From contig JAGQSC010000050.1 in assembly GCA_020439745.1 (NCBI GenBank), positions 186,001 to 250,000 on the forward strand: a stretch of DNA of 64,000 bases. The letters run 5' to 3'. The position numbers were made by a program, and so were the translations under genes. Source of the DNA: Acidobacteriota bacterium (GTDB lineage: Bacteria; Acidobacteriota; Holophagae; Acanthopleuribacterales; Acanthopleuribacteraceae). Below the pieces are notes generated by a model. That model was not told where the DNA came from. It ran no database searches and was given only the letters and a program-made list of their open reading frames with translations. Shown piece after piece: positions 1 through 64,000 of the stretch (positions are counted from its first letter, which is position 1; every line of letters starts with the position of its first letter).

Positions 1-1437
1 ATCATGGGCTCCAACCGCAAATTTGGAAGACGGATCTATGTGCGTGATGGCAACATCAAATTTGCGTTGTCCAATCAGGAATCAGATCGATTCGGCAGAT
101 TGTTATTGGAATCTGGCATCATCACAGAAGACCAATTCACTCGTGCCATCTTGAAAATGGATGGCAAAAAGAGATTTGGCCACATCCTGTTGGAGATGGA
201 ATGCATCACTGAAGAGCAATTGCAAGCTCAGCTGGACCGTCAAGTCAAAGAGATCGTCTTTTCCACATTTGAATTGGACTCGGGTCTCTATTTTCTCGAA
301 GAAAGGGACCCGGGCCTTCCTCCGGACTTAACGCGTAACCTCGATTTTGCGACAACGATCATCTCCGGCATTCGTGCAATCCGCAATCTAATTTTGTTGG
401 ACGATGAGATGAACCGTTTTAAGGACGAGCCGATCCGGTTCAACGAAAAGCCGACGATACCTTTGCAGCAACTCCCACTCAAGCCTGAAGAGGCCTATGC
501 CTTGTCGCGTATTGATGGTTTTTCATCGATTGATAAATTGATGCCCATCACAAGAATGGACGAAGACGACTTTCGGCGCATTATGTATGCCATGTTTTGC
601 TTGAACGTCGTCTCTGCTAAAACGGAACGACCTCAACTGGTGAATCGCTTCGATCATTTCGAGGAAGAGGAACTCAAAGATCCGGACATCGTTTACAAGG
701 GAAATCTCACCCGCGACCAGGCAAAAGAACGCGAAAGTATCGTAAGGAAGTATCTGGAGATCAAGAACGAAAACCTCTGGAATTTCATGGAAGTCTCTCC
801 AAAAGCAACCCCTAAGGAGCTCAAAGAAGCATTTCTCAAACACAACAAGAGCTTTCACCCAGACCTGATCAACCAACCCTATTTGATGGACCTTAAGCCC
901 TACGTCAACAAGATACTCTCGCACGTGAATTACGCATTTAATATCTTGAATGATCCAAACAAACGCGAGTCGTACCTCAAATCATTAAACCAGTTACCTG
1001 AACATGCACAACCCACACTTTCGGCGAATGATCGAGCACAGCTCGCTATTGAGCCCTATAAAATGGCCGTCAAATACATTCACGAAGAGGATTTCTTCAA
1101 TGCGCACCGCTATTTGGAACAAGCTGTGCGACTCGCGCCCAATGAAGCCCGTTACTTGGTGGAATTGGCACGCATTGAAATGCGTAACCCCAACTGGTTA
1201 TCCAAAGCCAAAGTCCACCTGAATAAGGCCCTTGAGTTGGACGCCACCAACGCCAAAGCCCATCACTTGCTAGGCGGACTCTATGCTGAACAGGGCCACA
1301 AACCTCCCGCCATTCAACACCTCAAGCAGGCATTGGAGTATGACCCCATGAACGATCAGGCCAGAGAATTACTGGAGTCACTCAGGACCGAAGAGAAAGT
1401 GTCGTTTATTGACCGGCTGCGGGGCAAGATTACGTAG
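1..1437 (+). CDS. DUF4388-like / DnaJ-domain / TPR protein, 5' end outside window
   Basis: The frame is open to the left edge. The first in-frame ATG (position 4) falls inside what looks like a DUF4388 (PatA N-terminal-like) domain (IYVRDGNIKFA, then LGxxLxxxGxIT-type pattern), so the true start is probably upstream and this CDS is partial. Numbering from that ATG: DUF4388-like part about 1-210; a J-domain about 255-325 with the HPD motif at 285-287; three or more TPRs about 345-460. DnaJ-type HPD stimulates Hsp70 ATPase, while DUF4388 proteins are usually signalling or gliding-related in Acidobacteria, Myxobacteria and relatives. A cytosolic adaptor linking a signalling domain to Hsp70 is an inference. 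No signal peptide or membrane segment is visible in the part present. Confidence is high for the J-domain and TPRs and moderate for DUF4388. Confidence 0.75.
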   Translation: MMGSNRKFGRRIYVRDGNIKFALSNQESDRFGRLLLESGIITEDQFTRAILKMDGKKRFGHILLEMECITEEQLQAQLDRQVKEIVFSTFELDSGLYFLEERDPGLPPDLTRNLDFATTIISGIRAIRNLILLDDEMNRFKDEPIRFNEKPTIPLQQLPLKPEEAYALSRIDGFSSIDKLMPITRMDEDDFRRIMYAMFCLNVVSAKTERPQLVNRFDHFEEEELKDPDIVYKGNLTRDQAKERESIVRKYLEIKNENLWNFMEVSPKATPKELKEAFLKHNKSFHPDLINQPYLMDLKPYVNKILSHVNYAFNILNDPNKRESYLKSLNQLPEHAQPTLSANDRAQLAIEPYKMAVKYIHEEDFFNAHRYLEQAVRLAPNEARYLVELARIEMRNPNWLSKAKVHLNKALELDATNAKAHHLLGGLYAEQGHKPPAIQHLKQALEYDPMNDQARELLESLRTEEKVSFIDRLRGKIT

Positions 1438-1464
1438 CTTTGGTTCCTCGCCCGTTCAACCCGA

Positions 1465-2082
1465 TCAAATATTCAGTTGCCGTTGAATGCGCTCAGCGCG
1501 TCTAAAGACACGGGAAGCATAGGTGGACTGGACAAAACCATCTTCATCCAAAATGCGGGCTATGCGAGTAGGCCCCGCATTGTAAGCAGCCAAAGCAGCC
1601 TCTAGAGAATCGAATCGAACGATCAGATCGCCGAGATATTGTGCACCAAAAGCGATGTTCCAATACGGGTCATACACCAGATGGCTATTAAACGTAAACA
1701 AACGCTGCGCTTCGTCTCGCCCCAGAATCCGGTAAGGCATCACCTGCATCAGACCCTGAGCGCCCACGCGTGAACGCGCACAATGGTCATAGGTCGATTC
1801 GACATCGATCACGGCAAGCAAAACATGCGGCTCAACGCCGATCTCTGCTGCCTTATTGAGGATAAGCTGAGACAGGCGCAAAAGTTCAACATCATCGCCG
1901 ATGTTCATTCGCTTCGTCAGAAAAGCAGCTATTTCAAATGCGTCCCGATCAAACGACAAAAGTACATTGACGGGCGAATCTACGGCGACAGCTGATTCTT
2001 GAGGTGAACGTGGTAGGGTGGAGCACAGACACAACACGAGCATGGTACAAACGTACCTCGTCCAACGCTTGGTTGTATTCAT
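1465..2082 (-). CDS. Lytic transglycosylase, SLT domain
   Basis: A 205-residue exported muramidase-type enzyme that would cleave peptidoglycan between MurNAc and GlcNAc in the periplasm. An N-terminal hydrophobic stretch (about 9-24) acts as signal peptide or anchor. The SLT domain spans about 70-200: catalytic Glu95 in VIDVEST, then GAQGLMQVMP, and AAYNAGPTRI near the C-terminus, which are the classic family-1 transglycosylase motifs. Family members are often of this length when they carry only the catalytic domain. The start is supported by GAGGAATCAC before ATG. It converges on the TPR protein to its left with a 27-bp gap. Which cell-wall process it serves cannot be told from context. Confidence 0.9.
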   Translation of the reverse strand: MNTTKRWTRYVCTMLVLCLCSTLPRSPQESAVAVDSPVNVLLSFDRDAFEIAAFLTKRMNIGDDVELLRLSQLILNKAAEIGVEPHVLLAVIDVESTYDHCARSRVGAQGLMQVMPYRILGRDEAQRLFTFNSHLVYDPYWNIAFGAQYLGDLIVRFDSLEAALAAYNAGPTRIARILDEDGFVQSTYASRVFRRAERIQRQLNI

Positions 2083-2147
2083 GTGATTCCTCGTTGACCT
2101 CGCCCCTCAAGACGACCGAGGGTAGCAAAACACAATCAAACTGTCAA

Positions 2148-2870
2148 CTAACGAAACATAGCCTTCTTGCTGTAACGCACGTGTTGCGGCGGGCCTTGCA
2201 TCACGCGCGGCGGCCGTTCCAGCATGAATTGAAGCCACAACTCTCCATAGGCCTTCATCTTCATTTTCTTTTGATTCTGAAGCAGGATGAGGTTGGCGGT
2301 CAGTTTCTCGTCGTCAGGGATCTTCTTGAGCCCTTTTTGCATGATGGCAATTGCTTCTTCTGGTTCCTTTATCTGTTGAAGCAAGTAGGCAAAAAGCGCA
2401 TAAACGATCGATTCCTTGCTATTGGCTTTGACCGCATCCTGCATGGTGGATTTCATCTGCGCGTAATCTTTTCGCTTATAGTATATGCAAGCCTGCATGC
2501 AGGCACCGATATAATGCTTCAGGAACCCCTTCTTGAGATAAGGCAGCGCCGATTCATGGTCCTTCTTGATGTAATACAACATGCCAATTTGTGAATTGAG
2601 CTGGGCCTCCACAAAGATATGCTGATGCTTAAAACGCATGCCACCCTTGAGTGCCTCGATGGCGCGATCGATCTTTTGAGCCTGGATGTCCTTTTGAACA
2701 ACAGCCATTATTGTTTCCAGCTTTTCCTGGGTTTTGCGGCCCAACCACACAAAAAGTGCCAGCCCCACCAGAAGACCCAATGGGATGGAGATGGCCAAAT
2801 GCACGTCCAGCAATGCCAGACCCACGCCGATAAGCAAAGCGGCTCCAATGCTCCAGGACAAATTGATCAT
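2148..2870 (-). CDS. Membrane-anchored TPR protein
   Basis: 240 residues. Two closely spaced hydrophobic segments at about 7-24 and 28-44 form an N-terminal hairpin anchor. The rest is a soluble helical domain with TPR-like helices (about 55-195), for example AIEALKGG, ALPYLKKGFLKH and EEAIAIMQKGLKKIPDDE. The C-terminus is basic. The start is supported by GAGGGG about 8 nt upstream of ATG. No specific family is recognised. It resembles the general layout of LapB-type and other membrane TPR scaffolds but lacks the C-terminal zinc ribbon. It is expressed alone or ahead of the transglycosylase (66-bp gap, same strand). Function unknown. Confidence 0.7.
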   Translation of the reverse strand: MINLSWSIGAALLIGVGLALLDVHLAISIPLGLLVGLALFVWLGRKTQEKLETIMAVVQKDIQAQKIDRAIEALKGGMRFKHQHIFVEAQLNSQIGMLYYIKKDHESALPYLKKGFLKHYIGACMQACIYYKRKDYAQMKSTMQDAVKANSKESIVYALFAYLLQQIKEPEEAIAIMQKGLKKIPDDEKLTANLILLQNQKKMKMKAYGELWLQFMLERPPRVMQGPPQHVRYSKKAMFR

Positions 2871-2955
2871 AACGAAAACCCCTCACCAAGCCTCAATCGC
2901 GCCCTTATACTAATGAAATAACATCAAACTCGCAATCAAAGATTGGAGGAACGAT

Positions 2956-3351
2956 ATGGCACGTAAGTTTCAGCTAACCGACGACCAGTGGCGGGAACGG
3001 CTAACAGCCGAACAATATCAGGTATTGCGCCAAAAAGGAACGGAACGCGCCTTTTGTGGTGCCTTCTGGAATCACAAAGAATCCGGTTCATACCACTGTG
3101 CCGGATGTGATGCCCCCTTGTTTGAAACCGGTGAAAAATTCAACTCAGGCACCGGCTGGCCTAGCTTCACAGCCGCCATCGACGGGAAAAGCATCGAGGA
3201 GATTGAGGATCACAGCCACGGAATGCATCGAATCGAAGTCGTTTGCAACAACTGTGGTTCACATCTTGGACACGTGTTTCCCGACGGTCCCCCCCCTACC
3301 TATCGTCGATACTGTATCAACTCGTTGAGCCTCAAATTCCACCCGATCTGA
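2956..3351 (+). CDS. msrB: Peptide methionine-(R)-S-oxide reductase
   Basis: 131 residues, the usual length of stand-alone MsrB. It reduces the R epimer of methionine sulfoxide in proteins with thioredoxin as reductant. Structural zinc cysteines are C48/C51 (CAGC) and C97/C100 (CNNC). The GTGWPSF motif lies at 65-71, and catalytic C120 sits in RYCINS. There is no signal peptide, so it should be cytosolic. GGAGG is placed a few bases before the ATG. It is transcribed alone, divergently from the TPR membrane protein. There is no fused or adjacent msrA in the window. Confidence 0.96.
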   Translation: MARKFQLTDDQWRERLTAEQYQVLRQKGTERAFCGAFWNHKESGSYHCAGCDAPLFETGEKFNSGTGWPSFTAAIDGKSIEEIEDHSHGMHRIEVVCNNCGSHLGHVFPDGPPPTYRRYCINSLSLKFHPI

Positions 3352-3515
3352 CGCCATCGCTGTATCTAGGGGTTCGAGTCATGACTTCTCGCTCCCCAAA
3401 CCTAACTGGATGAATCAGCCCTATCTCACAAAGCGCGACATCCAAATCAAATCAACCTACAGCACCAGCAAAGGTGCCGGTCAGGCAACGGACATATGCT
3501 GTAAGTGATCACCTT

Positions 3516-3905
3516 CTAAAGAAACAGGTCCGCATCATCCTCTACTCCGCCCTCTTTGCGGTCGGCGCCATAAGTCCATACCTGATAATCGCGTCCTGCC
3601 CCAATTGAACGGTCGTACCGGTAAGGGCTGCCCCACGGGTCCACGGGCATACGTGGGAGATAGGGTCCGTTCCAATCTCCCTTTTCTTGGGGCGCATTCA
3701 CCAGATCAGCCAGCTCGGGTGGAATCGAACCTGTGTCCATTCGATACAATGCAATGGCCTGTTCCAAAGTCCGTAAATCTTGAAGCGCCACTTTTTGTTT
3801 GGCTACAGGTACGCGCCCAATGACATTGACCGCAAGCATGGCAGCGACAATACCAATGATCACCACCACTGCCATCATTTCGATCAGTGTGAATGCCCGT
3901 GACAT
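3516..3905 (-). CDS. GspG-like type II secretion pseudopilin
   Basis: 129 residues from the chosen ATG, which has GGAGG five bases upstream; an earlier in-frame codon would add five residues. Prepilin signature: short leader MSRA, then FTLIEMMAVVVIIGIVAAML with the conserved Glu at +5 of the mature protein. The C-terminal half carries the GspG pattern (LPRMPVDPWGSPYRY and a GGxxxDADL acidic end that binds calcium in GspG). The leader residue before F is Ala rather than the commoner Gly, which prepilin peptidase tolerates. No other gsp or pil genes are nearby, so it is an orphan in this window. It could be the main pseudopilin of a T2SS encoded elsewhere, or a minor pilin. Confidence 0.85.
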   Translation of the reverse strand: MSRAFTLIEMMAVVVIIGIVAAMLAVNVIGRVPVAKQKVALQDLRTLEQAIALYRMDTGSIPPELADLVNAPQEKGDWNGPYLPRMPVDPWGSPYRYDRSIGAGRDYQVWTYGADRKEGGVEDDADLFL

Positions 3906-4265
3906 CGTTTCCTCCAACACGCCTATAATGGTTCGACGAACCAGAAGCGGCCGAAGTTGAAGAAATTTATGGGCTGAGTAATGGCGGGTTAAATCACACA
4001 GCGATATTGATAGATCAATGCCACATCATCAGCAATGTCAGGTGGCATGAGCCAAGCCTGTTAAGCAATCACCGGTCATACTCACCGACAAGGCTGAATC
4101 GTCAAATGAATCAAATTTGTCGACATAGAAACTGCCCATTCCTCCACGAACGCTATTGTGAACACTGGGCATCCCCTCCCGCAAAACGTCACACAAATAG
4201 TGACACATTTGATCGGGCACACACAATCAAAACACAGCCACTCTTGGAACATGTGCGTTTGTGCG
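3906..4265. other. Gene-free stretch upstream of the pseudopilin
   Basis: About 360 bases with no convincing gene. Short frames on both strands (62-100 codons) lack good ribosome binding sites and protein-like composition. The part nearest the pseudopilin must contain its promoter; it holds the palindrome described separately at 3930-3942. Confidence 0.5.
3930..3942. promoter_or_regulatory. Small palindrome in the pseudopilin leader
   Basis: GGTTCG-A-CGAACC is a perfect inverted repeat (6-bp arms, 1-bp centre) lying 25-37 bases before the pseudopilin start codon, next to a TATAAT-like stretch at 3924-3929. An operator or leader hairpin is possible. No matching regulator is identified. Confidence 0.3.
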
Positions 4266-5576
4266 TCATTTCTTTGCGCGATTGTCTACGACGACGTGGC
4301 CGCCTTTGATGACAAGTGCAATCACATCAGGCCGTTCAAGGACCGAGATGTCTTGAAACGGATCATATTCCAATAACACAAGGTCAGCCAACCACCCGGT
4401 TTTCAGTTCGCCGAACCTACCGTGTTTGTTGAGTGAACCCGCCATGCGGATCACTTCCGCACTCTGTGACGTCGCTTGTTTCATGATCTCAGCAGGTGAG
4501 AAATATTGGGCTCGGGCCGTAAACTCGGACCCGATCATGCGATAACTGCCGAATACGAAGTCGGTACCGAACCCAGTCTTGATCTCGTATTTCTTGATCA
4601 ATGCCATCAAGTTGTCCATCCCCTTCAATACCAATTCAAGTTTGGCTCGGTTGCGTTCCGTCATGCCTGGCAGCTTGGCAACCTGATGGAAAATGGAGAC
4701 TTGGGTACTGATCACAATTCCCTTTTCAGCGCAAAGCTTGGCTGTCGCTTCGTCAATCAGATGACCGTGTTCAATGACGCGTACGCCGTTTGCCACCAAC
4801 CTCTGCACGGCTTCCGAGGTATAGGCATGGGCCATGACATAGGTGCCCCAATCTTCCGCCGCCTGAACCGCGGCCCGTATTTCTGCGGGCGATGGTTGCA
4901 ATGATGTGAGCGGGTCATATTCAGACGCCACACCTCCACCACCCATGATTTTGATCTGGGTGGCACCAAGACGCAGGTTCTCCCGAACTGCGGCCAGGGT
5001 ACGGTCTACGCCATCAGCCAAGACCGATATATCACCTGCCCCGGCATCCGCTGCACAAGCGTCCAGCAGATAATGGGGTTCGTGACGCGCGCGGAAGTCG
5101 CCATGCCCACCAGTCTGACTGATCATAGAGCCCGAAGGAAACAAGCGCGGGCCAATAATCAGGCCTTCATCAATCGCAATGGCAAAATCGGGATGCGTGC
5201 CGCCAGCATCTCGAACCGTGGTAAAGCCACGCTCCAAATAGAAACGCGCTACATCTGCAGCCACGGCACCAGCCACTGTAGGGTGAACACGGGGTTTGTT
5301 CTTGGGTATTTGAAAGGCAAGGTGCGTGTGCAGGTCAATGAACCCCGGCGAAACGATCCGGCCGTCTCCATCAATGACGATGGCGTTCTTCGGCGCCAAT
5401 ATAGCGTCCTCACCAATCCTAGCGATCAACGCACCATCAATGAGGATGTTCCCCTTCTTCAAGGTCTCGTGGACGCCATCAAAAATGCGTACGTTTCGAA
5501 TAAAAATAGGCTGCTGACACCATGCCAACGGATTCAAGACAAAGGTGGCCGTGATGACGCAGACAAAACGAAGCAT
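4266..5576 (-). CDS. Secreted metal-dependent amidohydrolase (imidazolonepropionase/prolidase-like)
   Basis: 436 residues. The start is the ATG with GGGAGGG just upstream; a TTG four codons earlier is less likely. A signal peptide covers about 1-21. The amidohydrolase-superfamily TIM barrel shows H83xH85 in DLHTHLAF, a likely carbamylated Lys in TQIKIMGGGG, further metal-site His in MAHAYT and EHGHLID, and a catalytic Asp in GFGTDF. The N-terminal and C-terminal beta-sandwich strands are also present. Closest in style to the secreted Xaa-Pro dipeptidase / imidazolonepropionase-like subfamily seen in many Acidobacteria and Bacteroidetes. The substrate cannot be fixed from sequence; peptides with C-terminal Pro or similar cyclic amides are plausible. 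It is monocistronic. Confidence 0.85.
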   Translation of the reverse strand: MLRFVCVITATFVLNPLAWCQQPIFIRNVRIFDGVHETLKKGNILIDGALIARIGEDAILAPKNAIVIDGDGRIVSPGFIDLHTHLAFQIPKNKPRVHPTVAGAVAADVARFYLERGFTTVRDAGGTHPDFAIAIDEGLIIGPRLFPSGSMISQTGGHGDFRARHEPHYLLDACAADAGAGDISVLADGVDRTLAAVRENLRLGATQIKIMGGGGVASEYDPLTSLQPSPAEIRAAVQAAEDWGTYVMAHAYTSEAVQRLVANGVRVIEHGHLIDEATAKLCAEKGIVISTQVSIFHQVAKLPGMTERNRAKLELVLKGMDNLMALIKKYEIKTGFGTDFVFGSYRMIGSEFTARAQYFSPAEIMKQATSQSAEVIRMAGSLNKHGRFGELKTGWLADLVLLEYDPFQDISVLERPDVIALVIKGGHVVVDNRAKK

Positions 5577-5702
5577 GGTCCCTCCCAAGAGACAGCGGAT
5601 TTTCAGTCCATTCTAGGAGGGATCCTACTTCAAGTCACGGAACGAGAAGCCGAGGAGGCATCTTGAGCTTCCCCGCACCTATCACATATGCCAACATGGG
5701 AT

Positions 5703-5729
5703 AAAAAAAAGGGCCCCAGTTGGGGCCCC
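5703..5729 (-). terminator. Rho-independent terminator
   Basis: On the minus strand a perfect 7-bp GC stem (5711-5717 with 5722-5728, 4-nt loop) is followed by eight T residues (A run at 5703-5710 on the plus strand). It lies about 23 bases after the stop of the small secreted protein gene and ends that transcript. Confidence 0.9.
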
Positions 5730-5751
5730 TGATCATTTTATGAGTGTTTTT

Positions 5752-6264
5752 CTATTCGATCCATATGCGGATGCGTTCGTTGTCTGTATCGATGTTGACC
5801 AGGTCTTCGCCCGCCATGTTCTCTAATACTGCAATCAGATTCTGGAAATCAAACGACTCGACGTCGCGGAAAATGGCATCGCACAATTCAAACGGAATGG
5901 ACACATGAATATTGTCCGCCATTTCACCTTCTGCTCGAACCACCACATGGGTACCGGTTGTGGAAATCTTGATCGTTGAGTCGTGTTCTTGAACTTCCAC
6001 ATAATCCATAGGACCGGAATCCTTAACGGCTTGCCAGATCTCGGCAAGGTTTAAGCCCTGTCCGTTGACGGATATTTCGGTCAATGCCTGACGTACAGCC
6101 GGTTCGAACGCATTGAGCGTATTCAGAGGTAAGGTCATGTTCACATGTGTTCCATCCTCTCCACCTTCATGTACTTCCAGCCGAATGAACCGGGTATTCT
6201 TGTCTTGAGCAACTGCACTTAGCGCCATTGCAGCTAAGCTGATCATCACCATTATCTTTTTCAT
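5752..6264 (-). CDS. Secreted protein with duplicated LiaX/YvlB-like module
   Basis: 170 residues. The start is chosen at MKKIMVMISL because GGAGG lies six bases upstream; an upstream in-frame start is poorer. A signal peptide covers about 1-19. The mature part looks like two copies of a 65-70 residue module: each has a beta strand of alternating type ending in a Pro (HVNMTLPL, HVSIPF), a helix-rich middle, and a closing pattern of acidic residues then a beta strand (YVEVQEHDSTIKI, LVNIDTDNERIRIWIE). The closing strand resembles the small domain found in LiaX/YvlB-type envelope-stress proteins; that relation is from memory and needs a profile search. A paralogue with the same plan lies at 34108-34593. 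It has its own terminator. Function unknown. Confidence 0.7.
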   Translation of the reverse strand: MKKIMVMISLAAMALSAVAQDKNTRFIRLEVHEGGEDGTHVNMTLPLNTLNAFEPAVRQALTEISVNGQGLNLAEIWQAVKDSGPMDYVEVQEHDSTIKISTTGTHVVVRAEGEMADNIHVSIPFELCDAIFRDVESFDFQNLIAVLENMAGEDLVNIDTDNERIRIWIE

Positions 6265-6438
6265 GAGCGTCCTCCTCATTGATGTCGCGTTCAATCCAGC
6301 AAACGAATGGATATCACCATCGGTTTATCCACGGTCCATTTTTTTTAAAAAACGCCATGTCTTCCCAAGGAGTTGTCGAATGAGCTAGGATGTGGGTCGC
6401 AAATTTGGGCTGGGAGCAGCCTTTTCGAAGGGGAATTC

Positions 6439-7176
6439 ATGGCAGGTCATAGTAAATGGGCAAATATTCAACATCGCAAGGGGAAAGTTGATGCCCAACG
6501 TGGAAAGATATTCACCAAGCTGGTACGCGAAATCACGGTATCCGCAAAAGCTGGAGGACCTGACCCCGACGGCAACCCGCGTTTGCGCGCCGCTATCACA
6601 GCGGCCAAGGCACAGAGTATGCCCAATGACAACATCAAACGGGCCATTGAAAAAGCGACAGGTAGTGGCGACGGTGCCAACTATGAAGAAATGGTTTATG
6701 AAGGATATGGCCCCAGTGGCGTGGCGTTGATGGTGGCGGCAGTTACCGATAACAAAAACCGCACGACACCCGAGATTCGACATGCATTCAGTAAGTGCGG
6801 CGGCAACATGGCAGAATCTGGTGCTGTATCATGGCAATTCACAAAGAAGGGCTACATCACGGTTGATAAGGGAGACCGCGATGAAGAGCAACTCACAGAA
6901 CTGCTGATCGAAGCGGGCGGAGACGATTTTGAGGATCTAGGCGATAAATGGGGCATTATTACGGAACCCGACGCACTGCATGCCGTTGCCGGAACCCTTG
7001 AGGAATTGGGGTTACCCAATGAGTCGGCTACATTTACGATGATCCCATCTACTGAGATCACCGTGACTGGCGACGATTTGAAACGGGTTATCAAGCTGGT
7101 GGAAATGCTTGAGGATAATGACGACGTGCAAAACGTCTGGAACAATGCCGACTTCGACGAATCCGAGTTGGAATGA
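6439..7176 (+). CDS. yebC: YebC/TACO1 family protein
   Basis: 245 residues, the normal family length. The start is the ATG of MAGHSKWANIQHRKG, the invariant YebC N-terminus, preceded by AGGGG; a 22-codon upstream extension is rejected. YebC/TACO1 proteins act on translation of difficult nascent chains (proline stretches) and have been described as transcription regulators. Motifs such as PNDNIKRAIEKA and YEGYGPSGVA are present. It overlaps ruvC by 4 bases (ATGA), the common yebC-ruvC order, indicating translational coupling. Confidence 0.96.
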   Translation: MAGHSKWANIQHRKGKVDAQRGKIFTKLVREITVSAKAGGPDPDGNPRLRAAITAAKAQSMPNDNIKRAIEKATGSGDGANYEEMVYEGYGPSGVALMVAAVTDNKNRTTPEIRHAFSKCGGNMAESGAVSWQFTKKGYITVDKGDRDEEQLTELLIEAGGDDFEDLGDKWGIITEPDALHAVAGTLEELGLPNESATFTMIPSTEITVTGDDLKRVIKLVEMLEDNDDVQNVWNNADFDESELE

Positions 7177-7661
7177 TCGTTCTTGGCGTTGATCCGGGAT
7201 CGCGTGTTACAGGCTTGGGTGTCATTGATGTTCAAGGCAATCGACTGATACACATTCACTCGGAGGCTCTTAGATTCCCCGCCGATCAACCCATAGGTGC
7301 CCGCATGGTGCGAATGGTGGACCACGTTGAAAAACTGGTCACCACCTATCGACCACAGGTCATTTCTCTGGAAAAGGTGTTTCACGCCGTTAACGTCAAG
7401 TCGACGTTGACTTTGGGGTACATGCGAGGAGCCGTGCTTTATCAAGCCAGCCGGATGGGCATTCCCGTCGCTGAATATGCAGCTACCGAGGTGAAGGTAG
7501 CAGTGACAGGTTATGGACGCGCTGAAAAACATCAGGTTCAGGACATGGTGCGTATGCTGCTTAACCTTGCGAAACCGCCAAAGCCCCACGATATTTCTGA
7601 TGCACTTGCCTTAGCGATTTGCCATGCCCACACCAACCCTGCGGCACTCAGAGATCTTTAA
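7173..7661 (+). CDS. ruvC: Crossover junction endodeoxyribonuclease RuvC
   Basis: 162 residues, slightly shorter than the 173 of E. coli. It resolves Holliday junctions by paired nicks, working with RuvAB. The catalytic acidic tetrad is intact: D7 (GVDPGS), E67 (SLEKVF), D140 and D143 (HDISDA). It starts inside the yebC stop (4-base overlap). Its 3' end overlaps the 3' end of the opposite-strand dpaL gene by 14 bases. ruvA and ruvB are not in the window. Confidence 0.96.
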   Translation: MIVLGVDPGSRVTGLGVIDVQGNRLIHIHSEALRFPADQPIGARMVRMVDHVEKLVTTYRPQVISLEKVFHAVNVKSTLTLGYMRGAVLYQASRMGIPVAEYAATEVKVAVTGYGRAEKHQVQDMVRMLLNLAKPPKPHDISDALALAICHAHTNPAALRDL

Positions 7662-8700
7662 ACTCGTCGCTTTCGTTGATTGACTCGGTCAGAAACACCA
7701 GATTGGTCGTTCCCAACCAATCAGGAAATTCGTTTTGTATGCGCTGCAGTGCTGCAACTCCGGCCACCCCACTTGCTCCGGTAGGCAACCCCATTGAAAT
7801 CATGCTGCGGGATGCTCGTTCGGCTTCCACTTCATTGATCAACATCGAACCATGCAGCCCATCTCGTAGCGTTGACCAGGCATTGGCCGATAGCAAACCA
7901 CAATTCAATCCAGTCATGGATGTATGTTTCGTATCTACCTGGACGCGGGTACCAGCCTGAATGGAGGCGTACAAACAAGGAGCGCGCTCCGGTTCAACGC
8001 CCAGTATTCGGGCATCTGGCCAATATTTGGCCGCGAGCTGAACCACTGCTTGGGCAAGGGTTCCCACGCCCACTTGAACGGCAATCAATTCTGGAGTCCT
8101 GTGACCCAACTGATCACGAGTTTCGGCCACCATCGTGCTGTAGCCTTCGGCAATCCACTGAGGAATCTGGGTGTATCCCTCAAACGCCGTATCTTGAATC
8201 AGCCAAACATGATCACTGACGCGTTGTGAGGCCCATTGCACCGCAATTTCATAATTGCCGGGCGCCACGTGAACTTGGGCCCCTTCAGATGAAATGGCGT
8301 CAATACGCTGATCAGCGGTACCTTCCGGCACGAACACATGTGCCTGCAACCCCAGCCACCTTGCTACGGCCGCAACTGCCCGCCCGTGATTACCATCAGT
8401 CGCCGTAACCAATTGTGGACGCGGGGCTTGGAGCCATGCCGCCATCTCAGGAAATGAAGAGCAGCCTTCTGGTAGACCTTGCGACTGCAGCTTGCGAAAG
8501 ACGGCATAGCTGGCACCCAGTATCTTGAATGCGGGCAGACCCATTCTCACACGCTCGTCCTTCGCCCAAAAATGAAGGTGATCCAATTGGCATTGATGAA
8601 GTGGCGTGGGTTGATAACCATCAAGCGAACTGTGAAACGAAAACGCCCGATCGTCACCTAGTGAGACAGGTCCACATTGGCTGTTTCTAATAAACCTCAT
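7648..8700 (-). CDS. dpaL: Diaminopropionate ammonia-lyase
   Basis: 350 residues, a little shorter than E. coli YgeX/DpaL (about 400). It is a PLP fold-type II enzyme that converts 2,3-diaminopropionate to pyruvate and two ammonia. Evidence: LDGYQPTPL, the PLP lysine K59 in GLPAFKILGASYA, TATDGNHGR for phosphate binding, DTAFEGYTQIPQWI, and VGVGTLAQ; all follow DpaL more closely than threonine dehydratase. The start is taken at ATG 8700; a GTG at 8712 is an alternative. Either start lies inside the end of pyk, so translation is likely coupled. The acidic residue pairing that decides D/L specificity could not be judged by eye. Confidence 0.85.
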   Translation of the reverse strand: MRFIRNSQCGPVSLGDDRAFSFHSSLDGYQPTPLHQCQLDHLHFWAKDERVRMGLPAFKILGASYAVFRKLQSQGLPEGCSSFPEMAAWLQAPRPQLVTATDGNHGRAVAAVARWLGLQAHVFVPEGTADQRIDAISSEGAQVHVAPGNYEIAVQWASQRVSDHVWLIQDTAFEGYTQIPQWIAEGYSTMVAETRDQLGHRTPELIAVQVGVGTLAQAVVQLAAKYWPDARILGVEPERAPCLYASIQAGTRVQVDTKHTSMTGLNCGLLSANAWSTLRDGLHGSMLINEVEAERASRSMISMGLPTGASGVAGVAALQRIQNEFPDWLGTTNLVFLTESINESDEFKDL

Positions 8701-10156
8701 GGGACGACTCACCCTCGTCGACGATCATTGCCTTCACCAAGTTGGTACTGCCTGAGGTCCACATTGGGTGACCAGCCGTAAGAATGACCAAGTCCCCTTT
8801 TTGGACCATCCCCATTTGCTTGATCTTCAGCTTCACTTGCTCAAACATGGCTTCCAACGATGATGGCTCTTCCAACAGAACTGGGTAAACGCCCCAATAG
8901 GCTCGCATGCGTCGGGCGATATGGCGGTGAATGGTAGCCCCCATAATGACGCAATCGGGGTGTTTCTTGGAGAGTTTCAAAGCCGACGACCCGGAATTGG
9001 TGAATGCCACAAAAAGGCGTGCATTCATGAGACTGCCAATTTGATAAGCGGCCATACCGATGCCATCAGGTATGCGGTGGATACTACCTTTGGCTACGGC
9101 TGGCACCTGGTATCGGTACAACGCGTGGTTTTCGGTTTCGCGGGCGATACGTACCATCATCTCAAGAGACTCGATCGGGTACTTACCAGAAGCCGTTTCA
9201 CCGGAGAGCATGCACGCATCGGTGCCGTCGATAATCGCGTTGGCCACATCAGAAGACTCGGCTCTTGTGGGAATGGGTCTTTGCATCATTGAGTCAAGCA
9301 TCTGAGTGGCAGTAATCACAAAACGGTCTGCCATGTTGGCACGGGTAATGATTTCTTTTTGAATCATGGGTACACGATGACTGCCTACTTCCACACCTAA
9401 ATCACCCCGAGCCACCATGACACCATCGGAAACATCAATGATATCGCGAATGTTTCGCACCGCTTCTGGCCGCTCTATCTTGGCGATAAATTGCACATGG
9501 TGACTGCCAAAATCCTGTGCCAGCGCCTTGATCCGTTGCACATCTTTGGCGTTGCGCACGAACGAGATCGCCACAAAGTCAGCGCCCAGACGAATGGCAT
9601 CCTTAAGGTCAGCTACGTCCTTTTCGGAGACAGACTGTGCACTGACCGCCGTTTGAGGAAGATTGATGCCCTTGCGATCACTCACCAATCCGCCTACTTC
9701 AACTTCGGCAGTCACCGTATCGTTCTCTATGGAACGAGCCACAAGCCGAACACGGCCATCGTCAATCAGAATGGGTTCACCCGATTTGACATCGCGAGCA
9801 AACGAAGCAAACGACGTGTACACCAAATCCCGGTTTCCGGTTCCTCGGCCCACCTTGATCGAGAGTTGATCACCCTCTTTCAATTCAAAAGGTGCCTCCA
9901 CAGCCCCGATGCGAATTTTGGGACCCTGCAAGTCGAACATCACGGGTATGAACAACCCAAGATCGTCCGCGAGTCGGCGAACATTCCCAAACAAGGCTTC
10001 CCGATCTTCGGGCGTTCCGTGCGAGCAGTTGATGCGCACCATGTCTAGACCGGCTTCCAATAACTGCAAAATCACCGCAGGGTCCTTGCTGGACGGCCCC
10101 AGCGTGGCCACAATTTTCGTTTTCCGTCGTGAGACCAACGGTTCCATAGACTCCAT
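8687..10156 (-). CDS. pyk: Pyruvate kinase
   Basis: 489 residues, full length. It transfers phosphate from PEP to ADP, the last step of glycolysis. Motifs: TKIVATLGPSS at the N-terminus, FVRNAKDV, the catalytic-Lys strand IAKIERPEAV, GVMVARGDLGVEV (metal and substrate loop), ITATQMLDSM, and the C-terminal allosteric domain up to residue 489. GGAG lies upstream of ATG. The last codons overlap the start of dpaL, so a pyruvate-forming lyase is translated right after it. The next upstream gene on this strand is the acyltransferase (29-bp gap). Confidence 0.97.
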   Translation of the reverse strand: MESMEPLVSRRKTKIVATLGPSSKDPAVILQLLEAGLDMVRINCSHGTPEDREALFGNVRRLADDLGLFIPVMFDLQGPKIRIGAVEAPFELKEGDQLSIKVGRGTGNRDLVYTSFASFARDVKSGEPILIDDGRVRLVARSIENDTVTAEVEVGGLVSDRKGINLPQTAVSAQSVSEKDVADLKDAIRLGADFVAISFVRNAKDVQRIKALAQDFGSHHVQFIAKIERPEAVRNIRDIIDVSDGVMVARGDLGVEVGSHRVPMIQKEIITRANMADRFVITATQMLDSMMQRPIPTRAESSDVANAIIDGTDACMLSGETASGKYPIESLEMMVRIARETENHALYRYQVPAVAKGSIHRIPDGIGMAAYQIGSLMNARLFVAFTNSGSSALKLSKKHPDCVIMGATIHRHIARRMRAYWGVYPVLLEEPSSLEAMFEQVKLKIKQMGMVQKGDLVILTAGHPMWTSGSTNLVKAMIVDEGESSHEVY

Positions 10157-10185
10157 TTATCGTTCTCCAAATAGGATGGTAACGC

Positions 10186-11586
10186 TTAGTTCCTTACGTT
10201 TTCGTAAAGACCCCACATCGCATCTAGTTCTCGGTGAAACCCATGAATGATTTCCTCTGGATCAGGCACCAGACCCTGATCTGTGGCCACGCCCAGACGT
10301 ACCTCACCGGCATAACTCAAAATACTCACGCCCAAACCCACTCGTCCTGACTGAGGCACCCAAAACATGAGTGTTTCTATTTTCGATCCTGCCATATACA
10401 AATGCGTCTTTGGGCCCGGCACGTTGGTCATAACAGCCGTCGTTTTGGACCCAAATAGATTGACAATCGCCTTCTGGACCTCAACAGGTGTCGCGCCCAC
10501 CGCTTTTAGCAGTGCAAATGAAATGATGGCTTCGGGCGACGCCTTCAACTCCTCCATTCTTCGCCGTACCTCAAAGATCCGCTCCAGTGGATCCGCAATG
10601 CCAACCGGCAAACTGAGAAAGACGATGCCAAACTCGTTGCCTAACTTCGCGCGCTGCCGGGGGTCCCGCAGGTTCACCGGGACCGCGGCGTGAAAATCTA
10701 ATCCATCCACCGATTCGCCTTTACCCACGAGATATTGACGCAATGCTCCAGACATGGCTGCCAACAACACGTCGTTGACAGTGCTTCCCGTAACTTGCTT
10801 GATTTCTTTGACCTTTTGCAAGGGTACAGGCCGCGACCATGCCGCTAGTTTTGGCACACCAAGCTCACCGCGGAACAGTGTGCGCGGATCTTCCTGACGC
10901 ATCAACATTCGGGCGGTGGTTTTGGCCCCTTCAGAACCAACGCGGGCGAAGTCCAGTATCTTTGAAGGATGTATGAGTGTATCGAAATACCCACGGACCA
11001 GTTTACTGGTCAGACGAGATGCTTTTCCCAGTACGTTGGTCGCCTGGCGAAACAGATTCCCGGACGAACTCAGGTTCTCAACATCGCTTACCGCCGCCAA
11101 CTCAAGAGAAGCTTCGGCCGATGGGCCAGTCAAGGACAGTAACACCCCTAACAATGCCATCCCATCCGCAATACAGTGGTGAATACGCAACAAAACGGCG
11201 CATCCAGGCCCGACCGGCTGGATCAAATGAACCTGCCATAAGGGGTAATCAAAATCCAAACCCTCACTCATCAGTCGATTCACTTCACGATTGACTTCGG
11301 CTTTGGCATCTTGACCCGCTAAGGTAATGGTTTGAAGGTGGTAATCCCAGTCGAGATCACCCACTGAGCTCCAATGTGGGGCTTTCATCACCCCGACGTC
11401 CACGACCTTTTGGCGGAATCGGTCGTGCTTGGAGAGCCCTCGAGAGACGATGTCCTTGATCGTTTCAATGGGAACCGCATCTTCGAGCACAATGACACCA
11501 GTCACCATCATCAGATTGGAAGGATCTTCCATGTGTCGCCAGGCGGCGTCGACGTTGTTAAGCGGTTCAAGGTATTCGTTGTTCAT
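10186..11586 (-). CDS. Wax ester synthase/diacylglycerol acyltransferase family protein
   Basis: 466 residues, typical for the WS/DGAT (WES_acyltransf plus DUF1298) family. It would condense an acyl-CoA with a fatty alcohol or diacylglycerol to form a storage or envelope lipid. The catalytic motif HHxxxDG is at 136-142 (HHCIADG). Further family blocks are NDVLLAAMSGALR, VPVNLRDP and the C-terminal TNVPGP. The start is taken at ATG 11586; a TTG three codons upstream is possible. Substrate cannot be predicted from sequence, and some members are trehalose or polyketide acyltransferases. It is head-to-head with tyrA; the roughly 119-bp gap must hold both promoters. Confidence 0.88.
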   Translation of the reverse strand: MNNEYLEPLNNVDAAWRHMEDPSNLMMVTGVIVLEDAVPIETIKDIVSRGLSKHDRFRQKVVDVGVMKAPHWSSVGDLDWDYHLQTITLAGQDAKAEVNREVNRLMSEGLDFDYPLWQVHLIQPVGPGCAVLLRIHHCIADGMALLGVLLSLTGPSAEASLELAAVSDVENLSSSGNLFRQATNVLGKASRLTSKLVRGYFDTLIHPSKILDFARVGSEGAKTTARMLMRQEDPRTLFRGELGVPKLAAWSRPVPLQKVKEIKQVTGSTVNDVLLAAMSGALRQYLVGKGESVDGLDFHAAVPVNLRDPRQRAKLGNEFGIVFLSLPVGIADPLERIFEVRRRMEELKASPEAIISFALLKAVGATPVEVQKAIVNLFGSKTTAVMTNVPGPKTHLYMAGSKIETLMFWVPQSGRVGLGVSILSYAGEVRLGVATDQGLVPDPEEIIHGFHRELDAMWGLYENVRN

Positions 11587-11705
11587 GTCTCTCAACCCCT
11601 GCTAAAGCTTAGCTTGAAATGTTTCCAACTGCCTACCCTCTCATTCCTTTCGGTTCACATTGAACCTATGTTTTGGCAGAATGCATGCAGATCGGGAGGT
11701 GGACC

Positions 11706-12575
11706 TTGCTAAAAAGGCGCATCGTCATCGTCGGAAGAGACGGCGCAATGGCACAGTTTTTCGCGAACTGGCTGACTTCTTTGGGTCATTCCGTGGAAGG
11801 ATTTGATCGTCAAACATGGCATCGGGCAGCGGAGGTACTCCCCGAGGCGGATCTGGTCATAGTTGCCGTGCCCATCGATCGTACCGAGTCTGTGATCAGG
11901 CAAGTTGGCCCCTATCTCACAAGCAACACCGTTCTAGCGGATATCACTTCCATCAAAAGGCAGCCCGTTCAAGTGATGCTGGAGGCACACCATGGCCCAG
12001 TAGTCGGTTTGCACCCCATGTTTGGACCCACTTCCGACTCGGTCTCCAACCAGGTGCTGGTGCATTGCGGCGGTCGTCTTGAGCAACAATTACATTGGTT
12101 TTGTGACGCGTGGATTGGATCGGGAGGGACAGTTCTGTATTCGAACCCTACAGAACACGATCACATGATGGCCACCATACAGGCGGTACGCCACTTCACG
12201 ACCTTTGTTTTCGGCTGCCACCTCCAGGCAGAAGACGTTGACCTTAATCGAACTCTTGCCTTCTCGTCACCCATCTATCGTCTGGAGTTGGGCATGGTGG
12301 GCAGACTCTTCGCACAACAGGCTGAACTGTATGCCGATATCATCTTCAACTCCGAAGAAGGTCTGGATATATTGCGTCGGTACCACAACTCATTTGGCGC
12401 CTTACTCAGCGAACTGGAACAGGGTAACCGTGAACAGTTCATTGAACGATTTGCCACGACCAAGGCATGGTTTGGACCCTTGGCAGATGTGTTTCTGGAT
12501 GAGAGTTCCAAATTGCTCAATGCGGCTGTCTCTCAAAGAAAACCAGCGGATCTGGTCATGGAGCGCGATTCATGA
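11706..12575 (+). CDS. tyrA: Prephenate dehydrogenase, T-protein-like without chorismate mutase domain
   Basis: 289 residues from a TTG start preceded by GGGAGGT with ideal spacing; longer in-frame starts lack this. It oxidatively decarboxylates prephenate to 4-hydroxyphenylpyruvate with NAD+ for tyrosine synthesis. The sequence follows the dehydrogenase half of enterobacterial TyrA closely along its whole length: IVIVGRDGAMAQFF, VPIDRTESVI, GLHPMFGP, EHDHMMATIQAVRHF, LSSPIYRLELGMVGRLF-like block and LYADII. The N-terminal chorismate mutase of E. coli TyrA is absent. It overlaps the next gene by 4 bases (ATGA). The close match to a proteobacterial type in this background hints at lateral transfer, which is an inference. 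Confidence 0.92.
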   Translation: MLKRRIVIVGRDGAMAQFFANWLTSLGHSVEGFDRQTWHRAAEVLPEADLVIVAVPIDRTESVIRQVGPYLTSNTVLADITSIKRQPVQVMLEAHHGPVVGLHPMFGPTSDSVSNQVLVHCGGRLEQQLHWFCDAWIGSGGTVLYSNPTEHDHMMATIQAVRHFTTFVFGCHLQAEDVDLNRTLAFSSPIYRLELGMVGRLFAQQAELYADIIFNSEEGLDILRRYHNSFGALLSELEQGNREQFIERFATTKAWFGPLADVFLDESSKLLNAAVSQRKPADLVMERDS

Positions 12576-13432
12576 TTCAGGTGAAGGGCTTTCACGACAG
12601 CGACACGGGTACCTGGACCTATTTGGTGTTCGATCGGGACACAAAGGATGCCGTACTCATCGATCCAGTCCTTAACTACGACCCGGTCGCATGTCGGATA
12701 TTGACGACCAGTCTCAACAGCGTGTTTTCAACCGTTCATACTGAAGGCCTGATTGTGCACTACATTCTTGAAACACACGCACACGCAGACCATCTCTCCG
12801 CTGCTCAGTTTTTTAAGGACAAGGTTCCATCAGCGGCTGTCGTGATTGGAGATGCAATCTCAACTACTCAAACGACATTCAAAAATCTGCTCAGTTTAGA
12901 TGAGTCGTTTCCCACAGACGGTCGACAGTTTGATGTGTTGGTGAACGATGGTACGTGCCTCGCTGCCGGAAGCTTGGAGATTCGTGTCATCGCGACGCCC
13001 GGTCACACACCTACTTGCTGCAGTTACCAAATAGGTGACCATGTGTTTGTGGGCGACGCCCTTTTCTTGCCCCATTCCGGCACTGGCCGATGTGATTTTC
13101 CCAATGGCTCTGCCGGCGATCTATATGATTCAATCACTCAGAAACTCTACTCATTGCCCGATCACTTATGTCTTTACACGTGCCATGACTATCCAGAACC
13201 GGGTATTGCGCCCCAAATGTGCGCAACGGTTGCTGAGCACAAAAAAGCCAACATTCACCTGAACGCGGAAACAACGAAACAAGCCTTTATTAAGTTCAGG
13301 ACGAACCGTGACGCTCAACTTGAAAACCCCAGGCTCCTGTTTCAAAGCATCCAGGTCAACATTCAGGCCGGGAACCTGCCTTTGCCCGACGGCAACGGGA
13401 GACGATTCCTCAAACTACCGTTAGGAGATTGA
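12572..13432 (+). CDS. MBL-fold hydrolase, persulfide dioxygenase-like
   Basis: 286 residues. It is a glyoxalase-II-type metallo-beta-lactamase of the ETHE1/Blh/PDO group. The metal motif HAHADH lies at 69-74; downstream TPGHTPTC, GDALF, TGRCDFP and CHDYPEPG match persulfide dioxygenases (one iron bound by 2 His and 1 Asp), which oxidise glutathione persulfide to sulfite. It is longer than ETHE1 (about 250), with a C-terminal extension like bacterial Blh. It is translationally coupled to tyrA (ATGA) and directly abuts gloA, giving a pair of glutathione-linked detoxification enzymes. A hydroxyacylglutathione hydrolase role is possible but less likely given the motif set. Confidence 0.82.
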   Translation: MIQVKGFHDSDTGTWTYLVFDRDTKDAVLIDPVLNYDPVACRILTTSLNSVFSTVHTEGLIVHYILETHAHADHLSAAQFFKDKVPSAAVVIGDAISTTQTTFKNLLSLDESFPTDGRQFDVLVNDGTCLAAGSLEIRVIATPGHTPTCCSYQIGDHVFVGDALFLPHSGTGRCDFPNGSAGDLYDSITQKLYSLPDHLCLYTCHDYPEPGIAPQMCATVAEHKKANIHLNAETTKQAFIKFRTNRDAQLENPRLLFQSIQVNIQAGNLPLPDGNGRRFLKLPLGD

Positions 13433-13840
13433 ATGAGATTGCTCCACACCATGCTTCGAGTCGGTAATCTGGAAAAATCGATCCACTTTTATACCCAGCA
13501 CCTGGGTATGCGGCTCCTGCGCAAGTCTGACAATCCAGAATATGCCTACACCTTGGCGTTCCTTGGCTATGGTGATGAATCCGATCACACCGTGCTCGAA
13601 CTCACCTACAATTGGGATACATCGTCTTACGATTTGGGGACCGCATTTGGTCATTTGGCCATCGAAGTCGAGGATCTCTATGACAGCTGTGCACAGCTGG
13701 CGGAGTCGGGTGTGAAGTTGACTCGCCCTCCGGGACCTGTCAAGGGCGGCACTACTGAAATTGCCTTCATTGAGGATCCCGACGGATACAAAATTGAACT
13801 GATCAACAAAAGGAGTGCCGGCAAGGGCCTCGGTGGATAA
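13433..13840 (+). CDS. gloA: Lactoylglutathione lyase (glyoxalase I)
   Basis: 135 residues, the E. coli GloA length. It isomerises the methylglyoxal-glutathione hemithioacetal to S-lactoylglutathione. Metal ligands align with the E. coli nickel enzyme: H5, E56, H74 and E122. It begins immediately after the MBL gene stop with no gap, so it is the third gene of the tyrA operon. The coding end is 2 bases before the next ATG. Presence implies glutathione or a similar thiol. Confidence 0.96.
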
Positions 13841-13842
13841 AC

Positions 13843-15261
13843 ATGTTCAAGCGCCTGCTTCGATTGATGTTGATGGTGGGTTTGCCCTTGATCTTATTGC
13901 TTGTGGGGTATCGCTTTTGGGTGGTTCATGAACTCGAAAAACGCAGCCAAGAGATCGGTGAACTTAGCAGATTGGCCCAAGCAACAACCCAAGAATCGCG
14001 GGATTTCCTGCACGCGGGTGACTTTGAGATGGCGGCGCTCGTTCCCGAGTCGGTCATCATCGCGTTGTTGCGAGAATTGGAAGGTTATAGCCAGATCACA
14101 TCAAAAGGGAATCTCTTTAGGGTCAACCGCACCTTTGTCACGTTTCATGACGGATATGTGGATCTCAAAGCGGAGGCTGATTTCAAATGGCGCTTTGGCT
14201 TTTATGATGGCCCAATCGATATCACCTACCGTGGATTTGCACGAGCAGACGAGCAAGGCCAGTGCCACTTGGATCTTCGCGTTACGGACACAGTACCAAA
14301 AGCCACACTACCCGGCCTCAATTCCTGGCTGGCTCCTTTGGTTACATTACGCTTGCAAAATAAGCTCAAGATCCCTCATATTGCCCTTCCCATTTCCTAT
14401 GGTCAATCCATCAATTTGCCAGCAATGAACCGAGAAACTGAACAAAGCTTGGTCAGCATGCCAGCTCGGTCGCTCACGTTGAGTGACGAAAAGTCCATGA
14501 TCTTCTGTTCAGAGCACGCCATTGGCATTGTCGTCAAATCAAAGGGGCAGGGCCTTGCCGAGGGCATGTTCTCACTCACCGATCAGTCTGACTTCGTCAC
14601 AGTCGCTATGAGAGCTGATTACCTAAACAGACTACTGGCTTCATACGTCGCTTCATCCAGCGATTTGGTGGTCGATGTCGCACGCATGCCCAAAGTTTGG
14701 CAGAAGCAAAGCAAGATACTGGGCAAGACATTCGAAAACTCTGTCGATATCGTGGGCCTCGTCGGTTCAATTGATGTGCAAACCGCCGAGATATTCTTCG
14801 AGCCCAACGAAATTCTGTTCAACCTTTCGGCGACATCGCGCATGACAGGTCATTTGGATGCCAATATGATCGGTATCAAGACACAGGTTCCATTCACTGT
14901 GGATTCAGACCTGGAATCGCAACTTCTTCCACTGGTTTACGACGAATTGACAAAATCCGTCCGGTTCCAACCTACCGAGATACAAATCCCAATGTGGATC
15001 GAAGTACCTGTGCTGCAGCACACCATCGCATTCAGTCACCAACTAACGATCAATCCAGCCGATCTTGTTCGTGCCTTCACACTACCAGACGTCATGCAAA
15101 CCAACGTGTCCATACCCACGCGCGTCGAAAAAAGGCAGATCATTGCCCGCAAAGAGGTGACTTTGGACGTGGATTGGCACCTCACGTTACCGCAAGACCA
15201 CCATGGATTTGTGGTGGCCAACGGCGACGTTTCTATCGTCGCTGATTCGACTCCAAAGTAA
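13843..15261 (+). CDS. Membrane-anchored protein of unknown function
   Basis: 472 residues. A single N-terminal hydrophobic anchor lies at about 6-24, then a short charged helix (about 28-50), then an all-beta-looking periplasmic body. There is no metal or catalytic motif I can name. Two similar-looking halves (about 50-200 and 215-460) share strand patterns such as long alternating hydrophobic stretches ending in lipid-binding-like AxLPxL segments, reminiscent of BPI/SMP or DUF-type lipid-binding tubes, but this is only an impression. It is the fourth gene in the tyrA operon (2-bp gap). Its 3' end overlaps the opposite-strand protease gene by 29 bases. Confidence 0.65.
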   Translation: MFKRLLRLMLMVGLPLILLLVGYRFWVVHELEKRSQEIGELSRLAQATTQESRDFLHAGDFEMAALVPESVIIALLRELEGYSQITSKGNLFRVNRTFVTFHDGYVDLKAEADFKWRFGFYDGPIDITYRGFARADEQGQCHLDLRVTDTVPKATLPGLNSWLAPLVTLRLQNKLKIPHIALPISYGQSINLPAMNRETEQSLVSMPARSLTLSDEKSMIFCSEHAIGIVVKSKGQGLAEGMFSLTDQSDFVTVAMRADYLNRLLASYVASSSDLVVDVARMPKVWQKQSKILGKTFENSVDIVGLVGSIDVQTAEIFFEPNEILFNLSATSRMTGHLDANMIGIKTQVPFTVDSDLESQLLPLVYDELTKSVRFQPTEIQIPMWIEVPVLQHTIAFSHQLTINPADLVRAFTLPDVMQTNVSIPTRVEKRQIIARKEVTLDVDWHLTLPQDHHGFVVANGDVSIVADSTPK

Positions 15262-16351
15262 CGGATACCGTACCAATCTTGTCGTCGCGAATAAATGTGA
15301 CCTCAACGGTCTCGCCCACTTGCACCTTATCCATTGCGTCCAAAAAATCGGCATATCGGCGTATGGGGTAGTCACCAATCTTAACGATGACATCACCTAA
15401 GAACGTACCCGTGCGGTCTTTTCTGAGTCCGCGAATGCCCGCTTTAGCGGCTGGCGAATTTTCCATCACACCCACAACAATGAGTCCCTCAAGTCCAAAA
15501 CGACGCAGATAGCGATCGTTGTATTGCGTAATTTCGATACCCAAGATCGGTTTAATAGGCTCGCCATAGGTGATGAGCTGGGGAACGATTTCGTTGACGG
15601 TGTCCACGGGCACAGCAAATCCAATCCCAGCACTTGAACCAGATGGACTATAAATCGCGGTGTTCACACCAATCAATCTCCCGGCAGAGTCCAACAAAGG
15701 GCCCCCAGAATTACCGGGATTGATGGCAGCATCGGTCTGAATGACCCCTTCAATATCTCGCTGCGTGACCGATTTTATGGATCGTCCCAAAGCACTTACG
15801 ATCCCCGTGGTTAATGTCTGATCCAAACCGAAGGGATTACCAATAGCCAACACGCTCTGGCCAACTTTCAGATCGGATGAGCTGCCCAGGGGAATGGGCT
15901 GCAAATCGTCTGCAGCCAAGTTGACGCGCAACACGGCCAAATCTTTGTCTGGTGCAACGCCCACCAACACAGCATCGCAGGTCTCATGCTGCAAGGTCAC
16001 TTCGATACGGTCGGCACCTTGAACGACATGGAAATTGGTGACTACGTGCCCCTCTTTGTCCCAAACAAAACCGGAACCCGCTCCCTGTGGATACTCCATG
16101 GCATTCATGCTGAACATGCTTCGGCGTATTTCTTTCGTCGTTATATAGGCAACCGATGGAGCGACCCTTTCAAAGAGATCAATGACGGTCAATTCATCGG
16201 CATTCAGTTCTCCACGTGGCGACACAGGTCTGGGCTCAGCAGTTACGGCAGGCTTCAGCAGATGTGTATTTTGAAATACAACTACCGAAGCCAAGGTCAC
16301 AATCAACAAAGGCATTATCCACCTCGTGCTTTTTGATTGGGAGTGAAACAT
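15233..16351 (-). CDS. HtrA/DegP-like serine protease with one PDZ domain
   Basis: 372 residues from the ATG at 16351; a TTG seven codons upstream is less likely. An N-terminal membrane anchor lies at about 11-28, then a trypsin-like S1C domain with the catalytic triad visible as His in TNFHVV, Asp in DKDLAVLRV and Ser in GNSGGPL, then one PDZ domain (about 270-365). The single-PDZ, membrane-anchored form resembles DegS/HhoB rather than DegP with two PDZ domains. It likely acts in periplasmic quality control or envelope-stress sensing. No RseA-like substrate is adjacent. The 3' end overlaps the convergent membrane-protein gene by 29 bases. Confidence 0.92.
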   Translation of the reverse strand: MFHSQSKSTRWIMPLLIVTLASVVVFQNTHLLKPAVTAEPRPVSPRGELNADELTVIDLFERVAPSVAYITTKEIRRSMFSMNAMEYPQGAGSGFVWDKEGHVVTNFHVVQGADRIEVTLQHETCDAVLVGVAPDKDLAVLRVNLAADDLQPIPLGSSSDLKVGQSVLAIGNPFGLDQTLTTGIVSALGRSIKSVTQRDIEGVIQTDAAINPGNSGGPLLDSAGRLIGVNTAIYSPSGSSAGIGFAVPVDTVNEIVPQLITYGEPIKPILGIEITQYNDRYLRRFGLEGLIVVGVMENSPAAKAGIRGLRKDRTGTFLGDVIVKIGDYPIRRYADFLDAMDKVQVGETVEVTFIRDDKIGTVSVTLESNQRR

Positions 16352-16463
16352 CAACAAGGCACCCTTACGCAAAATCCAGAACCGAAGTTATCACAGGCGC
16401 GAAAGGCTCACAAGGAACTGGAAACCGCTGACGCAAAACCCTAAGTTAACAATGGAGTGCCTT

Positions 16464-17246
16464 ATGTCTGTTGTTTGGTGCGGGCTAGCTCCCCACCCTC
16501 CCATCATCATAGAAACGGTAGGCGGAAAACGTCGTGACGAAGTGGCACAAACCGTCCAAAGTATGCGCGCATGGTCGTCAAGCCTATTGACTGCCCAACC
16601 AGACCACATCATCGTCATTTCTCCGCACACGCCAAGACCTCATCATGGCATCGGAACATGGATGGGCACGAGGATCAAAGGAAGTTTTGCCGCATTTGGG
16701 GCTCCGGCGACTCGGATTGAGCTTGATGTAGACACGTCCTTCGCCTCTGTTTTTGCTAAGCGGTATCGTGCCGCAATCGACCTGGGCACTGAGCCACTGG
16801 ATCATGGAGCCATGGTCCCTCTTCATTTCGTGATGGAGGCCGGTTGGGATGGGCCCACCAATGTCCTCGGGTTGCCTTGGCAGAGTGATGGTAATTTGGA
16901 TCACTTGGCGAACACCTTGGCCGAAAGTCTGGATCCGGATCGTAGAACCGCATTAATAGCCAGCGGAGACATGAGTCATTGCTTAACTCATCATGCTCCC
17001 TGTGGGTACGACCCCAACGGAGCCCTATTCGACCAGCAGTTTTCTGAACATTTGCGCGCATTTGAGTTTAAGCAAGCCATTGAAATGGACCGTACGTTGT
17101 GTGAGGCCGCACGGCAAGATGTGGTCGCAGCCTGCCATGTCGCGTTGCAAGCAATCAGTTTTAGATGCATTGAACCTCGTTTTTATTCCTATGAGGGGCC
17201 ATTTGGCGTCGGGTATTGTGTGATGAGGTTCAGCCGCCATGACTGA
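16464..17246 (+). CDS. amrB: AmmeMemoRadiSam system protein B (MEMO1/LigB-like)
   Basis: 260 residues from the ATG with GGAG six bases upstream. It is a class III extradiol-dioxygenase-fold protein of the MEMO1 type. The metal-site regions are LAPHPPIIIET at the N-terminus, SPHTPRPHHG, LDHGAMVPLHF and SGDMSH. It is the first gene of a contiguous three-gene set with AMMECR1 and a radical SAM protein, overlapping the second by 8 bases. The family's reaction is not settled; MEMO1 homologues bind metal and link to redox biology. Cytosolic by sequence. Confidence 0.85.
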   Translation: MSVVWCGLAPHPPIIIETVGGKRRDEVAQTVQSMRAWSSSLLTAQPDHIIVISPHTPRPHHGIGTWMGTRIKGSFAAFGAPATRIELDVDTSFASVFAKRYRAAIDLGTEPLDHGAMVPLHFVMEAGWDGPTNVLGLPWQSDGNLDHLANTLAESLDPDRRTALIASGDMSHCLTHHAPCGYDPNGALFDQQFSEHLRAFEFKQAIEMDRTLCEAARQDVVAACHVALQAISFRCIEPRFYSYEGPFGVGYCVMRFSRHD

Positions 17247-17739
17247 TCTGTGCGCGATTGCTAGAAACAGCCTGATCCATCACTTGAGTGGACACCGATC
17301 AGCGCTACCCTACCCCGTGTGCGGTATTCGTGCGGCTTGTTTTGTGACTTTGCGCGATGCATCAGATCAGCTACGAGGGTGTATCGGCACCCTAGAACCG
17401 ACTCAGCCGGACTTGGCACAGGAAGTGGCACAGAACGCCATTTCGGCCGCCACGCGCGACCACCGATTCAATGCATTATCATTCAACGACCTATCGTCAA
17501 CACGTATCGAAGTGAGTGTACTCGCCGAACCCGAAGCCTGTTCCTTTCAAGATCTCGATCCCAAGATCTATGGCGTCGTCGTGGTCAAGGGTCATTTGAG
17601 GGGCGTCTTGTTGCCCGATATTGAGGGCATCGAATCCGCAGAGACTCAGGTTGATATTGCCAGACGGAAAGCCCAGATCGCACCGAGCGATGCCGTTCGT
17701 TTGTTTCGTTTTCAGGTGGAGAAGCACGTTGAATCCTAA
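17239..17739 (+). CDS. amrA: AmmeMemoRadiSam system protein A (AMMECR1 domain)
   Basis: 166 residues. It is an AMMECR1-domain protein with the family hallmark LRGCIGT at about 46-52 and the block AATRDHRFNAL. It overlaps the MEMO-like gene by 8 bases and the radical SAM gene by 11 bases, so the three proteins are made in a coupled way. The biochemical activity of AMMECR1 proteins is not established. The conserved Cys in the LRGCIG loop is often discussed as a functional residue. Confidence 0.9.
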   Translation: MTDLCAIARNSLIHHLSGHRSALPYPVCGIRAACFVTLRDASDQLRGCIGTLEPTQPDLAQEVAQNAISAATRDHRFNALSFNDLSSTRIEVSVLAEPEACSFQDLDPKIYGVVVVKGHLRGVLLPDIEGIESAETQVDIARRKAQIAPSDAVRLFRFQVEKHVES

Positions 17740-18799
17740 AACCACCCCAGCGCGTTTTTGGCACGCAGAGGGAGACCGGGTTGTATGTAACCTCTGTCCG
17801 AGAACTTGTTCCCTGCACGAGGGTCAACGGGGCTTTTGCTATGTGAGAAAAATGGAAGCAGGCAAGATGGTTCTGACGACCTACGGGCGCAGCAGTGGAT
17901 TCTGCATCGATCCGATTGAAAAAAAGCCGTTGAATCACTTTCTGCCCGGCCATGCGGTTCTGTCGTTCGGAACCGCCGGATGCAACCTGGGGTGCAAATT
18001 CTGCCAGAACTGGGACATCTCGAAGGCAAGGGACATGGATCGACTGACGTCCCTAGCGCTACCTGAACAGATCGCAGCGTCGGCACAAGCTTCAGGCTGC
18101 GCTGCGGTAGCTTTCACCTACAACGACCCGGTTATTTTTGCCGAGTACGCCATTGATGTAGCGCATGCCTGTCATGATCTAGGCATCAAAACCGTCGCTG
18201 TGACTGCGGGTTATGTCACCGAAAGTGCAAGAGCGGAGTTTTTCTCTGCCATAGACGCCGCTAATGTGGATCTGAAGGGGTTCACCGAGTCCTTTTACAA
18301 AAAGATGGCCTACGGATCATTACAGCCGGTTCTGGAAACACTGAAGTTCTTGCGCCACGACACAGATGTTTGGTTTGAAATCACCAATTTGGTGATTCCA
18401 GATGCCAACGATGATGAGGCTGAAATAGCCGCCATGTGCGAGTGGATTGGATCAGAGCTCGGTGCCGATGTGCCATTACATTTCACAGCGTTTCATCCGG
18501 ACTATCGGCTACGCGACCGCCCAGCGACACCGACCCGTACGCTCCTTCGATGCAGGCAACAAGCAATGGATGTAGGCCTCCATCACGTTTATGTAGGAAA
18601 CGTACACCACCCATCCGCGAGCAGCACTTACTGTCATCACTGCGGCCATTGTCTGATCGAAAGGGACTGGTACGTCTTGGGTGCCTACGAATTGGATACG
18701 GAAGGACGATGCAATCAGTGCGGCACGTTGTGCGCAGGTCGGTTTGGTTCAGAAAAAGGCACCTGGGGAGCCCGACGTCTCCCAATCACCATCCATTAA
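17729..18799 (+). CDS. amrS: AmmeMemoRadiSam system radical SAM enzyme
   Basis: 356 residues from a TTG with GGAG well placed; longer in-frame extensions run through amrA and are rejected. A radical SAM barrel has the cluster motif C85-x3-C89-x2-C92 (CNLGCKFC). The N-terminus has a second Cys set (C20, C23, C27, C37) and the C-terminus adds CHHCGHC and CNQCGTLC, so extra metal sites are likely. The family resembles pyruvate-formate-lyase-activating enzymes. The start codon lies within the last codons of amrA. Substrate unknown; the three-gene context suggests action on or with the AMMECR1/MEMO partners. Confidence 0.92.
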   Translation: MNPKTTPARFWHAEGDRVVCNLCPRTCSLHEGQRGFCYVRKMEAGKMVLTTYGRSSGFCIDPIEKKPLNHFLPGHAVLSFGTAGCNLGCKFCQNWDISKARDMDRLTSLALPEQIAASAQASGCAAVAFTYNDPVIFAEYAIDVAHACHDLGIKTVAVTAGYVTESARAEFFSAIDAANVDLKGFTESFYKKMAYGSLQPVLETLKFLRHDTDVWFEITNLVIPDANDDEAEIAAMCEWIGSELGADVPLHFTAFHPDYRLRDRPATPTRTLLRCRQQAMDVGLHHVYVGNVHHPSASSTYCHHCGHCLIERDWYVLGAYELDTEGRCNQCGTLCAGRFGSEKGTWGARRLPITIH

Positions 18800-18860
18800 C
18801 ATTCCTTTCCATCGACCTGCATGAGAGAATGACCTAACACCCACCAACCTAGGTGACTCT

Positions 18861-20321
18861 ATGGACCTTTCGCTAGCGGCAATCGCCAGTCTCGAAGCAC
18901 GCGGCATCAGCAGAGAAGCTCTCTACGCTCAACTTGATCAATTCGAACAAGGAACGCAGTATGCTCGAATTGTTGCGCCAGCCCAAATAGGTGACGGGAT
19001 ACAAAAATTCTCCTCCTCGAAAGCACAACGCCTTGTCGATCTTTTCGAATCGACGGGTCCGGGTATGGCGCCGGAAAAATTTGTACCCGCTTCGGGAGCC
19101 GCAACCCGAATGTTTCAGTTCATGCACCGTTTTGTTCAGGACGGAACATGGACACCTGAAATGGAACAATTGGCATTACGTTGGCGCGAACTGCCGTTCT
19201 CAAAAGAGTGGGCCAAAGGTAGTCCTGCGCGTCAATTACAGAAGCAAGATTGGCGCTCCTTCGCCTTGTACTTGCTGGAAGCCGATGGTCTGAACTACGG
19301 CTACTTGCCCAAGGCTTTGATACCTTTTCACGGCCCCAATACCCGTCCCCGAACCCCCATCATGGAACAGATCGCGGAAACGGGTGCCTATGCCTTGGAC
19401 GAAACAAACACGGGCCGCCTGCATTTTACGATCTCACCTGAACATTTGACTGCCTTTCAGAACCATATCCAGAGCATGGGCCAACGCCCCTTCCATTTGA
19501 ATTGGTCCTATTCGTTTCAACAGGCATCCACGGATACCGTGGCTGTGGACACCCATAATCACGTGGTGATTGATTCAAACGGCGGTCTGGTGTTCAGACC
19601 CGGCGGACACGGTTCGCTTATCCACAATCTTAACCAATTGAAACAACCCCTCATTTTTATTAAGAACATTGACAATGTGGGACCTCCATCGGCCCTACCC
19701 TTGATTGCCTATCACAAAAAAGTTTTGGCAGGTTATGCATTGGAACTTCATGAGGGCATCACAAATTGCCTCCGCGATGCGCCATGGGACAACCCTCAAA
19801 AACTGCGCGACACGAGCCAATGGATCCACGATCACTTGGGACTCAAAATACCCAAATCCTTAGAGCACGATGCCGAGCGCCTGGAACGATGGTTGAGACG
19901 TCCACTTAGGGTCTGTGGCATGGTTCGCAATGAAGGTCAACCAGGCGGCGGCCCATTTTGGGTTCAAGGTGATGATGGCTGCGAGTCCCTACAAATTGTG
20001 GAGATGAGCCAGATCAACCTCAAGGACCCGGAGATGGCCGGGATCATATCGCAAGCGACTCATTTCAACCCTGTGGACATCGTATGCATGACCCATGGTC
20101 CCGATGGCCAACCATACAACCTCATTGATTTTACAGATCCAAACGCGTACTTCATCTCGGAAAAATCTATTCAAGGAAAACCCATCAAGGCGCTGGAATG
20201 GCCGGGACTATGGAATGGTGGCATGGCAAACTGGAACACCGCGTTCATAGAGGTTCCACTCGACGTGTTCAGACCTGTCAAAACCATCTTAGATCTACTG
20301 CATCCCAACCACCTGACATGA
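18861..20321 (+). CDS. DUF4301-like protein
   Basis: 486 residues, close to the length of DUF4301 proteins. The N-terminal pattern (LEARGIS, then the invariant-looking KFVPASGAATRMFQF) is what I recall for this domain, known mainly from Bacteroidetes. Further motifs are GGHGSLIHNLNQL and CGMVRNEGQPGGGPFWV, which look like nucleotide or sugar-phosphate loops. There is no signal peptide. It follows the AmmeMemoRadiSam set by about 60 bases on the same strand and may be co-transcribed. The enzymatic role is not known; a nucleotidyltransferase-like fold is a guess. Confidence 0.7.
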   Translation: MDLSLAAIASLEARGISREALYAQLDQFEQGTQYARIVAPAQIGDGIQKFSSSKAQRLVDLFESTGPGMAPEKFVPASGAATRMFQFMHRFVQDGTWTPEMEQLALRWRELPFSKEWAKGSPARQLQKQDWRSFALYLLEADGLNYGYLPKALIPFHGPNTRPRTPIMEQIAETGAYALDETNTGRLHFTISPEHLTAFQNHIQSMGQRPFHLNWSYSFQQASTDTVAVDTHNHVVIDSNGGLVFRPGGHGSLIHNLNQLKQPLIFIKNIDNVGPPSALPLIAYHKKVLAGYALELHEGITNCLRDAPWDNPQKLRDTSQWIHDHLGLKIPKSLEHDAERLERWLRRPLRVCGMVRNEGQPGGGPFWVQGDDGCESLQIVEMSQINLKDPEMAGIISQATHFNPVDIVCMTHGPDGQPYNLIDFTDPNAYFISEKSIQGKPIKALEWPGLWNGGMANWNTAFIEVPLDVFRPVKTILDLLHPNHLT

Positions 20322-20376
20322 AACCGAGCCGAGATTCTGATACACTAGCGCCATACTGGCTGAGAGCGTGGTCCTC

Positions 20377-21372
20377 ATGAGCGATTCCACTGGAAATAAC
20401 GGTGTTCCGGTTCACGACGACTTGGAAAGACCCAAGATCTTAATCGTTCACGACAACTCTGCGGAGCTGTTTGCCATTGAAACCATGCTCAGCAAACTTG
20501 AAGTCACGCTTTTTGAAGCAGGTAGTGGTGCTGAGGCGCTCAGTTTATGTGAGCGCCATGACTTTGCTTGCATCATGATCAAACTCGAATTGAAGGAAAT
20601 GGACGGATATCAGACTGCGCTGCAGTTGTACGAGCGGGACCGAGCGAAATCGGTACCTTGTATCTTCCTAGGAACGGCCGTCGAAGAGACATTTGAACAG
20701 CTCGTGATGGCCGACATGACCGTAGACCATTGCGAGTTGCCGGTTATTCCGGCGGTCTTACTTGCAAAAACGAACATGGCGCTTCACATTCACCGGTACC
20801 GACGTGCTTTGGACAAGGAAATCCTAAAGCGCAGGCGCGTGGAAGAGAAACTCAAGCAGACCGCCCAGGTTGACCAGACCACGTTCATCGCCAACCGGCG
20901 TTACTTCAAACAACAATATGCTGTTGAATGGCGTCGCGCTCTACGTGAATACAAACCGTTCTCAATGATCATGGTGGATATTGATTTTTTTGAGGCCTTC
21001 AGGGACCGCTATGGCTCACAAGCTAGCGATTTGTGTGTGATTCGGGTTGGGAAGGCGATACGACAGGTCATCTCGAGAGCTGCCGACTTTGTGGCGCGAA
21101 TCGAAGGGGCAGGGTTCGTTTTGGTTCTTCCCAGCACGCCCTCAAAAGGGGCCGTCAAGCTTGCAGAGCGCATCTTAGAACGCATCCACAAACTCTCGAT
21201 TGAACATGCCAACTCTCCTGTCAGTCAACAGGTTACCGTGAGTATGGGTGTGGCAACCGTAATCACCAGTCCTAACATTGAGCCAAACGAACTGATCGCG
21301 ATGGGTGATCAGGCGCTGTTTCGTGCAAAAAAAGATGGCGGGAACCAGTTCTTTGTTCAAGAGCTTAAGTAA
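20377..21372 (+). CDS. Response-regulator/GGDEF protein, degenerate in both domains
   Basis: 331 residues from ATG 20377 (a GTG three codons earlier is possible). Receiver-like domain about 18-140: the acidic pair reads H25-D26 and the phosphoacceptor position, normally Asp, is K69 (IMIKLELKEMDG). A coiled linker at 140-165 leads to a GGDEF domain at about 165-330: the start DQTTFIANRR and the metal motif MVDIDFF are normal, but the signature reads EGAGF (243-247) instead of GGDEF. It therefore probably neither accepts phosphate in the usual way nor makes c-di-GMP. It may act as a scaffold or nucleotide sensor. The substitutions are read directly from the sequence; the loss of activity is inferred. 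Confidence 0.88.
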   Translation: MSDSTGNNGVPVHDDLERPKILIVHDNSAELFAIETMLSKLEVTLFEAGSGAEALSLCERHDFACIMIKLELKEMDGYQTALQLYERDRAKSVPCIFLGTAVEETFEQLVMADMTVDHCELPVIPAVLLAKTNMALHIHRYRRALDKEILKRRRVEEKLKQTAQVDQTTFIANRRYFKQQYAVEWRRALREYKPFSMIMVDIDFFEAFRDRYGSQASDLCVIRVGKAIRQVISRAADFVARIEGAGFVLVLPSTPSKGAVKLAERILERIHKLSIEHANSPVSQQVTVSMGVATVITSPNIEPNELIAMGDQALFRAKKDGGNQFFVQELK

Positions 21373-21446
21373 CTGGCGTTTACAGTGCTGGGAACGGAAC
21401 GGTACAATAGGTCAGGCATTTTCCAGTTAGGGGCAGGCGTCTTTTC

Positions 21447-22436
21447 TTGATCAAACGAATTGTGGAAATTTGGAAGAAGCGCGTAGACTACTCACTTCTC
21501 GTAGGGATCGTCATATTCCTCGTTGTGGCTGGTCTGGTGTTTTATCTCAATCAGGTCACTGGCACCACCCTGGCCGATTTTGTGTTGGAAATGAACGGGT
21601 TCATGCTGGACGTGGTGCTTTTTGCAGTCCTCATTGTCTGGCTGAACAAACGTCGTGAACGAAACTCACGCAAGCTGAATTACCTCGAACAGTTAGAAGA
21701 CTTCAAATTCTGGAAGAGCGAGGAAGGCGTGAATCGCAAAGTCGGTATTATCCGACGCCTTAATCAACTGGACGGTGATTTGCCCAGTTTGGCCCGGTTC
21801 GAACTTCCGGGAGCGTATTTAAAAGACTTCGATTTCGAAAAGATAGACTTGTCACATGCTAATTTATCAACCGCTTTTCTGCTCAATGCGAACCTGCAAA
21901 ACGCCACCTTGTTCCAGGTAAATTGTGAAAAAGCGTACCTGGAACAGACACTTCTCAAGAAAGCCAACCTTCGTGAGGCATATCTTGGGTGGGTCGATTT
22001 GCGATCCGCGAACTTGAGCGAAGCGGACCTGAGCTGTGCCAATTTGGAGCTGGCTATCCTATGGAACTCTGATTTGTCCGGCTGTATTTTGGAAAGTGCT
22101 AATTTGGACAAGGCCGACTTGACTAAAGCCAACCTGAAAGGTGCGTTTTGCATGAACACCGTGTTCGGGCATGCCAATGTGTCTGATGTAGATTTTACGG
22201 CTGCTGATTTGCGTGGAGCCAACCTACAACATGTTGAGAACATGACACGATCTCAGCTAATCAGCGCTGTGTTGGACAGCAAGACTATTTTCCCCCTGGA
22301 CCTATCCATGCAAAAAGAAGAGATCATGTCGCTTTCCCAAGCCAAACCCAAGCGCGAGTCCGGTTTCAAAAGCACGACCCCTTCTTTTAGGCAGCGACCC
22401 AAAAGCGGCACCTATCGCGTCACACAAACTCTTTAG
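21447..22436 (+). CDS. Membrane protein with pentapeptide repeats
   Basis: 329 residues, TTG start. Two membrane helices lie at about 15-34 and 48-66; a cytosolic linker follows, and then about 25 consecutive A(D/N)LXX pentapeptides at roughly 115-270 (for example ANLSEADLSCANLELA), which fold as a right-handed quadrilateral beta-helix. The C-terminus is basic and unstructured. Pentapeptide proteins can bind other proteins or mimic DNA, but in membrane forms the role is mostly unknown. The stop overlaps the stop of dnaB on the other strand by 4 bases. Confidence 0.85.
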   Translation: MIKRIVEIWKKRVDYSLLVGIVIFLVVAGLVFYLNQVTGTTLADFVLEMNGFMLDVVLFAVLIVWLNKRRERNSRKLNYLEQLEDFKFWKSEEGVNRKVGIIRRLNQLDGDLPSLARFELPGAYLKDFDFEKIDLSHANLSTAFLLNANLQNATLFQVNCEKAYLEQTLLKKANLREAYLGWVDLRSANLSEADLSCANLELAILWNSDLSGCILESANLDKADLTKANLKGAFCMNTVFGHANVSDVDFTAADLRGANLQHVENMTRSQLISAVLDSKTIFPLDLSMQKEEIMSLSQAKPKRESGFKSTTPSFRQRPKSGTYRVTQTL

Positions 22437-23848
22437 ATGAAGTCACCCTCGGAGTAGTTTTCAAAGCGGGTGAATTTTTTGAAGAACGCCAGCTTGATGA
22501 CTCCGGTGGGTCCATTTCTATGCTTGGCAATGATGAGTTCAGCCAGGCCGTAGTCATCTTCATGAACCGTTTGAATGGCCTCATCCTTTTGTTTCCGATA
22601 ATAGTCGTCGCGATAGAGAAAACACACCATATCGGCATCTTGCTCAATTGAGCCCGATTCACGAAGGTCAGCCAACTGCGGGCGGTGATCTGACCGCTGT
22701 TCCGCCGCGCGAGATAATTGAGACAAAGCAATCACGGGGACATTGAGTTCCTTGGCCATAATCTTCAATCCACGCGAAATCTCGGAAACCTCTTGGGTCC
22801 GATTCTGCTGTGCACTGCGGTTGGTACCCGACATCAACTGCAAATAATCAATTACAACCAAGTCTAGTCCCTCATCCCTCTGAAGACGCTTCAGTTTTGC
22901 GCGCATGAGGTACACATTGATATCGCCACTATCCTCAATGAAGATGCGCGCCTTGGTCAATTCAGGCATCACGGTTGAGAGTCTGTCCCAGTCTGAGTTT
23001 TCCAATCGACCCGATCTCAACTCCGAAATACCAACCCGGGCCTCAGAGCCCAAAAGCCGCATCGTCAACTGCGAAGACGGCATTTCCAGGGAGAAAACGG
23101 CTACCTTGGCGTTGGCTCGTAGTGCGGCATTGACGGCCAGGTTCAAACAGAACGACGTTTTTCCCATAGCTGGACGTGCAGCCACAATGATCAGATCACC
23201 TCGGTGCAATCCACTCGTCTTGCGGTCCAAATCGAGAAATCCGGTCGGTAGGCCGATCAGCTCTCCTTTCAGCGCGGCCCGTTCCTGTATCAGTTGAAAA
23301 GTGTCTTGCAATGAATCGGGAAACAAGGTGAATTCATGCGACTGATCACCCTCGCGCAAAGCCGCCACGGAATGTTCCGCATGATCGATGGCATCGACTG
23401 CATCCTGTTCACCAGCCAACGCATTCTTGGTGATCTCCTGGCCCAGTACGGCCAAGCGACGCAACAAGGCTTTCTCCTTGACGATTTGGGCATAGTGTTC
23501 AATGTTCGTAACCCGGGGTATGCCTACGGTTAATTCGTTCAGGTAGTCGTAGCCACCTACCTTATAGAGTTCTCCACGGCGTTCCAGTTCGTCAGCCAAC
23601 ATGAGGACATCGATGTTTTCGGTCTTCTCAAATACCGAAAGTGCCGCTTCGTAAATCGATTTGTGGTGACCGAGATGAAAGTCATCTTTGCTGATTCGGG
23701 CCACGACTTCACCTGTATTGGATGCATCTATGAGCATGGCGCCAATCAAAACGCGCTCTGCGTCTTCGTTGTAGGGCAGTTTCTTACTGTCGATGACGTG
23801 TTCCAAATCGAAATCCCGCGTGGCAAGTAAGCCTATAGCATAGCCCAT
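22433..23848 (-). CDS. dnaB: Replicative DNA helicase DnaB
   Basis: 471 residues, full length. It is the hexameric 5'-3' helicase that opens the replication fork. The N-terminal domain (LPYNEDAERVLIGAML) is followed by a RecA-like domain with Walker A in RPAMGKTSF, Walker B in LVVIDYLQLM, and arginine-finger region LSQLSRAAE. No intein is inserted at the common sites. The ribosome binding site at the chosen ATG is weak, and a start a few codons downstream cannot be excluded. It converges on the pentapeptide gene with a 4-base overlap. Confidence 0.97.
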   Translation of the reverse strand: MGYAIGLLATRDFDLEHVIDSKKLPYNEDAERVLIGAMLIDASNTGEVVARISKDDFHLGHHKSIYEAALSVFEKTENIDVLMLADELERRGELYKVGGYDYLNELTVGIPRVTNIEHYAQIVKEKALLRRLAVLGQEITKNALAGEQDAVDAIDHAEHSVAALREGDQSHEFTLFPDSLQDTFQLIQERAALKGELIGLPTGFLDLDRKTSGLHRGDLIIVAARPAMGKTSFCLNLAVNAALRANAKVAVFSLEMPSSQLTMRLLGSEARVGISELRSGRLENSDWDRLSTVMPELTKARIFIEDSGDINVYLMRAKLKRLQRDEGLDLVVIDYLQLMSGTNRSAQQNRTQEVSEISRGLKIMAKELNVPVIALSQLSRAAEQRSDHRPQLADLRESGSIEQDADMVCFLYRDDYYRKQKDEAIQTVHEDDYGLAELIIAKHRNGPTGVIKLAFFKKFTRFENYSEGDFI

Positions 23849-23897
23849 TCACCATGTCCGAGAAGAACATTTCCGACCGCAGTTTCGCGGACCTGCC

Positions 23898-23903
23898 TAT
23901 AAT
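23898..23903 (+). promoter_or_regulatory. Possible -10 element for the 23949 gene
   Basis: A perfect TATAAT sits 46 bases before the start of the small protein gene in the dnaB-divergent gap. No good -35 is visible at the usual distance (GACCGC at 17 bp), so the call is tentative. Confidence 0.35.
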
Positions 23904-23948
23904 AGTTAGGTGGTTCTCAACCGAGCGTTCTCAATCAAAGGAGTCACC

Positions 23949-24221
23949 ATGCGAAGAAAGGGAGACACCAAGGGTTTCTCGTCGATCAAGTCGTCCATGA
24001 GTTCCATTCACCAAAAAAAATCCGCGATCCACAAGCATTCAAATCTGGGCACGTTGATGCGTCAAAACGACGAGGTCGAAGAGATTCTTTACAGTTACAC
24101 AAATGTTTCGGATCTCATCCATGACGACATGGATTTCACCGTTGAGGAGTTCTGCGATTGGACCGGTGCCGACATGGAAGACCTCATTACGGACCTGATA
24201 AAGGTCATCTCCAAGCGTTGA
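23949..24221 (+). CDS. Small charged protein of unknown function
   Basis: 90 residues from an ATG with AAAGGAG close upstream; an earlier in-frame start is rejected. The first half is basic and Ser-rich (MRRKGDTKGFSSIKSS), the second half acidic with a helical look (EEFCDWTGADMEDLITDLI). No family is recognised. It lies between dnaB (divergent) and birA, whose TTG start overlaps its TGA by four bases, so it is the first gene of the birA-coaX operon. A nucleic-acid-binding or assembly-factor role is only a guess. Confidence 0.6.
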   Translation: MRRKGDTKGFSSIKSSMSSIHQKKSAIHKHSNLGTLMRQNDEVEEILYSYTNVSDLIHDDMDFTVEEFCDWTGADMEDLITDLIKVISKR

Positions 24222-24943
24222 ACATAGCCCGTCGGCATTTAGTAACCTGTCCATCTACCAACGACTACCTGTTTGAACACATGACGGTCAATCAGCCGCT
24301 AGCCGTGTGGACAAATGACCAGCCTCATGGACGTGGCAGTCGCGGACGGAGCTGGTCATGTCCTAAAGGATATGGACTCGCCATGTCGATTGGGTTCAGT
24401 TCCAAGTTTGCGTCGCTCCCCACACCCTACCCACTCACGTTATTGGCAGGCACTCTGATCGCAGAGACCCTCAATCATCCAAACTTGATGTTGAGATGGC
24501 CCAACGACTTAGTGGCACCTGGGGGTAAGTTATGCGGTATCTTGTGCGAAAGCCGTTGGCGCGGGAGCGAAGCCAGAACGGTAATCGGTATTGGTATTAA
24601 TATGCGCCATAGCCAATCACTGCCCGAGCAGGTCAGCAATCTACAGGACATAGGCATTGAGCTAGAACCGGACAAACTGTTTGACAGCTTGGTTACAGCG
24701 TTTGAACACACATTGCTTGACCTGCCGCCCGCTAATCGAGTGATCCAAAGGTGGAGCACCTGGTCTCATTTACATTCGGGAACAGAAATACGCTTGTCGA
24801 CAGATCATTTGATTTACACTGTGGTCGACATTCTGCCGGGCGGACAACTGTCATTGAGCAGGCATGGCGTGTCGCGCATATTGGACGAGCACGATTCAAG
24901 CATTCAATTGATCAAGGAGCCACATCATGCTTTTGGCCATTGA
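24218..24943 (+). CDS. birA: Biotin-[acetyl-CoA carboxylase] ligase
   Basis: 241 residues from a TTG that overlaps the previous stop (TTGA). It attaches biotin to the carrier lysine of acetyl-CoA carboxylase. Motifs: the biotinyl-AMP loop GRGSRGRSW, RWPNDL, KLCGILCES and GIGIN. The N-terminal DNA-binding domain of E. coli BirA is missing, so this is a class I ligase without repressor function. It is followed by coaX with a 17-base overlap, a common birA-coaX arrangement. Confidence 0.93.
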   Translation: MNIARRHLVTCPSTNDYLFEHMTVNQPLAVWTNDQPHGRGSRGRSWSCPKGYGLAMSIGFSSKFASLPTPYPLTLLAGTLIAETLNHPNLMLRWPNDLVAPGGKLCGILCESRWRGSEARTVIGIGINMRHSQSLPEQVSNLQDIGIELEPDKLFDSLVTAFEHTLLDLPPANRVIQRWSTWSHLHSGTEIRLSTDHLIYTVVDILPGGQLSLSRHGVSRILDEHDSSIQLIKEPHHAFGH

Positions 24944-25697
24944 TGTGGGTAACACCCACACGGTTATAGGCATCATAGACGACAAGCAATTAATTCACGC
25001 TTGGCGGCTCACCACTCAGCCCGCACGCACCGGAGATGAATACGGCATCCTGTTTCGCAGTTTGATGGAGCCCGCGGGTATCGACGTACAAGCCTTGCAC
25101 GGGGGCATCATCTCTTGTGTTGTGCCACCCCTTTTGGACGCATTGACCAGTATGTGCGAGCGTACTATGGGCATTGATCCATTGGTCGTAGGTCCTGGAA
25201 TTCGTACTGGAATTCCACTCCGCGTTGACCAACCTCATGAAGTGGGTGCTGACAGGATTGTCAACGCTGCGGCTGCAATTGAGCTTCATGGCACGCCGGC
25301 CATTGTCGTGGACTTCGGCACGGCCACCACCTTTGACCCCATCTCTAAAGAGGGCGAATTCCTGGGAGGTGCCATCGCACCGGGTCTACAAATATCGGCG
25401 GAAGCCTTAAATCGAAAAGCCTCTAAACTTCCTCGGGTGGAATTCAAGCGACCCAAACGAGTGATTGGCAAGAACACCGTTGAAAACATCCAATCGGGTT
25501 TATTTTTTGGCTATGTAGGGTTGGTAGACGGCATCCTGGAAGCCATGCGTGGGGAGATGGACGGCACACCACGCGTCATCGCAACGGGAGGTCTCGGACG
25601 TCACTTTGTCACAGCCAGCAAGTTCATCGAAGTCTATGAAGAAAACCTCACCCTTGAGGGACTGCGCATCCTGTACGAAAGAAATCAAATCACTTAA
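24927..25697 (+). CDS. coaX: Type III pantothenate kinase
   Basis: 256 residues. It makes phosphopantothenate, the first step of CoA synthesis, with an ASKHA fold. Evidence: N-terminal AIDVGNTHTVIG phosphate loop with the catalytic Asp, GADRIVNA, and VDFGTATTFD. GGAG lies upstream of ATG, inside the end of birA (17-base overlap). Type III kinases are not inhibited by CoA and need a monovalent cation. The 3' end overlaps tsaB (opposite strand) by 4 bases. Confidence 0.96.
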   Translation: MLLAIDVGNTHTVIGIIDDKQLIHAWRLTTQPARTGDEYGILFRSLMEPAGIDVQALHGGIISCVVPPLLDALTSMCERTMGIDPLVVGPGIRTGIPLRVDQPHEVGADRIVNAAAAIELHGTPAIVVDFGTATTFDPISKEGEFLGGAIAPGLQISAEALNRKASKLPRVEFKRPKRVIGKNTVENIQSGLFFGYVGLVDGILEAMRGEMDGTPRVIATGGLGRHFVTASKFIEVYEENLTLEGLRILYERNQIT

Positions 25698-26278
25698 TTC
25701 TCGTTTTGGGAGGTTCCGAGCAATTGTGCGAGGATGGGCACACCGCGCGCAGCATCAGGGGGCCGAACGTAACAGGGCTCAAGCACCGTCGGTTCCTGGA
25801 GCCGTCCTTCCCATATCAAATCAACAAACTTCTCCAAGAGCGTCAATTCAAACCCCTCATCCCGGTACCAATTGACACTCGAGTCTAGCTCATCACATTG
25901 ATCCCTCTCATTGCCGTCGGCCCGCCTGATCTCCGTCCAATAACCAACGCGATGTTGCGGCAAAGCCAAGCCACAAGGCACTGCTGGGCATCCCACATGC
26001 CACCACAACAAGTCAAACCTGGAACAGGCATAAAGAGGAATTTGCCAACCCATCTTCATACCCAAGCAGGTTGCCAGGCCAATGCGAATCCCCGTAAAAG
26101 AACCGGGGCCCGTCACAACACCCAGAGCCTTGGGCGTTGACGTCTTACAGAGACGCTCCAACTCGGGTGCGAGTGTTTCTGCATGTTTGCGGCCACTGAG
26201 TTCACTGTGCCCGCGATTGCCCTCTGATCGCCAGGCAATGATGCCTCTGGCAGAAGTCACGTCAATGGCTAAGATCAC
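25694..26278 (-). CDS. tsaB: tRNA threonylcarbamoyladenosine synthesis protein TsaB
   Basis: 194 residues, shorter than the usual 230 or so. It partners TsaD and TsaE to add the t6A37 modification to ANN-decoding tRNAs. The ASKHA fold start AIDVTSARG is followed by the family hallmark VTGPGSFTGIRIGLATCLGM at about 56-75. The C-terminal half is reduced and diverged, which TsaB tolerates since it is not catalytic. It is coupled to ltaE (ATGA overlap of 4 bases), with ltaE upstream. tsaD and tsaE are not in the window. Confidence 0.88.
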   Translation of the reverse strand: MILAIDVTSARGIIAWRSEGNRGHSELSGRKHAETLAPELERLCKTSTPKALGVVTGPGSFTGIRIGLATCLGMKMGWQIPLYACSRFDLLWWHVGCPAVPCGLALPQHRVGYWTEIRRADGNERDQCDELDSSVNWYRDEGFELTLLEKFVDLIWEGRLQEPTVLEPCYVRPPDAARGVPILAQLLGTSQNEN

Positions 26279-27300
26279 ACCACAAACCCTCTGATGGCAC
26301 CGATCAACTCATCCACAGCCTTTTCACTGATATCGCGATGAAACACCATGCGCAAAAGATGCGCATCAAATGCCAAGACGCCGATCCCGCTTCGCGCCAA
26401 ATGCTGCTCCAACTCAAATGCTCTGGGTTCCTTGAGACGTGTCATCAATATGTTCGTGGGCGGCGTGGTCAGATCCATCCACTGAACGTCACTGAGCAAC
26501 TCATGGACGTGTTGACATAATCGGTGGCACTCAACGAGCCGTGCAAACTCATGATCCAGTGCGTGCAAACAACAGGCTGCCAAAAGACCTGCTTGCCTCA
26601 TGCCGCCCCCCAAAAGTTTTCGTTGAATGCGCCCACGCTCAATAAAACTTTGGGAACCAACCAGGATGCTGCCAACCGGCGCACCCATACCCTTTGAAAA
26701 ACACATCATCACCGAATCCACGTGCTGGGTCCAATGGGTTAAGGGCAGGTTGCACGCAGCCGAGGCGTGCCATATCCGCGCCCCATCCATGTGGATGGGC
26801 GTTTCGCGTTCCAACGACAGCTTGCGAAGTTCCATCAAGGCATCCAAGGGATAAACCAAACCGCCACCCACATTGTGCGTGTTCTCAATGGCAATGACGC
26901 CCGCCTCGGGCAGGTAATAAGCATCGCCGGGCCATCGATCGCTCAATTCGTTTGGATCCAGCCAGCCAGATTCATCGTTGAGCGCAATCATGCTGAGTCC
27001 GCCCAACCGGGCATAGCTACCTAACTCATACTGATGAATATGGCTCAACTTCCCTGCCAACACTGCCTGACCGGGTCGAGCGTGACACATCAAGGCGATC
27101 AAGTTGCCCATACAGCCGCTGGGAACGAAAAGGGCTTCTTCTTTCCCAGTCAATTCCGCACAGCGACGCTCCAATTTCTTCACGGTGGGATCTTCGCCAT
27201 ACACATCATCGCCTACGTCGGCGTTGACCATGGCTTGAAGCATGGCTTGAGTCGGCTTGGTCACAGTGTCCGATCTGAAATCGGCGTCTTGGCGAATCAT
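26275..27300 (-). CDS. ltaE: Low-specificity threonine aldolase
   Basis: 341 residues from ATG 27300, preceded by AGGAAG; a 22-codon upstream extension lacks support. It is a PLP fold-type I enzyme that splits threonine to glycine and acetaldehyde. Evidence: FRSDTVTKPT, VGDDVYGEDPTV, ENTHNVGGG, HMDGARIWH and the PLP lysine in CFSKGMGAPVGS. Its stop overlaps the tsaB start by 4 bases. The pair may reflect a joint demand on threonine, the t6A precursor, but that is inference. Confidence 0.95.
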   Translation of the reverse strand: MIRQDADFRSDTVTKPTQAMLQAMVNADVGDDVYGEDPTVKKLERRCAELTGKEEALFVPSGCMGNLIALMCHARPGQAVLAGKLSHIHQYELGSYARLGGLSMIALNDESGWLDPNELSDRWPGDAYYLPEAGVIAIENTHNVGGGLVYPLDALMELRKLSLERETPIHMDGARIWHASAACNLPLTHWTQHVDSVMMCFSKGMGAPVGSILVGSQSFIERGRIQRKLLGGGMRQAGLLAACCLHALDHEFARLVECHRLCQHVHELLSDVQWMDLTTPPTNILMTRLKEPRAFELEQHLARSGIGVLAFDAHLLRMVFHRDISEKAVDELIGAIRGFVV

Positions 27301-27310
27301 GGTCTTCCTA

Positions 27311-28162
27311 TCAATGCGAGGGACCGGCACTAGTCTGGTGACTCGACACGCAGCGCTGGCAGGCATCAGCCGGATTCATGTGGTAGCCCAAAGCAACAGC
27401 TGTCAATGCATACTGACAACTCATGATCTCCTCACCTAATGACGAGAGGATCTCCGCATGTACATGATAGTGGTCGGCCCGTTGGTCCAGCGTCAGTAAC
27501 TTAAATGACGCCTTAAATGCTGCGTGATAGCGCTGATTTTGCCAATAGACATCACGCCAAAACACCAACTCATCAGGATCGATTTCCTCGGCTATCGGGT
27601 CCCCGCAAAGTTCCTCAAACTCCCGAAACAACAAGTCACTTTCATTGTTTCGTTGCAGTAAGCTGCGGAATGCCCGTTCGCGCGCGAGTTGATCGTCTAC
27701 CGCATAGCATGTTGCCCACAAGTGAAAAAACTCATCCACTTCCCGCCCCATCACGGTGCCCAATCCAAGATGTTGCGAAATTTGGAACGCCCAGTCAGTG
27801 ACCCTTCCTTTGCGTTCGAATTCTGTTTCGTCAATCGTGAGGCTGGGCAAATGGATGCGTTTAAGGTGGATTCGGTCGGAATCAATGGTGCCCGTGGTGA
27901 GGACCTCTGCTCTACAGGCACGCGCCATCTCTATTTTTGCCGCAAGTGGAGCTGGATCACTGATTTTCAGGCCCAAGTTATTGTATTGTTCGCGCAGTTC
28001 CTGGATGGAGACTAAGTGGTCCTTATCCTCCACCATAATTGACAACGAAAGCCCCAATCCGTACCAAGGATCCACATCGTCGGTCACGACTTCAAAGGGA
28101 AAAAGAGCCATGGTCGGTGCGTGATTTTGTGCAAAACAACTGAACAATACGGCCCAAAACAT
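27311..28162 (-). CDS. Possible exported protein of unknown function
   Basis: 283 residues. A short hydrophobic N-terminus, MFWAVLFSCFAQ, may be a brief signal or lipoprotein sequence. The early region (MALFPFEVVTDDVDPWYGLGLSL) looks like the start of TolB-/CsgG-like periplasmic proteins that bind a TolB-type domain, which is only a similarity by eye. The remainder is helical with probable TPR-like helices in the C-terminal 100 residues, ending in a CxxC-containing tail. It lies 20 bases downstream of the 875-residue gene and is probably its operon partner. No clear ribosome binding site. Confidence 0.55.
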   Translation of the reverse strand: MFWAVLFSCFAQNHAPTMALFPFEVVTDDVDPWYGLGLSLSIMVEDKDHLVSIQELREQYNNLGLKISDPAPLAAKIEMARACRAEVLTTGTIDSDRIHLKRIHLPSLTIDETEFERKGRVTDWAFQISQHLGLGTVMGREVDEFFHLWATCYAVDDQLARERAFRSLLQRNNESDLLFREFEELCGDPIAEEIDPDELVFWRDVYWQNQRYHAAFKASFKLLTLDQRADHYHVHAEILSSLGEEIMSCQYALTAVALGYHMNPADACQRCVSSHQTSAGPSH

Positions 28163-28181
28163 GCTCGCATTGTACTTGGAA

Positions 28182-30809
28182 TCAGTCGCGTAGCAAACCC
28201 GTCACGTACATGACCTCGCCGAACCTCGAAAAACACAGCCGTTGTGGCGCCAGTTTCTCGAACGTGAATCGTTCAACGTCTTCAAAGGATCGGCCTTTGA
28301 TGGTTAATCGTGCCAAACTTCTATCCTGGTTCATGGTGACAAAGAGTCGGTCGGAGAGCGGTTGCCGAACGACACCGAAAATCATGCCGCCCAAATTTTC
28401 CTCATCAATCATGATGGGTCGATCAGCATCCAAATCCACCAGAAACAAGCGCGTTCCATAGTCTTTGGTCGAATAGTCACTCACATCGGCCACCACGAGC
28501 TGGTGCTGATTGCGCGACAAATTCAACGCACCCGGATCATCGTGCAGGATTGGTCGTTGTGACGATGTGAAGATGTTGACCTGGGTCAACTCCGTTTGGT
28601 CCTGGATACGAGAGTTCGATTCGTTGAGAGCGTATCGAGCCAAACTTGCATCCGATGTGTTGTAGGCAACGATGGACTGCCTTACCGTTGAAATCTGGAT
28701 GGAAGGCACACGTACATATCCCTTGCTTGATGCCGACATGTCCATGAGATGTGAAAGTACTAGCTGGCTGCCTTCGAGCCGATAAGCCAGCACGGATCGG
28801 GCCAATGTACCTGAACTGCGGTTGGCTCTCACGCCCAGATAAAATGTGTCCCCGTGCCACATGGCGCATAAGGGGCGCTCTGTGTCAGCTGGCATGTTCT
28901 GACGCCAAAGTTCAGTCAAATTTGAGCTATCCAACAGAACCAGGGCGCCTCGACCTTGATCAAGGGGTTCCAACAAGACCAGAATCTTGGTTTCATCGCC
29001 CGATGGAACGACGCGGATGGGCGCCACACCTTCAATGGATGCCAAAGAAAGCGTCTGTAACACGTGAAAAGCCCCACCCATTAAAACCAATTTCATGACG
29101 GAACGTTGTGCCCGATCCACTAAAATCACGTCACCGGATTTCAGAACCGTCAGATCGGTTAAGTGCTCTCCGACCCGGGTACCGGCCAGGACGGTGAGTG
29201 CCTCACTGGACGGGTCCATAGCCAGAAGAACTTGGCGGGAGCCGCGCGAAACCTGAGCAACCTTATCTTCGTCAAAAGAACGCAGCACCGGTTGGCTCAA
29301 AGGTTGTTGATCTGGAATCGTCCGTTGCTGAATGGGCTGCATCAACTTGACAATCTCATCGGCCAATACTGACTCACCTTTGATCCGTGAGGCACTCATG
29401 TTAGGTACCGCAAACTCAATGGAGTCCGGTCCAAATGCCAACTCCAATTCATGGGCATGCATCGCCATTTCCTGGCGCGCCTCCAAATCGGGCATTTGTT
29501 GAGAAGACCGCAAAATGCAGGTCGCACTTCCGTCGGCCTTGCCGCTCAGGTCCACTTGATCGATGCCTGCCAAAATTGGGTGATTGGCGTCATATGCAGG
29601 TATGGACGTCTTGAATCGCCAGCCTGATGGCGACGACGCGTCCTTTCTTATTTCCAACGACTGCCACACCGACTTGGGAAACAAGCCATAGGCATCCTGA
29701 CCAAAGGAAACCCAACACCACAATCCATCGGTAAGCACTTGTAAGGTGTCGTCGTTGGGAAGCGGCGTCCAACTCTTCGACGCTAAGCGTTCGAAGACGG
29801 GGGGCGAATGCTTCAGACTCACAGCGAGATAGCGCAGGGTATCATTGGCATCGCGGGCGAGAAACCAAGAATGAACCGATGACATGAGTTCGTCACCAAA
29901 TGCTTCGATTCCCGGTACCACAGACGCATCCGTTAACCAGTCCTTTAGTACCGCATCGGCTACATTGGCTTCGTATGCGATTGTGGGTGCATTTTCCTTT
30001 TCCGCTAACTGGACCAAGACGCCGATAGGCATGGGAATCTTGCGAAACCGCGTGCGAAATTGAAAAAGAACGAACACAACTAAAAGCGCCAAGGCACCAA
30101 AATACAAACCGTTTTTCCATGTTCGCTGTTTGGATTTGTGAGGTTCAGGTGGTGCATGGCTCTTGTCTGGGATCTGACGCAACGCCGTCAACTCCTGCTG
30201 TAACAAATCCAACTGTCCGTATCGAGTCGTAAAGAGATTTTCATGATGATGCTGATCGTAATAGAAATGGCCAAGGTCACGTAGCGACTTGTGCCACTTC
30301 TGATTCAGTTGTTCTTCCTCGTCCTTGATCTTTTGAATCTCACTGCGCAGGGCTTCGGCTCTTTTTTCGTGGCTCTCTATTTCGTTCTTAACGATCTTCC
30401 GCTGGATACTGAATTCGTCTTTCAAAACTTGAATTTGCTGCTGTAGATTACGCAGACAGGTCAAGGCTGCTTCGTCATCACGGCCGGAAAACTCGTCCAT
30501 GTCTCTCTTCAAGGGATCGATGGCATTCTTGCGACGAAGGTCGAGCTCACGAAGGTCTCGCTCCAACTCTGGCAATCGCGAGACGTGATTTTCAAGATCA
30601 TGGGCCATGGGGCCAATACGCGATTCTAACTGCTGGATCAGCGCATCGAACTCGCGACGATCAACCGCCAAATTCTTGAATTGGGCCGGCAAGTCGCCAT
30701 CGGCATAAACATCCTTGCCAATGCTTTCGAGAATCTCGTCCCGTTGTTGTAGTAAACGCTTCTTTCGCTGGACGCGATCAGAAGCCGGTCCCTGGGAATA
30801 CTCTTGCAT
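28182..30809 (-). CDS. Large coiled-coil membrane protein of unknown function
   Basis: 875 residues from ATG 30809, with GGAGAGG upstream. Order: cytosolic coiled coil, about 10-225, rich in Glu/Lys/Gln; one membrane helix about 240-256 (GLYFGALALLVVFVLFQF); then a large external domain of about 600 residues with repeated beta-rich stretches such as VLLVLDSS-like and LFLVDLDADRP that suggest a propeller, not proven. No catalytic motif is recognised. It is upstream of the 283-residue gene in the same direction, and divergent from mdh. A tethered sensor or scaffold is the most that can be suggested. Confidence 0.6.
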   Translation of the reverse strand: MQEYSQGPASDRVQRKKRLLQQRDEILESIGKDVYADGDLPAQFKNLAVDRREFDALIQQLESRIGPMAHDLENHVSRLPELERDLRELDLRRKNAIDPLKRDMDEFSGRDDEAALTCLRNLQQQIQVLKDEFSIQRKIVKNEIESHEKRAEALRSEIQKIKDEEEQLNQKWHKSLRDLGHFYYDQHHHENLFTTRYGQLDLLQQELTALRQIPDKSHAPPEPHKSKQRTWKNGLYFGALALLVVFVLFQFRTRFRKIPMPIGVLVQLAEKENAPTIAYEANVADAVLKDWLTDASVVPGIEAFGDELMSSVHSWFLARDANDTLRYLAVSLKHSPPVFERLASKSWTPLPNDDTLQVLTDGLWCWVSFGQDAYGLFPKSVWQSLEIRKDASSPSGWRFKTSIPAYDANHPILAGIDQVDLSGKADGSATCILRSSQQMPDLEARQEMAMHAHELELAFGPDSIEFAVPNMSASRIKGESVLADEIVKLMQPIQQRTIPDQQPLSQPVLRSFDEDKVAQVSRGSRQVLLAMDPSSEALTVLAGTRVGEHLTDLTVLKSGDVILVDRAQRSVMKLVLMGGAFHVLQTLSLASIEGVAPIRVVPSGDETKILVLLEPLDQGRGALVLLDSSNLTELWRQNMPADTERPLCAMWHGDTFYLGVRANRSSGTLARSVLAYRLEGSQLVLSHLMDMSASSKGYVRVPSIQISTVRQSIVAYNTSDASLARYALNESNSRIQDQTELTQVNIFTSSQRPILHDDPGALNLSRNQHQLVVADVSDYSTKDYGTRLFLVDLDADRPIMIDEENLGGMIFGVVRQPLSDRLFVTMNQDRSLARLTIKGRSFEDVERFTFEKLAPQRLCFSRFGEVMYVTGLLRD

Positions 30810-31014
30810 CACCCTCTCCCAAACCGTTGTTCATGAACGGGAATCAACGGCCGAACTATAGCAAAATTCGCGACAAACGGCGATAATTGAAGGTGATATG
30901 AGCGCGCAAAGCGTCAGGGCACACGCCTTTTACTCATCGCCAATGGCGAGGTTCGGGTACTAATAATGAGGGTCCACATTTGCGCGAAGTCTTTATTTTT
31001 CGGAGGAGATTCAT

Positions 31015-31998
31015 ATGTCATCAACCGTAAAAGTGGCTGTCACAGGGGCCGCCGGTCAAATTGGCTATAGCCTATTATTTCGCATCGCATCTGGCGAATT
31101 GTTCGGTTCAAATACAAAGGTCCATTTGAACCTGGTCGAAGTGCCCGTCGCTATGCAGGCCCTTGAGGGTACAGCAATGGAAGTTAACGATTGTGCTTTT
31201 CATACCCTTGCCAGTATCAATTGCTTCGATAATCCCGAAGGTGGATTCGAAGGTTGTAACTGGGTCTTGATGGTGGGTTCCAAGCCAAGGGGTCCAGGCA
31301 TGGAACGCAATGATCTCATTCGCGAAAACGGACCCATCTTTACAGGGCAAGGAAGGGCAATGACCCGTTCTGCATCGGATGTTCGGGCTGCGGTGGTCGG
31401 TAACCCCTGCAACACAAACTGTCTGATCGCAGCAGCCAATGCCGATGGTGTCCCTCGAAGTCGCTTTTCAGCCATGACTCGCCTGGACGAGAACCGCGCC
31501 CGACATCAGTTGGCCGCCAAAGCAGGTGTCGAGGTAGAGCGTGTGACCAATATGGCCATTTGGGGCAACCACTCGGCCACCCAATACCCCGATTTTCACA
31601 ATGCGCTCATCGATGGAAAACCCGTTACGGATGTCATCAGTGACCATGCGTGGTTACAAAGTGATTTCATCACCACCGTTCAAAAGCGCGGCGCCGCCAT
31701 CATCAACGCCCGCGGCAAGAGTTCAGCCGCTTCAGCAGCTAATGCGCTGATTGACCACGTCAAGGCATTAATGACACCAACTGCCGATGGTAACTGGTTC
31801 AGTGCGGCCGTTCCATCTGATGGCTCGTACGGCGTGGAAGAGGGCCTAATCTTCTCGTTCCCACTGCGCACCAAGGTCAATGGCACCTATGAAATTGTTC
31901 GCGGATTAGCACACAACGAATTCGCCAAGGGAAAAATTAAGGCGACGTTAGACGAACTGTTGGAAGAGAAAGAAGTCGTTACAGACCTGTTGAAATGA
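31015..31998 (+). CDS. mdh: Malate dehydrogenase
   Basis: 327 residues. It interconverts malate and oxaloacetate with NAD(H) in the TCA cycle. The Rossmann loop is TGAAGQIG, substrate arginines lie in [11 protein letters not shown] and RLDENRAR, and the catalytic His is in IWGNHSA. It belongs to the cytosolic-type (plant/eukaryotic-like, about 327) MDH family rather than the LDH-like MDH. GGAGGA lies 6-8 bases before ATG. It is transcribed ahead of the Ser/Thr kinase gene (73-bp gap). Confidence 0.97.
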
Positions 31999-32071
31999 TC
32001 TGGCAAGGTGTCGAAGTTTGGTTCGCAAATCCAAATTTCGGCACCCTCTGGTTGGCACTGAGGTCAAAAAC

Positions 32072-34045
32072 ATGAGCCTGATAGGCCGCACGATAGGAAA
32101 GATCCGCATCGTTGAAGAGCTCGGTAAGGGCGGCATGGGCGAAGTCTATGTGGGCTACGACGAGAAGTTGGAGCGAGAGGTCGCTGTCAAGGTCATCAGC
32201 GGCACCAAACGCATGGACGCAGCGTCCAAGGAACGCTTTAGCCGAGAAGCCAAGTTACTTTCGCAGCTGGAACACGTCAACATATGCCGCATTTACGATT
32301 TCTTTGAGGATGAAAACGGCGATGTTCTTGTATTGGAACTGATCAGAGGCAAGGATTTATCGACGGTTGCCCCCACATTATCGTGGAAAGAGAAGCTCTC
32401 TGTGGCAGAGCAAATTGCGGCGGCACTTCAGTTAGCACACGCCAGAAACATCGTTCATCGCGATCTCAAACCAGAAAATGTGATGATTCAGCCTAATGGG
32501 CAAGTAAAGGTGTTGGACTTTGGTCTCGCCCGCGCTGTCGGAGATGCAAGCGTCGCTCGCGACACGTCGCCCATCGTTGTGGAACTCGACGGTCGTGAGA
32601 TTGAACTCGAAGCATCAAAAACGCTCGACGGCATGATATTTCACACAGAACATGGCGCAATTATGGGCACCCCCATGTTTATGAGCCCTGAACAAGCGCT
32701 AGGAGATCCGGTAACCGCAGCCAGCGACATGTACGCATTTGGACTCCTTTTGCAGTGGCTATTCACCGGCGTATACCCACACCCGAAAGGCGTTCTCGGT
32801 GCCGCCTTATTGATTCGTGCCATGAAGGGTGAATCGCAACCAGTAGCCGGTCTGGATGCCCAACTGACCTCATTGATCAATCGCCTGAAATCCACGAGTC
32901 CAGAAGGCAGACCCGTCGCAACCGATACTTTGGATCGGATCATTTGGATACGAACCCGACCTGCACGCATGTTCAGAAATATTGCAGTAGCTGCGATCGT
33001 AGTAAGCCTTGCAATTGGTACGCTGTTTTCCACCACCGGGTTTATTCGGGCCAAGCGATCCGAGCAAAAGGCCCTTGCATCAGAACAACGTGCAATCGCC
33101 AGTGAGTCCGAGGCCCGGTTGACCGTTCAGCTTCTGAAAGAGTTCTTAACGTCTGTCGATCCGAGCAAGCAGGGTACGGATCTCAAGGTGATAGACCTCA
33201 TTGAGGGATTCAAGCCGCGGCTGGAAGAGCTGGACGATCAACCCCTCATTAAAGCCAGTCTATTGGAAACCTATGGTGAACTATTTACCAACTTGGGCTT
33301 CTATGAGGAAACACAAAGATTCTACGAGCGCGCTATTGAATTGCGAAAAGAGTTTCTGGGTGACGAACATCTGGACACCCTCACATTACAATCCGAGTTG
33401 TCGCACGTCTTTTATCGCCTTCGCCAGTTTGAAAAAGGGGAAGCACTCGCCCGCCACGTTTTGCCCATCATCACCCGAACCGCAGGGGAAGAACATCCCC
33501 TCACCTTGCGCACTCACACCCACCACGCACGCAACCTGTTTGGGCTAGGCAGGCACGAGGAAGCTGTCGAGATACACAAAAGGGTCTTGGCGATACAGGC
33601 CAGGAAATGGGGCGAAGAGCACCCCGACTGCCTCTCCACTCAGGTCACCTTGGCCTATTCCCTGTCCGAAATGGGTCGCTACGATGAGGCTTTGGCGCTG
33701 AGTCGAAAAACGCTTGAGATATCCGAACGCGTGTTGGGTGCCGAAGATGTCACCACCCTCAATTCCCAAAACAACATCGCGTACTGGCTTATTGTTCAGG
33801 GTCATATCGACGAAGCCGAGCCTTACGCCATAAATGCGGTCCAAACAGCCATTAGCGTTTGGGGGCAAGAGCATCCCAACACGCTCAGTTACATAGACAC
33901 CTTAGCCTTTGTTTTGGAAAAACAGCAAAAGATAGATGAAGCCATTGAATGGTACAAAAGGGCGGCATCCGGTGGTGTGCCTGAATCAAAAGCTGCTTTG
34001 CAGCGTTTGGGTGTTCCTTGGTCCGATACCGAAGGAGTCAATTAA
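32072..34045 (+). CDS. Ser/Thr protein kinase with C-terminal TPRs
   Basis: 657 residues from ATG 32072 with GAGG upstream; a TTG 18 codons earlier is less likely. Kinase domain about 8-290: glycine loop GKGGMGEVY, K40, HRD with D131, DFG with D149, and SPE at 205-207. The segment between DFG and SPE is about 56 residues, longer than the usual 20-35. A membrane helix at about 305-325 separates it from an extracytoplasmic Kinesin-light-chain-like TPR array (about 370-640). The plan fits a transmembrane receptor kinase, with the TPRs as sensor or docking site. The neighbouring mdh is probably unrelated. Confidence 0.92.
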   Translation: MSLIGRTIGKIRIVEELGKGGMGEVYVGYDEKLEREVAVKVISGTKRMDAASKERFSREAKLLSQLEHVNICRIYDFFEDENGDVLVLELIRGKDLSTVAPTLSWKEKLSVAEQIAAALQLAHARNIVHRDLKPENVMIQPNGQVKVLDFGLARAVGDASVARDTSPIVVELDGREIELEASKTLDGMIFHTEHGAIMGTPMFMSPEQALGDPVTAASDMYAFGLLLQWLFTGVYPHPKGVLGAALLIRAMKGESQPVAGLDAQLTSLINRLKSTSPEGRPVATDTLDRIIWIRTRPARMFRNIAVAAIVVSLAIGTLFSTTGFIRAKRSEQKALASEQRAIASESEARLTVQLLKEFLTSVDPSKQGTDLKVIDLIEGFKPRLEELDDQPLIKASLLETYGELFTNLGFYEETQRFYERAIELRKEFLGDEHLDTLTLQSELSHVFYRLRQFEKGEALARHVLPIITRTAGEEHPLTLRTHTHHARNLFGLGRHEEAVEIHKRVLAIQARKWGEEHPDCLSTQVTLAYSLSEMGRYDEALALSRKTLEISERVLGAEDVTTLNSQNNIAYWLIVQGHIDEAEPYAINAVQTAISVWGQEHPNTLSYIDTLAFVLEKQQKIDEAIEWYKRAASGGVPESKAALQRLGVPWSDTEGVN

Positions 34046-34107
34046 AGATTCGCCAGTCTTTCGTATGGGCATGGTGGTTTGGGAATACTGGTATATGAGT
34101 ACCATCA

Positions 34108-34593
34108 TCACCTGAGTTCGATACGAACATGTTCGCCAGGTGAGTTGACCTCCAAAAGGGTGCCACGATAACCCTTGAGTGCTCGCGACAAGTCGTGGGC
34201 GCTCAATGTATTTTCGTCCCAGTTCACTCGCTCAATGGCCTCCATTGGCAGGTAAAGGTTTACGCGCTCGCGGGTATCAGCATCTGTAATTTCAAGGCGC
34301 AGCAGCTCCGTGCCTGCATGCACCACAATTGACTGATCGCCATCGGCAATTTCAATGCTTGCCTCACCATCAGATGCTTTCAAACTGGTCACGAGTTCAC
34401 GCAGGTTCACAGTCGCATCCACACCACCTAGATCGTCAATCACCAGCTCGTCAGCATTGAGCCGAATGGCGGATGAGACCAAAGCATAAGGTGCACTCAA
34501 TCGCAGATGTTCTCCATCACTGTCGACGTGGATCACCACTCGGTGACACCCGACCACAAGGACTGCACTCAACACGACACATAACCATTTCAT
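34108..34593 (-). CDS. Lipoprotein, paralogue of the protein at 5752
   Basis: 161 residues from ATG 34593, with GAGG upstream. Signal peptide ending in the lipobox VVGC (about 11-14), so it is an outer- or inner-membrane lipoprotein. The mature part repeats the two-module plan of the 5752-6264 protein: strands around HLRLSAPYAL and RVNLYLPMEAI, and closing strands ASIEIADGDQSIVV and LLEVNSPGEHVRIELR. Overall identity is low but order and spacing of elements agree. It converges on the kinase gene. Function unknown. Confidence 0.65.
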   Translation of the reverse strand: MKWLCVVLSAVLVVGCHRVVIHVDSDGEHLRLSAPYALVSSAIRLNADELVIDDLGGVDATVNLRELVTSLKASDGEASIEIADGDQSIVVHAGTELLRLEITDADTRERVNLYLPMEAIERVNWDENTLSAHDLSRALKGYRGTLLEVNSPGEHVRIELR

Positions 34594-34677
34594 GGCGCAC
34601 CTCAATCTTTGCCTGGTTGAACGACAGGATGGCTTGCCAGGTTTATTGGGCAGGGTATCGAGTGAGCGTGACGGCTA

Positions 34678-35067
34678 TTATGGACCCAGGCCTTCCTGCT
34701 TCGTGCCCTTAAACGAATAGCTGATATCGGCCTGGCCATCTTTGTGCCAAATAAAGGTCGCTTCAAGGTCATTTCCGTGAACGGTGCCTTTCCATTCGAT
34801 TGTGCCTTCATGCTCACTAGAGGCAGAGGACGAAAAACCGATATCGGTTCCGACTTTGACTGCGACATAGGGTGCAGGTGCAAATCCATAGGGTACACAC
34901 CCCATCGACTGAAACATTCCATTTTCAAATACTAATGTGTCCTCATTGGCTTCTGTTTTGTCATGCTCAACGACGGAACCCACGAATTTCATGCCGTCCA
35001 GTGATGACTGCGCCACTAAAACGGAGGGTACAGCGGCCATGGCCACCAAGAACAAACGCTTGAACAT
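34678..35067 (-). CDS. Small secreted protein of unknown function
   Basis: 129 residues. The signal peptide is MFKRLFLVAMAAVPSVLVAQ. The mature part is beta-rich with FENGMFQSMGC, YGFAPAPY, and WKGTVHGNDLEATFIW, the last reminiscent of small lipocalin-like repeats seen in secreted hypothetical proteins of Gram-negative bacteria. GGAG lies before ATG. A good sigma-70-type promoter is seen upstream (35101-35129). It is followed on the same strand by the lipoprotein gene after 84 bases. No function assigned. Confidence 0.7.
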   Translation of the reverse strand: MFKRLFLVAMAAVPSVLVAQSSLDGMKFVGSVVEHDKTEANEDTLVFENGMFQSMGCVPYGFAPAPYVAVKVGTDIGFSSSASSEHEGTIEWKGTVHGNDLEATFIWHKDGQADISYSFKGTKQEGLGP

Positions 35068-35100
35068 CAGTATCTCCTATTGTTGGGTCGTATACACAGA

Positions 35101-35129
35101 TATATAGGTTTCTAGATCTTGAATGTCAA
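35101..35129 (-). promoter_or_regulatory. Sigma-70-type promoter for the 34678 gene
   Basis: On the minus strand TTGACA (35129-35124), an exact 17-base spacer, and TATATA (35106-35101). The start codon is about 34 bases past the -10. This is the best consensus promoter found in the window. Confidence 0.8.
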
Positions 35130-35184
35130 CGTTCAGGAATCCGGTCAACCCATAATGTTTACGTACCCGTTACCATGCTTTCGC

Positions 35185-35215
35185 TTGACGCAATGGAGGC
35201 ATTCTCGGTTATGAT
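35185..35215 (+). promoter_or_regulatory. Possible promoter for the aspartoacylase-like gene
   Basis: TTGACG (35185-35190) and TATGAT (35210-35215) precede the gene at 35284, but the spacer is 19 bases, longer than optimal. Confidence 0.35.
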
Positions 35216-35283
35216 CGACGAGGGACATTGGTACCTGGCTTACACGCCGTACCGTTACACACATCACACATTATGGATGGAAG

Positions 35284-36255
35284 ATGATTCATCCCTTCCC
35301 TGACCGTTCAGCAATGGCTTCGCGCGCCCTGGGCCGATTTGGCACAGCAGGTTCTGGACCCACAATCATTACAGTCGGCGGCATGCATGGAAACGAACCG
35401 GCTGGCGTCATTGCGATTAGGTCTGTGCTTCACTATCTAGCCCAGAACCAACCGGAGTTTCGCGGCCAGATCTTCGGCTTGACAGGTAATATGAAGGCGC
35501 TCAAAGCTGGCAGTCGTTTTCTCAGCCACGACCTGAATCGCATTTGGACATCGCCAGATGAGTTGCCCTCTGATTGCAGGGATCTGGGCGAAGAACGCGA
35601 AGAACTTGAAGGTCTTCATCAAGAAATAACCGCCATTCTCAATGAGGTGCGCGGTCCCGTGATTTTGCTCGACCTGCACACAACCTCTGCCGAGGGGAGT
35701 CCATTCATGATGGTGGACGACTCGCAAAACATTGATGAATACAAAAATTATTTTCCAATACCCATCATCACCGGGCTCATAGATCGGCTTCGAGGCACAC
35801 TGGTACATTTCATGGTACACCACGGTCATCGGGCAGTCGTGTTTGAAGGCGGTCAACACGAGAAGATCTCGACGCTGGAGAATATGATTGGCGCCATCTG
35901 GATCCTACTGGTCAAACTAGGTTGTATCCCGGCACATCTCGTTCCCGAATTCGACTATTTCAAGCAGCGTCTCACGGCAGACGCTCTGGGACTACCCGAA
36001 ATACTTGACGTTTTTTACCGTCATCCCGTCCAAGCCGATGATCAGTTCGAAATGGAACCAGGTTATTTCAATTTCGACTTCGTGCGCATGGGTGAAATAC
36101 TCGGACATGACAAACATGGTCTTATTCGCGCGCCACAAGATGCCCGCATACTGATGCCGCTCTACCAGGGTCAAGGTAATGACGGTTTCTTTCTCGGAAC
36201 GGAAATGACACTCAGCGACTGGGCCATTGCTGAAACCGATCTCGCAAACGCCTGA
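35284..36255 (+). CDS. Succinylglutamate desuccinylase/aspartoacylase family protein
   Basis: 323 residues. It is a zinc carboxypeptidase-fold amidohydrolase of the AstE/AspA family. The zinc motif HxxE sits in GGMHGNEPAG (first His and Glu), the third ligand and substrate residues in DLHTTSAEG, and FEGGQH lies further on. Substrate is probably an N-acylated amino acid. No arginine-catabolism genes are adjacent. ATG is preceded by GGATGGAAG. It ends exactly where lapB ends on the other strand (abutting). Confidence 0.85.
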   Translation: MIHPFPDRSAMASRALGRFGTAGSGPTIITVGGMHGNEPAGVIAIRSVLHYLAQNQPEFRGQIFGLTGNMKALKAGSRFLSHDLNRIWTSPDELPSDCRDLGEEREELEGLHQEITAILNEVRGPVILLDLHTTSAEGSPFMMVDDSQNIDEYKNYFPIPIITGLIDRLRGTLVHFMVHHGHRAVVFEGGQHEKISTLENMIGAIWILLVKLGCIPAHLVPEFDYFKQRLTADALGLPEILDVFYRHPVQADDQFEMEPGYFNFDFVRMGEILGHDKHGLIRAPQDARILMPLYQGQGNDGFFLGTEMTLSDWAIAETDLANA

Positions 36256-37389
36256 CTAGATACGTTTTTCCACCAATGTCTTCAGTCTTCGGCACGAGGG
36301 GCATCGCCACAGTAGCTCATCGGAATGATAGTCGCAAACACTGCAGTGGTATGGCCTTCCGAAACTCATCTTCTCACGAACCTCAGCCATATATTTTTTC
36401 AACGACTCAGCGGCGTCGGGAGATCGTCTGATCAGGCGCCAATAGCTTTGGTGAACCACTAACACTCTCGGGGCCCGAGAAAGGCAATCGTCGAGCCATT
36501 TTTGCGCCAAATCGAACTGCCCCACCGACATCGCCACTTCCGCGCAAACTCTCTCGCTGCGCCAGTCATCGGGATCGCTTTGTAGATCCAATTGCATCTG
36601 CTCCAGAAACCATTCAGCTCGGCCCAATTGAACGGCCACGCGCCCTCGTTCATCCACCCACTGCCACAACTGATCACGAAACACCGATTTGTGTTTGTCC
36701 AAATACTTCAGCGCCTTTTCAGGTTTTTCAGTGAGTCGGAAGAAGCTGGAAATGCCCAAATGCGCAGGTACGTTGTTAGGGTCATACTTCAATGCCTGCT
36801 CAAAGTATTCCTTTGCACCGGCGAGCTGATCATCTCGCAGGGCCAGCTCCGCGGCATGTACATACACCCACGCTATTTGGTCCCTGGTATCTCCATTGGA
36901 AGCTTTGGCATAGGCCTTGAGGTACTGTGCTGCATCATCCCAGCGATGTAGTTTGGTATACACATCCACACACTTATGGCAAATCCATTCATCCACAACT
37001 ACGGCTTTACGCGTGTGCTCCATGGCGTGAACGGCTCGCTCCAATAAACCCGATGCCAAGAAATCTGCTGCCAGTTCAGCATATAGATAGGCCTGCACGA
37101 CTGGGTCAAGTCCCTGACGGGTAAGCAAGCTCTCGTGCAACCTGATGGCCGTTTTCAAATCGCCGCGCTTACGCAACACGATGCCTAAAGCCAAACCGAT
37201 CCCCACATCGTGATCCGAGCGGTTGTAAAGCTCGCGCAAATCACCAATGGCCTCCTCTCCTTCCAACAGCTTGTGAAAGGTTTGTGCCAGCTTGATTTCA
37301 CGTGGTGCTCGATGGAGATTGCGACGGCTGAGCCAAAACCAAGATCCTCCAACAATCGCAATGGCTGCCGCTATGAGGCCATAGATCAT
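36256..37389 (-). CDS. lapB: Lipopolysaccharide assembly protein B (LapB/YciM)
   Basis: 377 residues. N-terminal membrane helix (about 3-19), about nine TPRs (35-330), and a C-terminal rubredoxin-like zinc ribbon (YHCSVCDYHSDELLWRCPSC), exactly the LapB plan (E. coli 389). In Enterobacteria LapB recruits LpxC to FtsH for degradation and coordinates LPS assembly. It is third in the kdsC-lapA-lapB run; its ATG overlaps the lapA stop by 4 bases. All four Cys ligands are present. Confidence 0.93.
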   Translation of the reverse strand: MIYGLIAAAIAIVGGSWFWLSRRNLHRAPREIKLAQTFHKLLEGEEAIGDLRELYNRSDHDVGIGLALGIVLRKRGDLKTAIRLHESLLTRQGLDPVVQAYLYAELAADFLASGLLERAVHAMEHTRKAVVVDEWICHKCVDVYTKLHRWDDAAQYLKAYAKASNGDTRDQIAWVYVHAAELALRDDQLAGAKEYFEQALKYDPNNVPAHLGISSFFRLTEKPEKALKYLDKHKSVFRDQLWQWVDERGRVAVQLGRAEWFLEQMQLDLQSDPDDWRSERVCAEVAMSVGQFDLAQKWLDDCLSRAPRVLVVHQSYWRLIRRSPDAAESLKKYMAEVREKMSFGRPYHCSVCDYHSDELLWRCPSCRRLKTLVEKRI

Positions 37390-37694
37390 GACGCGGGTTC
37401 ACCAGAGGTCAAACGCCTCAGTTCCTTCACTTCCCGCTCCAACTCAGCCAACCGAACCGCGCTTTTCTTGTTGATCTGCACCAAACGGGCACGATCCAAC
37501 AAAGCCACCAAAATCACGGCGGCAGCTCCGTAGGCCATGAACAAGAACATGACCACACCCAATGCGACGTCATCAAGACGCACCCAAGGCAGAAGAAGTT
37601 GAACATCTACTCGTTGGCCAATGGCAGAGATCGCACTCACCAAGACGCTGCCCAAAAACAATACTAAGACAATGATATTCAACCATTTACGCAT
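37386..37694 (-). CDS. lapA: LapA-domain membrane protein
   Basis: 102 residues from ATG 37694 with GAGG upstream; an eight-codon-longer form starting at TTG is possible. Two membrane helices lie at about 5-25 and 43-65, followed by a coiled-coil tail with AELEREVKELRRL. It matches LapA (YciS, DUF1049), the small partner encoded next to lapB. Its start overlaps the kdsC end by 8 bases, and its stop overlaps lapB by 4 bases. Confidence 0.85.
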   Translation of the reverse strand: MRKWLNIIVLVLFLGSVLVSAISAIGQRVDVQLLLPWVRLDDVALGVVMFLFMAYGAAAVILVALLDRARLVQINKKSAVRLAELEREVKELRRLTSGEPAS

Positions 37695-38229
37695 GCTTAA
37701 CCTCAAAGTGCTCCACAACTTTGGACCAAAGACCCTGTTGGCTCAAGATGTGCCCCAATACCCAACGCAGCACACCATAACCGCCCGCAACAGGTACTAC
37801 CACATCCGCTATTTCCCGTATTTCTATGGCCGCGTCCACCGGGCAGAATGAGCATCCGCAAAGGGTCATGGGGGCCATGTCTGGTAGGTCATCCCCCACA
37901 TACGCCACTTGACTTGCCTCTAGTGAAAGCTCATCGAGTATTTCTCTAAAGGCAGATTGCTTATCGAGACGGCCATTCTTGAGCACGTGGATCCCCAACT
38001 CGCTCGCTCTCTTGGCCACCGCCTGCGACGCCCTACCCGTAAGAATGGCCACCGGGAAACCCAGTTCTGATGCCGCCTTGATCGCAAGCCCGTCCTTAAT
38101 TGAAAAGAACTTGCCTTCAGCACCATCCATGACTAATACACGGCCATCAGTCATCACACCATCGACGTCCGTGATGACCGCTCGAATTTGGCGAAAATCA
38201 GGTAGCTGCATCGCATTCCCCCCTGGCAT
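37687..38229 (-). CDS. kdsC: 3-deoxy-D-manno-octulosonate 8-phosphate phosphatase KdsC
   Basis: 180 residues from ATG 38229 (AGGAG five bases upstream); another ATG at 38211 with GGGGGG upstream is nearly as good. HAD superfamily type C0: catalytic ITDVDGVMTDG near the N-terminus, TGRAS loop, conserved Lys in KNGRLDK, and GDDLPDM. It dephosphorylates Kdo-8-P in LPS core synthesis. It is the first gene of the lapA-lapB set. kdsA, kdsB and kdsD are not in the window. Confidence 0.93.
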   Translation of the reverse strand: MPGGNAMQLPDFRQIRAVITDVDGVMTDGRVLVMDGAEGKFFSIKDGLAIKAASELGFPVAILTGRASQAVAKRASELGIHVLKNGRLDKQSAFREILDELSLEASQVAYVGDDLPDMAPMTLCGCSFCPVDAAIEIREIADVVVPVAGGYGVLRWVLGHILSQQGLWSKVVEHFEVKHA

Positions 38230-38309
38230 AGTTGCTCCTATTCTGGAAGACAGCCAACTAATTGGCAAGCATGGTTGCAATTACGGCTACAATGGCGCGC
38301 GGAGACGAC

Positions 38310-40190
38310 GTGAAGAAGAACAAGCAAACAAATACCAAGCCACCGGAGCCGGTTTTTCCCAAAACTTTGTGGTTGGTCGTGGCACTTGCTGCATTGTTGA
38401 GAATTGGATATTGGCTAGAGATTCGGACGCAACCCGATTATGCAGCACCGTGGATTGATGCTGCCTACCACGATGTTTGGGCACGTCAGATCGCATTTGG
38501 CGAATTGGTCCTTCCAGAAGGTATCAATGATCCCCACATTGATCGTTATCCCTATTTCCGACCTCCAGGTTATCCCTTCTTCCTGGCTGCCATATACAAA
38601 GTCACTGGTGGTCACTATGATGCGCCCCGGATCGTTCAATTCTTGTTGGGATTGCTCAATATTTTCTTGGTTTTTATGCTGGTCCAACGGTTCGCCAACA
38701 GAAGGGCCGCTCTTTTCGCCGCTGCATGGTGTGGGCTGTACCCCATCAGCATCTATTTCGAAGGTGAGTTGTTGGCGGCGGCACCTCTCGCCACTGGGAT
38801 TCTCCTGGTCATCTGGGCACATGAGCAGATGCGCCAAAACTGGAATATTCGAATGGCCTGGCTTTCCGGTGTGGGACTGGGTCTGCTGTGTCTATTCCGC
38901 CCAAATTTTTTGCTTATGGTGCCGCCTCTCGCTTTATGGCTCGCCTGGAGCCATCGTCGAAATAGAACGCATCTCTGGTTGATGACACAGTGGGCGATTG
39001 GATTGTTTTTAGCCATCGTTCCTTGCACCTTGCGCAACCTCATCAAGACGGACGATCTGGTGTTGATCTCAAGCAATGGCGGGATCAATCTGTACATAGG
39101 CAATCATCATCAGGCAGACGGATTTTCGGCCACTATTCAAGACCTGGGTGCCATATCCGGACTGAATGGCTGGACGTCCTTTGATTTCCCCGCCCTGATG
39201 GATGGTGTCTCCAAGCGGCAAGGTCGGCCGATGAAAGCCTCTGAAGTTTCTCGCCACTTTTCAAGTTTGGCTTGGGATGAAATGACCCGTTATCCAGGTA
39301 TCACTTTGAAACGCTTCATCAAAAAGGCGCTGCATTTCTGGAACGCTAAGGAGATATCCAACAACAAGGAGGTAAGTGTTGCTGTTGACCAATCTTGGGC
39401 TCTGACTTGGTTGCCTGGATTTGGATTGCTGTTTGTATGTGCTGCACTCGGGTTTGCCGTTCTTCAAGAAAAACAGCGCGTGCTTCAAATCGTCTTATGG
39501 TTGGCCGTGAGCTTTGTTTCCTATCTGCCCTTTTTCGTAACCGGTCGCTTCCGCGCGCCCCTGCTACCCCTATTGGCAATGCTAGCTGGAATGGGCGTAG
39601 ATGCCGTTGTGGCGCGTCAACTTAAATGGAGGGCCGCGTTGGTTGGCGTTCTCGCTGCGATGGTGACCGTGACAACCGCGTTCCAATACTCACCGGACAC
39701 TGCGGTTTGGCACTACCATCAGGGTATTTCTCATGAAACTCAAGGCCGAGACGATTTGGCGCGTCAATCCTACCTAAAGGCACTGGATGCCAATCCGACG
39801 TTTGTCGATGCGGCCTTGAAGTTAGGCAATTTGGCTTATCGACTGGGAGACGAGGCACATGCCTATCAATATTGGAAACGGGCTGTGGACCATCGTCCCC
39901 AAGCCGAGTCACTCAACAATCTGGCTTGGCTCTTGGCAACCACTCACGATCAACAACGAAGGAATCCTAACCAAGCTATCGATTACGCGTCGCGCGCCGT
40001 GGCAATGACCGGCCGACAAGATAGTGGAAAACTAGACACCCTGGCAGAGGCCTACTTTTCCGCGGGACAACGAAACGAGGCAAAGGCGATTTGGCTTGAG
40101 GCCATTCGTTGCGCTGAAGGCAATGGGAATCAGGAAGAGGCGCATCATATGAAACGACGACTGGACGAACTGGGGCTGACGCCGCGCTAA
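38310..40190 (+). CDS. GT39/ArnT-like glycosyltransferase with C-terminal TPRs
   Basis: 626 residues from a GTG with GGAG five bases upstream; other in-frame starts (38262 TTG, 38271 and 38292 ATG) have poorer sites. It is a GT-C enzyme with about ten membrane helices. The first loop has a conserved acidic region (DAAYHDVWA) and FRPPGYPFF typical of the PMT/ArnT group, which use lipid-linked sugars. After the last helix at about residue 470, four TPR-like units (HYHQGISHETQG, AALKLGNLAYRLG, AIDYASRAVAM) form a soluble tail. The acceptor is unknown. It overlaps xer by 4 bases at the 3' end. Confidence 0.88.
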   Translation: MKKNKQTNTKPPEPVFPKTLWLVVALAALLRIGYWLEIRTQPDYAAPWIDAAYHDVWARQIAFGELVLPEGINDPHIDRYPYFRPPGYPFFLAAIYKVTGGHYDAPRIVQFLLGLLNIFLVFMLVQRFANRRAALFAAAWCGLYPISIYFEGELLAAAPLATGILLVIWAHEQMRQNWNIRMAWLSGVGLGLLCLFRPNFLLMVPPLALWLAWSHRRNRTHLWLMTQWAIGLFLAIVPCTLRNLIKTDDLVLISSNGGINLYIGNHHQADGFSATIQDLGAISGLNGWTSFDFPALMDGVSKRQGRPMKASEVSRHFSSLAWDEMTRYPGITLKRFIKKALHFWNAKEISNNKEVSVAVDQSWALTWLPGFGLLFVCAALGFAVLQEKQRVLQIVLWLAVSFVSYLPFFVTGRFRAPLLPLLAMLAGMGVDAVVARQLKWRAALVGVLAAMVTVTTAFQYSPDTAVWHYHQGISHETQGRDDLARQSYLKALDANPTFVDAALKLGNLAYRLGDEAHAYQYWKRAVDHRPQAESLNNLAWLLATTHDQQRRNPNQAIDYASRAVAMTGRQDSGKLDTLAEAYFSAGQRNEAKAIWLEAIRCAEGNGNQEEAHHMKRRLDELGLTPR

Positions 40191-41062
40191 GCCCGTGGAT
40201 GACTTTCATCATAGATCTTCATGAGGTAGTCCAAATTGAGGTGTGTGTATTTTTGGGTGGTCGAAAGTGAGGCATGCCCCAAAAGCTCCTGAATCGCCCT
40301 AATATCAGCACCTGACTCCAACAGATGCGTGGCGAAGGAATGCCTTAACGTATGAGGGCTAACGTGATAATCCAGCTCTAACTGTGCCAGAGCGGCCATT
40401 ACTTCACGCCGAATTCCACGCACACTCAATCTGCGTCCAAACTTGTTCAACCACAAAGCTTCAGTCTGGAGCTGTACTTGACGTTGCTTTTCCCTTCGGG
40501 CATCCAGATATCGACGCAAATGGGGTTCCGTAGCCTTGCCAATAGGCACCACGCGAACTTTCTTACCTTTGCCCATCACTCGAACCGTGAGATCCGACAG
40601 ATTCAGGTCCGAGACATCAAGTCCGGCGCTCTCAGAGATTCGGATACCGGTCGCATAGAACAGGCGTAGGATGGTGTGCCTGCGAATGTGAGCGAAATCA
40701 CCGTTTACCACTTCCTTCATCAACCCCATAACATCGTCAATTGTCATGAAACTGGGAAGCCGTTGTTCTGTACGCGGCGCTTCCAAATTCAAAGCGGGAT
40801 TACTCGGCATGAGGTCATGTTGTTTGAGATAACGAAAAAAAGAACGCAAACAGCTGATTCTTCGACTGAGGCTGGCTGCATTGAGATCACGACACTGCGT
40901 GAGGTAGGCATAGAGAACATCTTCAGTGACCACTTGGAGCGTGACATGCCGCGCCTCGAGCCAACTGTGAAAATGGCTCAGGTCATTGTGGTAAGCGCGC
41001 AACGTGTGAACAGAAAGACGCCTTTCCACACTCAGAACTTGCAAAAACTGCTCCATCCACAT
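40187..41062 (-). CDS. xerC: Tyrosine recombinase XerC/XerD
   Basis: 291 residues. N-terminal SAM-like domain (FLQVLSVERRLSVHTL), then the catalytic domain with Arg in ATGIRISE, HxxR in HTLRHSFATHLL, the second His in LGHASLSTTQKYTHL with the catalytic Tyr at its YTH. The C-terminus ends in HPRA as in E. coli XerC/XerD. It resolves chromosome dimers at dif. It seems a housekeeping Xer rather than a phage integrase, as no mobile genes or att repeats lie near. Choice of C over D is based on the C-terminal resemblance only. Confidence 0.9.
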   Translation of the reverse strand: MWMEQFLQVLSVERRLSVHTLRAYHNDLSHFHSWLEARHVTLQVVTEDVLYAYLTQCRDLNAASLSRRISCLRSFFRYLKQHDLMPSNPALNLEAPRTEQRLPSFMTIDDVMGLMKEVVNGDFAHIRRHTILRLFYATGIRISESAGLDVSDLNLSDLTVRVMGKGKKVRVVPIGKATEPHLRRYLDARREKQRQVQLQTEALWLNKFGRRLSVRGIRREVMAALAQLELDYHVSPHTLRHSFATHLLESGADIRAIQELLGHASLSTTQKYTHLNLDYLMKIYDESHPRA

Positions 41063-41163
41063 CACCAGAAACCAACCTGTCCGGAATAATCTCCCTTAGA
41101 ATCGTATTAACTAAGCATAGTCCTTGACTCTTCACAGAGCAAAACATCACGAAAGGAAATCTG

Positions 41164-42213
41164 ATGAGCTTGAACCGAATCATGATGATCTGCATTTTGG
41201 CCTGCGCCAGGATCCATGCCGAAACAGAATTGTTTTTCCCCTGGGTCACCAACAACAGCCAATTTGAAGGCCTGGTCATCGTCAATAACCTCAATGATCA
41301 GAGCGTGACCGTAACCATGACGGCTCGACGCGCCAACGGTGACAACGATACCGCGGTAAGAACCATTCCGGCATTCGAGCAATTGGTAGAGGGCACCGAC
41401 ACGCTATTCAATAGTCTGGGTTCTGGCCCTGGTTTTGCCATTCAATTGACCAGCTCAGCCGATCAATTGACCGCGGCATTTGTGATTCGGGGTACGTTTT
41501 CGGCATCTGGTTCATCGCCCGCCCAAGCCAATGTCGCCACTCGCTCTGAAGGTTCAAACATCCTCATGTTTAGTTATCTCCCTGTGCCGCCTGAAGGTGG
41601 GGACTCAGCTCCCGTTGTGTTGAACTTAGGTGGCGTCACAGCCGACGTAACCTTTCACGGTTACCAGAATGGTCAAAAAATCGGAACTTTTTCGATTTTG
41701 GTCGACCCGCTTCAGCCCTATGCCAATGTCACGTCAGCCATGTTTCCGGGCGTAAGTGGTGATGTCTACGTGGTAGCCGAAAGTGACTTTCCCATGTTGG
41801 GCATGGCGTTTATTTTTAATGCGGAAACCGAACCTTCCATGGCCAATGCGGTTCCATTTGGATTCGTGCCTGAACCTATGACAGCTGCAATGGTTTCGTT
41901 TTCCATGGACGTACAACCCATTTTCAGCGCCAGTTGCGCCTTGAGTAGCTGCCACTCCGGTAGCACACCGGAGGCCGGTTTGAATTTGAGCGCAAATTCG
42001 GCGTTTGGCGAAATCGTCAACGTGAAGTCTGCCCAATCACCCTTGGATCTGGTGGAACCCGGTCAGCCTGAGAACAGCTATCTTTACTTGAAAATTGACG
42101 ACAATCCCACCAACAACAGTCAATCGCGTATGCCGCGAAATCGACCACCTCTGGACGATAGCCAGATTGCCATCATCGAAGCATGGATTCGCGAGGGGGC
42201 GATGAACAATTAA
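41164..42213 (+). CDS. Secreted protein with C-terminal C-X4-C-H module
   Basis: 349 residues. The signal peptide is about 1-18. Mature N-terminal part, about 20-235: beta-rich, opens with LFFPWVTNNSQFEGLVIVNN, which looks like an immunoglobulin-type fold. C-terminal part, about 240-349: CALSSCHSGS, then LNLSANSAF, VEPGQPENSYLYLKI, MPRNRPPLDDSQIAIIEAW. This layout is seen in the heme-like PSCyt1/cytochrome-type modules of secreted proteins, but the Cys spacing is C-X4-C-H, not the normal C-X2-C-H. GAAAGGAAA precedes ATG. A strong hairpin follows the stop (42223-42247). Confidence 0.75.
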   Translation: MSLNRIMMICILACARIHAETELFFPWVTNNSQFEGLVIVNNLNDQSVTVTMTARRANGDNDTAVRTIPAFEQLVEGTDTLFNSLGSGPGFAIQLTSSADQLTAAFVIRGTFSASGSSPAQANVATRSEGSNILMFSYLPVPPEGGDSAPVVLNLGGVTADVTFHGYQNGQKIGTFSILVDPLQPYANVTSAMFPGVSGDVYVVAESDFPMLGMAFIFNAETEPSMANAVPFGFVPEPMTAAMVSFSMDVQPIFSASCALSSCHSGSTPEAGLNLSANSAFGEIVNVKSAQSPLDLVEPGQPENSYLYLKIDDNPTNNSQSRMPRNRPPLDDSQIAIIEAWIREGAMNN

Positions 42214-42222
42214 CTGGGTTGA

Positions 42223-42247
42223 GGCCGGTGGGCCATACCCACCGGCC
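42223..42247. terminator. Hairpin between convergent genes
   Basis: Perfect 10-bp stem (42223-42232 with 42238-42247) and a 5-nt loop, CCATA. There is no U-tract after it on either strand, so it may be a bidirectional structural terminator. The loop resembles that of the hairpin at 51107-51130. Confidence 0.55.
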
Positions 42248-42358
42248 AGGGACGCCACAGGACGAGGAGGTTGCTCGTGGTGTCAATCCGACAGAACGCG
42301 GCGGTTCCAGCTCTCGTGTTTCGTACAGGCCAAACGACCGAAATTGCTGGAGTCACGT

Positions 42359-44464
42359 CTAACGAGCCCCCAACATGGCCCTTAACGCGGCTATTTCAGC
42401 TTTCAATGCCGTTATTTCGGCGTCCTGTTCCTGAACTGCTTTCACCAGTGGAACCACAAACTCGGCATATCTCAGGCCGTAGGGCGTGGAAGCGTTGGTG
42501 GGTGTATCAACCCCACTGAATTCATAGCTGAGCGTTTTTGCGGCGGCTTCAACTTCTTGTGCTATGAAGCCCGTGTGGCGTACATGATCATTCTCAACGG
42601 TTTTGATTGGAGCGCGTTTTCCGGCAAGAAACTGGTGCGTGGCAGCACGATCCAAATGATAGGTCACAGGTCGCAGGGCGCGGATGAAATCCATGCCAGG
42701 GACATCTTCTTTGACATCGGTTTTGAATCGTCCGTCCGAGAAAGCAGTCCAAGCCACCTGCCCACCAATGCTGTTGACGCCACTGTCGCCCAGCCGCACC
42801 TGATTGCTGGCCGTCACCGTGGCGACATCGCCAATGGCGACTGAATTGGAGTAGCTACCATCCATGACATCAGCACCGCGACCAATGATGGTGTTGTAGG
42901 ATCCCGAAGTCACTGCATCGCCTGCCCGAAACCCAAGGGCCGTATTATTGCTTGCTTGATTGTTCAGCAGCGCTTCAAATCCCATCGCAGTGTTGTTGAT
43001 TTGTGTTGTGATCGATTTCAGGGAACTGGCACCGATCGCAGTATTTCCAGCACCGCCAGTCAAGTTCAACATCGCTTCGGCGCCGACCGCTGTTGTGTCA
43101 TCTGCAGAGGAATTGAATGCGGCCTTGTAGCCAACCGCAGTGGCGCGGGAACCGGTATTATTGTAAAGCGCATCATCCCCAACACCCGTGTTGTATGAAC
43201 CGATTTGATTGGTGAATAACGAAGATGTCCCAAACGCCGCATTCGAAACGCCCGACGTATTGTTCTGCATGGATGAACGTCCCACCGCACAATTGCTGCT
43301 CGCAGTGTTCTTACTCAAGGCATAACGCCCCACGGCCGTATTGCTTGAGCCGGTAAGGTTGAAATCCATGGCACCGGCGCCCACTGCTGTATTGTCGGTT
43401 CCCGTCGTATTACTTAACAAAGCGAACACGCCAACTGCAGTATTGTTGTCGGCTGTGTTGTCTGAAAGTGCCGACTTTCCAACGGCCGTGTTGTAGTTAC
43501 CGGTCGATCCATCACGCAGCGCTGACCATCCCACCGCGGTGTTATCAAAGCCGGTGGCATTGTCTCGCAATGAATGGGTACCCACCGCTGTGTTCGAATT
43601 GCCCGCAGTGCGATATAACATACTTGAAGAACCCACAGACACATTCTCGGTACCCGTCGCATTTGAGCCCAATGCCGAGGTTCCGACTGCTGTATTTTTG
43701 TCTGCGGTATTGTTGACAAGCGCGCCTTGGCCGATGGCCGTATTCATGCTTCCTCCTGACCCGAAGCCCATAGCTCCCCAACCAAGAGCCGTATTTTGCT
43801 GGCCGCTTGTATTGCTCATTAGTGCCTCGTAACCCAGAGCCGTATTGAAGTTGGCACCATCGTCCATGGCACCCGCACTCACTCCGACAAAGGTGGAACT
43901 GACACCGCTTACGGTGTTTAGGCGACCACCGACCCAATCACCGGAACTGTTGACGACGGTTCCCACACCCGAAATCGAGTAACTCGTCCCAGTCACATCA
44001 AGCGTGGACAGGTTGCCCACCAAAAAATGAGCTACCTGCGCCAGATACGATGCATCCACGCCAACCATACGGGCACTCAGCTTTGAGGTGAGTTCCGAGA
44101 TATCAGGACCCAGCCGAATTCCGTCTCGACGAGGAAACACTTCCAGCGGTCCCCACTCGCTGCCATCTGTGCCCCAGCCCGCGACCCACACAGAGCTGCG
44201 TCGTGTCACATCGTCGGGCAATGGCATGCCTGAAGCACCTAATACCAAAACCGACTTGTCTTGTATCCACCACAATTTCTCGCCAGGTTCGGAGAAAATA
44301 GGCTCACCACCCGGATAAGGCAGATAAGCTATTTCAAACCAGACATCTTCGCCGGGGAAACCGTTGGGATCGACGTCAAGAACCATTACCTGCGGACCGG
44401 TGGCCTGCAGCGCGTTGTATTCACTTGGCTCGTTGAGCCAGCACATCATAGCCATCAGGAACAT
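42359..44464 (-). CDS. Secreted repeat protein with C-terminal peptidase S74 domain
   Basis: 701 residues from ATG 44464, with GGAGG five bases upstream. A short hydrophobic start (about 1-13) is followed by a nonrepetitive region (about 14-190), then about 18 head-type repeats of around 23 residues with NTAVG and the pattern ALxxNTTG (about 190-560), and the C-terminal S74 chaperone, with the SDGRFK Ser-Lys motif and TGFIAQEVEA. In phage tail fibres and MyRF the S74 domain trimerises the chain and then cuts itself off. No phage genes surround it. Repeat polymorphism is visible at the protein level only. Probably a surface-exposed trimeric fibre. Confidence 0.9.
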   Translation of the reverse strand: MFLMAMMCWLNEPSEYNALQATGPQVMVLDVDPNGFPGEDVWFEIAYLPYPGGEPIFSEPGEKLWWIQDKSVLVLGASGMPLPDDVTRRSSVWVAGWGTDGSEWGPLEVFPRRDGIRLGPDISELTSKLSARMVGVDASYLAQVAHFLVGNLSTLDVTGTSYSISGVGTVVNSSGDWVGGRLNTVSGVSSTFVGVSAGAMDDGANFNTALGYEALMSNTSGQQNTALGWGAMGFGSGGSMNTAIGQGALVNNTADKNTAVGTSALGSNATGTENVSVGSSSMLYRTAGNSNTAVGTHSLRDNATGFDNTAVGWSALRDGSTGNYNTAVGKSALSDNTADNNTAVGVFALLSNTTGTDNTAVGAGAMDFNLTGSSNTAVGRYALSKNTASSNCAVGRSSMQNNTSGVSNAAFGTSSLFTNQIGSYNTGVGDDALYNNTGSRATAVGYKAAFNSSADDTTAVGAEAMLNLTGGAGNTAIGASSLKSITTQINNTAMGFEALLNNQASNNTALGFRAGDAVTSGSYNTIIGRGADVMDGSYSNSVAIGDVATVTASNQVRLGDSGVNSIGGQVAWTAFSDGRFKTDVKEDVPGMDFIRALRPVTYHLDRAATHQFLAGKRAPIKTVENDHVRHTGFIAQEVEAAAKTLSYEFSGVDTPTNASTPYGLRYAEFVVPLVKAVQEQDAEITALKAEIAALRAMLGAR

Positions 44465-44568
44465 AGCAACCTCCAAAGTTCCAAGCTATGAAGAGACGCG
44501 ATATTCAACGCGTTCAGGGGACATCTAAATGCAAAAGAGTGATTCAGTCTGCCAATGACGAAGTCGGA

Positions 44569-44919
44569 TTAGGACGCCTGCAGAGAACGCTGTATTTTTT
44601 TGGAGAGCTTCTGCACGACTAACGCGTAAGATGCGTGTGCCAATTCTTGAATTTGGGAATCAGAAAAGCCGCATGTTCCCAATTGAATCTGGACCCAATG
44701 AGCACGAGCCAAGTAAGGGGCGGGAATCACGCCTGGTACTTGGGTAAGATCATGGAAGAGCACCGGATCCACCTTAATCGAGACGTTGCCTGCCGCTGCA
44801 TCTCCCATCACGGCGAACATCTTGCCACCCACCTTGAAAACCAAATGGTCCTCCCACAGGATTTCCTCTGTGTGACCTTTCAATTGGCGGCAATGATGGG
44901 CAAATTCGTCAAACGTCAC
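44569..44919 (-). CDS. MmcQ/YjbR family protein
   Basis: 116 residues, typical length. Family features: EILWEDHLVFKVGGKMFAV, SIKVDP and the C-terminal helix SYALVVQKLSKK. It has a cysteine-free DNA-binding-like alpha/beta fold related to the CyaY surface; the role is unknown. Its start overlaps the thioesterase stop by 4 bases (ATGA). It follows FecR-lipoprotein and thioesterase genes in one operon. Confidence 0.85.
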   Translation of the reverse strand: MTFDEFAHHCRQLKGHTEEILWEDHLVFKVGGKMFAVMGDAAAGNVSIKVDPVLFHDLTQVPGVIPAPYLARAHWVQIQLGTCGFSDSQIQELAHASYALVVQKLSKKIQRSLQAS

Positions 44920-45383
44920 GGTGCTGAGTCGGCAACCAAATCGGGATGAAATGCGGGAGGGTCAGCCTCGAAGGGTCTTTTCAATATGGGCTCTGCTTCG
45001 CGGTTCTTGTCCACGGCTACATAGGTCACCACCGCGTCAGTGACCTGCATCCGCGACTTATGAAAGTCCTCGCGCGTGGCGACAACTTTTACTTCGACCG
45101 TGATGGAAGTACGGCCCACGCGGACAATGCGCGTATAGAAGCTGATCAAATCGCCGACGTACACAGGTTCTACGAACACCACTTCTTTCATCGCAACGGT
45201 CACGACCATCTGGAGACAGTAACGTTTCGCCTCAATGGCGCCCGCAACGTCGATATAGGAAAGAATCACACCACCGAATATGGTCCCGTGATGATTGGTT
45301 TCCTTAGGAAGCAGCGTGGTGCGAATGGAAAGGTTCCAAGACTGCAGTTCAGACTCGTTGACGACCGTTTCAGCCTTAGCCAT
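44916..45383 (-). CDS. Acyl-CoA thioesterase, hotdog fold (YciA-like)
   Basis: 155 residues from ATG 45383, with GGAG upstream; the ATG shares the A of the previous TGA (TGATG). Family marker: NHHGTIFGGVILSYIDVAGAI with the catalytic Asp, then VGDLISFYTRI and VVATREDFHKS. It hydrolyses acyl-CoA to free acid and CoA. It forms an operon with the FecR lipoprotein upstream and the YjbR gene downstream. The C-terminal extension (30 residues) is of low complexity. Confidence 0.9.
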   Translation of the reverse strand: MAKAETVVNESELQSWNLSIRTTLLPKETNHHGTIFGGVILSYIDVAGAIEAKRYCLQMVVTVAMKEVVFVEPVYVGDLISFYTRIVRVGRTSITVEVKVVATREDFHKSRMQVTDAVVTYVAVDKNREAEPILKRPFEADPPAFHPDLVADSAP

Positions 45384-46711
45384 CAATACTCCACTTCAAC
45401 TTTATGGCGCGAAATGGTTTCGCGACCCCGACTGTCTCGGGCAATAATCTCCACCCACTGGGTACCGGCGCGCTTGAAATTCACAATCACGCTGAAGGTG
45501 CCATCCATATTCATGACAGCCTTGACACCGTTCACACTTATAACGGCATCTTTCACGGAACGGCCTTTGACAATAGCTGTGTCCGCGATGATCTCAATTT
45601 GCGTATCGTAAATCTTGGGGCCGTCCGAAGTTGATGTAGTTCCCGACTGAGCGACCTCGACACGAACTTGAGAAATCGGTGAAAACGTGCCTGGAATTCC
45701 CGAGTCCGATATGGCGCGTACACGCCAGAAATAGACACCAGCAGTTAATTCCACTTGCAACGAATTATCTGGCAAAACCGTGTCCTTGATAATTTCCTCA
45801 AATCGGTTGGTGTTAGCTACTTGTATTTGGTACGAGGGAACGGGTTGTCGAATATGCCAATCGAACTTCACGTTCACGGGACTCTCAACACTGGTTGCTG
45901 GAAACGATTGGTTCCCAACCGGTGCATCCAAAATGGGCGCCGACGGCAAGTCAACCAGAACGCGGCCATCGCCGTCCCAAGTTAGAGATTGGTTGGATGA
46001 AAGTGTCCCGGTGATGCCACCGCCCACCCATTCTGCTCGACCAGACTGAATTGAGACGTAATCGCCGTGACTGCTGTCGCTTGAGGCAATCTCCATAGTT
46101 GCCGGAGGATCTAGTTTGAATTTGTGGTCACGAAATGCGACTTCGGTTGATCCTCCACGATGATTGACCACGACGAGACCTTCATCCACCGAAAGGTTCA
46201 AGTGCTCTCCCTGAACGCGATCAATGTGAACTCGAGAACTCGAACCGATCATCATGCGAGACCCTGCCGCCAGGTTCAGGTGAATGCTCGAGCGCACGCC
46301 GGTCTCTATGGTCATACCAGGCTCGGGTTTAATTTCCGGAGTCCACTGCTCCATCCCTAGACCACGGTCTACACGGACCAGCCCGGAAGATGCGCCAAAT
46401 CCGATTTTCCCCTTGATGCGTACATCCTCACCACGGCGTAGCCGCTCCAGATCCTTCAACACATGGTCCACCAATTCGCGGGCGCCTGACGTGTCATCTT
46501 CGATCAATTTAAGATCCGCTTCGCTCAACTTGTGTCTTGATTCGTCAATAAAGGCACGGACATCCGGATTACCGTCCTTGTTGCTTTCCAAGAGTTCCAA
46601 TTGTTCGCGTGCATTCATGAGTTGTTCGCGTACCTTGTTGGCTTCGTTATTGCCACCGCACGCAAAAAGCAGCACCAATAACACAGCTGAGGTCGCATAC
46701 TTCAGGTTCAT
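45383..46711 (-). CDS. FecR-domain lipoprotein
   Basis: 442 residues from ATG 46711. Signal peptide with the lipobox LLFAC (Cys about 18). Coiled-coil region, about 25-90; FecR-like domain, about 95-230 (ETGVRSSIHLNLAAGSRMMIG and VDEGLVVVNHRGG); then fibronectin-type III and Ig-like beta domains (about 260-442). FecR domains in signalling couple to ECF sigma factors, but in lipoproteins they are structural. No sigma or TonB gene is beside it. It overlaps the thioesterase by one base. Probable envelope function. Confidence 0.8.
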   Translation of the reverse strand: MNLKYATSAVLLVLLFACGGNNEANKVREQLMNAREQLELLESNKDGNPDVRAFIDESRHKLSEADLKLIEDDTSGARELVDHVLKDLERLRRGEDVRIKGKIGFGASSGLVRVDRGLGMEQWTPEIKPEPGMTIETGVRSSIHLNLAAGSRMMIGSSSRVHIDRVQGEHLNLSVDEGLVVVNHRGGSTEVAFRDHKFKLDPPATMEIASSDSSHGDYVSIQSGRAEWVGGGITGTLSSNQSLTWDGDGRVLVDLPSAPILDAPVGNQSFPATSVESPVNVKFDWHIRQPVPSYQIQVANTNRFEEIIKDTVLPDNSLQVELTAGVYFWRVRAISDSGIPGTFSPISQVRVEVAQSGTTSTSDGPKIYDTQIEIIADTAIVKGRSVKDAVISVNGVKAVMNMDGTFSVIVNFKRAGTQWVEIIARDSRGRETISRHKVEVEY

Positions 46712-46759
46712 TTCCCACCACATGGCTAAAATCGCAACTATCTTAACTCAAACTGCGGT

Positions 46760-48472
46760 TCAGAGTTTACCTGAAGCCTTTAATTGCTTATGTTTCTCTT
46801 CATTTTCGACCCACGGTTTACGTTCGAAATAGGATTTGGTTAATTTGGCAACCGTGCCTGAGAGCAGAACTAATGCCACCAAGTTGGGTATGGTCACGAG
46901 ACTCAGGGCAACGTCACCAAAATTCCAGATCACATTGAGCGACAGGATGGCACCCAGGAAGTGGAATCCGATATATACCACTTTGAAAGGGATGATCGCC
47001 TTTGTACCCATGAGGTAGTTGGCGCAGCGATCACCATAGTAACTCCACGAAATTGCGGTGGAGACGGCAAACAAAGCAACACACAGAACCACAATCATGG
47101 CGCCCCACCGACCCAAATGTCGTTGGAAGGCGATGGTCGTCAAGGGTGCTGAATTCTCGACCGCATTGCCATATAGAACAGGGTACTCTTTTCCATTTCC
47201 ATCCACTGCCATGGACTTTTCGGGCATGATCGAGCCCGTAAATGGCGCTTGATGTTCGGGATCGGTGAAGAATTCAGTTACGGGTACTTCATGCCACGAA
47301 AATTGGGCCACACCTTCAGCGTACTGGGGTTCACCTGCAATCACCGCAATGGCCGCGGGCGCTGTGCCATCTTGATAGAAGCCTTCCGCATCCACCATGC
47401 GATAGGTGATGTCGCCGGAAGACAACACCAAGTCGGTTGGATGCGTCTCTTTCCAAACCCCCGACGTGAGCAACACAAGTCCTGTCATGGTGCAGATGAC
47501 GAGTGTATCGATAAACGGCTCCAGCAACGCGACCACTCCCTCAGATACCGGTTCATCGGTTTGAGCCGCGGAGTGCGCAATGGGCGCAGAACCCTGGCCA
47601 GCTTCATTGGAGAAGAGCCCTCGTTTGACACCCCAAAGAGCCGTCATAGCAAATGCACCAGCTCCCACGCCAGCCACACCGCCTTTAGGATTAAACGCTT
47701 CTGAAAAAATTGATCCAATGGCCGGCAGAACATGCTCGAAATTCATGACGATGATCATTAGGGCGCCACCCACATAAAGAATGGCCATCAACGGCGCAAG
47801 CACCGAAGTTACTTTCCCGATCCGCCGAATGCCACCGAAAATGATGGCTGCCACAAAAGCGGACGTCAGCAGTCCCGTCACGGCTTTGGGCGCTGAGAAC
47901 TCACTGTGCAACAGGTCACTGACCGTATTGGCTTGAATGGCATTACCCGTCAGAAACGACGTGAGCATGAGTCCACACGCAAAGAAGATAGCCAATGGCT
48001 TCCAGTTCTTGCCAAGCCCTTTCTCGATGTAATACATCGGGCCACCAGATACTGAACCCTGCCATGCTTTTCCAGAACTATCCTCTATCTGGCGATAATT
48101 CAAAGCCAGTGTAACTTCAGAATACTTGACCGCCATGCCAAGGAACGCGGTCATCCACATCCAGAACAAGGCGCCTGGTCCACCCCAGTGGATGGCAATC
48201 GCCACACCTGCAATGTTACCCACACCCACGGTTGCCGAAAGGGCCGTCGTTAGCGCCTGGAAATGTGACACATCGCCGGGCTCGTCGGGGTCGTCGTACT
48301 TGCCTGTGGTCACGGCCACGCCATGGGCAAAACAACGTATCTGGACGAACAGGAGGCGTAGTGTCAAATACAGTCCTGTGCTCAAGAGCGCCACAATCAG
48401 CCACTGCGGCCGAACGACATAGGTTTCAATAAACGTCGTCAGAGCCTGAATAATATTGCTAATAGCATCCAT
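46760..48472 (-). CDS. Alanine/glycine:cation symporter (AgcS/AlsT family)
   Basis: 570 residues from ATG 48472 (AGAGG upstream). A sodium-coupled amino-acid transporter with about 11 membrane helices. Family motifs: TALSATVGVGNIAGVAIA, GGPGALFWMW, and GLFSNEAGQGSAPIAH. A roughly 95-residue hydrophilic insert sits between two helices (about 330-430), as in some Bacteroidetes homologues. Monocistronic; substrate probably alanine or glycine. The long GTG-started form is less likely. Confidence 0.93.
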   Translation of the reverse strand: MDAISNIIQALTTFIETYVVRPQWLIVALLSTGLYLTLRLLFVQIRCFAHGVAVTTGKYDDPDEPGDVSHFQALTTALSATVGVGNIAGVAIAIHWGGPGALFWMWMTAFLGMAVKYSEVTLALNYRQIEDSSGKAWQGSVSGGPMYYIEKGLGKNWKPLAIFFACGLMLTSFLTGNAIQANTVSDLLHSEFSAPKAVTGLLTSAFVAAIIFGGIRRIGKVTSVLAPLMAILYVGGALMIIVMNFEHVLPAIGSIFSEAFNPKGGVAGVGAGAFAMTALWGVKRGLFSNEAGQGSAPIAHSAAQTDEPVSEGVVALLEPFIDTLVICTMTGLVLLTSGVWKETHPTDLVLSSGDITYRMVDAEGFYQDGTAPAAIAVIAGEPQYAEGVAQFSWHEVPVTEFFTDPEHQAPFTGSIMPEKSMAVDGNGKEYPVLYGNAVENSAPLTTIAFQRHLGRWGAMIVVLCVALFAVSTAISWSYYGDRCANYLMGTKAIIPFKVVYIGFHFLGAILSLNVIWNFGDVALSLVTIPNLVALVLLSGTVAKLTKSYFERKPWVENEEKHKQLKASGKL

Positions 48473-48634
48473 GTACGAGATCCTCTCCAGGGCCCAGTAA
48501 ATACCGAGCGTTCCGATAGGCACACCGAACTTTCAACGCATGAAACAGTCAAGTGGGCGGCTCTTAAAGATGCCAAATCTTACGGAAGCGCCGTGTCAGT
48601 GTCAAGTTGAAGGCGGCAAGCCAAGCACGGTTGA

Positions 48635-49492
48635 TTAGGTCAAATAACCGCGCAATTCCTGAATCGATCGATTTCGCCGCAGCTTTTGAAGCGCAATGTT
48701 TTCAATTTGGCGAATCCGCTCTCGAGATAAATGGAGCATTTCACCAATTTCTTTAAGGGTCTTGGGTTCATGACCGCTGAGACCAAAACGCAACCGCACA
48801 ACCAGTGATTCTTTTTCATCCAGTTCATCCAACAATTCGGAAACCTGATGTTCAAACGCTTCCTGAAGCAAATGTTCATCGGCAGAAGCTTCAATATTCT
48901 GTTCAATCTTGTCGGCCAATGTGAAGTCGTTTTCATCGTCCGATGCCCCTGACAAAGAGACGTTATCGCCCATCACCTGGAGTAGCTGGCGCACTTCCTC
49001 TTCGGAAACCGATAGTTCATCTGCCAGTTCCTTCGTTGAAGGTTCACGTTCTAGCTTCTGAGCCAGCTTGTAGGATTTCTTCGTTAAGCGATAAGCGAGA
49101 TTGGCCTGTTTCTGCGGCAAACGAAAGGCGCCACTTTGTTCGGCAAGCGCATGAATAATGGCCTGACGGATCCACCAAACGGCATAGGTGATGAATTTGA
49201 CATTTTTTGTGGGATCGAAACGCTTGGCCGCTTCGATCAACCCAATATTGCCTTCATTGAGCAAGTCAAGGAATGACAGACCCAATCCCCTGTAGCGTTT
49301 GGAGAACGAAACCACAAAGCGTAAATTGGCTTCTACCAATCGTTTAAGCGCGGCCTCATCACCACCTTGAATGGCCCGTCCAAGATCTTTTTCCTGATCC
49401 GGAGTGAGTGGCTTGATCTTGGCGATCTCCTGCAAATACCAGTTCAGGTTCTCCGAAGAAAGTCCAGATTCACCGTAATGCTGGCTGACCAT
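48635..49492 (-). CDS. RNA polymerase sigma factor, sigma-70 group 2 (RpoD-like)
   Basis: 285 residues. Region 1.2 (WYLQEIAKIKPLTPDQEK), region 2 (LRFVVSFSKRYRGLGLSFLDLL, then RFDPTKNVKFITYAVWWIRQAI), region 3 and region 4 (HEPKTLKEIGEMLHLSRERIRQIE). No region 1.1, so it is not the primary RpoD; length matches RpoH (284) but the 2.4 sequence matches RpoD-type. It lies three bases downstream of hspR in the dnaK-dnaJ-hspR run, so it is likely co-transcribed with heat-shock genes. A heat-shock or stress sigma role is inferred. Confidence 0.9.
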   Translation of the reverse strand: MVSQHYGESGLSSENLNWYLQEIAKIKPLTPDQEKDLGRAIQGGDEAALKRLVEANLRFVVSFSKRYRGLGLSFLDLLNEGNIGLIEAAKRFDPTKNVKFITYAVWWIRQAIIHALAEQSGAFRLPQKQANLAYRLTKKSYKLAQKLEREPSTKELADELSVSEEEVRQLLQVMGDNVSLSGASDDENDFTLADKIEQNIEASADEHLLQEAFEHQVSELLDELDEKESLVVRLRFGLSGHEPKTLKEIGEMLHLSRERIRQIENIALQKLRRNRSIQELRGYLT

Positions 49493-49495
49493 GGC

Positions 49496-49894
49496 CTATT
49501 CTTCTTCCTCTACACGCACGACGAAACTCTTGGGCGCGACTCTGATGAGCGAATGTTGATAGGCCGCAGCGCCATCATCCAAGCGCTCCACCATAATCTG
49601 GCGAAAGGCCGAAAGCAGTTCGTTGACGTCGTTTTGCATGGTTTCCATTTGTTCTCGCATCTTCAGAATGATATCCACACCGGCGAGATTCACGCCCAGT
49701 TCCCTTGTGAGATTGAGGATTGCCTCCAATCTCTTGATGTCTTCGTCAGAATAAAGCCTCGTGTTGCCGTCCGTTCGCGTTGGTTCCAACAGGCCCTCAC
49801 GTTCATACAGCCGCAACGTCTGGGGGTGTATGCCAAATGTTTTGGCAACCACACTGATGGAATAGTAACCCGGTGAACGTTTACTTCCTCTCAT
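49496..49894 (-). CDS. hspR: MerR-family heat-shock repressor HspR
   Basis: 132 residues. MerR-type HTH with ISVVAKTFGIHPQTLRLYE, then TDGNTRLYSDEDI and the HspR-specific LTRELGVNLAGVDIILKM, in the order seen in Actinobacteria and Deinococcus HspR. HspR represses dnaK operons with DnaK as co-repressor. Gap of 58 bases to dnaJ upstream, and 3 bases to the sigma factor downstream. I saw no good match to the known HspR operator near dnaK. Confidence 0.88.
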   Translation of the reverse strand: MRGSKRSPGYYSISVVAKTFGIHPQTLRLYEREGLLEPTRTDGNTRLYSDEDIKRLEAILNLTRELGVNLAGVDIILKMREQMETMQNDVNELLSAFRQIMVERLDDGAAAYQHSLIRVAPKSFVVRVEEEE

Positions 49895-49952
49895 AATTAG
49901 CTATCGGATCCCTCGCCATTTTCATTAAGCATAGTTGGTCGCGAGACAGGCA

Positions 49953-51083
49953 TCAATTGTGTTTTAAACCGGCAGCATTCAGATCGGCCCGTAAATCAGT
50001 TGAATTCAACGCCGCGAATTCACGAAGAATTTCTTTGGAACGCTCGTCTCGCAGCCTCGGCACAACCACGTTCACCTGGACAAATTGGTCACCCACATCT
50101 TGACCACGAAGTGATGGCACCCCTTTTCCGCGAATGCGAAATTTTTGACCGGTCTGAGTACCCGGAGGGATTTTGATCAACGCATGGCCCTCCAATGTGG
50201 GTACTTCAATCTTGGCGCCCAATGCAGCTTCGGTAAATGAAATGGGTACCTGGCAATAAAGGTTCACACCTTTGCGTTCAAAGAAAGGATGTGGTTCAAC
50301 GGATGTGATGATATAGAGATCGCCAGGCGGACCCCCAAGACGTCCACCCTCCCCTTTCTTCGGCACACGAACTTTGGTGCCGTTATCAACTCCTGGTTGC
50401 AAACGCACCGACACCTTTTCTGTTTTGGGCACCAATCCAAGACCATGGCATCGATCGCAGTTGGCAAAGTCCGTGCTTCCCGTGCCTTCGCAGTGAGGAC
50501 ATGGCGCCTCAAATACCATACTGCCCTGTTGAATCCGCTGCTTACCGCGGCCATGGCAGTGGCCGCAGGTGTGACTCGCGGCTTTGCGAATACGGCCCAT
50601 GCCTTGGCAATTGTCGCAAGTCACACGCCGGTCAATGCTCAACGTGAGCGTCATGCCACGAATGGCCTCTTCAAAACCCAGTTGAACGGTATGTTGAATG
50701 TCTTGCCCACCCTGAGGGGTCCGAACGTTCGTGGTACGTTTTCGTCCACGCCCAAACAACTCGCTGAACAAATCCCCCATGTCCCCCATGGAGCCCGTTT
50801 CCGAAAAATCAAAACCACGGAAGTCAAAGCCTCCGAAATCAAATCCTCCGGAACCCCCACCGTGGGGCGTCGCTGTTCCAAAGGTATCGTAGTTTTTGCG
50901 CTTCTCGTCATCACTCAACACGTCATAAGCTTCCGAAATGGCCTTGAACCGTGACTCTGCCGCCTTGTCGCCTGGATTGACATCAGGATGGTACTTACGC
51001 GCCAAACGTCGATAGGCCTTTTTGATGTCGGCCTGAGATGCATTTCGCTTGACGCCCAACGTCTTGTAGAAATCTTCAGCCAT
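49953..51083 (-). CDS. dnaJ: Chaperone DnaJ
   Basis: 376 residues. J-domain at 1-70 with HPD (KYHPDVN), G/F-rich region (about 75-105), four CxxCxGxG zinc repeats (about 145-205: [32 protein letters not shown]), and C-terminal substrate domains. It activates DnaK ATPase. AGGATCG precedes ATG. A strong hairpin (51107-51130) lies in the 54-base gap after dnaK. grpE is missing from the operon. Confidence 0.97.
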
Positions 51084-51106
51084 GGTCGATCCTGTACGTG
51101 CCGTTA

Positions 51107-51130
51107 AGGGGCGGGACCATACCCGCCCCT
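51107..51130 (-). terminator. Hairpin between dnaK and dnaJ
   Basis: Perfect 9-bp GC-rich stem (51107-51115 with 51122-51130), 6-nt loop, no U-tract. It sits between two genes of the same operon and so is probably a stabiliser or attenuator rather than a full terminator. Confidence 0.6.
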
Positions 51131-51137
51131 AAATTGA

Positions 51138-53018
51138 TTAGTCCACGACTTCGGCGTCTATGACACCATCATCATCTGGAGCCTGACCACCTGAAGCCGC
51201 CGCTGCACCCTCAGCCTGGTTTTCCTTGTACAGAACTTCCGCCAGTTTATGAGATGCCTTCATGAGCTCGTCCGTTGCATGGTTCAGACTGGCCACATCT
51301 TCACTCTTGGCCTTCTCTTTGGCATCAGAAATCGCCGCCTCAAGTGATTTGACATCCTCGTCGGTCAACTTGCCCCGGTGCTCGGACAGAGTCTTTTCCG
51401 TTTGCCAGATCAGTGAATCAAGTTTGTTACGTGCTTCAACCAGGCTCTTGCGATCCTGATCTCGGTCGCGGTTTTCTTCAGCTTCTGACACCATGCGGTT
51501 GATCTCGTCGTCGGTTAGACCGCTGGAACCGGTAATCTGGATACTGCGTTCCTTGCCTGTACCCATATCTTTTGCTGAGACGTTCAAGATACCGTTCGCA
51601 TCGATGTCAAAAGTCACTTCAATGCGTGGTACACCCCGCGGCGCTGAAGGGATATCAACCAACGAGAACGTACCGAGAATCTTGTTGTCTCGTGCCATCG
51701 GACGTTCACCCTGGAACACCACGATGTCAACCTGTTGTTGGTTATCGGCAGCCGTCGAATAGGTCTGACTCTTCTTGGTGGGGATGGTTGTGTTGCGTTC
51801 TATCATCACGGTCGCGATGCCGCCTTCCGTTTCCACACCCAGGCTAAGCGGTGTTACGTCCAGCAGCAGCACGTCCTTAACGTCTCCCGCTAGCACGCCA
51901 CCTTGGATGGCAGCGCCAATGGCAACCACTTCATCGGGGTTCACCCCTTTGTGGGGCTCACGCTCAAAGATGGCCTTCACCTTTTCTTGAACCATCGGGA
52001 TGCGCGTAGACCCACCCACAAGGATGATCTCTTGAATCTCGCTGGCTTTTAGGCCGGCATCGCGCATGGCATTTCTGCAAGGCGCTTCCAGTCGAGCAAT
52101 AATCGGGTCAATGAGCGATTCAAACTTGGACCGTGTCAGGTTCAGGTTCAAATGCTTAGGCCCTGAGGCATCGGCTGTTATGAACGGCAATGCGATTTCG
52201 GTCGCTTGCGTGCTGGACAATTCGATCTTGGCCTTTTCCGCAGCTTCCTTCAGGCGTTGCAGGGCCATCTTATCTTGGCCCAAATCAATACCTTGGTCCT
52301 TCTTGAATTCGTCAAGGATCCATGTAATTAAGGCTTCATCAATGTTGTCACCACCCAGGTGCACATCGCCATTGGTGGATTTTACTTCCACCACTCCTTC
52401 ACCCACTTCAAGCACAGAGATGTCAAACGTACCACCACCAAAATCGAAGACGGCAATGGTCTCGTCGCTCTTCTTATCTAATCCGTAGGCCAAGGCAGCC
52501 GCCGTAGGTTCGTTGATGATTCGCTTTACTTCGAGCCCAGCGATTTTGCCGGCGTCCTTAGTTGCCTGTCGTTCCGCATCGTTGAAATACGCAGGCACCG
52601 TGATCACGGCTTCCGTGACGGTTTCACCCAAATAGGATTCAGCGGCCTGTTTCAGCTTTTGCAAAATCATGGCCGAGATTTCCGGTGGCGAATATTGCTT
52701 GCCATCCTTGGTCTGCACACGCGCATCGCCGTTGGCGCCCGCTACCACTTGATAAGGCACGCGCTTGGCCTCGGTGGCCACCTCGGCAAATTTCTTGCCC
52801 ATAAAACGCTTCACCGAATACACAGTATCTTCTGCATTGGTGATGGCTTGCCGTTTGGCTACTTGACCAACCAACCGCTCACCCGATTTGGAAAAACCAA
52901 CTACTGAAGGCGTCGTTCGCGTCCCCTCAGCGTTGTTGATGATGATGGGTTCCTTACCCTCCATGACCGCAACAACCGAGTTGGTTGTGCCCAGGTCAAT
53001 ACCAATAATCTTGCCCAT
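51138..53018 (-). CDS. dnaK: Chaperone DnaK (Hsp70)
   Basis: 626 residues. N-terminal actin-like ATPase with [34 protein letters not shown] and VGGSTRIP; the substrate domain follows at about 380; acidic C-terminus ends in [12 protein letters not shown]. Length and all motifs are normal. GGAGG lies before ATG. It is the first gene of dnaK-dnaJ-hspR-sigma, with the promoter at 53059-53087. Confidence 0.98.
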
Positions 53019-53058
53019 AACCGGACCTCCTAAAACTACGCGTCACTCCGCTCCCACA

Positions 53059-53089
53059 AAAATATTATATGAGTGAGTTGTTGTCAACT
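53059..53089 (-). promoter_or_regulatory. dnaK promoter with overlapping inverted repeat
   Basis: On the minus strand TTGACA (53087-53082), 17 bases, then TATTTT (53064-53059). An inverted repeat AGTTG-N4-CAACT (53076-53089) covers the -35 element. It is a candidate operator, though neither the HspR (HAIR) nor the CIRCE consensus is matched. Confidence 0.5.
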
Positions 53090-53113
53090 TTTTTTTATAT
53101 CAACTATATCAGA

Positions 53114-55063
53114 TCACGAACCGAGTCCGTATTGGTCGCGCAAAGCGGAAAGCTCTGTCTGGACGACCGTCCAGCGTTCCATTTGCTTGTCCAGTTCGAA
53201 CTGGATTGACTTCTTCTCATCAGATAGTTTGCGGACTTCGTCGGGTGCTGTACGCGCAAAGAAGACAGGGTCCGAGAACTGATCATCAATAGCTGCCACT
53301 CTTGACTCAAGTTCTGCGATGTTTGTCTCTAGGTTATCCACTTCTCGTTGTAAGTCCTTGGATTCACGCTGAAAGGCTTGTCGCTGATCTGCCGACGCCT
53401 TTTTTTCTCGTTTTCGATCGGAGCTCTTGGATTTAGGTGCGTCGGTTTTGTTGCCCTGATCCACCTGATAGGCCAGATGATCGACACCCACTTTTTCGAT
53501 GAATTCGTCATAAGTGCCCTCAAAAGCGTCGTAACCTGCCGGTGTCAGTTCCAAAACTCGGTTGGCGATTCGTTCGACCACGTAGCGGTTGTGACTGACT
53601 AATATCACCGTACCCTCAAAACGGCGCAGTGCTTCCACCAAGCTTTCAATGGATTCCATATCTAGGTGGTTGGTCGGTTCGTCCAGAACCAGCACATTGC
53701 CTCTCAAAAGCATCATTTTCGCAATGATCAGGCGGGCACACTCACCTCCGGACAGGGCGGCCGTGGACTTGTGTACGTCGTCTCCGGAAAACAGGACATT
53801 GCCCAAAATCCCTCGAATGGCGCCAATCGGCTCTCCGGGCCCGAATTGGTACAGCCACTCATAAGGTGTTGTGTCTTCGCGAATCTCGGCATGGTGATCT
53901 TGAGCAAAATATGTGGGGTATGTTTCGTGTCCCCATTCGACGGCGCCTTGGTCCGCCGTCAATTGATCCATCACAATCTTCAATAAGGTTGACTTCCCCA
54001 CACCATTAGGGCCGATGACCGCCCATTTATCGCCGCGGTGCACGCGCCAATTTACGTTGTTGAGCACGGGATGGGCCTCATAGGATTTGCAGATACCTGT
54101 AATCTCAAGAACTGTCTTGCCAGGAGGGCGCACGGCTTCAAACTGAATGCGCGGAAAAACGCGGGAGCTATATACGGGTTCCGATATGTCCTTTTCCATG
54201 CGTTCAATCATTTTGGCTTTGCTTTGTGCCTGACGGGCCTTGGACGCCTTGGCTTTAAATTTCGTCACGAACTGTTGCAGATCGTCAATCCGTTTTTCGG
54301 CCTTCTCTGCCTCTAGTTTTCTCAGGGCGTCATCGGCTTCTTTTGCGGCCAGAAACGCATCATAGTTGCCTTTGTAGATCTTGATGGTCTGGTAATCCAC
54401 GTCCGCAACGTGCGTGCACACGCGGTTCAAAAACGAACGATCGTGAGAGACGACAACCACAATGCCGCTCCGCTGACAAAGAAAACTCTCTAGCCATCGA
54501 ATAGAGAGGATGTCCAAGTGGTTGGTGGGTTCGTCCAAGAGCAGAACATCTGGGTTGCAAAAAAGGACCTGCGCCAAAAGCACACGTAATTTGTAACCGC
54601 CGGACAAAACGGACATGGATTCAAAGTGTTTCTCTTCAGGAATTCCCAATCCTGAGAGGATTTCGGCGATTTGTGCCTGTGCAGCATACCCGTCGTTATC
54701 GGCGATCACCATCTCCATTTCCGCAATTTTCATCGGGTCAGAATGGGGGTCATGAAGAAGCCGTTCTTTTTCAATGACCGCTTCAGCGAGTTCCTTCTTA
54801 CCAAGCATAACCACATCGGCAATCTGCCAATCCTCGTAGGCAAAGTGATCCTGGTTCATGGTGCCGATGGCTAGACCGGACGGAATATTAATATCTCCCC
54901 CGTCGGCGTATTCTTCCTGGGTCAGCATTCTCAGAAATGTCGACTTACCGGAACCGTTGGCGCCCACGATGCCATATCGTTTTCCAGGGTCCAATCTCAA
55001 GTTCACGCCTTCGAATAGAACCTGAGCGCCATAACGCTTTGAAAGATTTGAAATAGATATCAT
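53114..55063 (-). CDS. ABC-F family ATP-binding protein
   Basis: 649 residues from ATG 55063 (GAGGCGG upstream); a 15-codon longer form is less likely. Two ATPase domains in one chain, no membrane segments: Walker A at GANGSGKST and GPNGVGKST, signatures LSGGYKLRVLLA and LSGGECARLIIA, and Walker B LLLDEPTNHLD and LVLDEPTNHLD. The linker KFKAKASKARQAQSKAKM is the P-site motif. The C-terminus has a coiled coil (about 545-640). Acts on ribosomes (translation factor or antibiotic resistance), most like YbiT/Uup. Confidence 0.92.
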   Translation of the reverse strand: MISISNLSKRYGAQVLFEGVNLRLDPGKRYGIVGANGSGKSTFLRMLTQEEYADGGDINIPSGLAIGTMNQDHFAYEDWQIADVVMLGKKELAEAVIEKERLLHDPHSDPMKIAEMEMVIADNDGYAAQAQIAEILSGLGIPEEKHFESMSVLSGGYKLRVLLAQVLFCNPDVLLLDEPTNHLDILSIRWLESFLCQRSGIVVVVSHDRSFLNRVCTHVADVDYQTIKIYKGNYDAFLAAKEADDALRKLEAEKAEKRIDDLQQFVTKFKAKASKARQAQSKAKMIERMEKDISEPVYSSRVFPRIQFEAVRPPGKTVLEITGICKSYEAHPVLNNVNWRVHRGDKWAVIGPNGVGKSTLLKIVMDQLTADQGAVEWGHETYPTYFAQDHHAEIREDTTPYEWLYQFGPGEPIGAIRGILGNVLFSGDDVHKSTAALSGGECARLIIAKMMLLRGNVLVLDEPTNHLDMESIESLVEALRRFEGTVILVSHNRYVVERIANRVLELTPAGYDAFEGTYDEFIEKVGVDHLAYQVDQGNKTDAPKSKSSDRKREKKASADQRQAFQRESKDLQREVDNLETNIAELESRVAAIDDQFSDPVFFARTAPDEVRKLSDEKKSIQFELDKQMERWTVVQTELSALRDQYGLGS

Positions 55064-55130
55064 TGCCGCCTCTACTGCGCCTTTGCGCAAGGCGCGATTG
55101 TAGCGCAAACACGTCGGGTCAGTGAATCAA

Positions 55131-58100
55131 TCAGAACGTGCGGCCGTAGCGCAAATGCCAGTCTTTCGTGGCCCGAAACTCGATATCCTGGGGCAAGGTT
55201 TCCTCGACCCGATACGCCCAATCCACATGCAGGTGCCCCACAGGACTATCCCAACCGATCCCAAGGCCTGTTGTCACCGTTAAGTCATCAAGACTCAGAT
55301 CATTTGAATTTGCCCATACCCGGCCTGCGTCCACGAAACCCGACAAACTGATCCCTTGCCATCCGGTATAGTAGGTCAACTCATGGCTTCCAAAGACCAT
55401 CGCTTCGCCGCCTGCGACCGACGTTCCCGAAGGGTTTAATGGCCCCAGCGCATCCTGATGATAACCACGAACAGTCGTGGCCCCTCCAAGCGTGAATAAC
55501 AAAGGGTCCCGCTCGTCGCTGAAGGAATCAGGAATCAGGTTCTTAGGCTGATACAAGCCAAATTTGTACCGTTGCTGCCACATCCACGGACCACGGCTAA
55601 GGAACGACGTAAAAGCAGCGTTGTAACGGGTTCCATTCACCGCGATTTCACTGCCAAATGCCTGGAAGTAGTGTTCTACTCCGACCCTCATCAGGGTACC
55701 CGTACGCGGATTAGAGTTGTGATCCAAGTTTCGATAAAGCCATGAAAGATTGAGGGGCGTCAAGGAGATGGTCGATTTGGATTCGACAATTTCGGTAATG
55801 GTCTCAGGATCAATGGGGTCATTGGGATCGGATTCAAAATCGGGAATATAGAAGATCACTTCCTCATGCTGAATCACACGGCGATAGGCAGTTCCCAACG
55901 TCACTTGACTGCGTTTGGAAATGGGGTACCTGATTTCACCGGTTAGTTTGTAATTCTCGGGAAACACAAATCGCCGTTGGGATTCGATCTGAAGTGGTGG
56001 TGTGAAGTCGTCAGGATGATCGTCGCGTGTGGATTTCAACCAATCTGCCGATACATAAAAATTGAAAGGCGTTTTAAAAATTCGCCGAAACAGTGTGTCC
56101 GCATGGACACTGCGTTCGTTGGGTCCACGCTCACTGCGAAACGAAAAAGTGTTCACGCCAGACCCGAACAAGTTGTCGCGAAACTGAGCCACAATGGTAG
56201 GTTCTTCATATTCGTTTATGGCCACACCATATTCAAAATCCCACCGATTTCGTTCGTTCAAGATGATCCGAGCTCTGTGTTCATCACCTAACACACGTAC
56301 GGCATCATAGGACCCCGTTCGAATGAGCTCCTCTTGAGATTGGATGAGCGAACTTTGAGTGTAGGCTTCATGCTTAGTTTTGAAGAACCGCTGCACTTTT
56401 TCAGGGCGCACACGGTTGGTGCCTTCCAATACGATTTCTTGATAAATCGGTTCGGCGGATGTGTAGAGACCCAGGCTCACTTCCACCTCACCGTCTACCA
56501 AGTTGGGTGTCACCGACACCCGCTGGTCACGGCGACGAACCGTTTCAAGTTCATGAGTCATCGTCTTTAGTAGGGCGTAATTAAAAGGTGCCCCGACCCA
56601 TTTTGTCATCAGTTCGGCGGGTAACGGATCCGAATGGGGTTCCGGGACAATACGGGCTACTTCGGCTTTTCGACCCAGTCGAATTGGAACGACAAACATG
56701 CGCGGGTTAACAAAGGAACCTCTATCAATAGAGGGACTTACATATCCCTGGGCTGCCAACCTTGCCCGCAATACCGCTTCAGAATGGTGGGGCGCAACCA
56801 GGTATTCCGACAAAAACGTGCGTGCCTTTTCTTTCTTGGCAACGAGGGAATGCAGCTGTTGATCCGCATCGCCAAAATGTATCTCCACATCACTAACCAG
56901 CGGGCCCTTGTCGACGAGGATGGTCCACTGATGATCGTTTTGACGGACATGTGGCTGGATCTCAAGGTAGCCTTGACGTAAACCCACCTGTTTGATCCAG
57001 GTGTTGAGGCGAATCTCAGCAGCATCACCACTCTGTTTGATCAACCGCAACGCTTCAAGATGTTGTCGTTCCGTCAGTTCGAAACCCTGAATTTCGAAAC
57101 TTGTTTGCTTGCCGGTGTCTACATCGATAGACAGCTGTCCATTTTCAAAAGCTATTTGCAGAGACGGTGTCAAGTAACCTTCACGCATCAAAGCCTGTTC
57201 AATCTTGAGTCGCGACCTCCTGACCGTCGATGAAGAGAACAGTTGACCAGCCTTAATCGCGGCCCACTTTTTGATCCTCTTGGACTCGTATCCAGTGATC
57301 ACGATTTTCTTGATACGCACGGGCTCAACATCTGAAGCCCCAAATCGCTGTCGCCGCCTGAAATCAAACGTGGCTTCGTTATTTTCATAAACTGCCGATA
57401 CGTAACTGTCCCAATAAGGGCCAATCCCCAATTCCACCCGTTGTTCAGAGGGACGGTCGATGGGCACCGCAATACGACTGATAAGTTTGTCTCGAATCGG
57501 CTGGGTAAACACCACTGAGAACGAGCGATCAAACAGCTGTTCACTTTGTTCACTTTCCAGGCTAACCGCGGACGACACTTTGCCGAGCACGTAACTTGCC
57601 AATAACGTAGCTAATCCATCCGTAGAGCCGCTATCTTCCAAGTCACTGATGTAACCCACGATCTGAATGGGCTGGCGCTCACTAAAATCGTCTCCGTATT
57701 CCAAAAAGACCTGCAAGTAGGGCTCTCCGGGCCGATTGGCATGAAACTGGACTTGGCTCTCTTTGAAGACATAAGTTTCGCGCCCGATGCGTATTTCACT
57801 GCCTTCGTTGATGTAGAGCGTTCCAGAGGCTAAATAGGGTTGCGCGAGGTTGCCCATGACTAGAATGTCCGGACTCTCCAAAGTCACAAAGCCGAGTTCG
57901 TGTTCAATCAGAAGCGGGGTGGGCGTTTGCGTCACTAATTGAACATCTACTTGCGAAAGGAGCGGGTCGGGAAACGCAATGGATTCGGTTTCCGTAAGCA
58001 TGGCGTTGACAAAGGTCTTTAGTGTATCCGAGGGCGTATAGTATCCATCGGTAATTTTCACCTCGCCACGGAGTACGGGCGTTGAGCCAGTGTGATGCTG

Positions 58101-61100
58101 CAAGCTAATCGCCAAATCTGTTTGACCCAGAAAATCGCCGTAAGTTAGGGGTACAGCTTCACCAAAAGCACTAATTTGCCAATCATCCAATGTACCCACA
58201 CCCGCAATGCCCACCAAACTACCATTCACTTCAACCTTGGAATCAGTGAGTCTAAAGTTGTCCCGTCGATGCTCTAGAGTGATCAGAGCATTCTTAATCT
58301 CCATCCAGGGTTCCGGGTGGTAAACAGTTCCAGCCAGTTGTCTGAATTCTGCCGACAGGGTGTCAAATTCCGATAACTTGGGCACGGCTGCGTCGATCCA
58401 AAACAACGCATCACCCAATAGGTCAGGGACAAAGGCTTTAAGCTGATCGACACCCAACACAGATCGAATATGCAAGCGTCCTTCCTGGGTTGCGAAACTG
58501 ATGGGCAGATCGTCGTACATTAGTAGATTGTCATTGGTGTACCATCCATTGTCGTAGGCCAAACCAAGCGTCCGAGTACTGACCCTTGATTGATCGTAGG
58601 TCGCTTCCAGTTGATCGACCCAAAGTGTTGCCTTTGGAGTTTCAAACGAAAAATCACTCTCAAGATCGAATTCGCTGAGCAAAACAGACATAGCCAGAGG
58701 AAGCTGATTCTCGATCAAACGGTCGTTGAGTGCCGTTGCATCCACCAACGTCAACCGACAATGGCAACTGATGTCTGACCCGGCACTGAGCGTGGGTAAA
58801 TCGGCAATGGGCCTAAGCCCCACGTTGCCATCACACTCCAGGTCCATACCAGCAATACGCCCTTCCACTCGATCAATGATCAAGCCATCGGCCCAAGAAA
58901 ATTCCAATGTCCGAAAAGCAGCATCCCAGCCGTCCCATTGACCATCCAGCTGTGTCAAAGCCACACAGATCTTAGGTGACACATCGGGGTCCCAAATCAA
59001 TGAAACGGTCCCACTTGCTGTGGTAAGGTCAACCGCCTCAGGCACTTGATTCCCAAGAGCCTTTCGCAGTCGGTACCAGTCCTGAACGGCAAACTCCAAT
59101 TGCCCCACGCCAGATTCGGCGTCGCCCGTCCATTCAGAGCTAAACACAGTAAGTCCGGCAATCTCGAAAGGTACATCCGTGACAACACCCCACCATCGGT
59201 CCTTGGTTATTTTCAGGGGGAGATCGAGTTTGGAGGGTATGACGATTTCTCGATCACCTACGGCCATTCGTTGAGGTGGCGCCAGAATACGCAGGTCGAG
59301 TTGTTTGGGGTTGGCATTGAAATCGAACCGGGCTAGGGGTAATCGCACCAATTGGTCACTGACCACCACATCTTGGTGACGACTGATCAAGGTACCTGTT
59401 GCTTGCCACTGATCGAAATCTACAAATCTACAGCGAAGATTGACGTCAATACCGTTCCAGGCAGCACTGAGCCAATCGGCATCCAATTCGCTGTCTGCAA
59501 ATGTGAATCCTGTATGAAGATCCACGCCGCTACCCAAGAGTTCCGTGGATACACCAAACGTTCCTCCGACGACCAGATTGTCCAAGGCACCCAAGGCGCG
59601 TACCGAACCCGAAACCAGAAACGGCTGTTGTTCGTAGACCAAGCTGAAGTCAGTCAACTCAAAACAGCTTTCTCTCAGCGTTTGCGTTTGACCATCCAGT
59701 AAAACCGTTCCTTCAATGCCGCGGTCGCTGTGGGTTCTAATATCCAGCGCGGTTAAGGGACCGTGCGCGGAAAGGTCTATGTTTCCCAATAGCTGGTCAA
59801 CCACCGACAAGCCATCAACCTGTCCTCGCACTTCATCCAAATTCCATTGTGTCCCTACAAGACTGATTGCACCCATGGCGGTTGCCTTTTCGAATGCGAT
59901 CTTGTGATCCGCAAGGGCCAGCCACGGTTCGTCATCTCGGGCTTCCACGTAGAACACGGCTTGCCCATGTTGATCCGCCCATGCCGTCACTGCGAGGTCA
60001 CGCATGGACCATGTCAGGTTGCCATCGACCCCCGCCTCCGGGGACCAATGACCATTTGCCTCGAAATCAGCCGCGCCAGTTCCCCAGGCGGACCAAAGAA
60101 CGTCAATACCTTCACCAATCATCAACCCACCATGAAGATTGAGGTCATCGAAGCCCACGGGGAATTGTCCGAGTAGCGCAGTCTTCGCTTGCCCACTAAA
60201 CGACCCCGACCATTCATCGCCGTCCGCGCCAAACACCCCAACCAAGCGCACATCTTCACCGAATGCCAATGCGAAGTCGGTATGCCATCGCCACATGCGC
60301 AAATCACCTCGAGCATTCACGTCCCAACGCTGGTCCTGTACCATAGCGACAGTCTGGGCAGTCCAGTGCGCCGTGTCATTTTCAATCACGGCATTGCACG
60401 TCACAGGTTCATCGTAACCTGACAGGTCAGACCCGATTTGGGATGACACCTGTAACGTCGCGATTGACTGACGCAGATCCATGGATCCTGCAACTTCAAT
60501 ATGAGACGAATCTGTGGAGACCGTCGCCTCCAGGTTATCGAATCTGATGAAGTCTTGTGTGTCAGCGACCACGTGAAGCACAGCAGATCGCACAATTTGA
60601 TCGCCCGCCCGTAATTGCTCGGTTGTCAGATCCAAGGAAATACGACGATCAAGACGCTGTATTCGCACGTCCCCTGCGTCAAAGTCAGCTTGAAGGACCT
60701 GACCCCGGGCACTTAAAGCCAGGTCTTCGACCACAAACCGGTCCAGTCGAATGTGGGGCCATGAGGGTGTACTGGTTTCCGACCCGTCGCCCTCAAAAAG
60801 GGCGTCGTCCAGTTCAATCAGACCAGAACGCAACACGACCTCATCCAAATCAATCGCGCCGCGTAGCATGCCGTTTCCTGCATTGACGCTGACGAAATCG
60901 GCCTCTACTGACCATCCATTTCCGCTTACGTGTAACCCTTGAATCCTAACTTGTAGCCGAAACAGATTGAGGTCAAGACGGTCGGCATCAAATTTGATGC
61001 CCCATCGCTGCAGGCGACTCTTGAGTTGCCCCAATAACGGGCGCTCGACGACCTGTGTCTGAGGTAGCAGAACGAACAGCAACAAGAGCAGCGCGGTGAG

Positions 61101-61124
61101 TTTGAGGACCCACCGTCGTTTCAT
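55131..61124 (-). CDS. TamB-Omp85 fusion: periplasm-spanning translocation/assembly protein
   Basis: 1997 residues in one frame. Order: membrane anchor about 6-22 (LKLTALLLLLFVLLP); TamB-like beta-rich body about 25-1000; TamB C-terminal (DUF490) domain about 1000-1265 (ITDGYYTPSDTL, GTLYINEGSEIRIG, FTQPIRDKLISR); five POTRA-like modules about 1266-1620, beginning at RIKKIVITGYES; Omp85 16-stranded barrel about 1620-1997 with the L6 motif VRGY at about 1887 and an aromatic C-terminus (GRTF). The first 1265 residues equal full-length TamB (E. coli 1259) and the rest equals an Omp85 protein. ATG follows the TPR gene stop directly (TAAATG) and has GGAGG upstream. Likely role: outer-membrane protein insertion or lipid transfer between membranes. 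POTRA number is judged by eye. Confidence 0.9.
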   Translation of the reverse strand: MKRRWVLKLTALLLLLFVLLPQTQVVERPLLGQLKSRLQRWGIKFDADRLDLNLFRLQVRIQGLHVSGNGWSVEADFVSVNAGNGMLRGAIDLDEVVLRSGLIELDDALFEGDGSETSTPSWPHIRLDRFVVEDLALSARGQVLQADFDAGDVRIQRLDRRISLDLTTEQLRAGDQIVRSAVLHVVADTQDFIRFDNLEATVSTDSSHIEVAGSMDLRQSIATLQVSSQIGSDLSGYDEPVTCNAVIENDTAHWTAQTVAMVQDQRWDVNARGDLRMWRWHTDFALAFGEDVRLVGVFGADGDEWSGSFSGQAKTALLGQFPVGFDDLNLHGGLMIGEGIDVLWSAWGTGAADFEANGHWSPEAGVDGNLTWSMRDLAVTAWADQHGQAVFYVEARDDEPWLALADHKIAFEKATAMGAISLVGTQWNLDEVRGQVDGLSVVDQLLGNIDLSAHGPLTALDIRTHSDRGIEGTVLLDGQTQTLRESCFELTDFSLVYEQQPFLVSGSVRALGALDNLVVGGTFGVSTELLGSGVDLHTGFTFADSELDADWLSAAWNGIDVNLRCRFVDFDQWQATGTLISRHQDVVVSDQLVRLPLARFDFNANPKQLDLRILAPPQRMAVGDREIVIPSKLDLPLKITKDRWWGVVTDVPFEIAGLTVFSSEWTGDAESGVGQLEFAVQDWYRLRKALGNQVPEAVDLTTASGTVSLIWDPDVSPKICVALTQLDGQWDGWDAAFRTLEFSWADGLIIDRVEGRIAGMDLECDGNVGLRPIADLPTLSAGSDISCHCRLTLVDATALNDRLIENQLPLAMSVLLSEFDLESDFSFETPKATLWVDQLEATYDQSRVSTRTLGLAYDNGWYTNDNLLMYDDLPISFATQEGRLHIRSVLGVDQLKAFVPDLLGDALFWIDAAVPKLSEFDTLSAEFRQLAGTVYHPEPWMEIKNALITLEHRRDNFRLTDSKVEVNGSLVGIAGVGTLDDWQISAFGEAVPLTYGDFLGQTDLAISLQHHTGSTPVLRGEVKITDGYYTPSDTLKTFVNAMLTETESIAFPDPLLSQVDVQLVTQTPTPLLIEHELGFVTLESPDILVMGNLAQPYLASGTLYINEGSEIRIGRETYVFKESQVQFHANRPGEPYLQVFLEYGDDFSERQPIQIVGYISDLEDSGSTDGLATLLASYVLGKVSSAVSLESEQSEQLFDRSFSVVFTQPIRDKLISRIAVPIDRPSEQRVELGIGPYWDSYVSAVYENNEATFDFRRRQRFGASDVEPVRIKKIVITGYESKRIKKWAAIKAGQLFSSSTVRRSRLKIEQALMREGYLTPSLQIAFENGQLSIDVDTGKQTSFEIQGFELTERQHLEALRLIKQSGDAAEIRLNTWIKQVGLRQGYLEIQPHVRQNDHQWTILVDKGPLVSDVEIHFGDADQQLHSLVAKKEKARTFLSEYLVAPHHSEAVLRARLAAQGYVSPSIDRGSFVNPRMFVVPIRLGRKAEVARIVPEPHSDPLPAELMTKWVGAPFNYALLKTMTHELETVRRRDQRVSVTPNLVDGEVEVSLGLYTSAEPIYQEIVLEGTNRVRPEKVQRFFKTKHEAYTQSSLIQSQEELIRTGSYDAVRVLGDEHRARIILNERNRWDFEYGVAINEYEEPTIVAQFRDNLFGSGVNTFSFRSERGPNERSVHADTLFRRIFKTPFNFYVSADWLKSTRDDHPDDFTPPLQIESQRRFVFPENYKLTGEIRYPISKRSQVTLGTAYRRVIQHEEVIFYIPDFESDPNDPIDPETITEIVESKSTISLTPLNLSWLYRNLDHNSNPRTGTLMRVGVEHYFQAFGSEIAVNGTRYNAAFTSFLSRGPWMWQQRYKFGLYQPKNLIPDSFSDERDPLLFTLGGATTVRGYHQDALGPLNPSGTSVAGGEAMVFGSHELTYYTGWQGISLSGFVDAGRVWANSNDLSLDDLTVTTGLGIGWDSPVGHLHVDWAYRVEETLPQDIEFRATKDWHLRYGRTF

Positions 61125-61712
61125 TTACTGCCCTCCGGCCCTTTTCAAATAATCGCGAACGTACGACGTACAGCCATTGTTCCCAGGTACAACTTCAAGG
61201 TACGCAGTCCAATAAGTGGCCACTTCGGTTACCTGGTCCTTGGCCCGATACAAGTCACCCAACAAGAATAATGTTTCGGCGTGGCGGTTGTTTAAGGCGT
61301 AGGCCCGTTTCAACTGCACCAAAGCGTCATCAGACTTGCGTTCGAGAACAAGTGCGTATCCTAAAAGATAACGCGCCAAATAGTCGTCTTCTTTGCCAAG
61401 TCGCGCTTCGAGCAGTTTCTTGGCTTCGGGGACCTTGCGTTCGAATAAAGCGACTTGAGCTTCCAGCAAGGTGGATGTACCCGCTTTTTGAGCCGCAAAC
61501 TGTTTGGCAGTGCTCTGTTGTTTCATGTAACACAGGGTAGAAACCAACAGCAGTTGGGCCTCTTGATTGCCTGGATCCGTAGCCAAGTAACCTTCAAGTA
61601 CCGATTTTGCCGCGCCGTAGTTCTTATCGCAGATGTTACTGCGGGCCTCCATAAGCGGATTCTGTGCCCAAATCAGCCCCGAAAAACAACACAATCCGAT
61701 CAACATACGCAT
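61125..61712 (-). CDS. Secreted TPR protein
   Basis: 195 residues from ATG 61712 (AAAGGAG upstream); the 12-codon longer form is less likely. Signal peptide (MRMLIGLCCFSGLIWAQ), then about five TPR-like helical pairs (for example AAKSVLEGYLATDPGN, ARYLLGYALVLERKSDDAL and AETLFLLGDLYRAKDQ). The TAA stop is directly followed by the ATG of the TamB-Omp85 gene. Likely a periplasmic partner or chaperone of that protein, analogous to BamD-type TPR lipoproteins, though no lipobox is present. Function inferred from context only. Confidence 0.8.
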   Translation of the reverse strand: MRMLIGLCCFSGLIWAQNPLMEARSNICDKNYGAAKSVLEGYLATDPGNQEAQLLLVSTLCYMKQQSTAKQFAAQKAGTSTLLEAQVALFERKVPEAKKLLEARLGKEDDYLARYLLGYALVLERKSDDALVQLKRAYALNNRHAETLFLLGDLYRAKDQVTEVATYWTAYLEVVPGNNGCTSYVRDYLKRAGGQ

Positions 61713-61791
61713 GGTTATGTCTCCTTTATGCGACAAATAATGGCTCATTGTCGCTTTATCTCAATTGAAGGCAACCAGAATGCCAAGTCCC

Positions 61792-64000
61792 TCATTCATC
61801 AACACCCCAATCGACGGTAGTCCAGTAAACCTGGGTCGCAGCATCGTTTTGGAACACGACATCGTCCGCCTTGATATTTGCGGGTAACTCAATGAACACC
61901 AGAGTGTGGGTCCAATCTGTCAATTGGCGGAAAAACTCGCTGATTTCTTGTCGTTCTTCACCCACATCAGCGGACATACCCAAACCGGCTGTTCGGAACT
62001 GTAGTTGTTCTGCAAATGAACGTCGCGCAGCGGCCTCTTTCTCGCGCTGATCCAGCTCGTTTTGCATGCGTTTCTTATCGCCCATAGAAATGCGGAAACC
62101 CACTTGTGTGTTCCGATCTTCCTGAAAACTATCACGAGTCGCATCGCGATCGGGTTGCATGGAATCCATATCCAGTGCCCGGTCTGCAATCGACTTCGCG
62201 GTGGCAGTAGTAGGCGCATCCCGTGGAAACTCCAAGTGATACACATGCAAACCGGTTTGACGCAATTCAACCAACATGGCTTCCAATTGCGTCAGATCCT
62301 CAGTCAAGTGATCTGTAATCAAAATCAGGTGGTGAGGCATGGTGGTGTGATATTCAAGGTGGGTCACCTCCTCCAACAACACGCTGAAATCCAAATTGGT
62401 GCTCAAACCATGAGTGGGCGTAACCGCCTTGAGTGCACTCAACCACTCAGCTCTGTTGGATGTTGGCGCCAGCGCTAAGCGGGTCCGTGGCCCACCCGAA
62501 CGCACGATATAGGTCAAGTCACCCGGTTTGAGTTCACTCTTAAACCATTGGACCAATTCCTCTCTCAAGAATGGCCAGATACCGCGATTCACGACATCTT
62601 CATGAATCGCGATGCCCCAAATCTGGTTCAATTCATGAATCGAGGTGTGCTTCAAATCAGCGAGTTGTTGCCCCTGATAAAATGGATCTGGAGGTACAGA
62701 GGCCGAGCCGTCCACATGTCGTGCGGCCGCCACCAAGTTCGGGTTTCGAACGCTGATCTCAGTAAACACATCTGTGCGACTTAACACGGTACTTTGAGTG
62801 GACCAGGTGCCGTCCTTAAGAAACCGCACGTCAACTTGCGTCGTAGGTCCCCAATCAAAAGGCGGCCAGGGAATTTCGCCCGTACTTGTGGACAGAAAGG
62901 GATGACCACCGATACATACATACAACTCCGGTCCCGCTGCCTTCAGAGTGAGTGTCTCCAATTCCAGGTAGTTGTCGGTTTGATTGGTGACGACTTTTGA
63001 TGAATCTTGGATCGCCACAGTCCAATCTGCCGGAAAGGTTCGAAACCCTCGAAGACCGTGGGCGTCAGGTAGGGTTTGCGCCATCACGCGGAAAGGCCCC
63101 TGCTGTGGCGGCAATTCAAACATGAACCAATCCCCTGCGCGATTGATATAGCTGAGCGGACGTGGGATATCATCTTCCTTAATCATGAGTGCTTCCGGCG
63201 AAAGGTGCGCTGCATGAACAAGCACCATAGCCAACCGACTGGGGTCATAGGGTTGATCCCAGCGATATCGAAATCCACCGATCATGAGTTCGCGCTTGTC
63301 AGGCTTGATCAGCCCTTCAGGAGCCCACTGTTGAACGATAATAGGTGTGCCCACTCTCGGCAATGTAGGAGGGGCAACATATATGGAACTGCTGGTTTTC
63401 AGACCACTGGTCAGGAAGCCAGAAAATATCTTCAGATCGGCATTAAAGTGACCCGGTGGCATATGCACTTCAAACACCACCGCGTCGTCCTTTTGTAAAT
63501 TTACAGCGGTCGCATCATGCCTCGTCTCCACCTCGCCTACCCCTTTGTCCAAGGTGATCAGGAGTTCCAAAACAACATCTTCTCTGCCTTTTGATTGAAC
63601 AGCTTCACGAAACGAAGGCGTCAACGCAACTGCCACCCGCAACAGCTCACCGCGGGGATCTGGGTCCAAGAGATACGTGAGAATTCGGGTGTCGTACCAA
63701 GTGATTTGATCGGGGATCCGGGTTCTGCCAAAGGGACGCATGTCGAAACTGTAGAGGATCTGGGGATGGAGGATCATTCTGTTTTTTAGTCGGTCCCATT
63801 CGGTAACGCTTCGTTCGGTCAAAGTCACTCGATTGCGACCAATGGGGATGAAATGAAACTCATAGTCTGCGAAATGCCATTCCGAGGGCAGCAAACTGTT
63901 GGAGGGATTGGTTGTCGTCGATTCAGGCTCACCGAGCACTTCCACGATGTAATCACGAATGTCTCCGTAGGTTCGCTCACAGAAAAACTGGGGCAAAAAC
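61792..64000 (-). CDS. GWxTD/VWFA-related acidobacterial protein, 5' end outside window
   Basis: The frame runs off the right edge; 734 residues are visible, and a TTG at 63996 is only the first possible start. The first residues (YGDIRDYIVEVLGEPE, then EWHFADYEFHF) look like the C-terminal half of a GWxTD domain. A beta-rich middle of about 400 residues follows, then a VWFA-related domain (about 490-600: LTYIVRSGGPRTRL, HHLILITDHLTED). C-terminal charged coil with QNELDQREKEAAARR. This architecture is a hallmark of Acidobacteriota. Probably exported; the signal is off the edge. Confidence 0.8.
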   Translation of the reverse strand, partial: FLPQFFCERTYGDIRDYIVEVLGEPESTTTNPSNSLLPSEWHFADYEFHFIPIGRNRVTLTERSVTEWDRLKNRMILHPQILYSFDMRPFGRTRIPDQITWYDTRILTYLLDPDPRGELLRVAVALTPSFREAVQSKGREDVVLELLITLDKGVGEVETRHDATAVNLQKDDAVVFEVHMPPGHFNADLKIFSGFLTSGLKTSSSIYVAPPTLPRVGTPIIVQQWAPEGLIKPDKRELMIGGFRYRWDQPYDPSRLAMVLVHAAHLSPEALMIKEDDIPRPLSYINRAGDWFMFELPPQQGPFRVMAQTLPDAHGLRGFRTFPADWTVAIQDSSKVVTNQTDNYLELETLTLKAAGPELYVCIGGHPFLSTSTGEIPWPPFDWGPTTQVDVRFLKDGTWSTQSTVLSRTDVFTEISVRNPNLVAAARHVDGSASVPPDPFYQGQQLADLKHTSIHELNQIWGIAIHEDVVNRGIWPFLREELVQWFKSELKPGDLTYIVRSGGPRTRLALAPTSNRAEWLSALKAVTPTHGLSTNLDFSVLLEEVTHLEYHTTMPHHLILITDHLTEDLTQLEAMLVELRQTGLHVYHLEFPRDAPTTATAKSIADRALDMDSMQPDRDATRDSFQEDRNTQVGFRISMGDKKRMQNELDQREKEAAARRSFAEQLQFRTAGLGMSADVGEERQEISEFFRQLTDWTHTLVFIELPANIKADDVVFQNDAATQVYWTTVDWGVDE

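Follow-up and report, generated by a model that had tools for sequence, protein, structure and literature searches.

A chromosomal Peptidase_S74 protein of Acanthopleuribacteraceae, probably a surface fibre, with a family-specific N-terminal domain

On the chromosome of an Acidobacteriota bacterium of the Acanthopleuribacteraceae, a gene for a 701-residue protein looks like a phage tail fibre at its C-terminal end, raising the question of whether it is a relic of a phage or a fibre of the bacterium's own. Most discussion of Peptidase_S74 chaperones concerns phages and MYRF, and Bdellovibrio is where their role in bacteria has been elucidated. We analysed the gene within a stretch of 64,000 nucleotides (the window; contig JAGQSC010000050.1, positions 186,001 to 250,000) and consider it, with a probability of roughly 70%, to encode a chromosomal, probably surface-displayed homotrimeric adhesive fibre that would mature itself through its S74 domain and belong to a mosaic repertoire of such proteins. 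The gene and its parts are located in the window as follows.

42359..44464 (-): fibre gene, 701 aa, from the open reading frame and its translation; start ATG at 44464
44470..44474 (-): GGAGG resembling a ribosome-binding site, read directly, five bases 5' of the ATG of the fibre gene
44402..44464 (-): residues 1-21, a short hydrophobic N-terminus, possible but atypical as a signal peptide
43925..44401 (-): residues 22-180, family-specific N-terminal domain, perhaps for display, from its profile distribution and without Pfam, NCBIfam or phage match
42794..43897 (-): residues 190-557, 22 NTAVG-type tandem units, a predicted beta-solenoid-like shaft, from register and AlphaFold2
42539..42739 (-): residues 576-642, Peptidase_S74 domain, PF13884
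42737..42739 (-): codon of Ser576, the presumed nucleophile at which the chain would be cut, from the motif SDGRFK and, for the cut, after the example of Bd3182 (PMC10769870)
42722..42724 (-): codon of Lys581, its partner in the dyad, from the motif SDGRFK
42365..42469 (-): residues 666-700, C-terminal helix, probably a coiled coil, from DSSP of the AlphaFold2 model (pLDDT 34-72)

The hallmark of the protein is its Peptidase_S74 domain near the C-terminus, where PF13884 matches residues 576 to 642 of 701 (E 4.4e-10, 40.1 bits against a cut-off of 22). An SDGRFK motif of the SDxxxK type stands intact at the start of the domain, confirming the Ser-Lys dyad (Ser576 and Lys581) that had been read there in the initial annotation. 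The C-terminal fragment of 115 residues proposed in the same place needs correction, as a cut after Ser576 would release residues 577-701, a piece of 125 residues with a computed mass of 13.8 kDa. According to the available part of the study on Bdellovibrio, three chains fold with the help of the C-terminal S74 domain, which then cuts itself, and Bd3182 is cleaved at S782 while an S782A variant stays uncut (PMC10769870). A self-matured trimeric fibre is also what we would best infer from the S74 family for the protein studied here, and export, trimer formation, cleavage, surface attachment and adhesion would all follow this model. Its N-terminal domain (residues 22-180) would keep the fibre on the cell surface or close to it, the 22 NTAVG units would form a long beta-solenoid-like shaft, and the S74 domain would fold three chains together before cutting itself off after Ser576. 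The expected products are a fibre in which each chain has 576 residues and a released chaperone of 125; the fibre would be a trimeric rod, attached through its N-terminal domain and exposing its free end for binding. A point against the model is that the short hydrophobic N-terminus has neither Lys nor Arg among its first 22 residues and would, lacking these usual basic residues, be an atypical signal peptide; the N-termini of several relatives look, by eye, like classical signal sequences.

Among solved structures of the S74 type, the S74 part of the protein aligns to the distal subunit of a phage long tail fibre (6f45, E 5e-5) and to MYRF (7dc3, E 0.047, non-significant by itself), proteins whose N-terminal parts and functions differ from those seen here. 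Within the bacterial family, the Ser and the Lys at +5 are kept in 15 of 16 S74 matches and both are lost in one, L062. This protein (1243-3075, -) and L063 (808-2427, +), relatives encoded by the two g2 genomes (g2 being a genus of the family), carry ADARLQ and ADRRLL in place of the dyad. L062 scores 24.8 bits for S74 in one scan and 20.3 in another, and its close relative L063, which resembles it by eye, has no S74 match. The two might possibly present a natural uncut S74 chaperone as their tip.

Between the N-terminal domain and the S74 domain, tandem repeats are indeed present as first described, though not with the period of about 23 residues given for them. Autocorrelation is 0.29 at a lag of 17 residues and 0.10 at lag 23, the highest value among 500 shuffles being 0.17; the repeat period is 16 to 17 residues, and one of 23 is ruled out. 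We count 22 units in register with starts spanning residues 190 to 541, 13 of them with NTA[VILM]G and seven with exact NTAVG. The repeat motif pattern, which was fitted after inspection of the sequence, places one match (262) out of register and misses the unit at 524, finds 22 matches in the fibre protein compared to at most seven in 500 shuffles, and the longest evenly spaced chain of units is likewise 22 compared to at most five in 300 shuffles. For the NTAVG proteins of the family, the longest in-register chains are 22, 12, 16, 24, 9 and 7 units, values that are lower bounds; since they range from 7 to 24 units, the length of the repeat stretch seems to differ among paralogues.

Predicted structures are most informative for this shaft. 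The AlphaFold2 model of the full-length monomer is poor overall (mean pLDDT 60.4, pTM 0.45), with repeat blocks at a pLDDT of about 65-88 over most of their region and low confidence in the N-terminal and S74 parts; it supports a repetitive beta fold in which each unit would form one coil, and is of use, if anywhere, in the repeat region. The N-terminal part modelled alone from its single sequence reached a pLDDT of 39.7. Foldseek with the low-confidence AlphaFold2 model found no PDB match at E 0.001 or better, and a single-sequence search of the PDB found none. Among predicted viral proteins, Foldseek gave 14 matches at E 0.001 or better, the first to an FhaB-like protein of Bodo saltans virus and one to a Tupanvirus S74 protein. 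VIA-align matches were middling and are not relied on here, including for the repeats the HMW1 secretion domain (Z 13.6, 3.3 A over 221), CbpF (Z 11.5, 7.7 A over 180) and P22 tailspike (Z 10.3, 3.6 A over 232), and for the N-terminal part the C-terminal domain of TcpF (Z 7.3, 3.0 A over 93).

The NTAVG units recall the head repeats of YadA, and the relative L062 has a YadA_head match (E 1.6e-7), which together could suggest a trimeric autotransporter (type Vc) adhesin. In the protein itself, however, Pfam at E up to 1 recognises S74 alone, with neither YadA_head (PF05658) nor a YadA anchor, and the chain ends in S74 plus a helix; the label "head-type" given to the repeats earlier does not apply in the sense of this Pfam family, and we give the autotransporter hardly any credence.

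What the repeats and the S74 domain do resemble is phage tail fibres. By tblastn, 113 phage records match the fibre protein, the best of them a putative tail fibre of a Pelagibacter phage with 37% over residues 209-688, and PHROGs places it in the tail spike family phrog_4636 (E 1.4e-83, best stretch 454-696). Five plasmid records match as well; four rows are named tail fiber domain-containing protein, and three plasmid matches of that name come from Hymenobacter or Bacillus. By these matches the half of the protein that holds the repeats and the S74 domain is of the phage tail-fibre kind, and because both phage and plasmid records match it, this half would seem to travel between phages and bacteria. 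Like the S74 fibres or spikes of SPO1-like Bacillus phages and Pelagibacter phage HTVC112P (phrog_4636), the protein aligns from about residue 200 to 695, but unlike them it has neither a phage N-terminus nor phage neighbours, its N-terminal domain being bacterial and family-specific.

The obvious alternative, a tail-fibre gene fragment or domesticated prophage remnant that lost its phage, draws on exactly these matches, but it accounts for only part of the protein. None of the 25 phage records listed among the 113 aligns before residue 197, their matches running to about residue 553-700, no phage record matched residues 21-179 at E up to 1, and scans of viral contigs confirmed no relative of the N-terminal domain. 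The surroundings likewise speak against a remnant. PHROGs was run on ten open reading frames located at 35284-48523, and NCBIfam on nine of these and a more distant DnaJ gene. The PHROG scan found no phage structural, packaging or lysis family among the ten, in line with the initial annotation, which had seen no phage genes nearby, and four of them have PHROG matches to a KdsC-like phosphatase, a TPR protein, a XerC/XerD-type recombinase and a YciA-like thioesterase. NCBIfam names, where given, are those of bacterial proteins (LapB-like, KdsC-like, XerC/XerD-type recombinase, YjbR-like, YciA-like thioesterase and amino-acid carrier, some of them below the cut-off, with two of the ten unmatched), and the neighbourhood is housekeeping-like. 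A prophage location in related genomes, raised earlier as a point to check, was looked for beside three relatives in the sister genome OFTM365. By Pfam, the ten open reading frames there hold no phage structural family and include a TonB-type receptor, a sulfatase, a PPIase, a propeptide/PKD protein and metabolic enzymes, with one of the ten unmatched. The presence of two copies in the bacterium's own genome and of more in its sister genome, on different contigs, also argues against a stray remnant, which we consider quite improbable; the C-terminal half might nevertheless have come from a phage long ago.

The N-terminal domain is what sets the protein apart. It matches nothing in Pfam at E up to 1 and nothing in NCBIfam, and together with the phage searches this bears out the early remark that the region fits none of the passenger or baseplate families known. 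Profile searching located the domain in 22 proteins from six of the seven genomes of Acanthopleuribacteraceae, with four copies in the genome of the window, 12 in another genome of the same genus, three, one, one and one in the others and none in G005; one of these copies is truncated by the start of its contig and another contains an in-frame TAA. A broader profile run over the class recovered the same six of 93 genomes, i.e., none of the 86 outside the family. Scanning genome contigs with strict patterns returned only the sister MAG Holophagae bacterium OFTM365, with three loci, a result that says little about wider spread because these patterns also missed other family genomes holding the domain. 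A search over the phylum likewise found it only in the bacterium's own genome among 297 drawn, the other domain-bearing genomes of the family evidently lying outside the draw. On the strength of these searches, the domain is the new part of the protein, specific to the family within the class and with no phage counterpart found. The copy with the in-frame TAA is L067 (G004:C18, about 736-3390), a gene with N-terminal domain and S74 that is split by this codon, possibly as a pseudogene, by recoding or through an assembly error.

Rather than standing alone, the fibre protein shares its N-terminal domain with all other members of this group of 22, which carry it on several different shafts. Pfam was run on some of the 22 and the other shaft labels come from motif counts and reading, with Pfam confirming LVIVD in L023 and L066, YadA_head in L062 and LbR_Ice_bind plus UspA1_rep in L069. 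NTAVG units with S74 are found in six of the 22 (from reading of their frames), LVIVD repeats in four without S74 and in two with it, YadA-head-type repeats in three (two of them with S74 at cut-off) and "AGG" repeats in two, one with S74; two further proteins have another C-terminus in common, judged by eye, and the remaining three have C-termini of other kinds. S74 reaches the cut-off in 11 of the 22, the window protein included, and both kinds of C-terminus are present among the four domain proteins of its own genome (two with S74, two without). The LVIVD protein of this genome is named choice-of-anchor B family protein by NCBIfam. In the sister genome, the locus L066 carries two adjacent genes for LVIVD plus S74 fibres, 1310-5077 (-) and 4969-8730 (-), which overlap as stop-to-stop frames.

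A tree of the 22 N-terminal domains, in which shaft labels were set by hand and 10 of 19 inner branches are weak, groups the proteins by shaft: seven changes, the minimum for eight labels, are needed, compared to 14.7 in shuffles. The NTAVG group has a support of 84/92, and the LVIVD protein L061 lies apart from the other three LVIVD proteins without S74. Since the tree needs only this minimum, combinations of domain and shaft look old and stable rather than often swapped. Frequent recent swapping of tips, a scenario we had considered, is argued against by the same count.

Such a mosaic repertoire, in which the same N-terminal domain would carry different shafts and tips across the family, invites comparison with the mosaic adhesive trimers (MATs) of Bdellovibrio. 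As far as the available part of PMC10769870 describes them, a common N-terminal domain some 130 aa long is present in 21 MATs, 13 of which end in S74 with SDxxxK, and the fibres sit on the cell surface. Our protein matches the S74 group of MATs (e.g., Bd3182) in having an N-terminal domain that recurs among its own relatives, a long repetitive shaft and an SDxxxK motif, and the family also resembles them in combining S74 and other C-termini with one N-terminal domain inside a single genome (available part of PMC10769870). The likeness is one of layout and not necessarily of homology between the N-terminal domains, and the family differs in belonging to the Acidobacteriota and in the use of LVIVD propeller-type repeats for some shafts of its putative fibres, which the available part of PMC10769870 does not mention for MATs.

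The MAT comparison also bears on a second alternative, a fibre that is secreted and shed, e.g., as a matrix or biofilm component, with an N-terminal domain that serves something other than attachment. Neither a lipobox nor a barrel domain nor a transmembrane segment past the short N-terminal stretch was recognised by sequence reading and Pfam, which would suit shedding, and our analysis found no receptor, ligand or surface anchor for the protein. That 22 proteins combine one common N-terminal domain with differing C-termini, however, fits a shared anchor, and MATs of the same layout are found on the surface of Bdellovibrio, as the available part of PMC10769870 reports. We regard the shed fibre as unlikely and favour the surface-displayed one. 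Somewhat short of even odds, in our view, is the further-reaching idea that this lineage has, in the N-terminal domain, a surface-display module of its own that is unrelated to that of MATs, and that a MAT-like repertoire was built independently in this family, including S74 fibres with LVIVD beta-propellers and at least one dyad-less S74 domain as a permanent tip. If the protein is the bacterial fibre that we propose, bacteria other than Bdellovibrio would also have taken up the phage-type way of building fibres. A single display domain serving many shafts would give a concrete starting point for finding its partner on the cell surface, and LVIVD propellers and other shafts would widen the range of things that such fibres present. 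We found no account of these fibre proteins in Acanthopleuribacteraceae in the literature; the supplementary tables of PMC10769870 list other bacteria and might include the family, and the available part of PMC8841776 contains none of the terms S74, adhesin, tail fibre or LVIVD.

Closer to home, the sister family f2 (Holophagaceae-type, a name that is inferred) has S74 in 21 of its 77 genomes, and the "YQGRL" S74 proteins of this family (L077-L079 and L081) resemble the fibre protein in being secreted-looking and in combining NTAVG-type repeats with S74. They differ in their N-terminal domain, which occurs in 44 of the 77 f2 genomes and in none of the seven genomes of the fibre protein's own family (f1); nine genomes of family f3 have neither S74 nor the YQGRL domain. 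Comparing the two N-terminal domains by hhalign gave low probabilities (24% with four sequences, 18.5% and 26.9% with 22, each over 32 columns), and global alignments of the two found nothing. Seven of the 30 S74 domains of f2 were read (L077, L078, L079, L080, L081, L049 and L054), and all keep the Ser and the Lys with Asp changed to Ser, in the motifs SSRRYK, SSRRFK, SSIRFK and SSRRTK.

Two other genes of the window merit mention. The convergent neighbour of the fibre gene (41164-42213, +) encodes what looks like a secreted protein, weakly matching planctomycete cytochrome C (PSCyt1) with 21.5 bits against a cut-off of 22. Farther away, a gene at 55131-61124 (-) encodes a protein of 1997 residues, of which about 1260 at the N-terminus have no Pfam match at E 1e-5, followed, in its C-terminal part, by a POTRA match with its best stretch at 1269-1336 and an Omp85 barrel at 1651-1978.

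Follow-up and report, generated by a model that had tools for sequence, protein, structure and literature searches.

A TamB protein and an Omp85 protein are fused in a single chain of 1997 residues, in the order anchor-TamB-POTRA-barrel, within the 64-kb stretch of Acidobacteriota DNA analyzed here (the window). Sequence, profile comparison, structure prediction and comparison across genomes all support this architecture, which had been proposed in a preliminary description of the same DNA. The fusion is known here from its sequence; by analogy with the E. coli TAM, one uncut chain would span the two membranes.

A single open frame encodes both modules

The gene occupies positions 55131 to 61124 on the minus strand (61124→55131) as one uninterrupted open frame of 1997 codons, exactly the extent given in the preliminary description, and on the plus strand the same interval carries stops throughout. 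GGAGGG lies 5′ of the ATG, which abuts the stop codon of an upstream TPR gene (GGAGGGCAGTAAATG; TAAATG). From the N terminus, the chain runs through an anchor, the TamB body, the complete TamB C-terminal domain, a linker and five POTRA domains to an Omp85 barrel, and it ends at F1997. Nothing in Rfam matched within the 64-kb window. The features are as follows.

61125 to 61748, minus strand: TPR protein with an N-terminal signal-like hydrophobic stretch (Pfam TPR; stop codon abuts the fusion ATG)
55131 to 61124, minus strand: TamB-Omp85 fusion gene, 1997 amino acids (intact orthologues in 7/7 genomes of the family)
61059 to 61124, minus strand: N-terminal signal anchor, residues 1-22 (maximum 15-residue Kyte-Doolittle value 2.84; helix 2-22 in the AlphaFold2 model)
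58254 to 60992, minus strand: TamB-like β body, residues ~45-957, with a presumed hydrophobic groove (nearly all β in AlphaFold2; Foldseek)
57342 to 58253, minus strand: TamB C-terminal domain, residues 958-1261 (HMM; hhalign)
57342 to 57368, minus strand: FDFRRRQRF, the TamB terminal strand, at residues 1253-1261 and in an internal position (motif shared with the C termini of separate TamBs)
57309 to 57341, minus strand: junction linker, residues 1262-1272, without a signal peptide (hydropathy; next predicted strand from 1273)
56253 to 57308, minus strand: five POTRA domains, residues ~1273-1624 (Pfam POTRA; β-α-α-β-β pattern in AlphaFold2, pLDDT mostly 75-94)
55134 to 56243, minus strand: Omp85 β-barrel, residues ~1628-1997, with VRGY and C-terminal WHLRYGRTF (Pfam Omp85; Foldseek)

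An assembly or frameshift artefact might join two neighboring genes, and separate tamB and omp85 genes are indeed common neighbors in this phylum (35 of 80 loci). However, a full-length frame of about 2000 to 2117 codons is intact in all seven genomes of the family, and the orthologues share 23 to 45% identity with the window protein over the alignment. One of the seven (genome G003) is a single 11.8-Mb contig. The fusion is also present in the single-contig genome Mor1 (CP011806), and it recurs in at least 25 families. Assembly error was therefore rejected; we regard the chance of such an artefact as negligible.

The N-terminal part resembles TamB

The clear N-terminal anchor noted earlier comprises residues 1 to 22; it is without an obvious signal-peptidase site and, from its sequence, looks uncleaved. 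The Pfam TamB family (PF04357) gave no match in the window protein (P0001) or elsewhere in its genome, and the TamB assignment was therefore tested with an HMM, a profile-profile comparison and predicted folds. With a loose threshold, PF04357 weakly matched four of the seven family orthologues (best 7.1e-6). An HMM built from the TamB portions of further Acidobacteriota fusions, which Pfam does recognize, matched residues 958 to 1221 of the window protein (E value of 2.6e-15). Profile-profile alignment (hhalign) of the window's family (profile A6) with a profile of E. coli TamB and eight separate TamBs (A7) gave a probability of 98.7% and an E value of 4.7e-16 over 295 aligned columns, and the alignment extended to the terminal F of E. 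coli TamB. With E. coli TamB alone in place of the A7 profile, hhalign gave the family profile no significant score (prob 1.8); the EG…DPYL-type signature was nonetheless in register. On these profile comparisons, residues 958 to 1261 are judged homologous to the C-terminal domain of true TamBs, in line with the conserved domain claimed earlier. Because PF04357 misses the window protein, absence tests with PF04357 or with the A7 profile mean little for this family.

AlphaFold2 (seven sequences) predicted residues 1 to 1200 to be nearly all β after the N-terminal helix, with moderate confidence (pLDDT 68, pTM 0.37). Foldseek searches with this model returned TamB (9xdd_B, prob 1.00; 5vtg, prob 1.00, target TM 0.70), the LPD-3 bridge-like lipid transfer complex (2.3e-8) and ApoB, matches among such long β proteins being partly generic. 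The preliminary description had made its case depend on a TamB β-groove in structure prediction. At its moderate confidence, the nearly all-β model with its TamB and LPD-3 matches is consistent with a TamB groove, short of proof.

The TamB terminal strand is retained at the junction

A terminal motif (for example, FDFKLRRRF followed by a stop) forms the true C terminus of 33 of the 35 separate TamBs of the phylum, with 1.3 expected from shuffles; since the pattern was written after these C termini had been inspected, this count only describes the motif. The informative test is its presence at the TamB/POTRA junction in 27 of 55 fusions (4.1 expected from shuffles), the window's FDFRRRQRF among them. 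A first, strict hydrophobic β-signal pattern had matched only one of the 35 separate TamBs and was replaced. Judged from the sequence, the TamB terminal strand is kept but lies internally, about 11 residues ahead of POTRA1, and the boundary placed earlier near residue 1266 (about position 57320) is correct to within a few residues. No second signal peptide was found at the junction, the maximum hydropathy in residues 1240 to 1300 being 0.39.

The chain could in principle be a precursor that is cut at the TamB/POTRA junction to give a conventional TAM of two proteins forced into a 1:1 ratio. The short, variable and polar nature of the fusion junctions would suit this, and the phylum has both split and fused forms, even within a single genome (loci L086 and L110), so the two-chain form works. 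Yet no conserved cleavage motif is apparent across the junctions of about 55 fusions, the window's linker of only about 11 residues is predicted to lie between two folded strands, and it would be strange for so many families to keep a single frame that is always undone. We consider such cleavage unlikely.

The C-terminal part is an Omp85 protein with five POTRA domains

Pfam recognized a POTRA domain at residues 1269 to 1336 (E value of 2.8e-10) and Omp85 at residues 1651 to 1978 (E value of 1.7e-27), and the VRGY loop lies at residues 1885 to 1888. The AlphaFold2 model of residues 940 to 1997 (44 sequences, mean pLDDT 82) contains five β-α-α-β-β POTRA units and about 16 barrel strands, as counted by eye from secondary structure. 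The POTRA-like repeats, the barrel with VRGY and the terminal aromatic residue of the preliminary description are thus all present. Foldseek matched the C-terminal half to BamA (3.8e-33) and TamA (1.7e-26), and the curated NCBIfam scores for both fell below their cut-offs, at 99 bits against 297 for BamA (TIGR03303) and 54.8 bits against 625 for TamA (NF047950). The label "BamA duplicate" was rejected on the first of these scores and "true TamA" on the second and on the presence of five rather than three POTRA domains. Since neither cut-off is passed and TamA has three POTRA domains, we call the C-terminal half Omp85; of the earlier label "TamA/BamA", membership in the Omp85 superfamily (barrel, VRG[FY] loop, POTRA domains) stands, but neither specific name does.

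The canonical BamA of the window's genome is a separate Omp85 frame of 810 codons that adjoins lpxD/fabZ/lpxA-like genes. Probable examples of WD40-Omp85 and PlpD-type patatin-Omp85 proteins also occur in this genome.

Genomic context

The TPR gene lies directly upstream of the fusion in all seven family genomes, with gaps of 0, 0, 187, 3, −4, 3 and 3 nt, and its copy at locus L023 is short. TPR genes also precede the fusions at L083, L085 and L105. From this arrangement, the TPR gene is a probable operon partner of the fusion, and its product is likely a periplasmic accessory factor. The other neighbors are common only within a genus and differ between genera.

Two MCE (MlaD) proteins are encoded in the window's genome. 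Pfam detected no AsmA or YhdP protein there, a weak negative given that the window's own TamB likewise escapes Pfam. Profiles that miss this TamB family also revealed no further TamB or AsmA-like protein in this genome.

The fusion is widespread in Acidobacteriota

The search for homologues in Acidobacteriota suggested earlier was strongly positive. A Pfam TamB search of 119 genomes of the phylum placed many matches inside frames of 2000 to 2450 codons. Twenty of these long frames were fetched; Pfam found TamB and POTRA in 20/20 and Omp85 in the same frame in 19/20, while in the twentieth (L069) the barrel sits in the next frame. By our own count, at least 49 of 247 Acidobacteriota genomes carry one match that begins in TamB and extends to the barrel's end within a single frame free of stops. 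Together with four genomes identified by Pfam (G049, G067, G079 and G126) and the window's genome, at least 54 of the 247 (about a fifth) encode the fusion, and of the 73 family codes encountered at least 25 are represented. A scan across GTDB, restricted to a single sequence pattern and 80 loci, listed 34 fused loci, 35 adjacent split pairs and 11 Omp85-only loci, the fused ones in Aminicenantes, Bryobacterales, Terriglobia, Vicinamibacterales, Polarisedimenticola, Thermoanaerobaculia and Mor1. Judged from these searches, the fusion architecture is phylum-wide in Acidobacteriota.

Several genomes contain both forms (for example, G144, with L086 fused and L110 split). PF04357 matches nothing but the fused copy in the near-complete Mor1 and in Polarisedimenticola, and Holophagaceae-like genomes of the same class as the window's carry tamB without an adjoining omp85. 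A plasmid scan with the C-terminal half of the fusion gave no record in which one place covered 80% of the query, and the matches listed were BamA-type.

In an unrooted tree built by a quick method from the concatenated TamB C terminus and barrel (91 rows), three changes, each required by starred branches, suffice to explain the distribution of fused and split labels, compared with 27.9 for shuffled labels. Two small fused groups (L061; L067 with L070) are placed inside the split clade, and the change therefore occurred more than once; fusion and fission are both compatible with an unrooted tree. The window's family forms a long branch whose position is unsure. The simplest origin would be an adjacent tamB-omp85 pair that lost the tamB stop codon and the signal peptide of omp85.

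A proposed single-chain bridge between the membranes

In the 2026 cryo-EM work on the E. coli TAM, the last strand of TamB pairs with β1 of TamA and the final TamB strands fold inside the barrel (PMC12800296). The TamB body touches TamA POTRA 1-3, its groove binds phospholipids, and TamAB binds and conducts them (PMC12800296). The TamB hairpin loop LP5 sits beside extracellular loop 1 of TamA (PMC12800296), from which we read that the TamB C terminus leaves the barrel at its periplasmic end. In the fusion, the terminal strand is tethered about 11 residues before POTRA1, and docking must therefore differ or be intramolecular. Since about 11 residues reach at most roughly 40 Å, a one-chain hybrid barrel would form only if the five-POTRA arm curled back to the rim. 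The preliminary description held that the fusion puts the TamB C terminus just where docking occurs. This agrees with the contact between the TamB body and POTRA 1-3, whereas the C-terminal strand pairs with TamA β1 in the barrel; the claim was partly right, and the fused order appears to constrain docking rather than simply reproduce it.

We think it likely that the fusion is a single-polypeptide TAM, in which one chain crosses the envelope and the TamB groove serves as a phospholipid conduit from the inner to the outer membrane. The chain would be exported via Sec with its anchor staying in the inner membrane, and BAM, for which a separate BamA is present, would fold the barrel at the C-terminal end into the outer membrane; a single chain would then span the envelope. 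The β-groove would form a continuous path for phospholipids, delivered at the POTRA/barrel end, and some outer-membrane proteins may also be inserted with the barrel's help. The TamB strand would either pair with β1 of its own chain, for which the POTRA arm would have to curl back, or have lost this pairing. Lipid transport and the two-membrane bridge are suggested by homology, and the presumed substrate (lipid, protein or both) is carried over from E. coli.

The chain might instead serve mainly to insert proteins, as a TamA-like insertase that carries TamB as a tethered scaffold, rather than as a lipid conduit. TAM was first found as an assembly factor for autotransporters and ushers (PMC11014939, PMC12800296), and an Omp85 barrel with VRGY is an insertase fold. 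Most of the chain, however, is a TamB-like β body that resembles bridge-like lipid transfer proteins, and in the E. coli study BAM substitutes for TAM in Ag43 insertion but not in phospholipid transport (PMC12800296). An insertase as the main role therefore seems quite improbable.

Returning to the phospholipid conduit, we tentatively suggest, as a possibility somewhat short of even, that the fusions form a widespread Acidobacteriota class in which one covalent TAM chain works without hybrid-barrel docking by a free C terminus and, in species such as this one, where no second TamB or AsmA-like protein was found, is an essential protein that forms the principal or sole anterograde bridge for phospholipids.

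Comparison with known systems

The TAM evolution paper reports neighboring BamA-TamB genes in Acidobacteria, and the words fusion and fused are absent from it (PMC4494059), as they are from the 2024 TAM review (PMC11014939). A TamB-Omp85 class is also absent from the 2014 survey of ten Omp85 subfamilies, which has no DUF490 and names TamB once, as the separate partner of TamA (PMC4104836). In agreement with the preliminary description, which knew of no described case, we found no earlier description of a TamB-Omp85 fusion in the open-access papers searched.

A natural fusion fixes the TamB:Omp85 stoichiometry at 1:1 and lends independent support to the partnership of the two proteins. With the terminal strand moved off the free C terminus, it separates docking by the C-terminal strand from docking by proximity, and it bears on the transfer of lipids from TamB to the outer membrane and on whether the in-barrel strand of TamB is part of the mechanism; an intramolecular hybrid barrel or a lost docking mode is the sharpest question that it poses. 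For structural studies it also offers one chain that can be purified, and as a tether across the envelope it would need a length that fits the periplasmic width.

The E. coli TamA-TamB system (TAM; PDB 9xdc/9xdd, PMC12800296) shares with the fusion the TamB anchor, a beta-taco body that is predicted in the fusion, the C-terminal domain with its terminal β-strand, an Omp85 barrel with POTRA domains and an envelope-spanning reach, which in the fusion would follow from this likeness. It consists of two proteins, with three POTRA domains in TamA, whereas the fusion is one chain with five, and the TamB strand that in E. coli is a free terminus and pairs with TamA β1 is internal in the fusion and directly followed by POTRA1. 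The separate tamB-omp85 pairs of Acidobacteriota (Heinz et al. 2015, PMC4494059) have the two modules side by side, share the terminal TamB motif and fall in the same tree. They differ in the stop codon, in an Omp85 with its own N terminus, in a sometimes reversed gene order and in a POTRA arm of about 550 residues compared with 410 in the fusions. WD40-Omp85 (PMC4104836) and PlpD-type patatin-Omp85 proteins (PMC11116518) likewise carry an extra domain N-terminal to the Omp85 barrel. The closest precedent for a one-chain bridge from inner to outer membrane is the elongated MlaD of Veillonella parvula (PMC10665443), also a single polypeptide with an inner-membrane anchor and a C-terminal β-barrel, proposed to span from the inner to the outer membrane in phospholipid traffic. 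It differs from the fusion in being an MCE-domain hexamer with an unrelated barrel and a proposed retrograde direction, and it is neither TamB nor Omp85.

Genes flanking the TamB-Omp85 fusion

The fusion and its abutting TPR gene are flanked in the window by:
49953-55108: dnaJ, dnaK and an ABC-F ATPase gene, next after the fusion
61792-63999: gene for a protein of about 800 residues, upstream of the TPR gene

The dnaJ-dnaK-ABC-F order recurs in the sister species (L022), where a MerR/HspR-like regulator and an RpoD-like sigma factor follow, and this synteny does not extend beyond the genus. The approximately 800-residue protein is also kept beside the TPR gene in the sister species. A search with the L022 copy matched no Pfam family; regions resembling GWxTD and VWFA are suggested by the protein's sequence.

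TamB and Omp85 arrangements in other genomes

The JAFGTD genome carries TamB-Omp85 paralogues of both kinds, with L086 (fused) and L110 (split) on the one contig JAFGTD010000011; genomes G090, G203, G224 and G243 likewise combine the fused and the separate form. Such coexistence within one genome suggests a division of labour. At loci L165, L166 and L167, from Holophagaceae-like genomes of the same class as the window's organism (family code f2), docking may differ yet again, because TamB there has no adjoining omp85 gene and lacks the terminal F motif, its C-terminus reading SGEIR-H/Y-TW-S/T-PK instead.

Two Acidobacteriota-type fusions (L090 and L109) were found on MAG contigs labelled Cyanobacteria and Euryarchaeota, which are probably mislabelled or contaminated bins. 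Apparent frameshifts, reflecting sequencing error or recent decay, place the barrel of one fusion in the next frame (L069, 4461-5357 and 4792-10905) and shorten the TPR gene of a family member (L023, 5075-5488).

Besides the fusion and a canonical BamA, the window's genome (G000) encodes two more Omp85 proteins on contig C2 (L161 and L162). Assessed by eye, their sequences look like patatin-Omp85 (PlpD type) and WD40/TolB-like-Omp85 proteins; counting these candidates, a single cell would appear to hold four kinds of Omp85.
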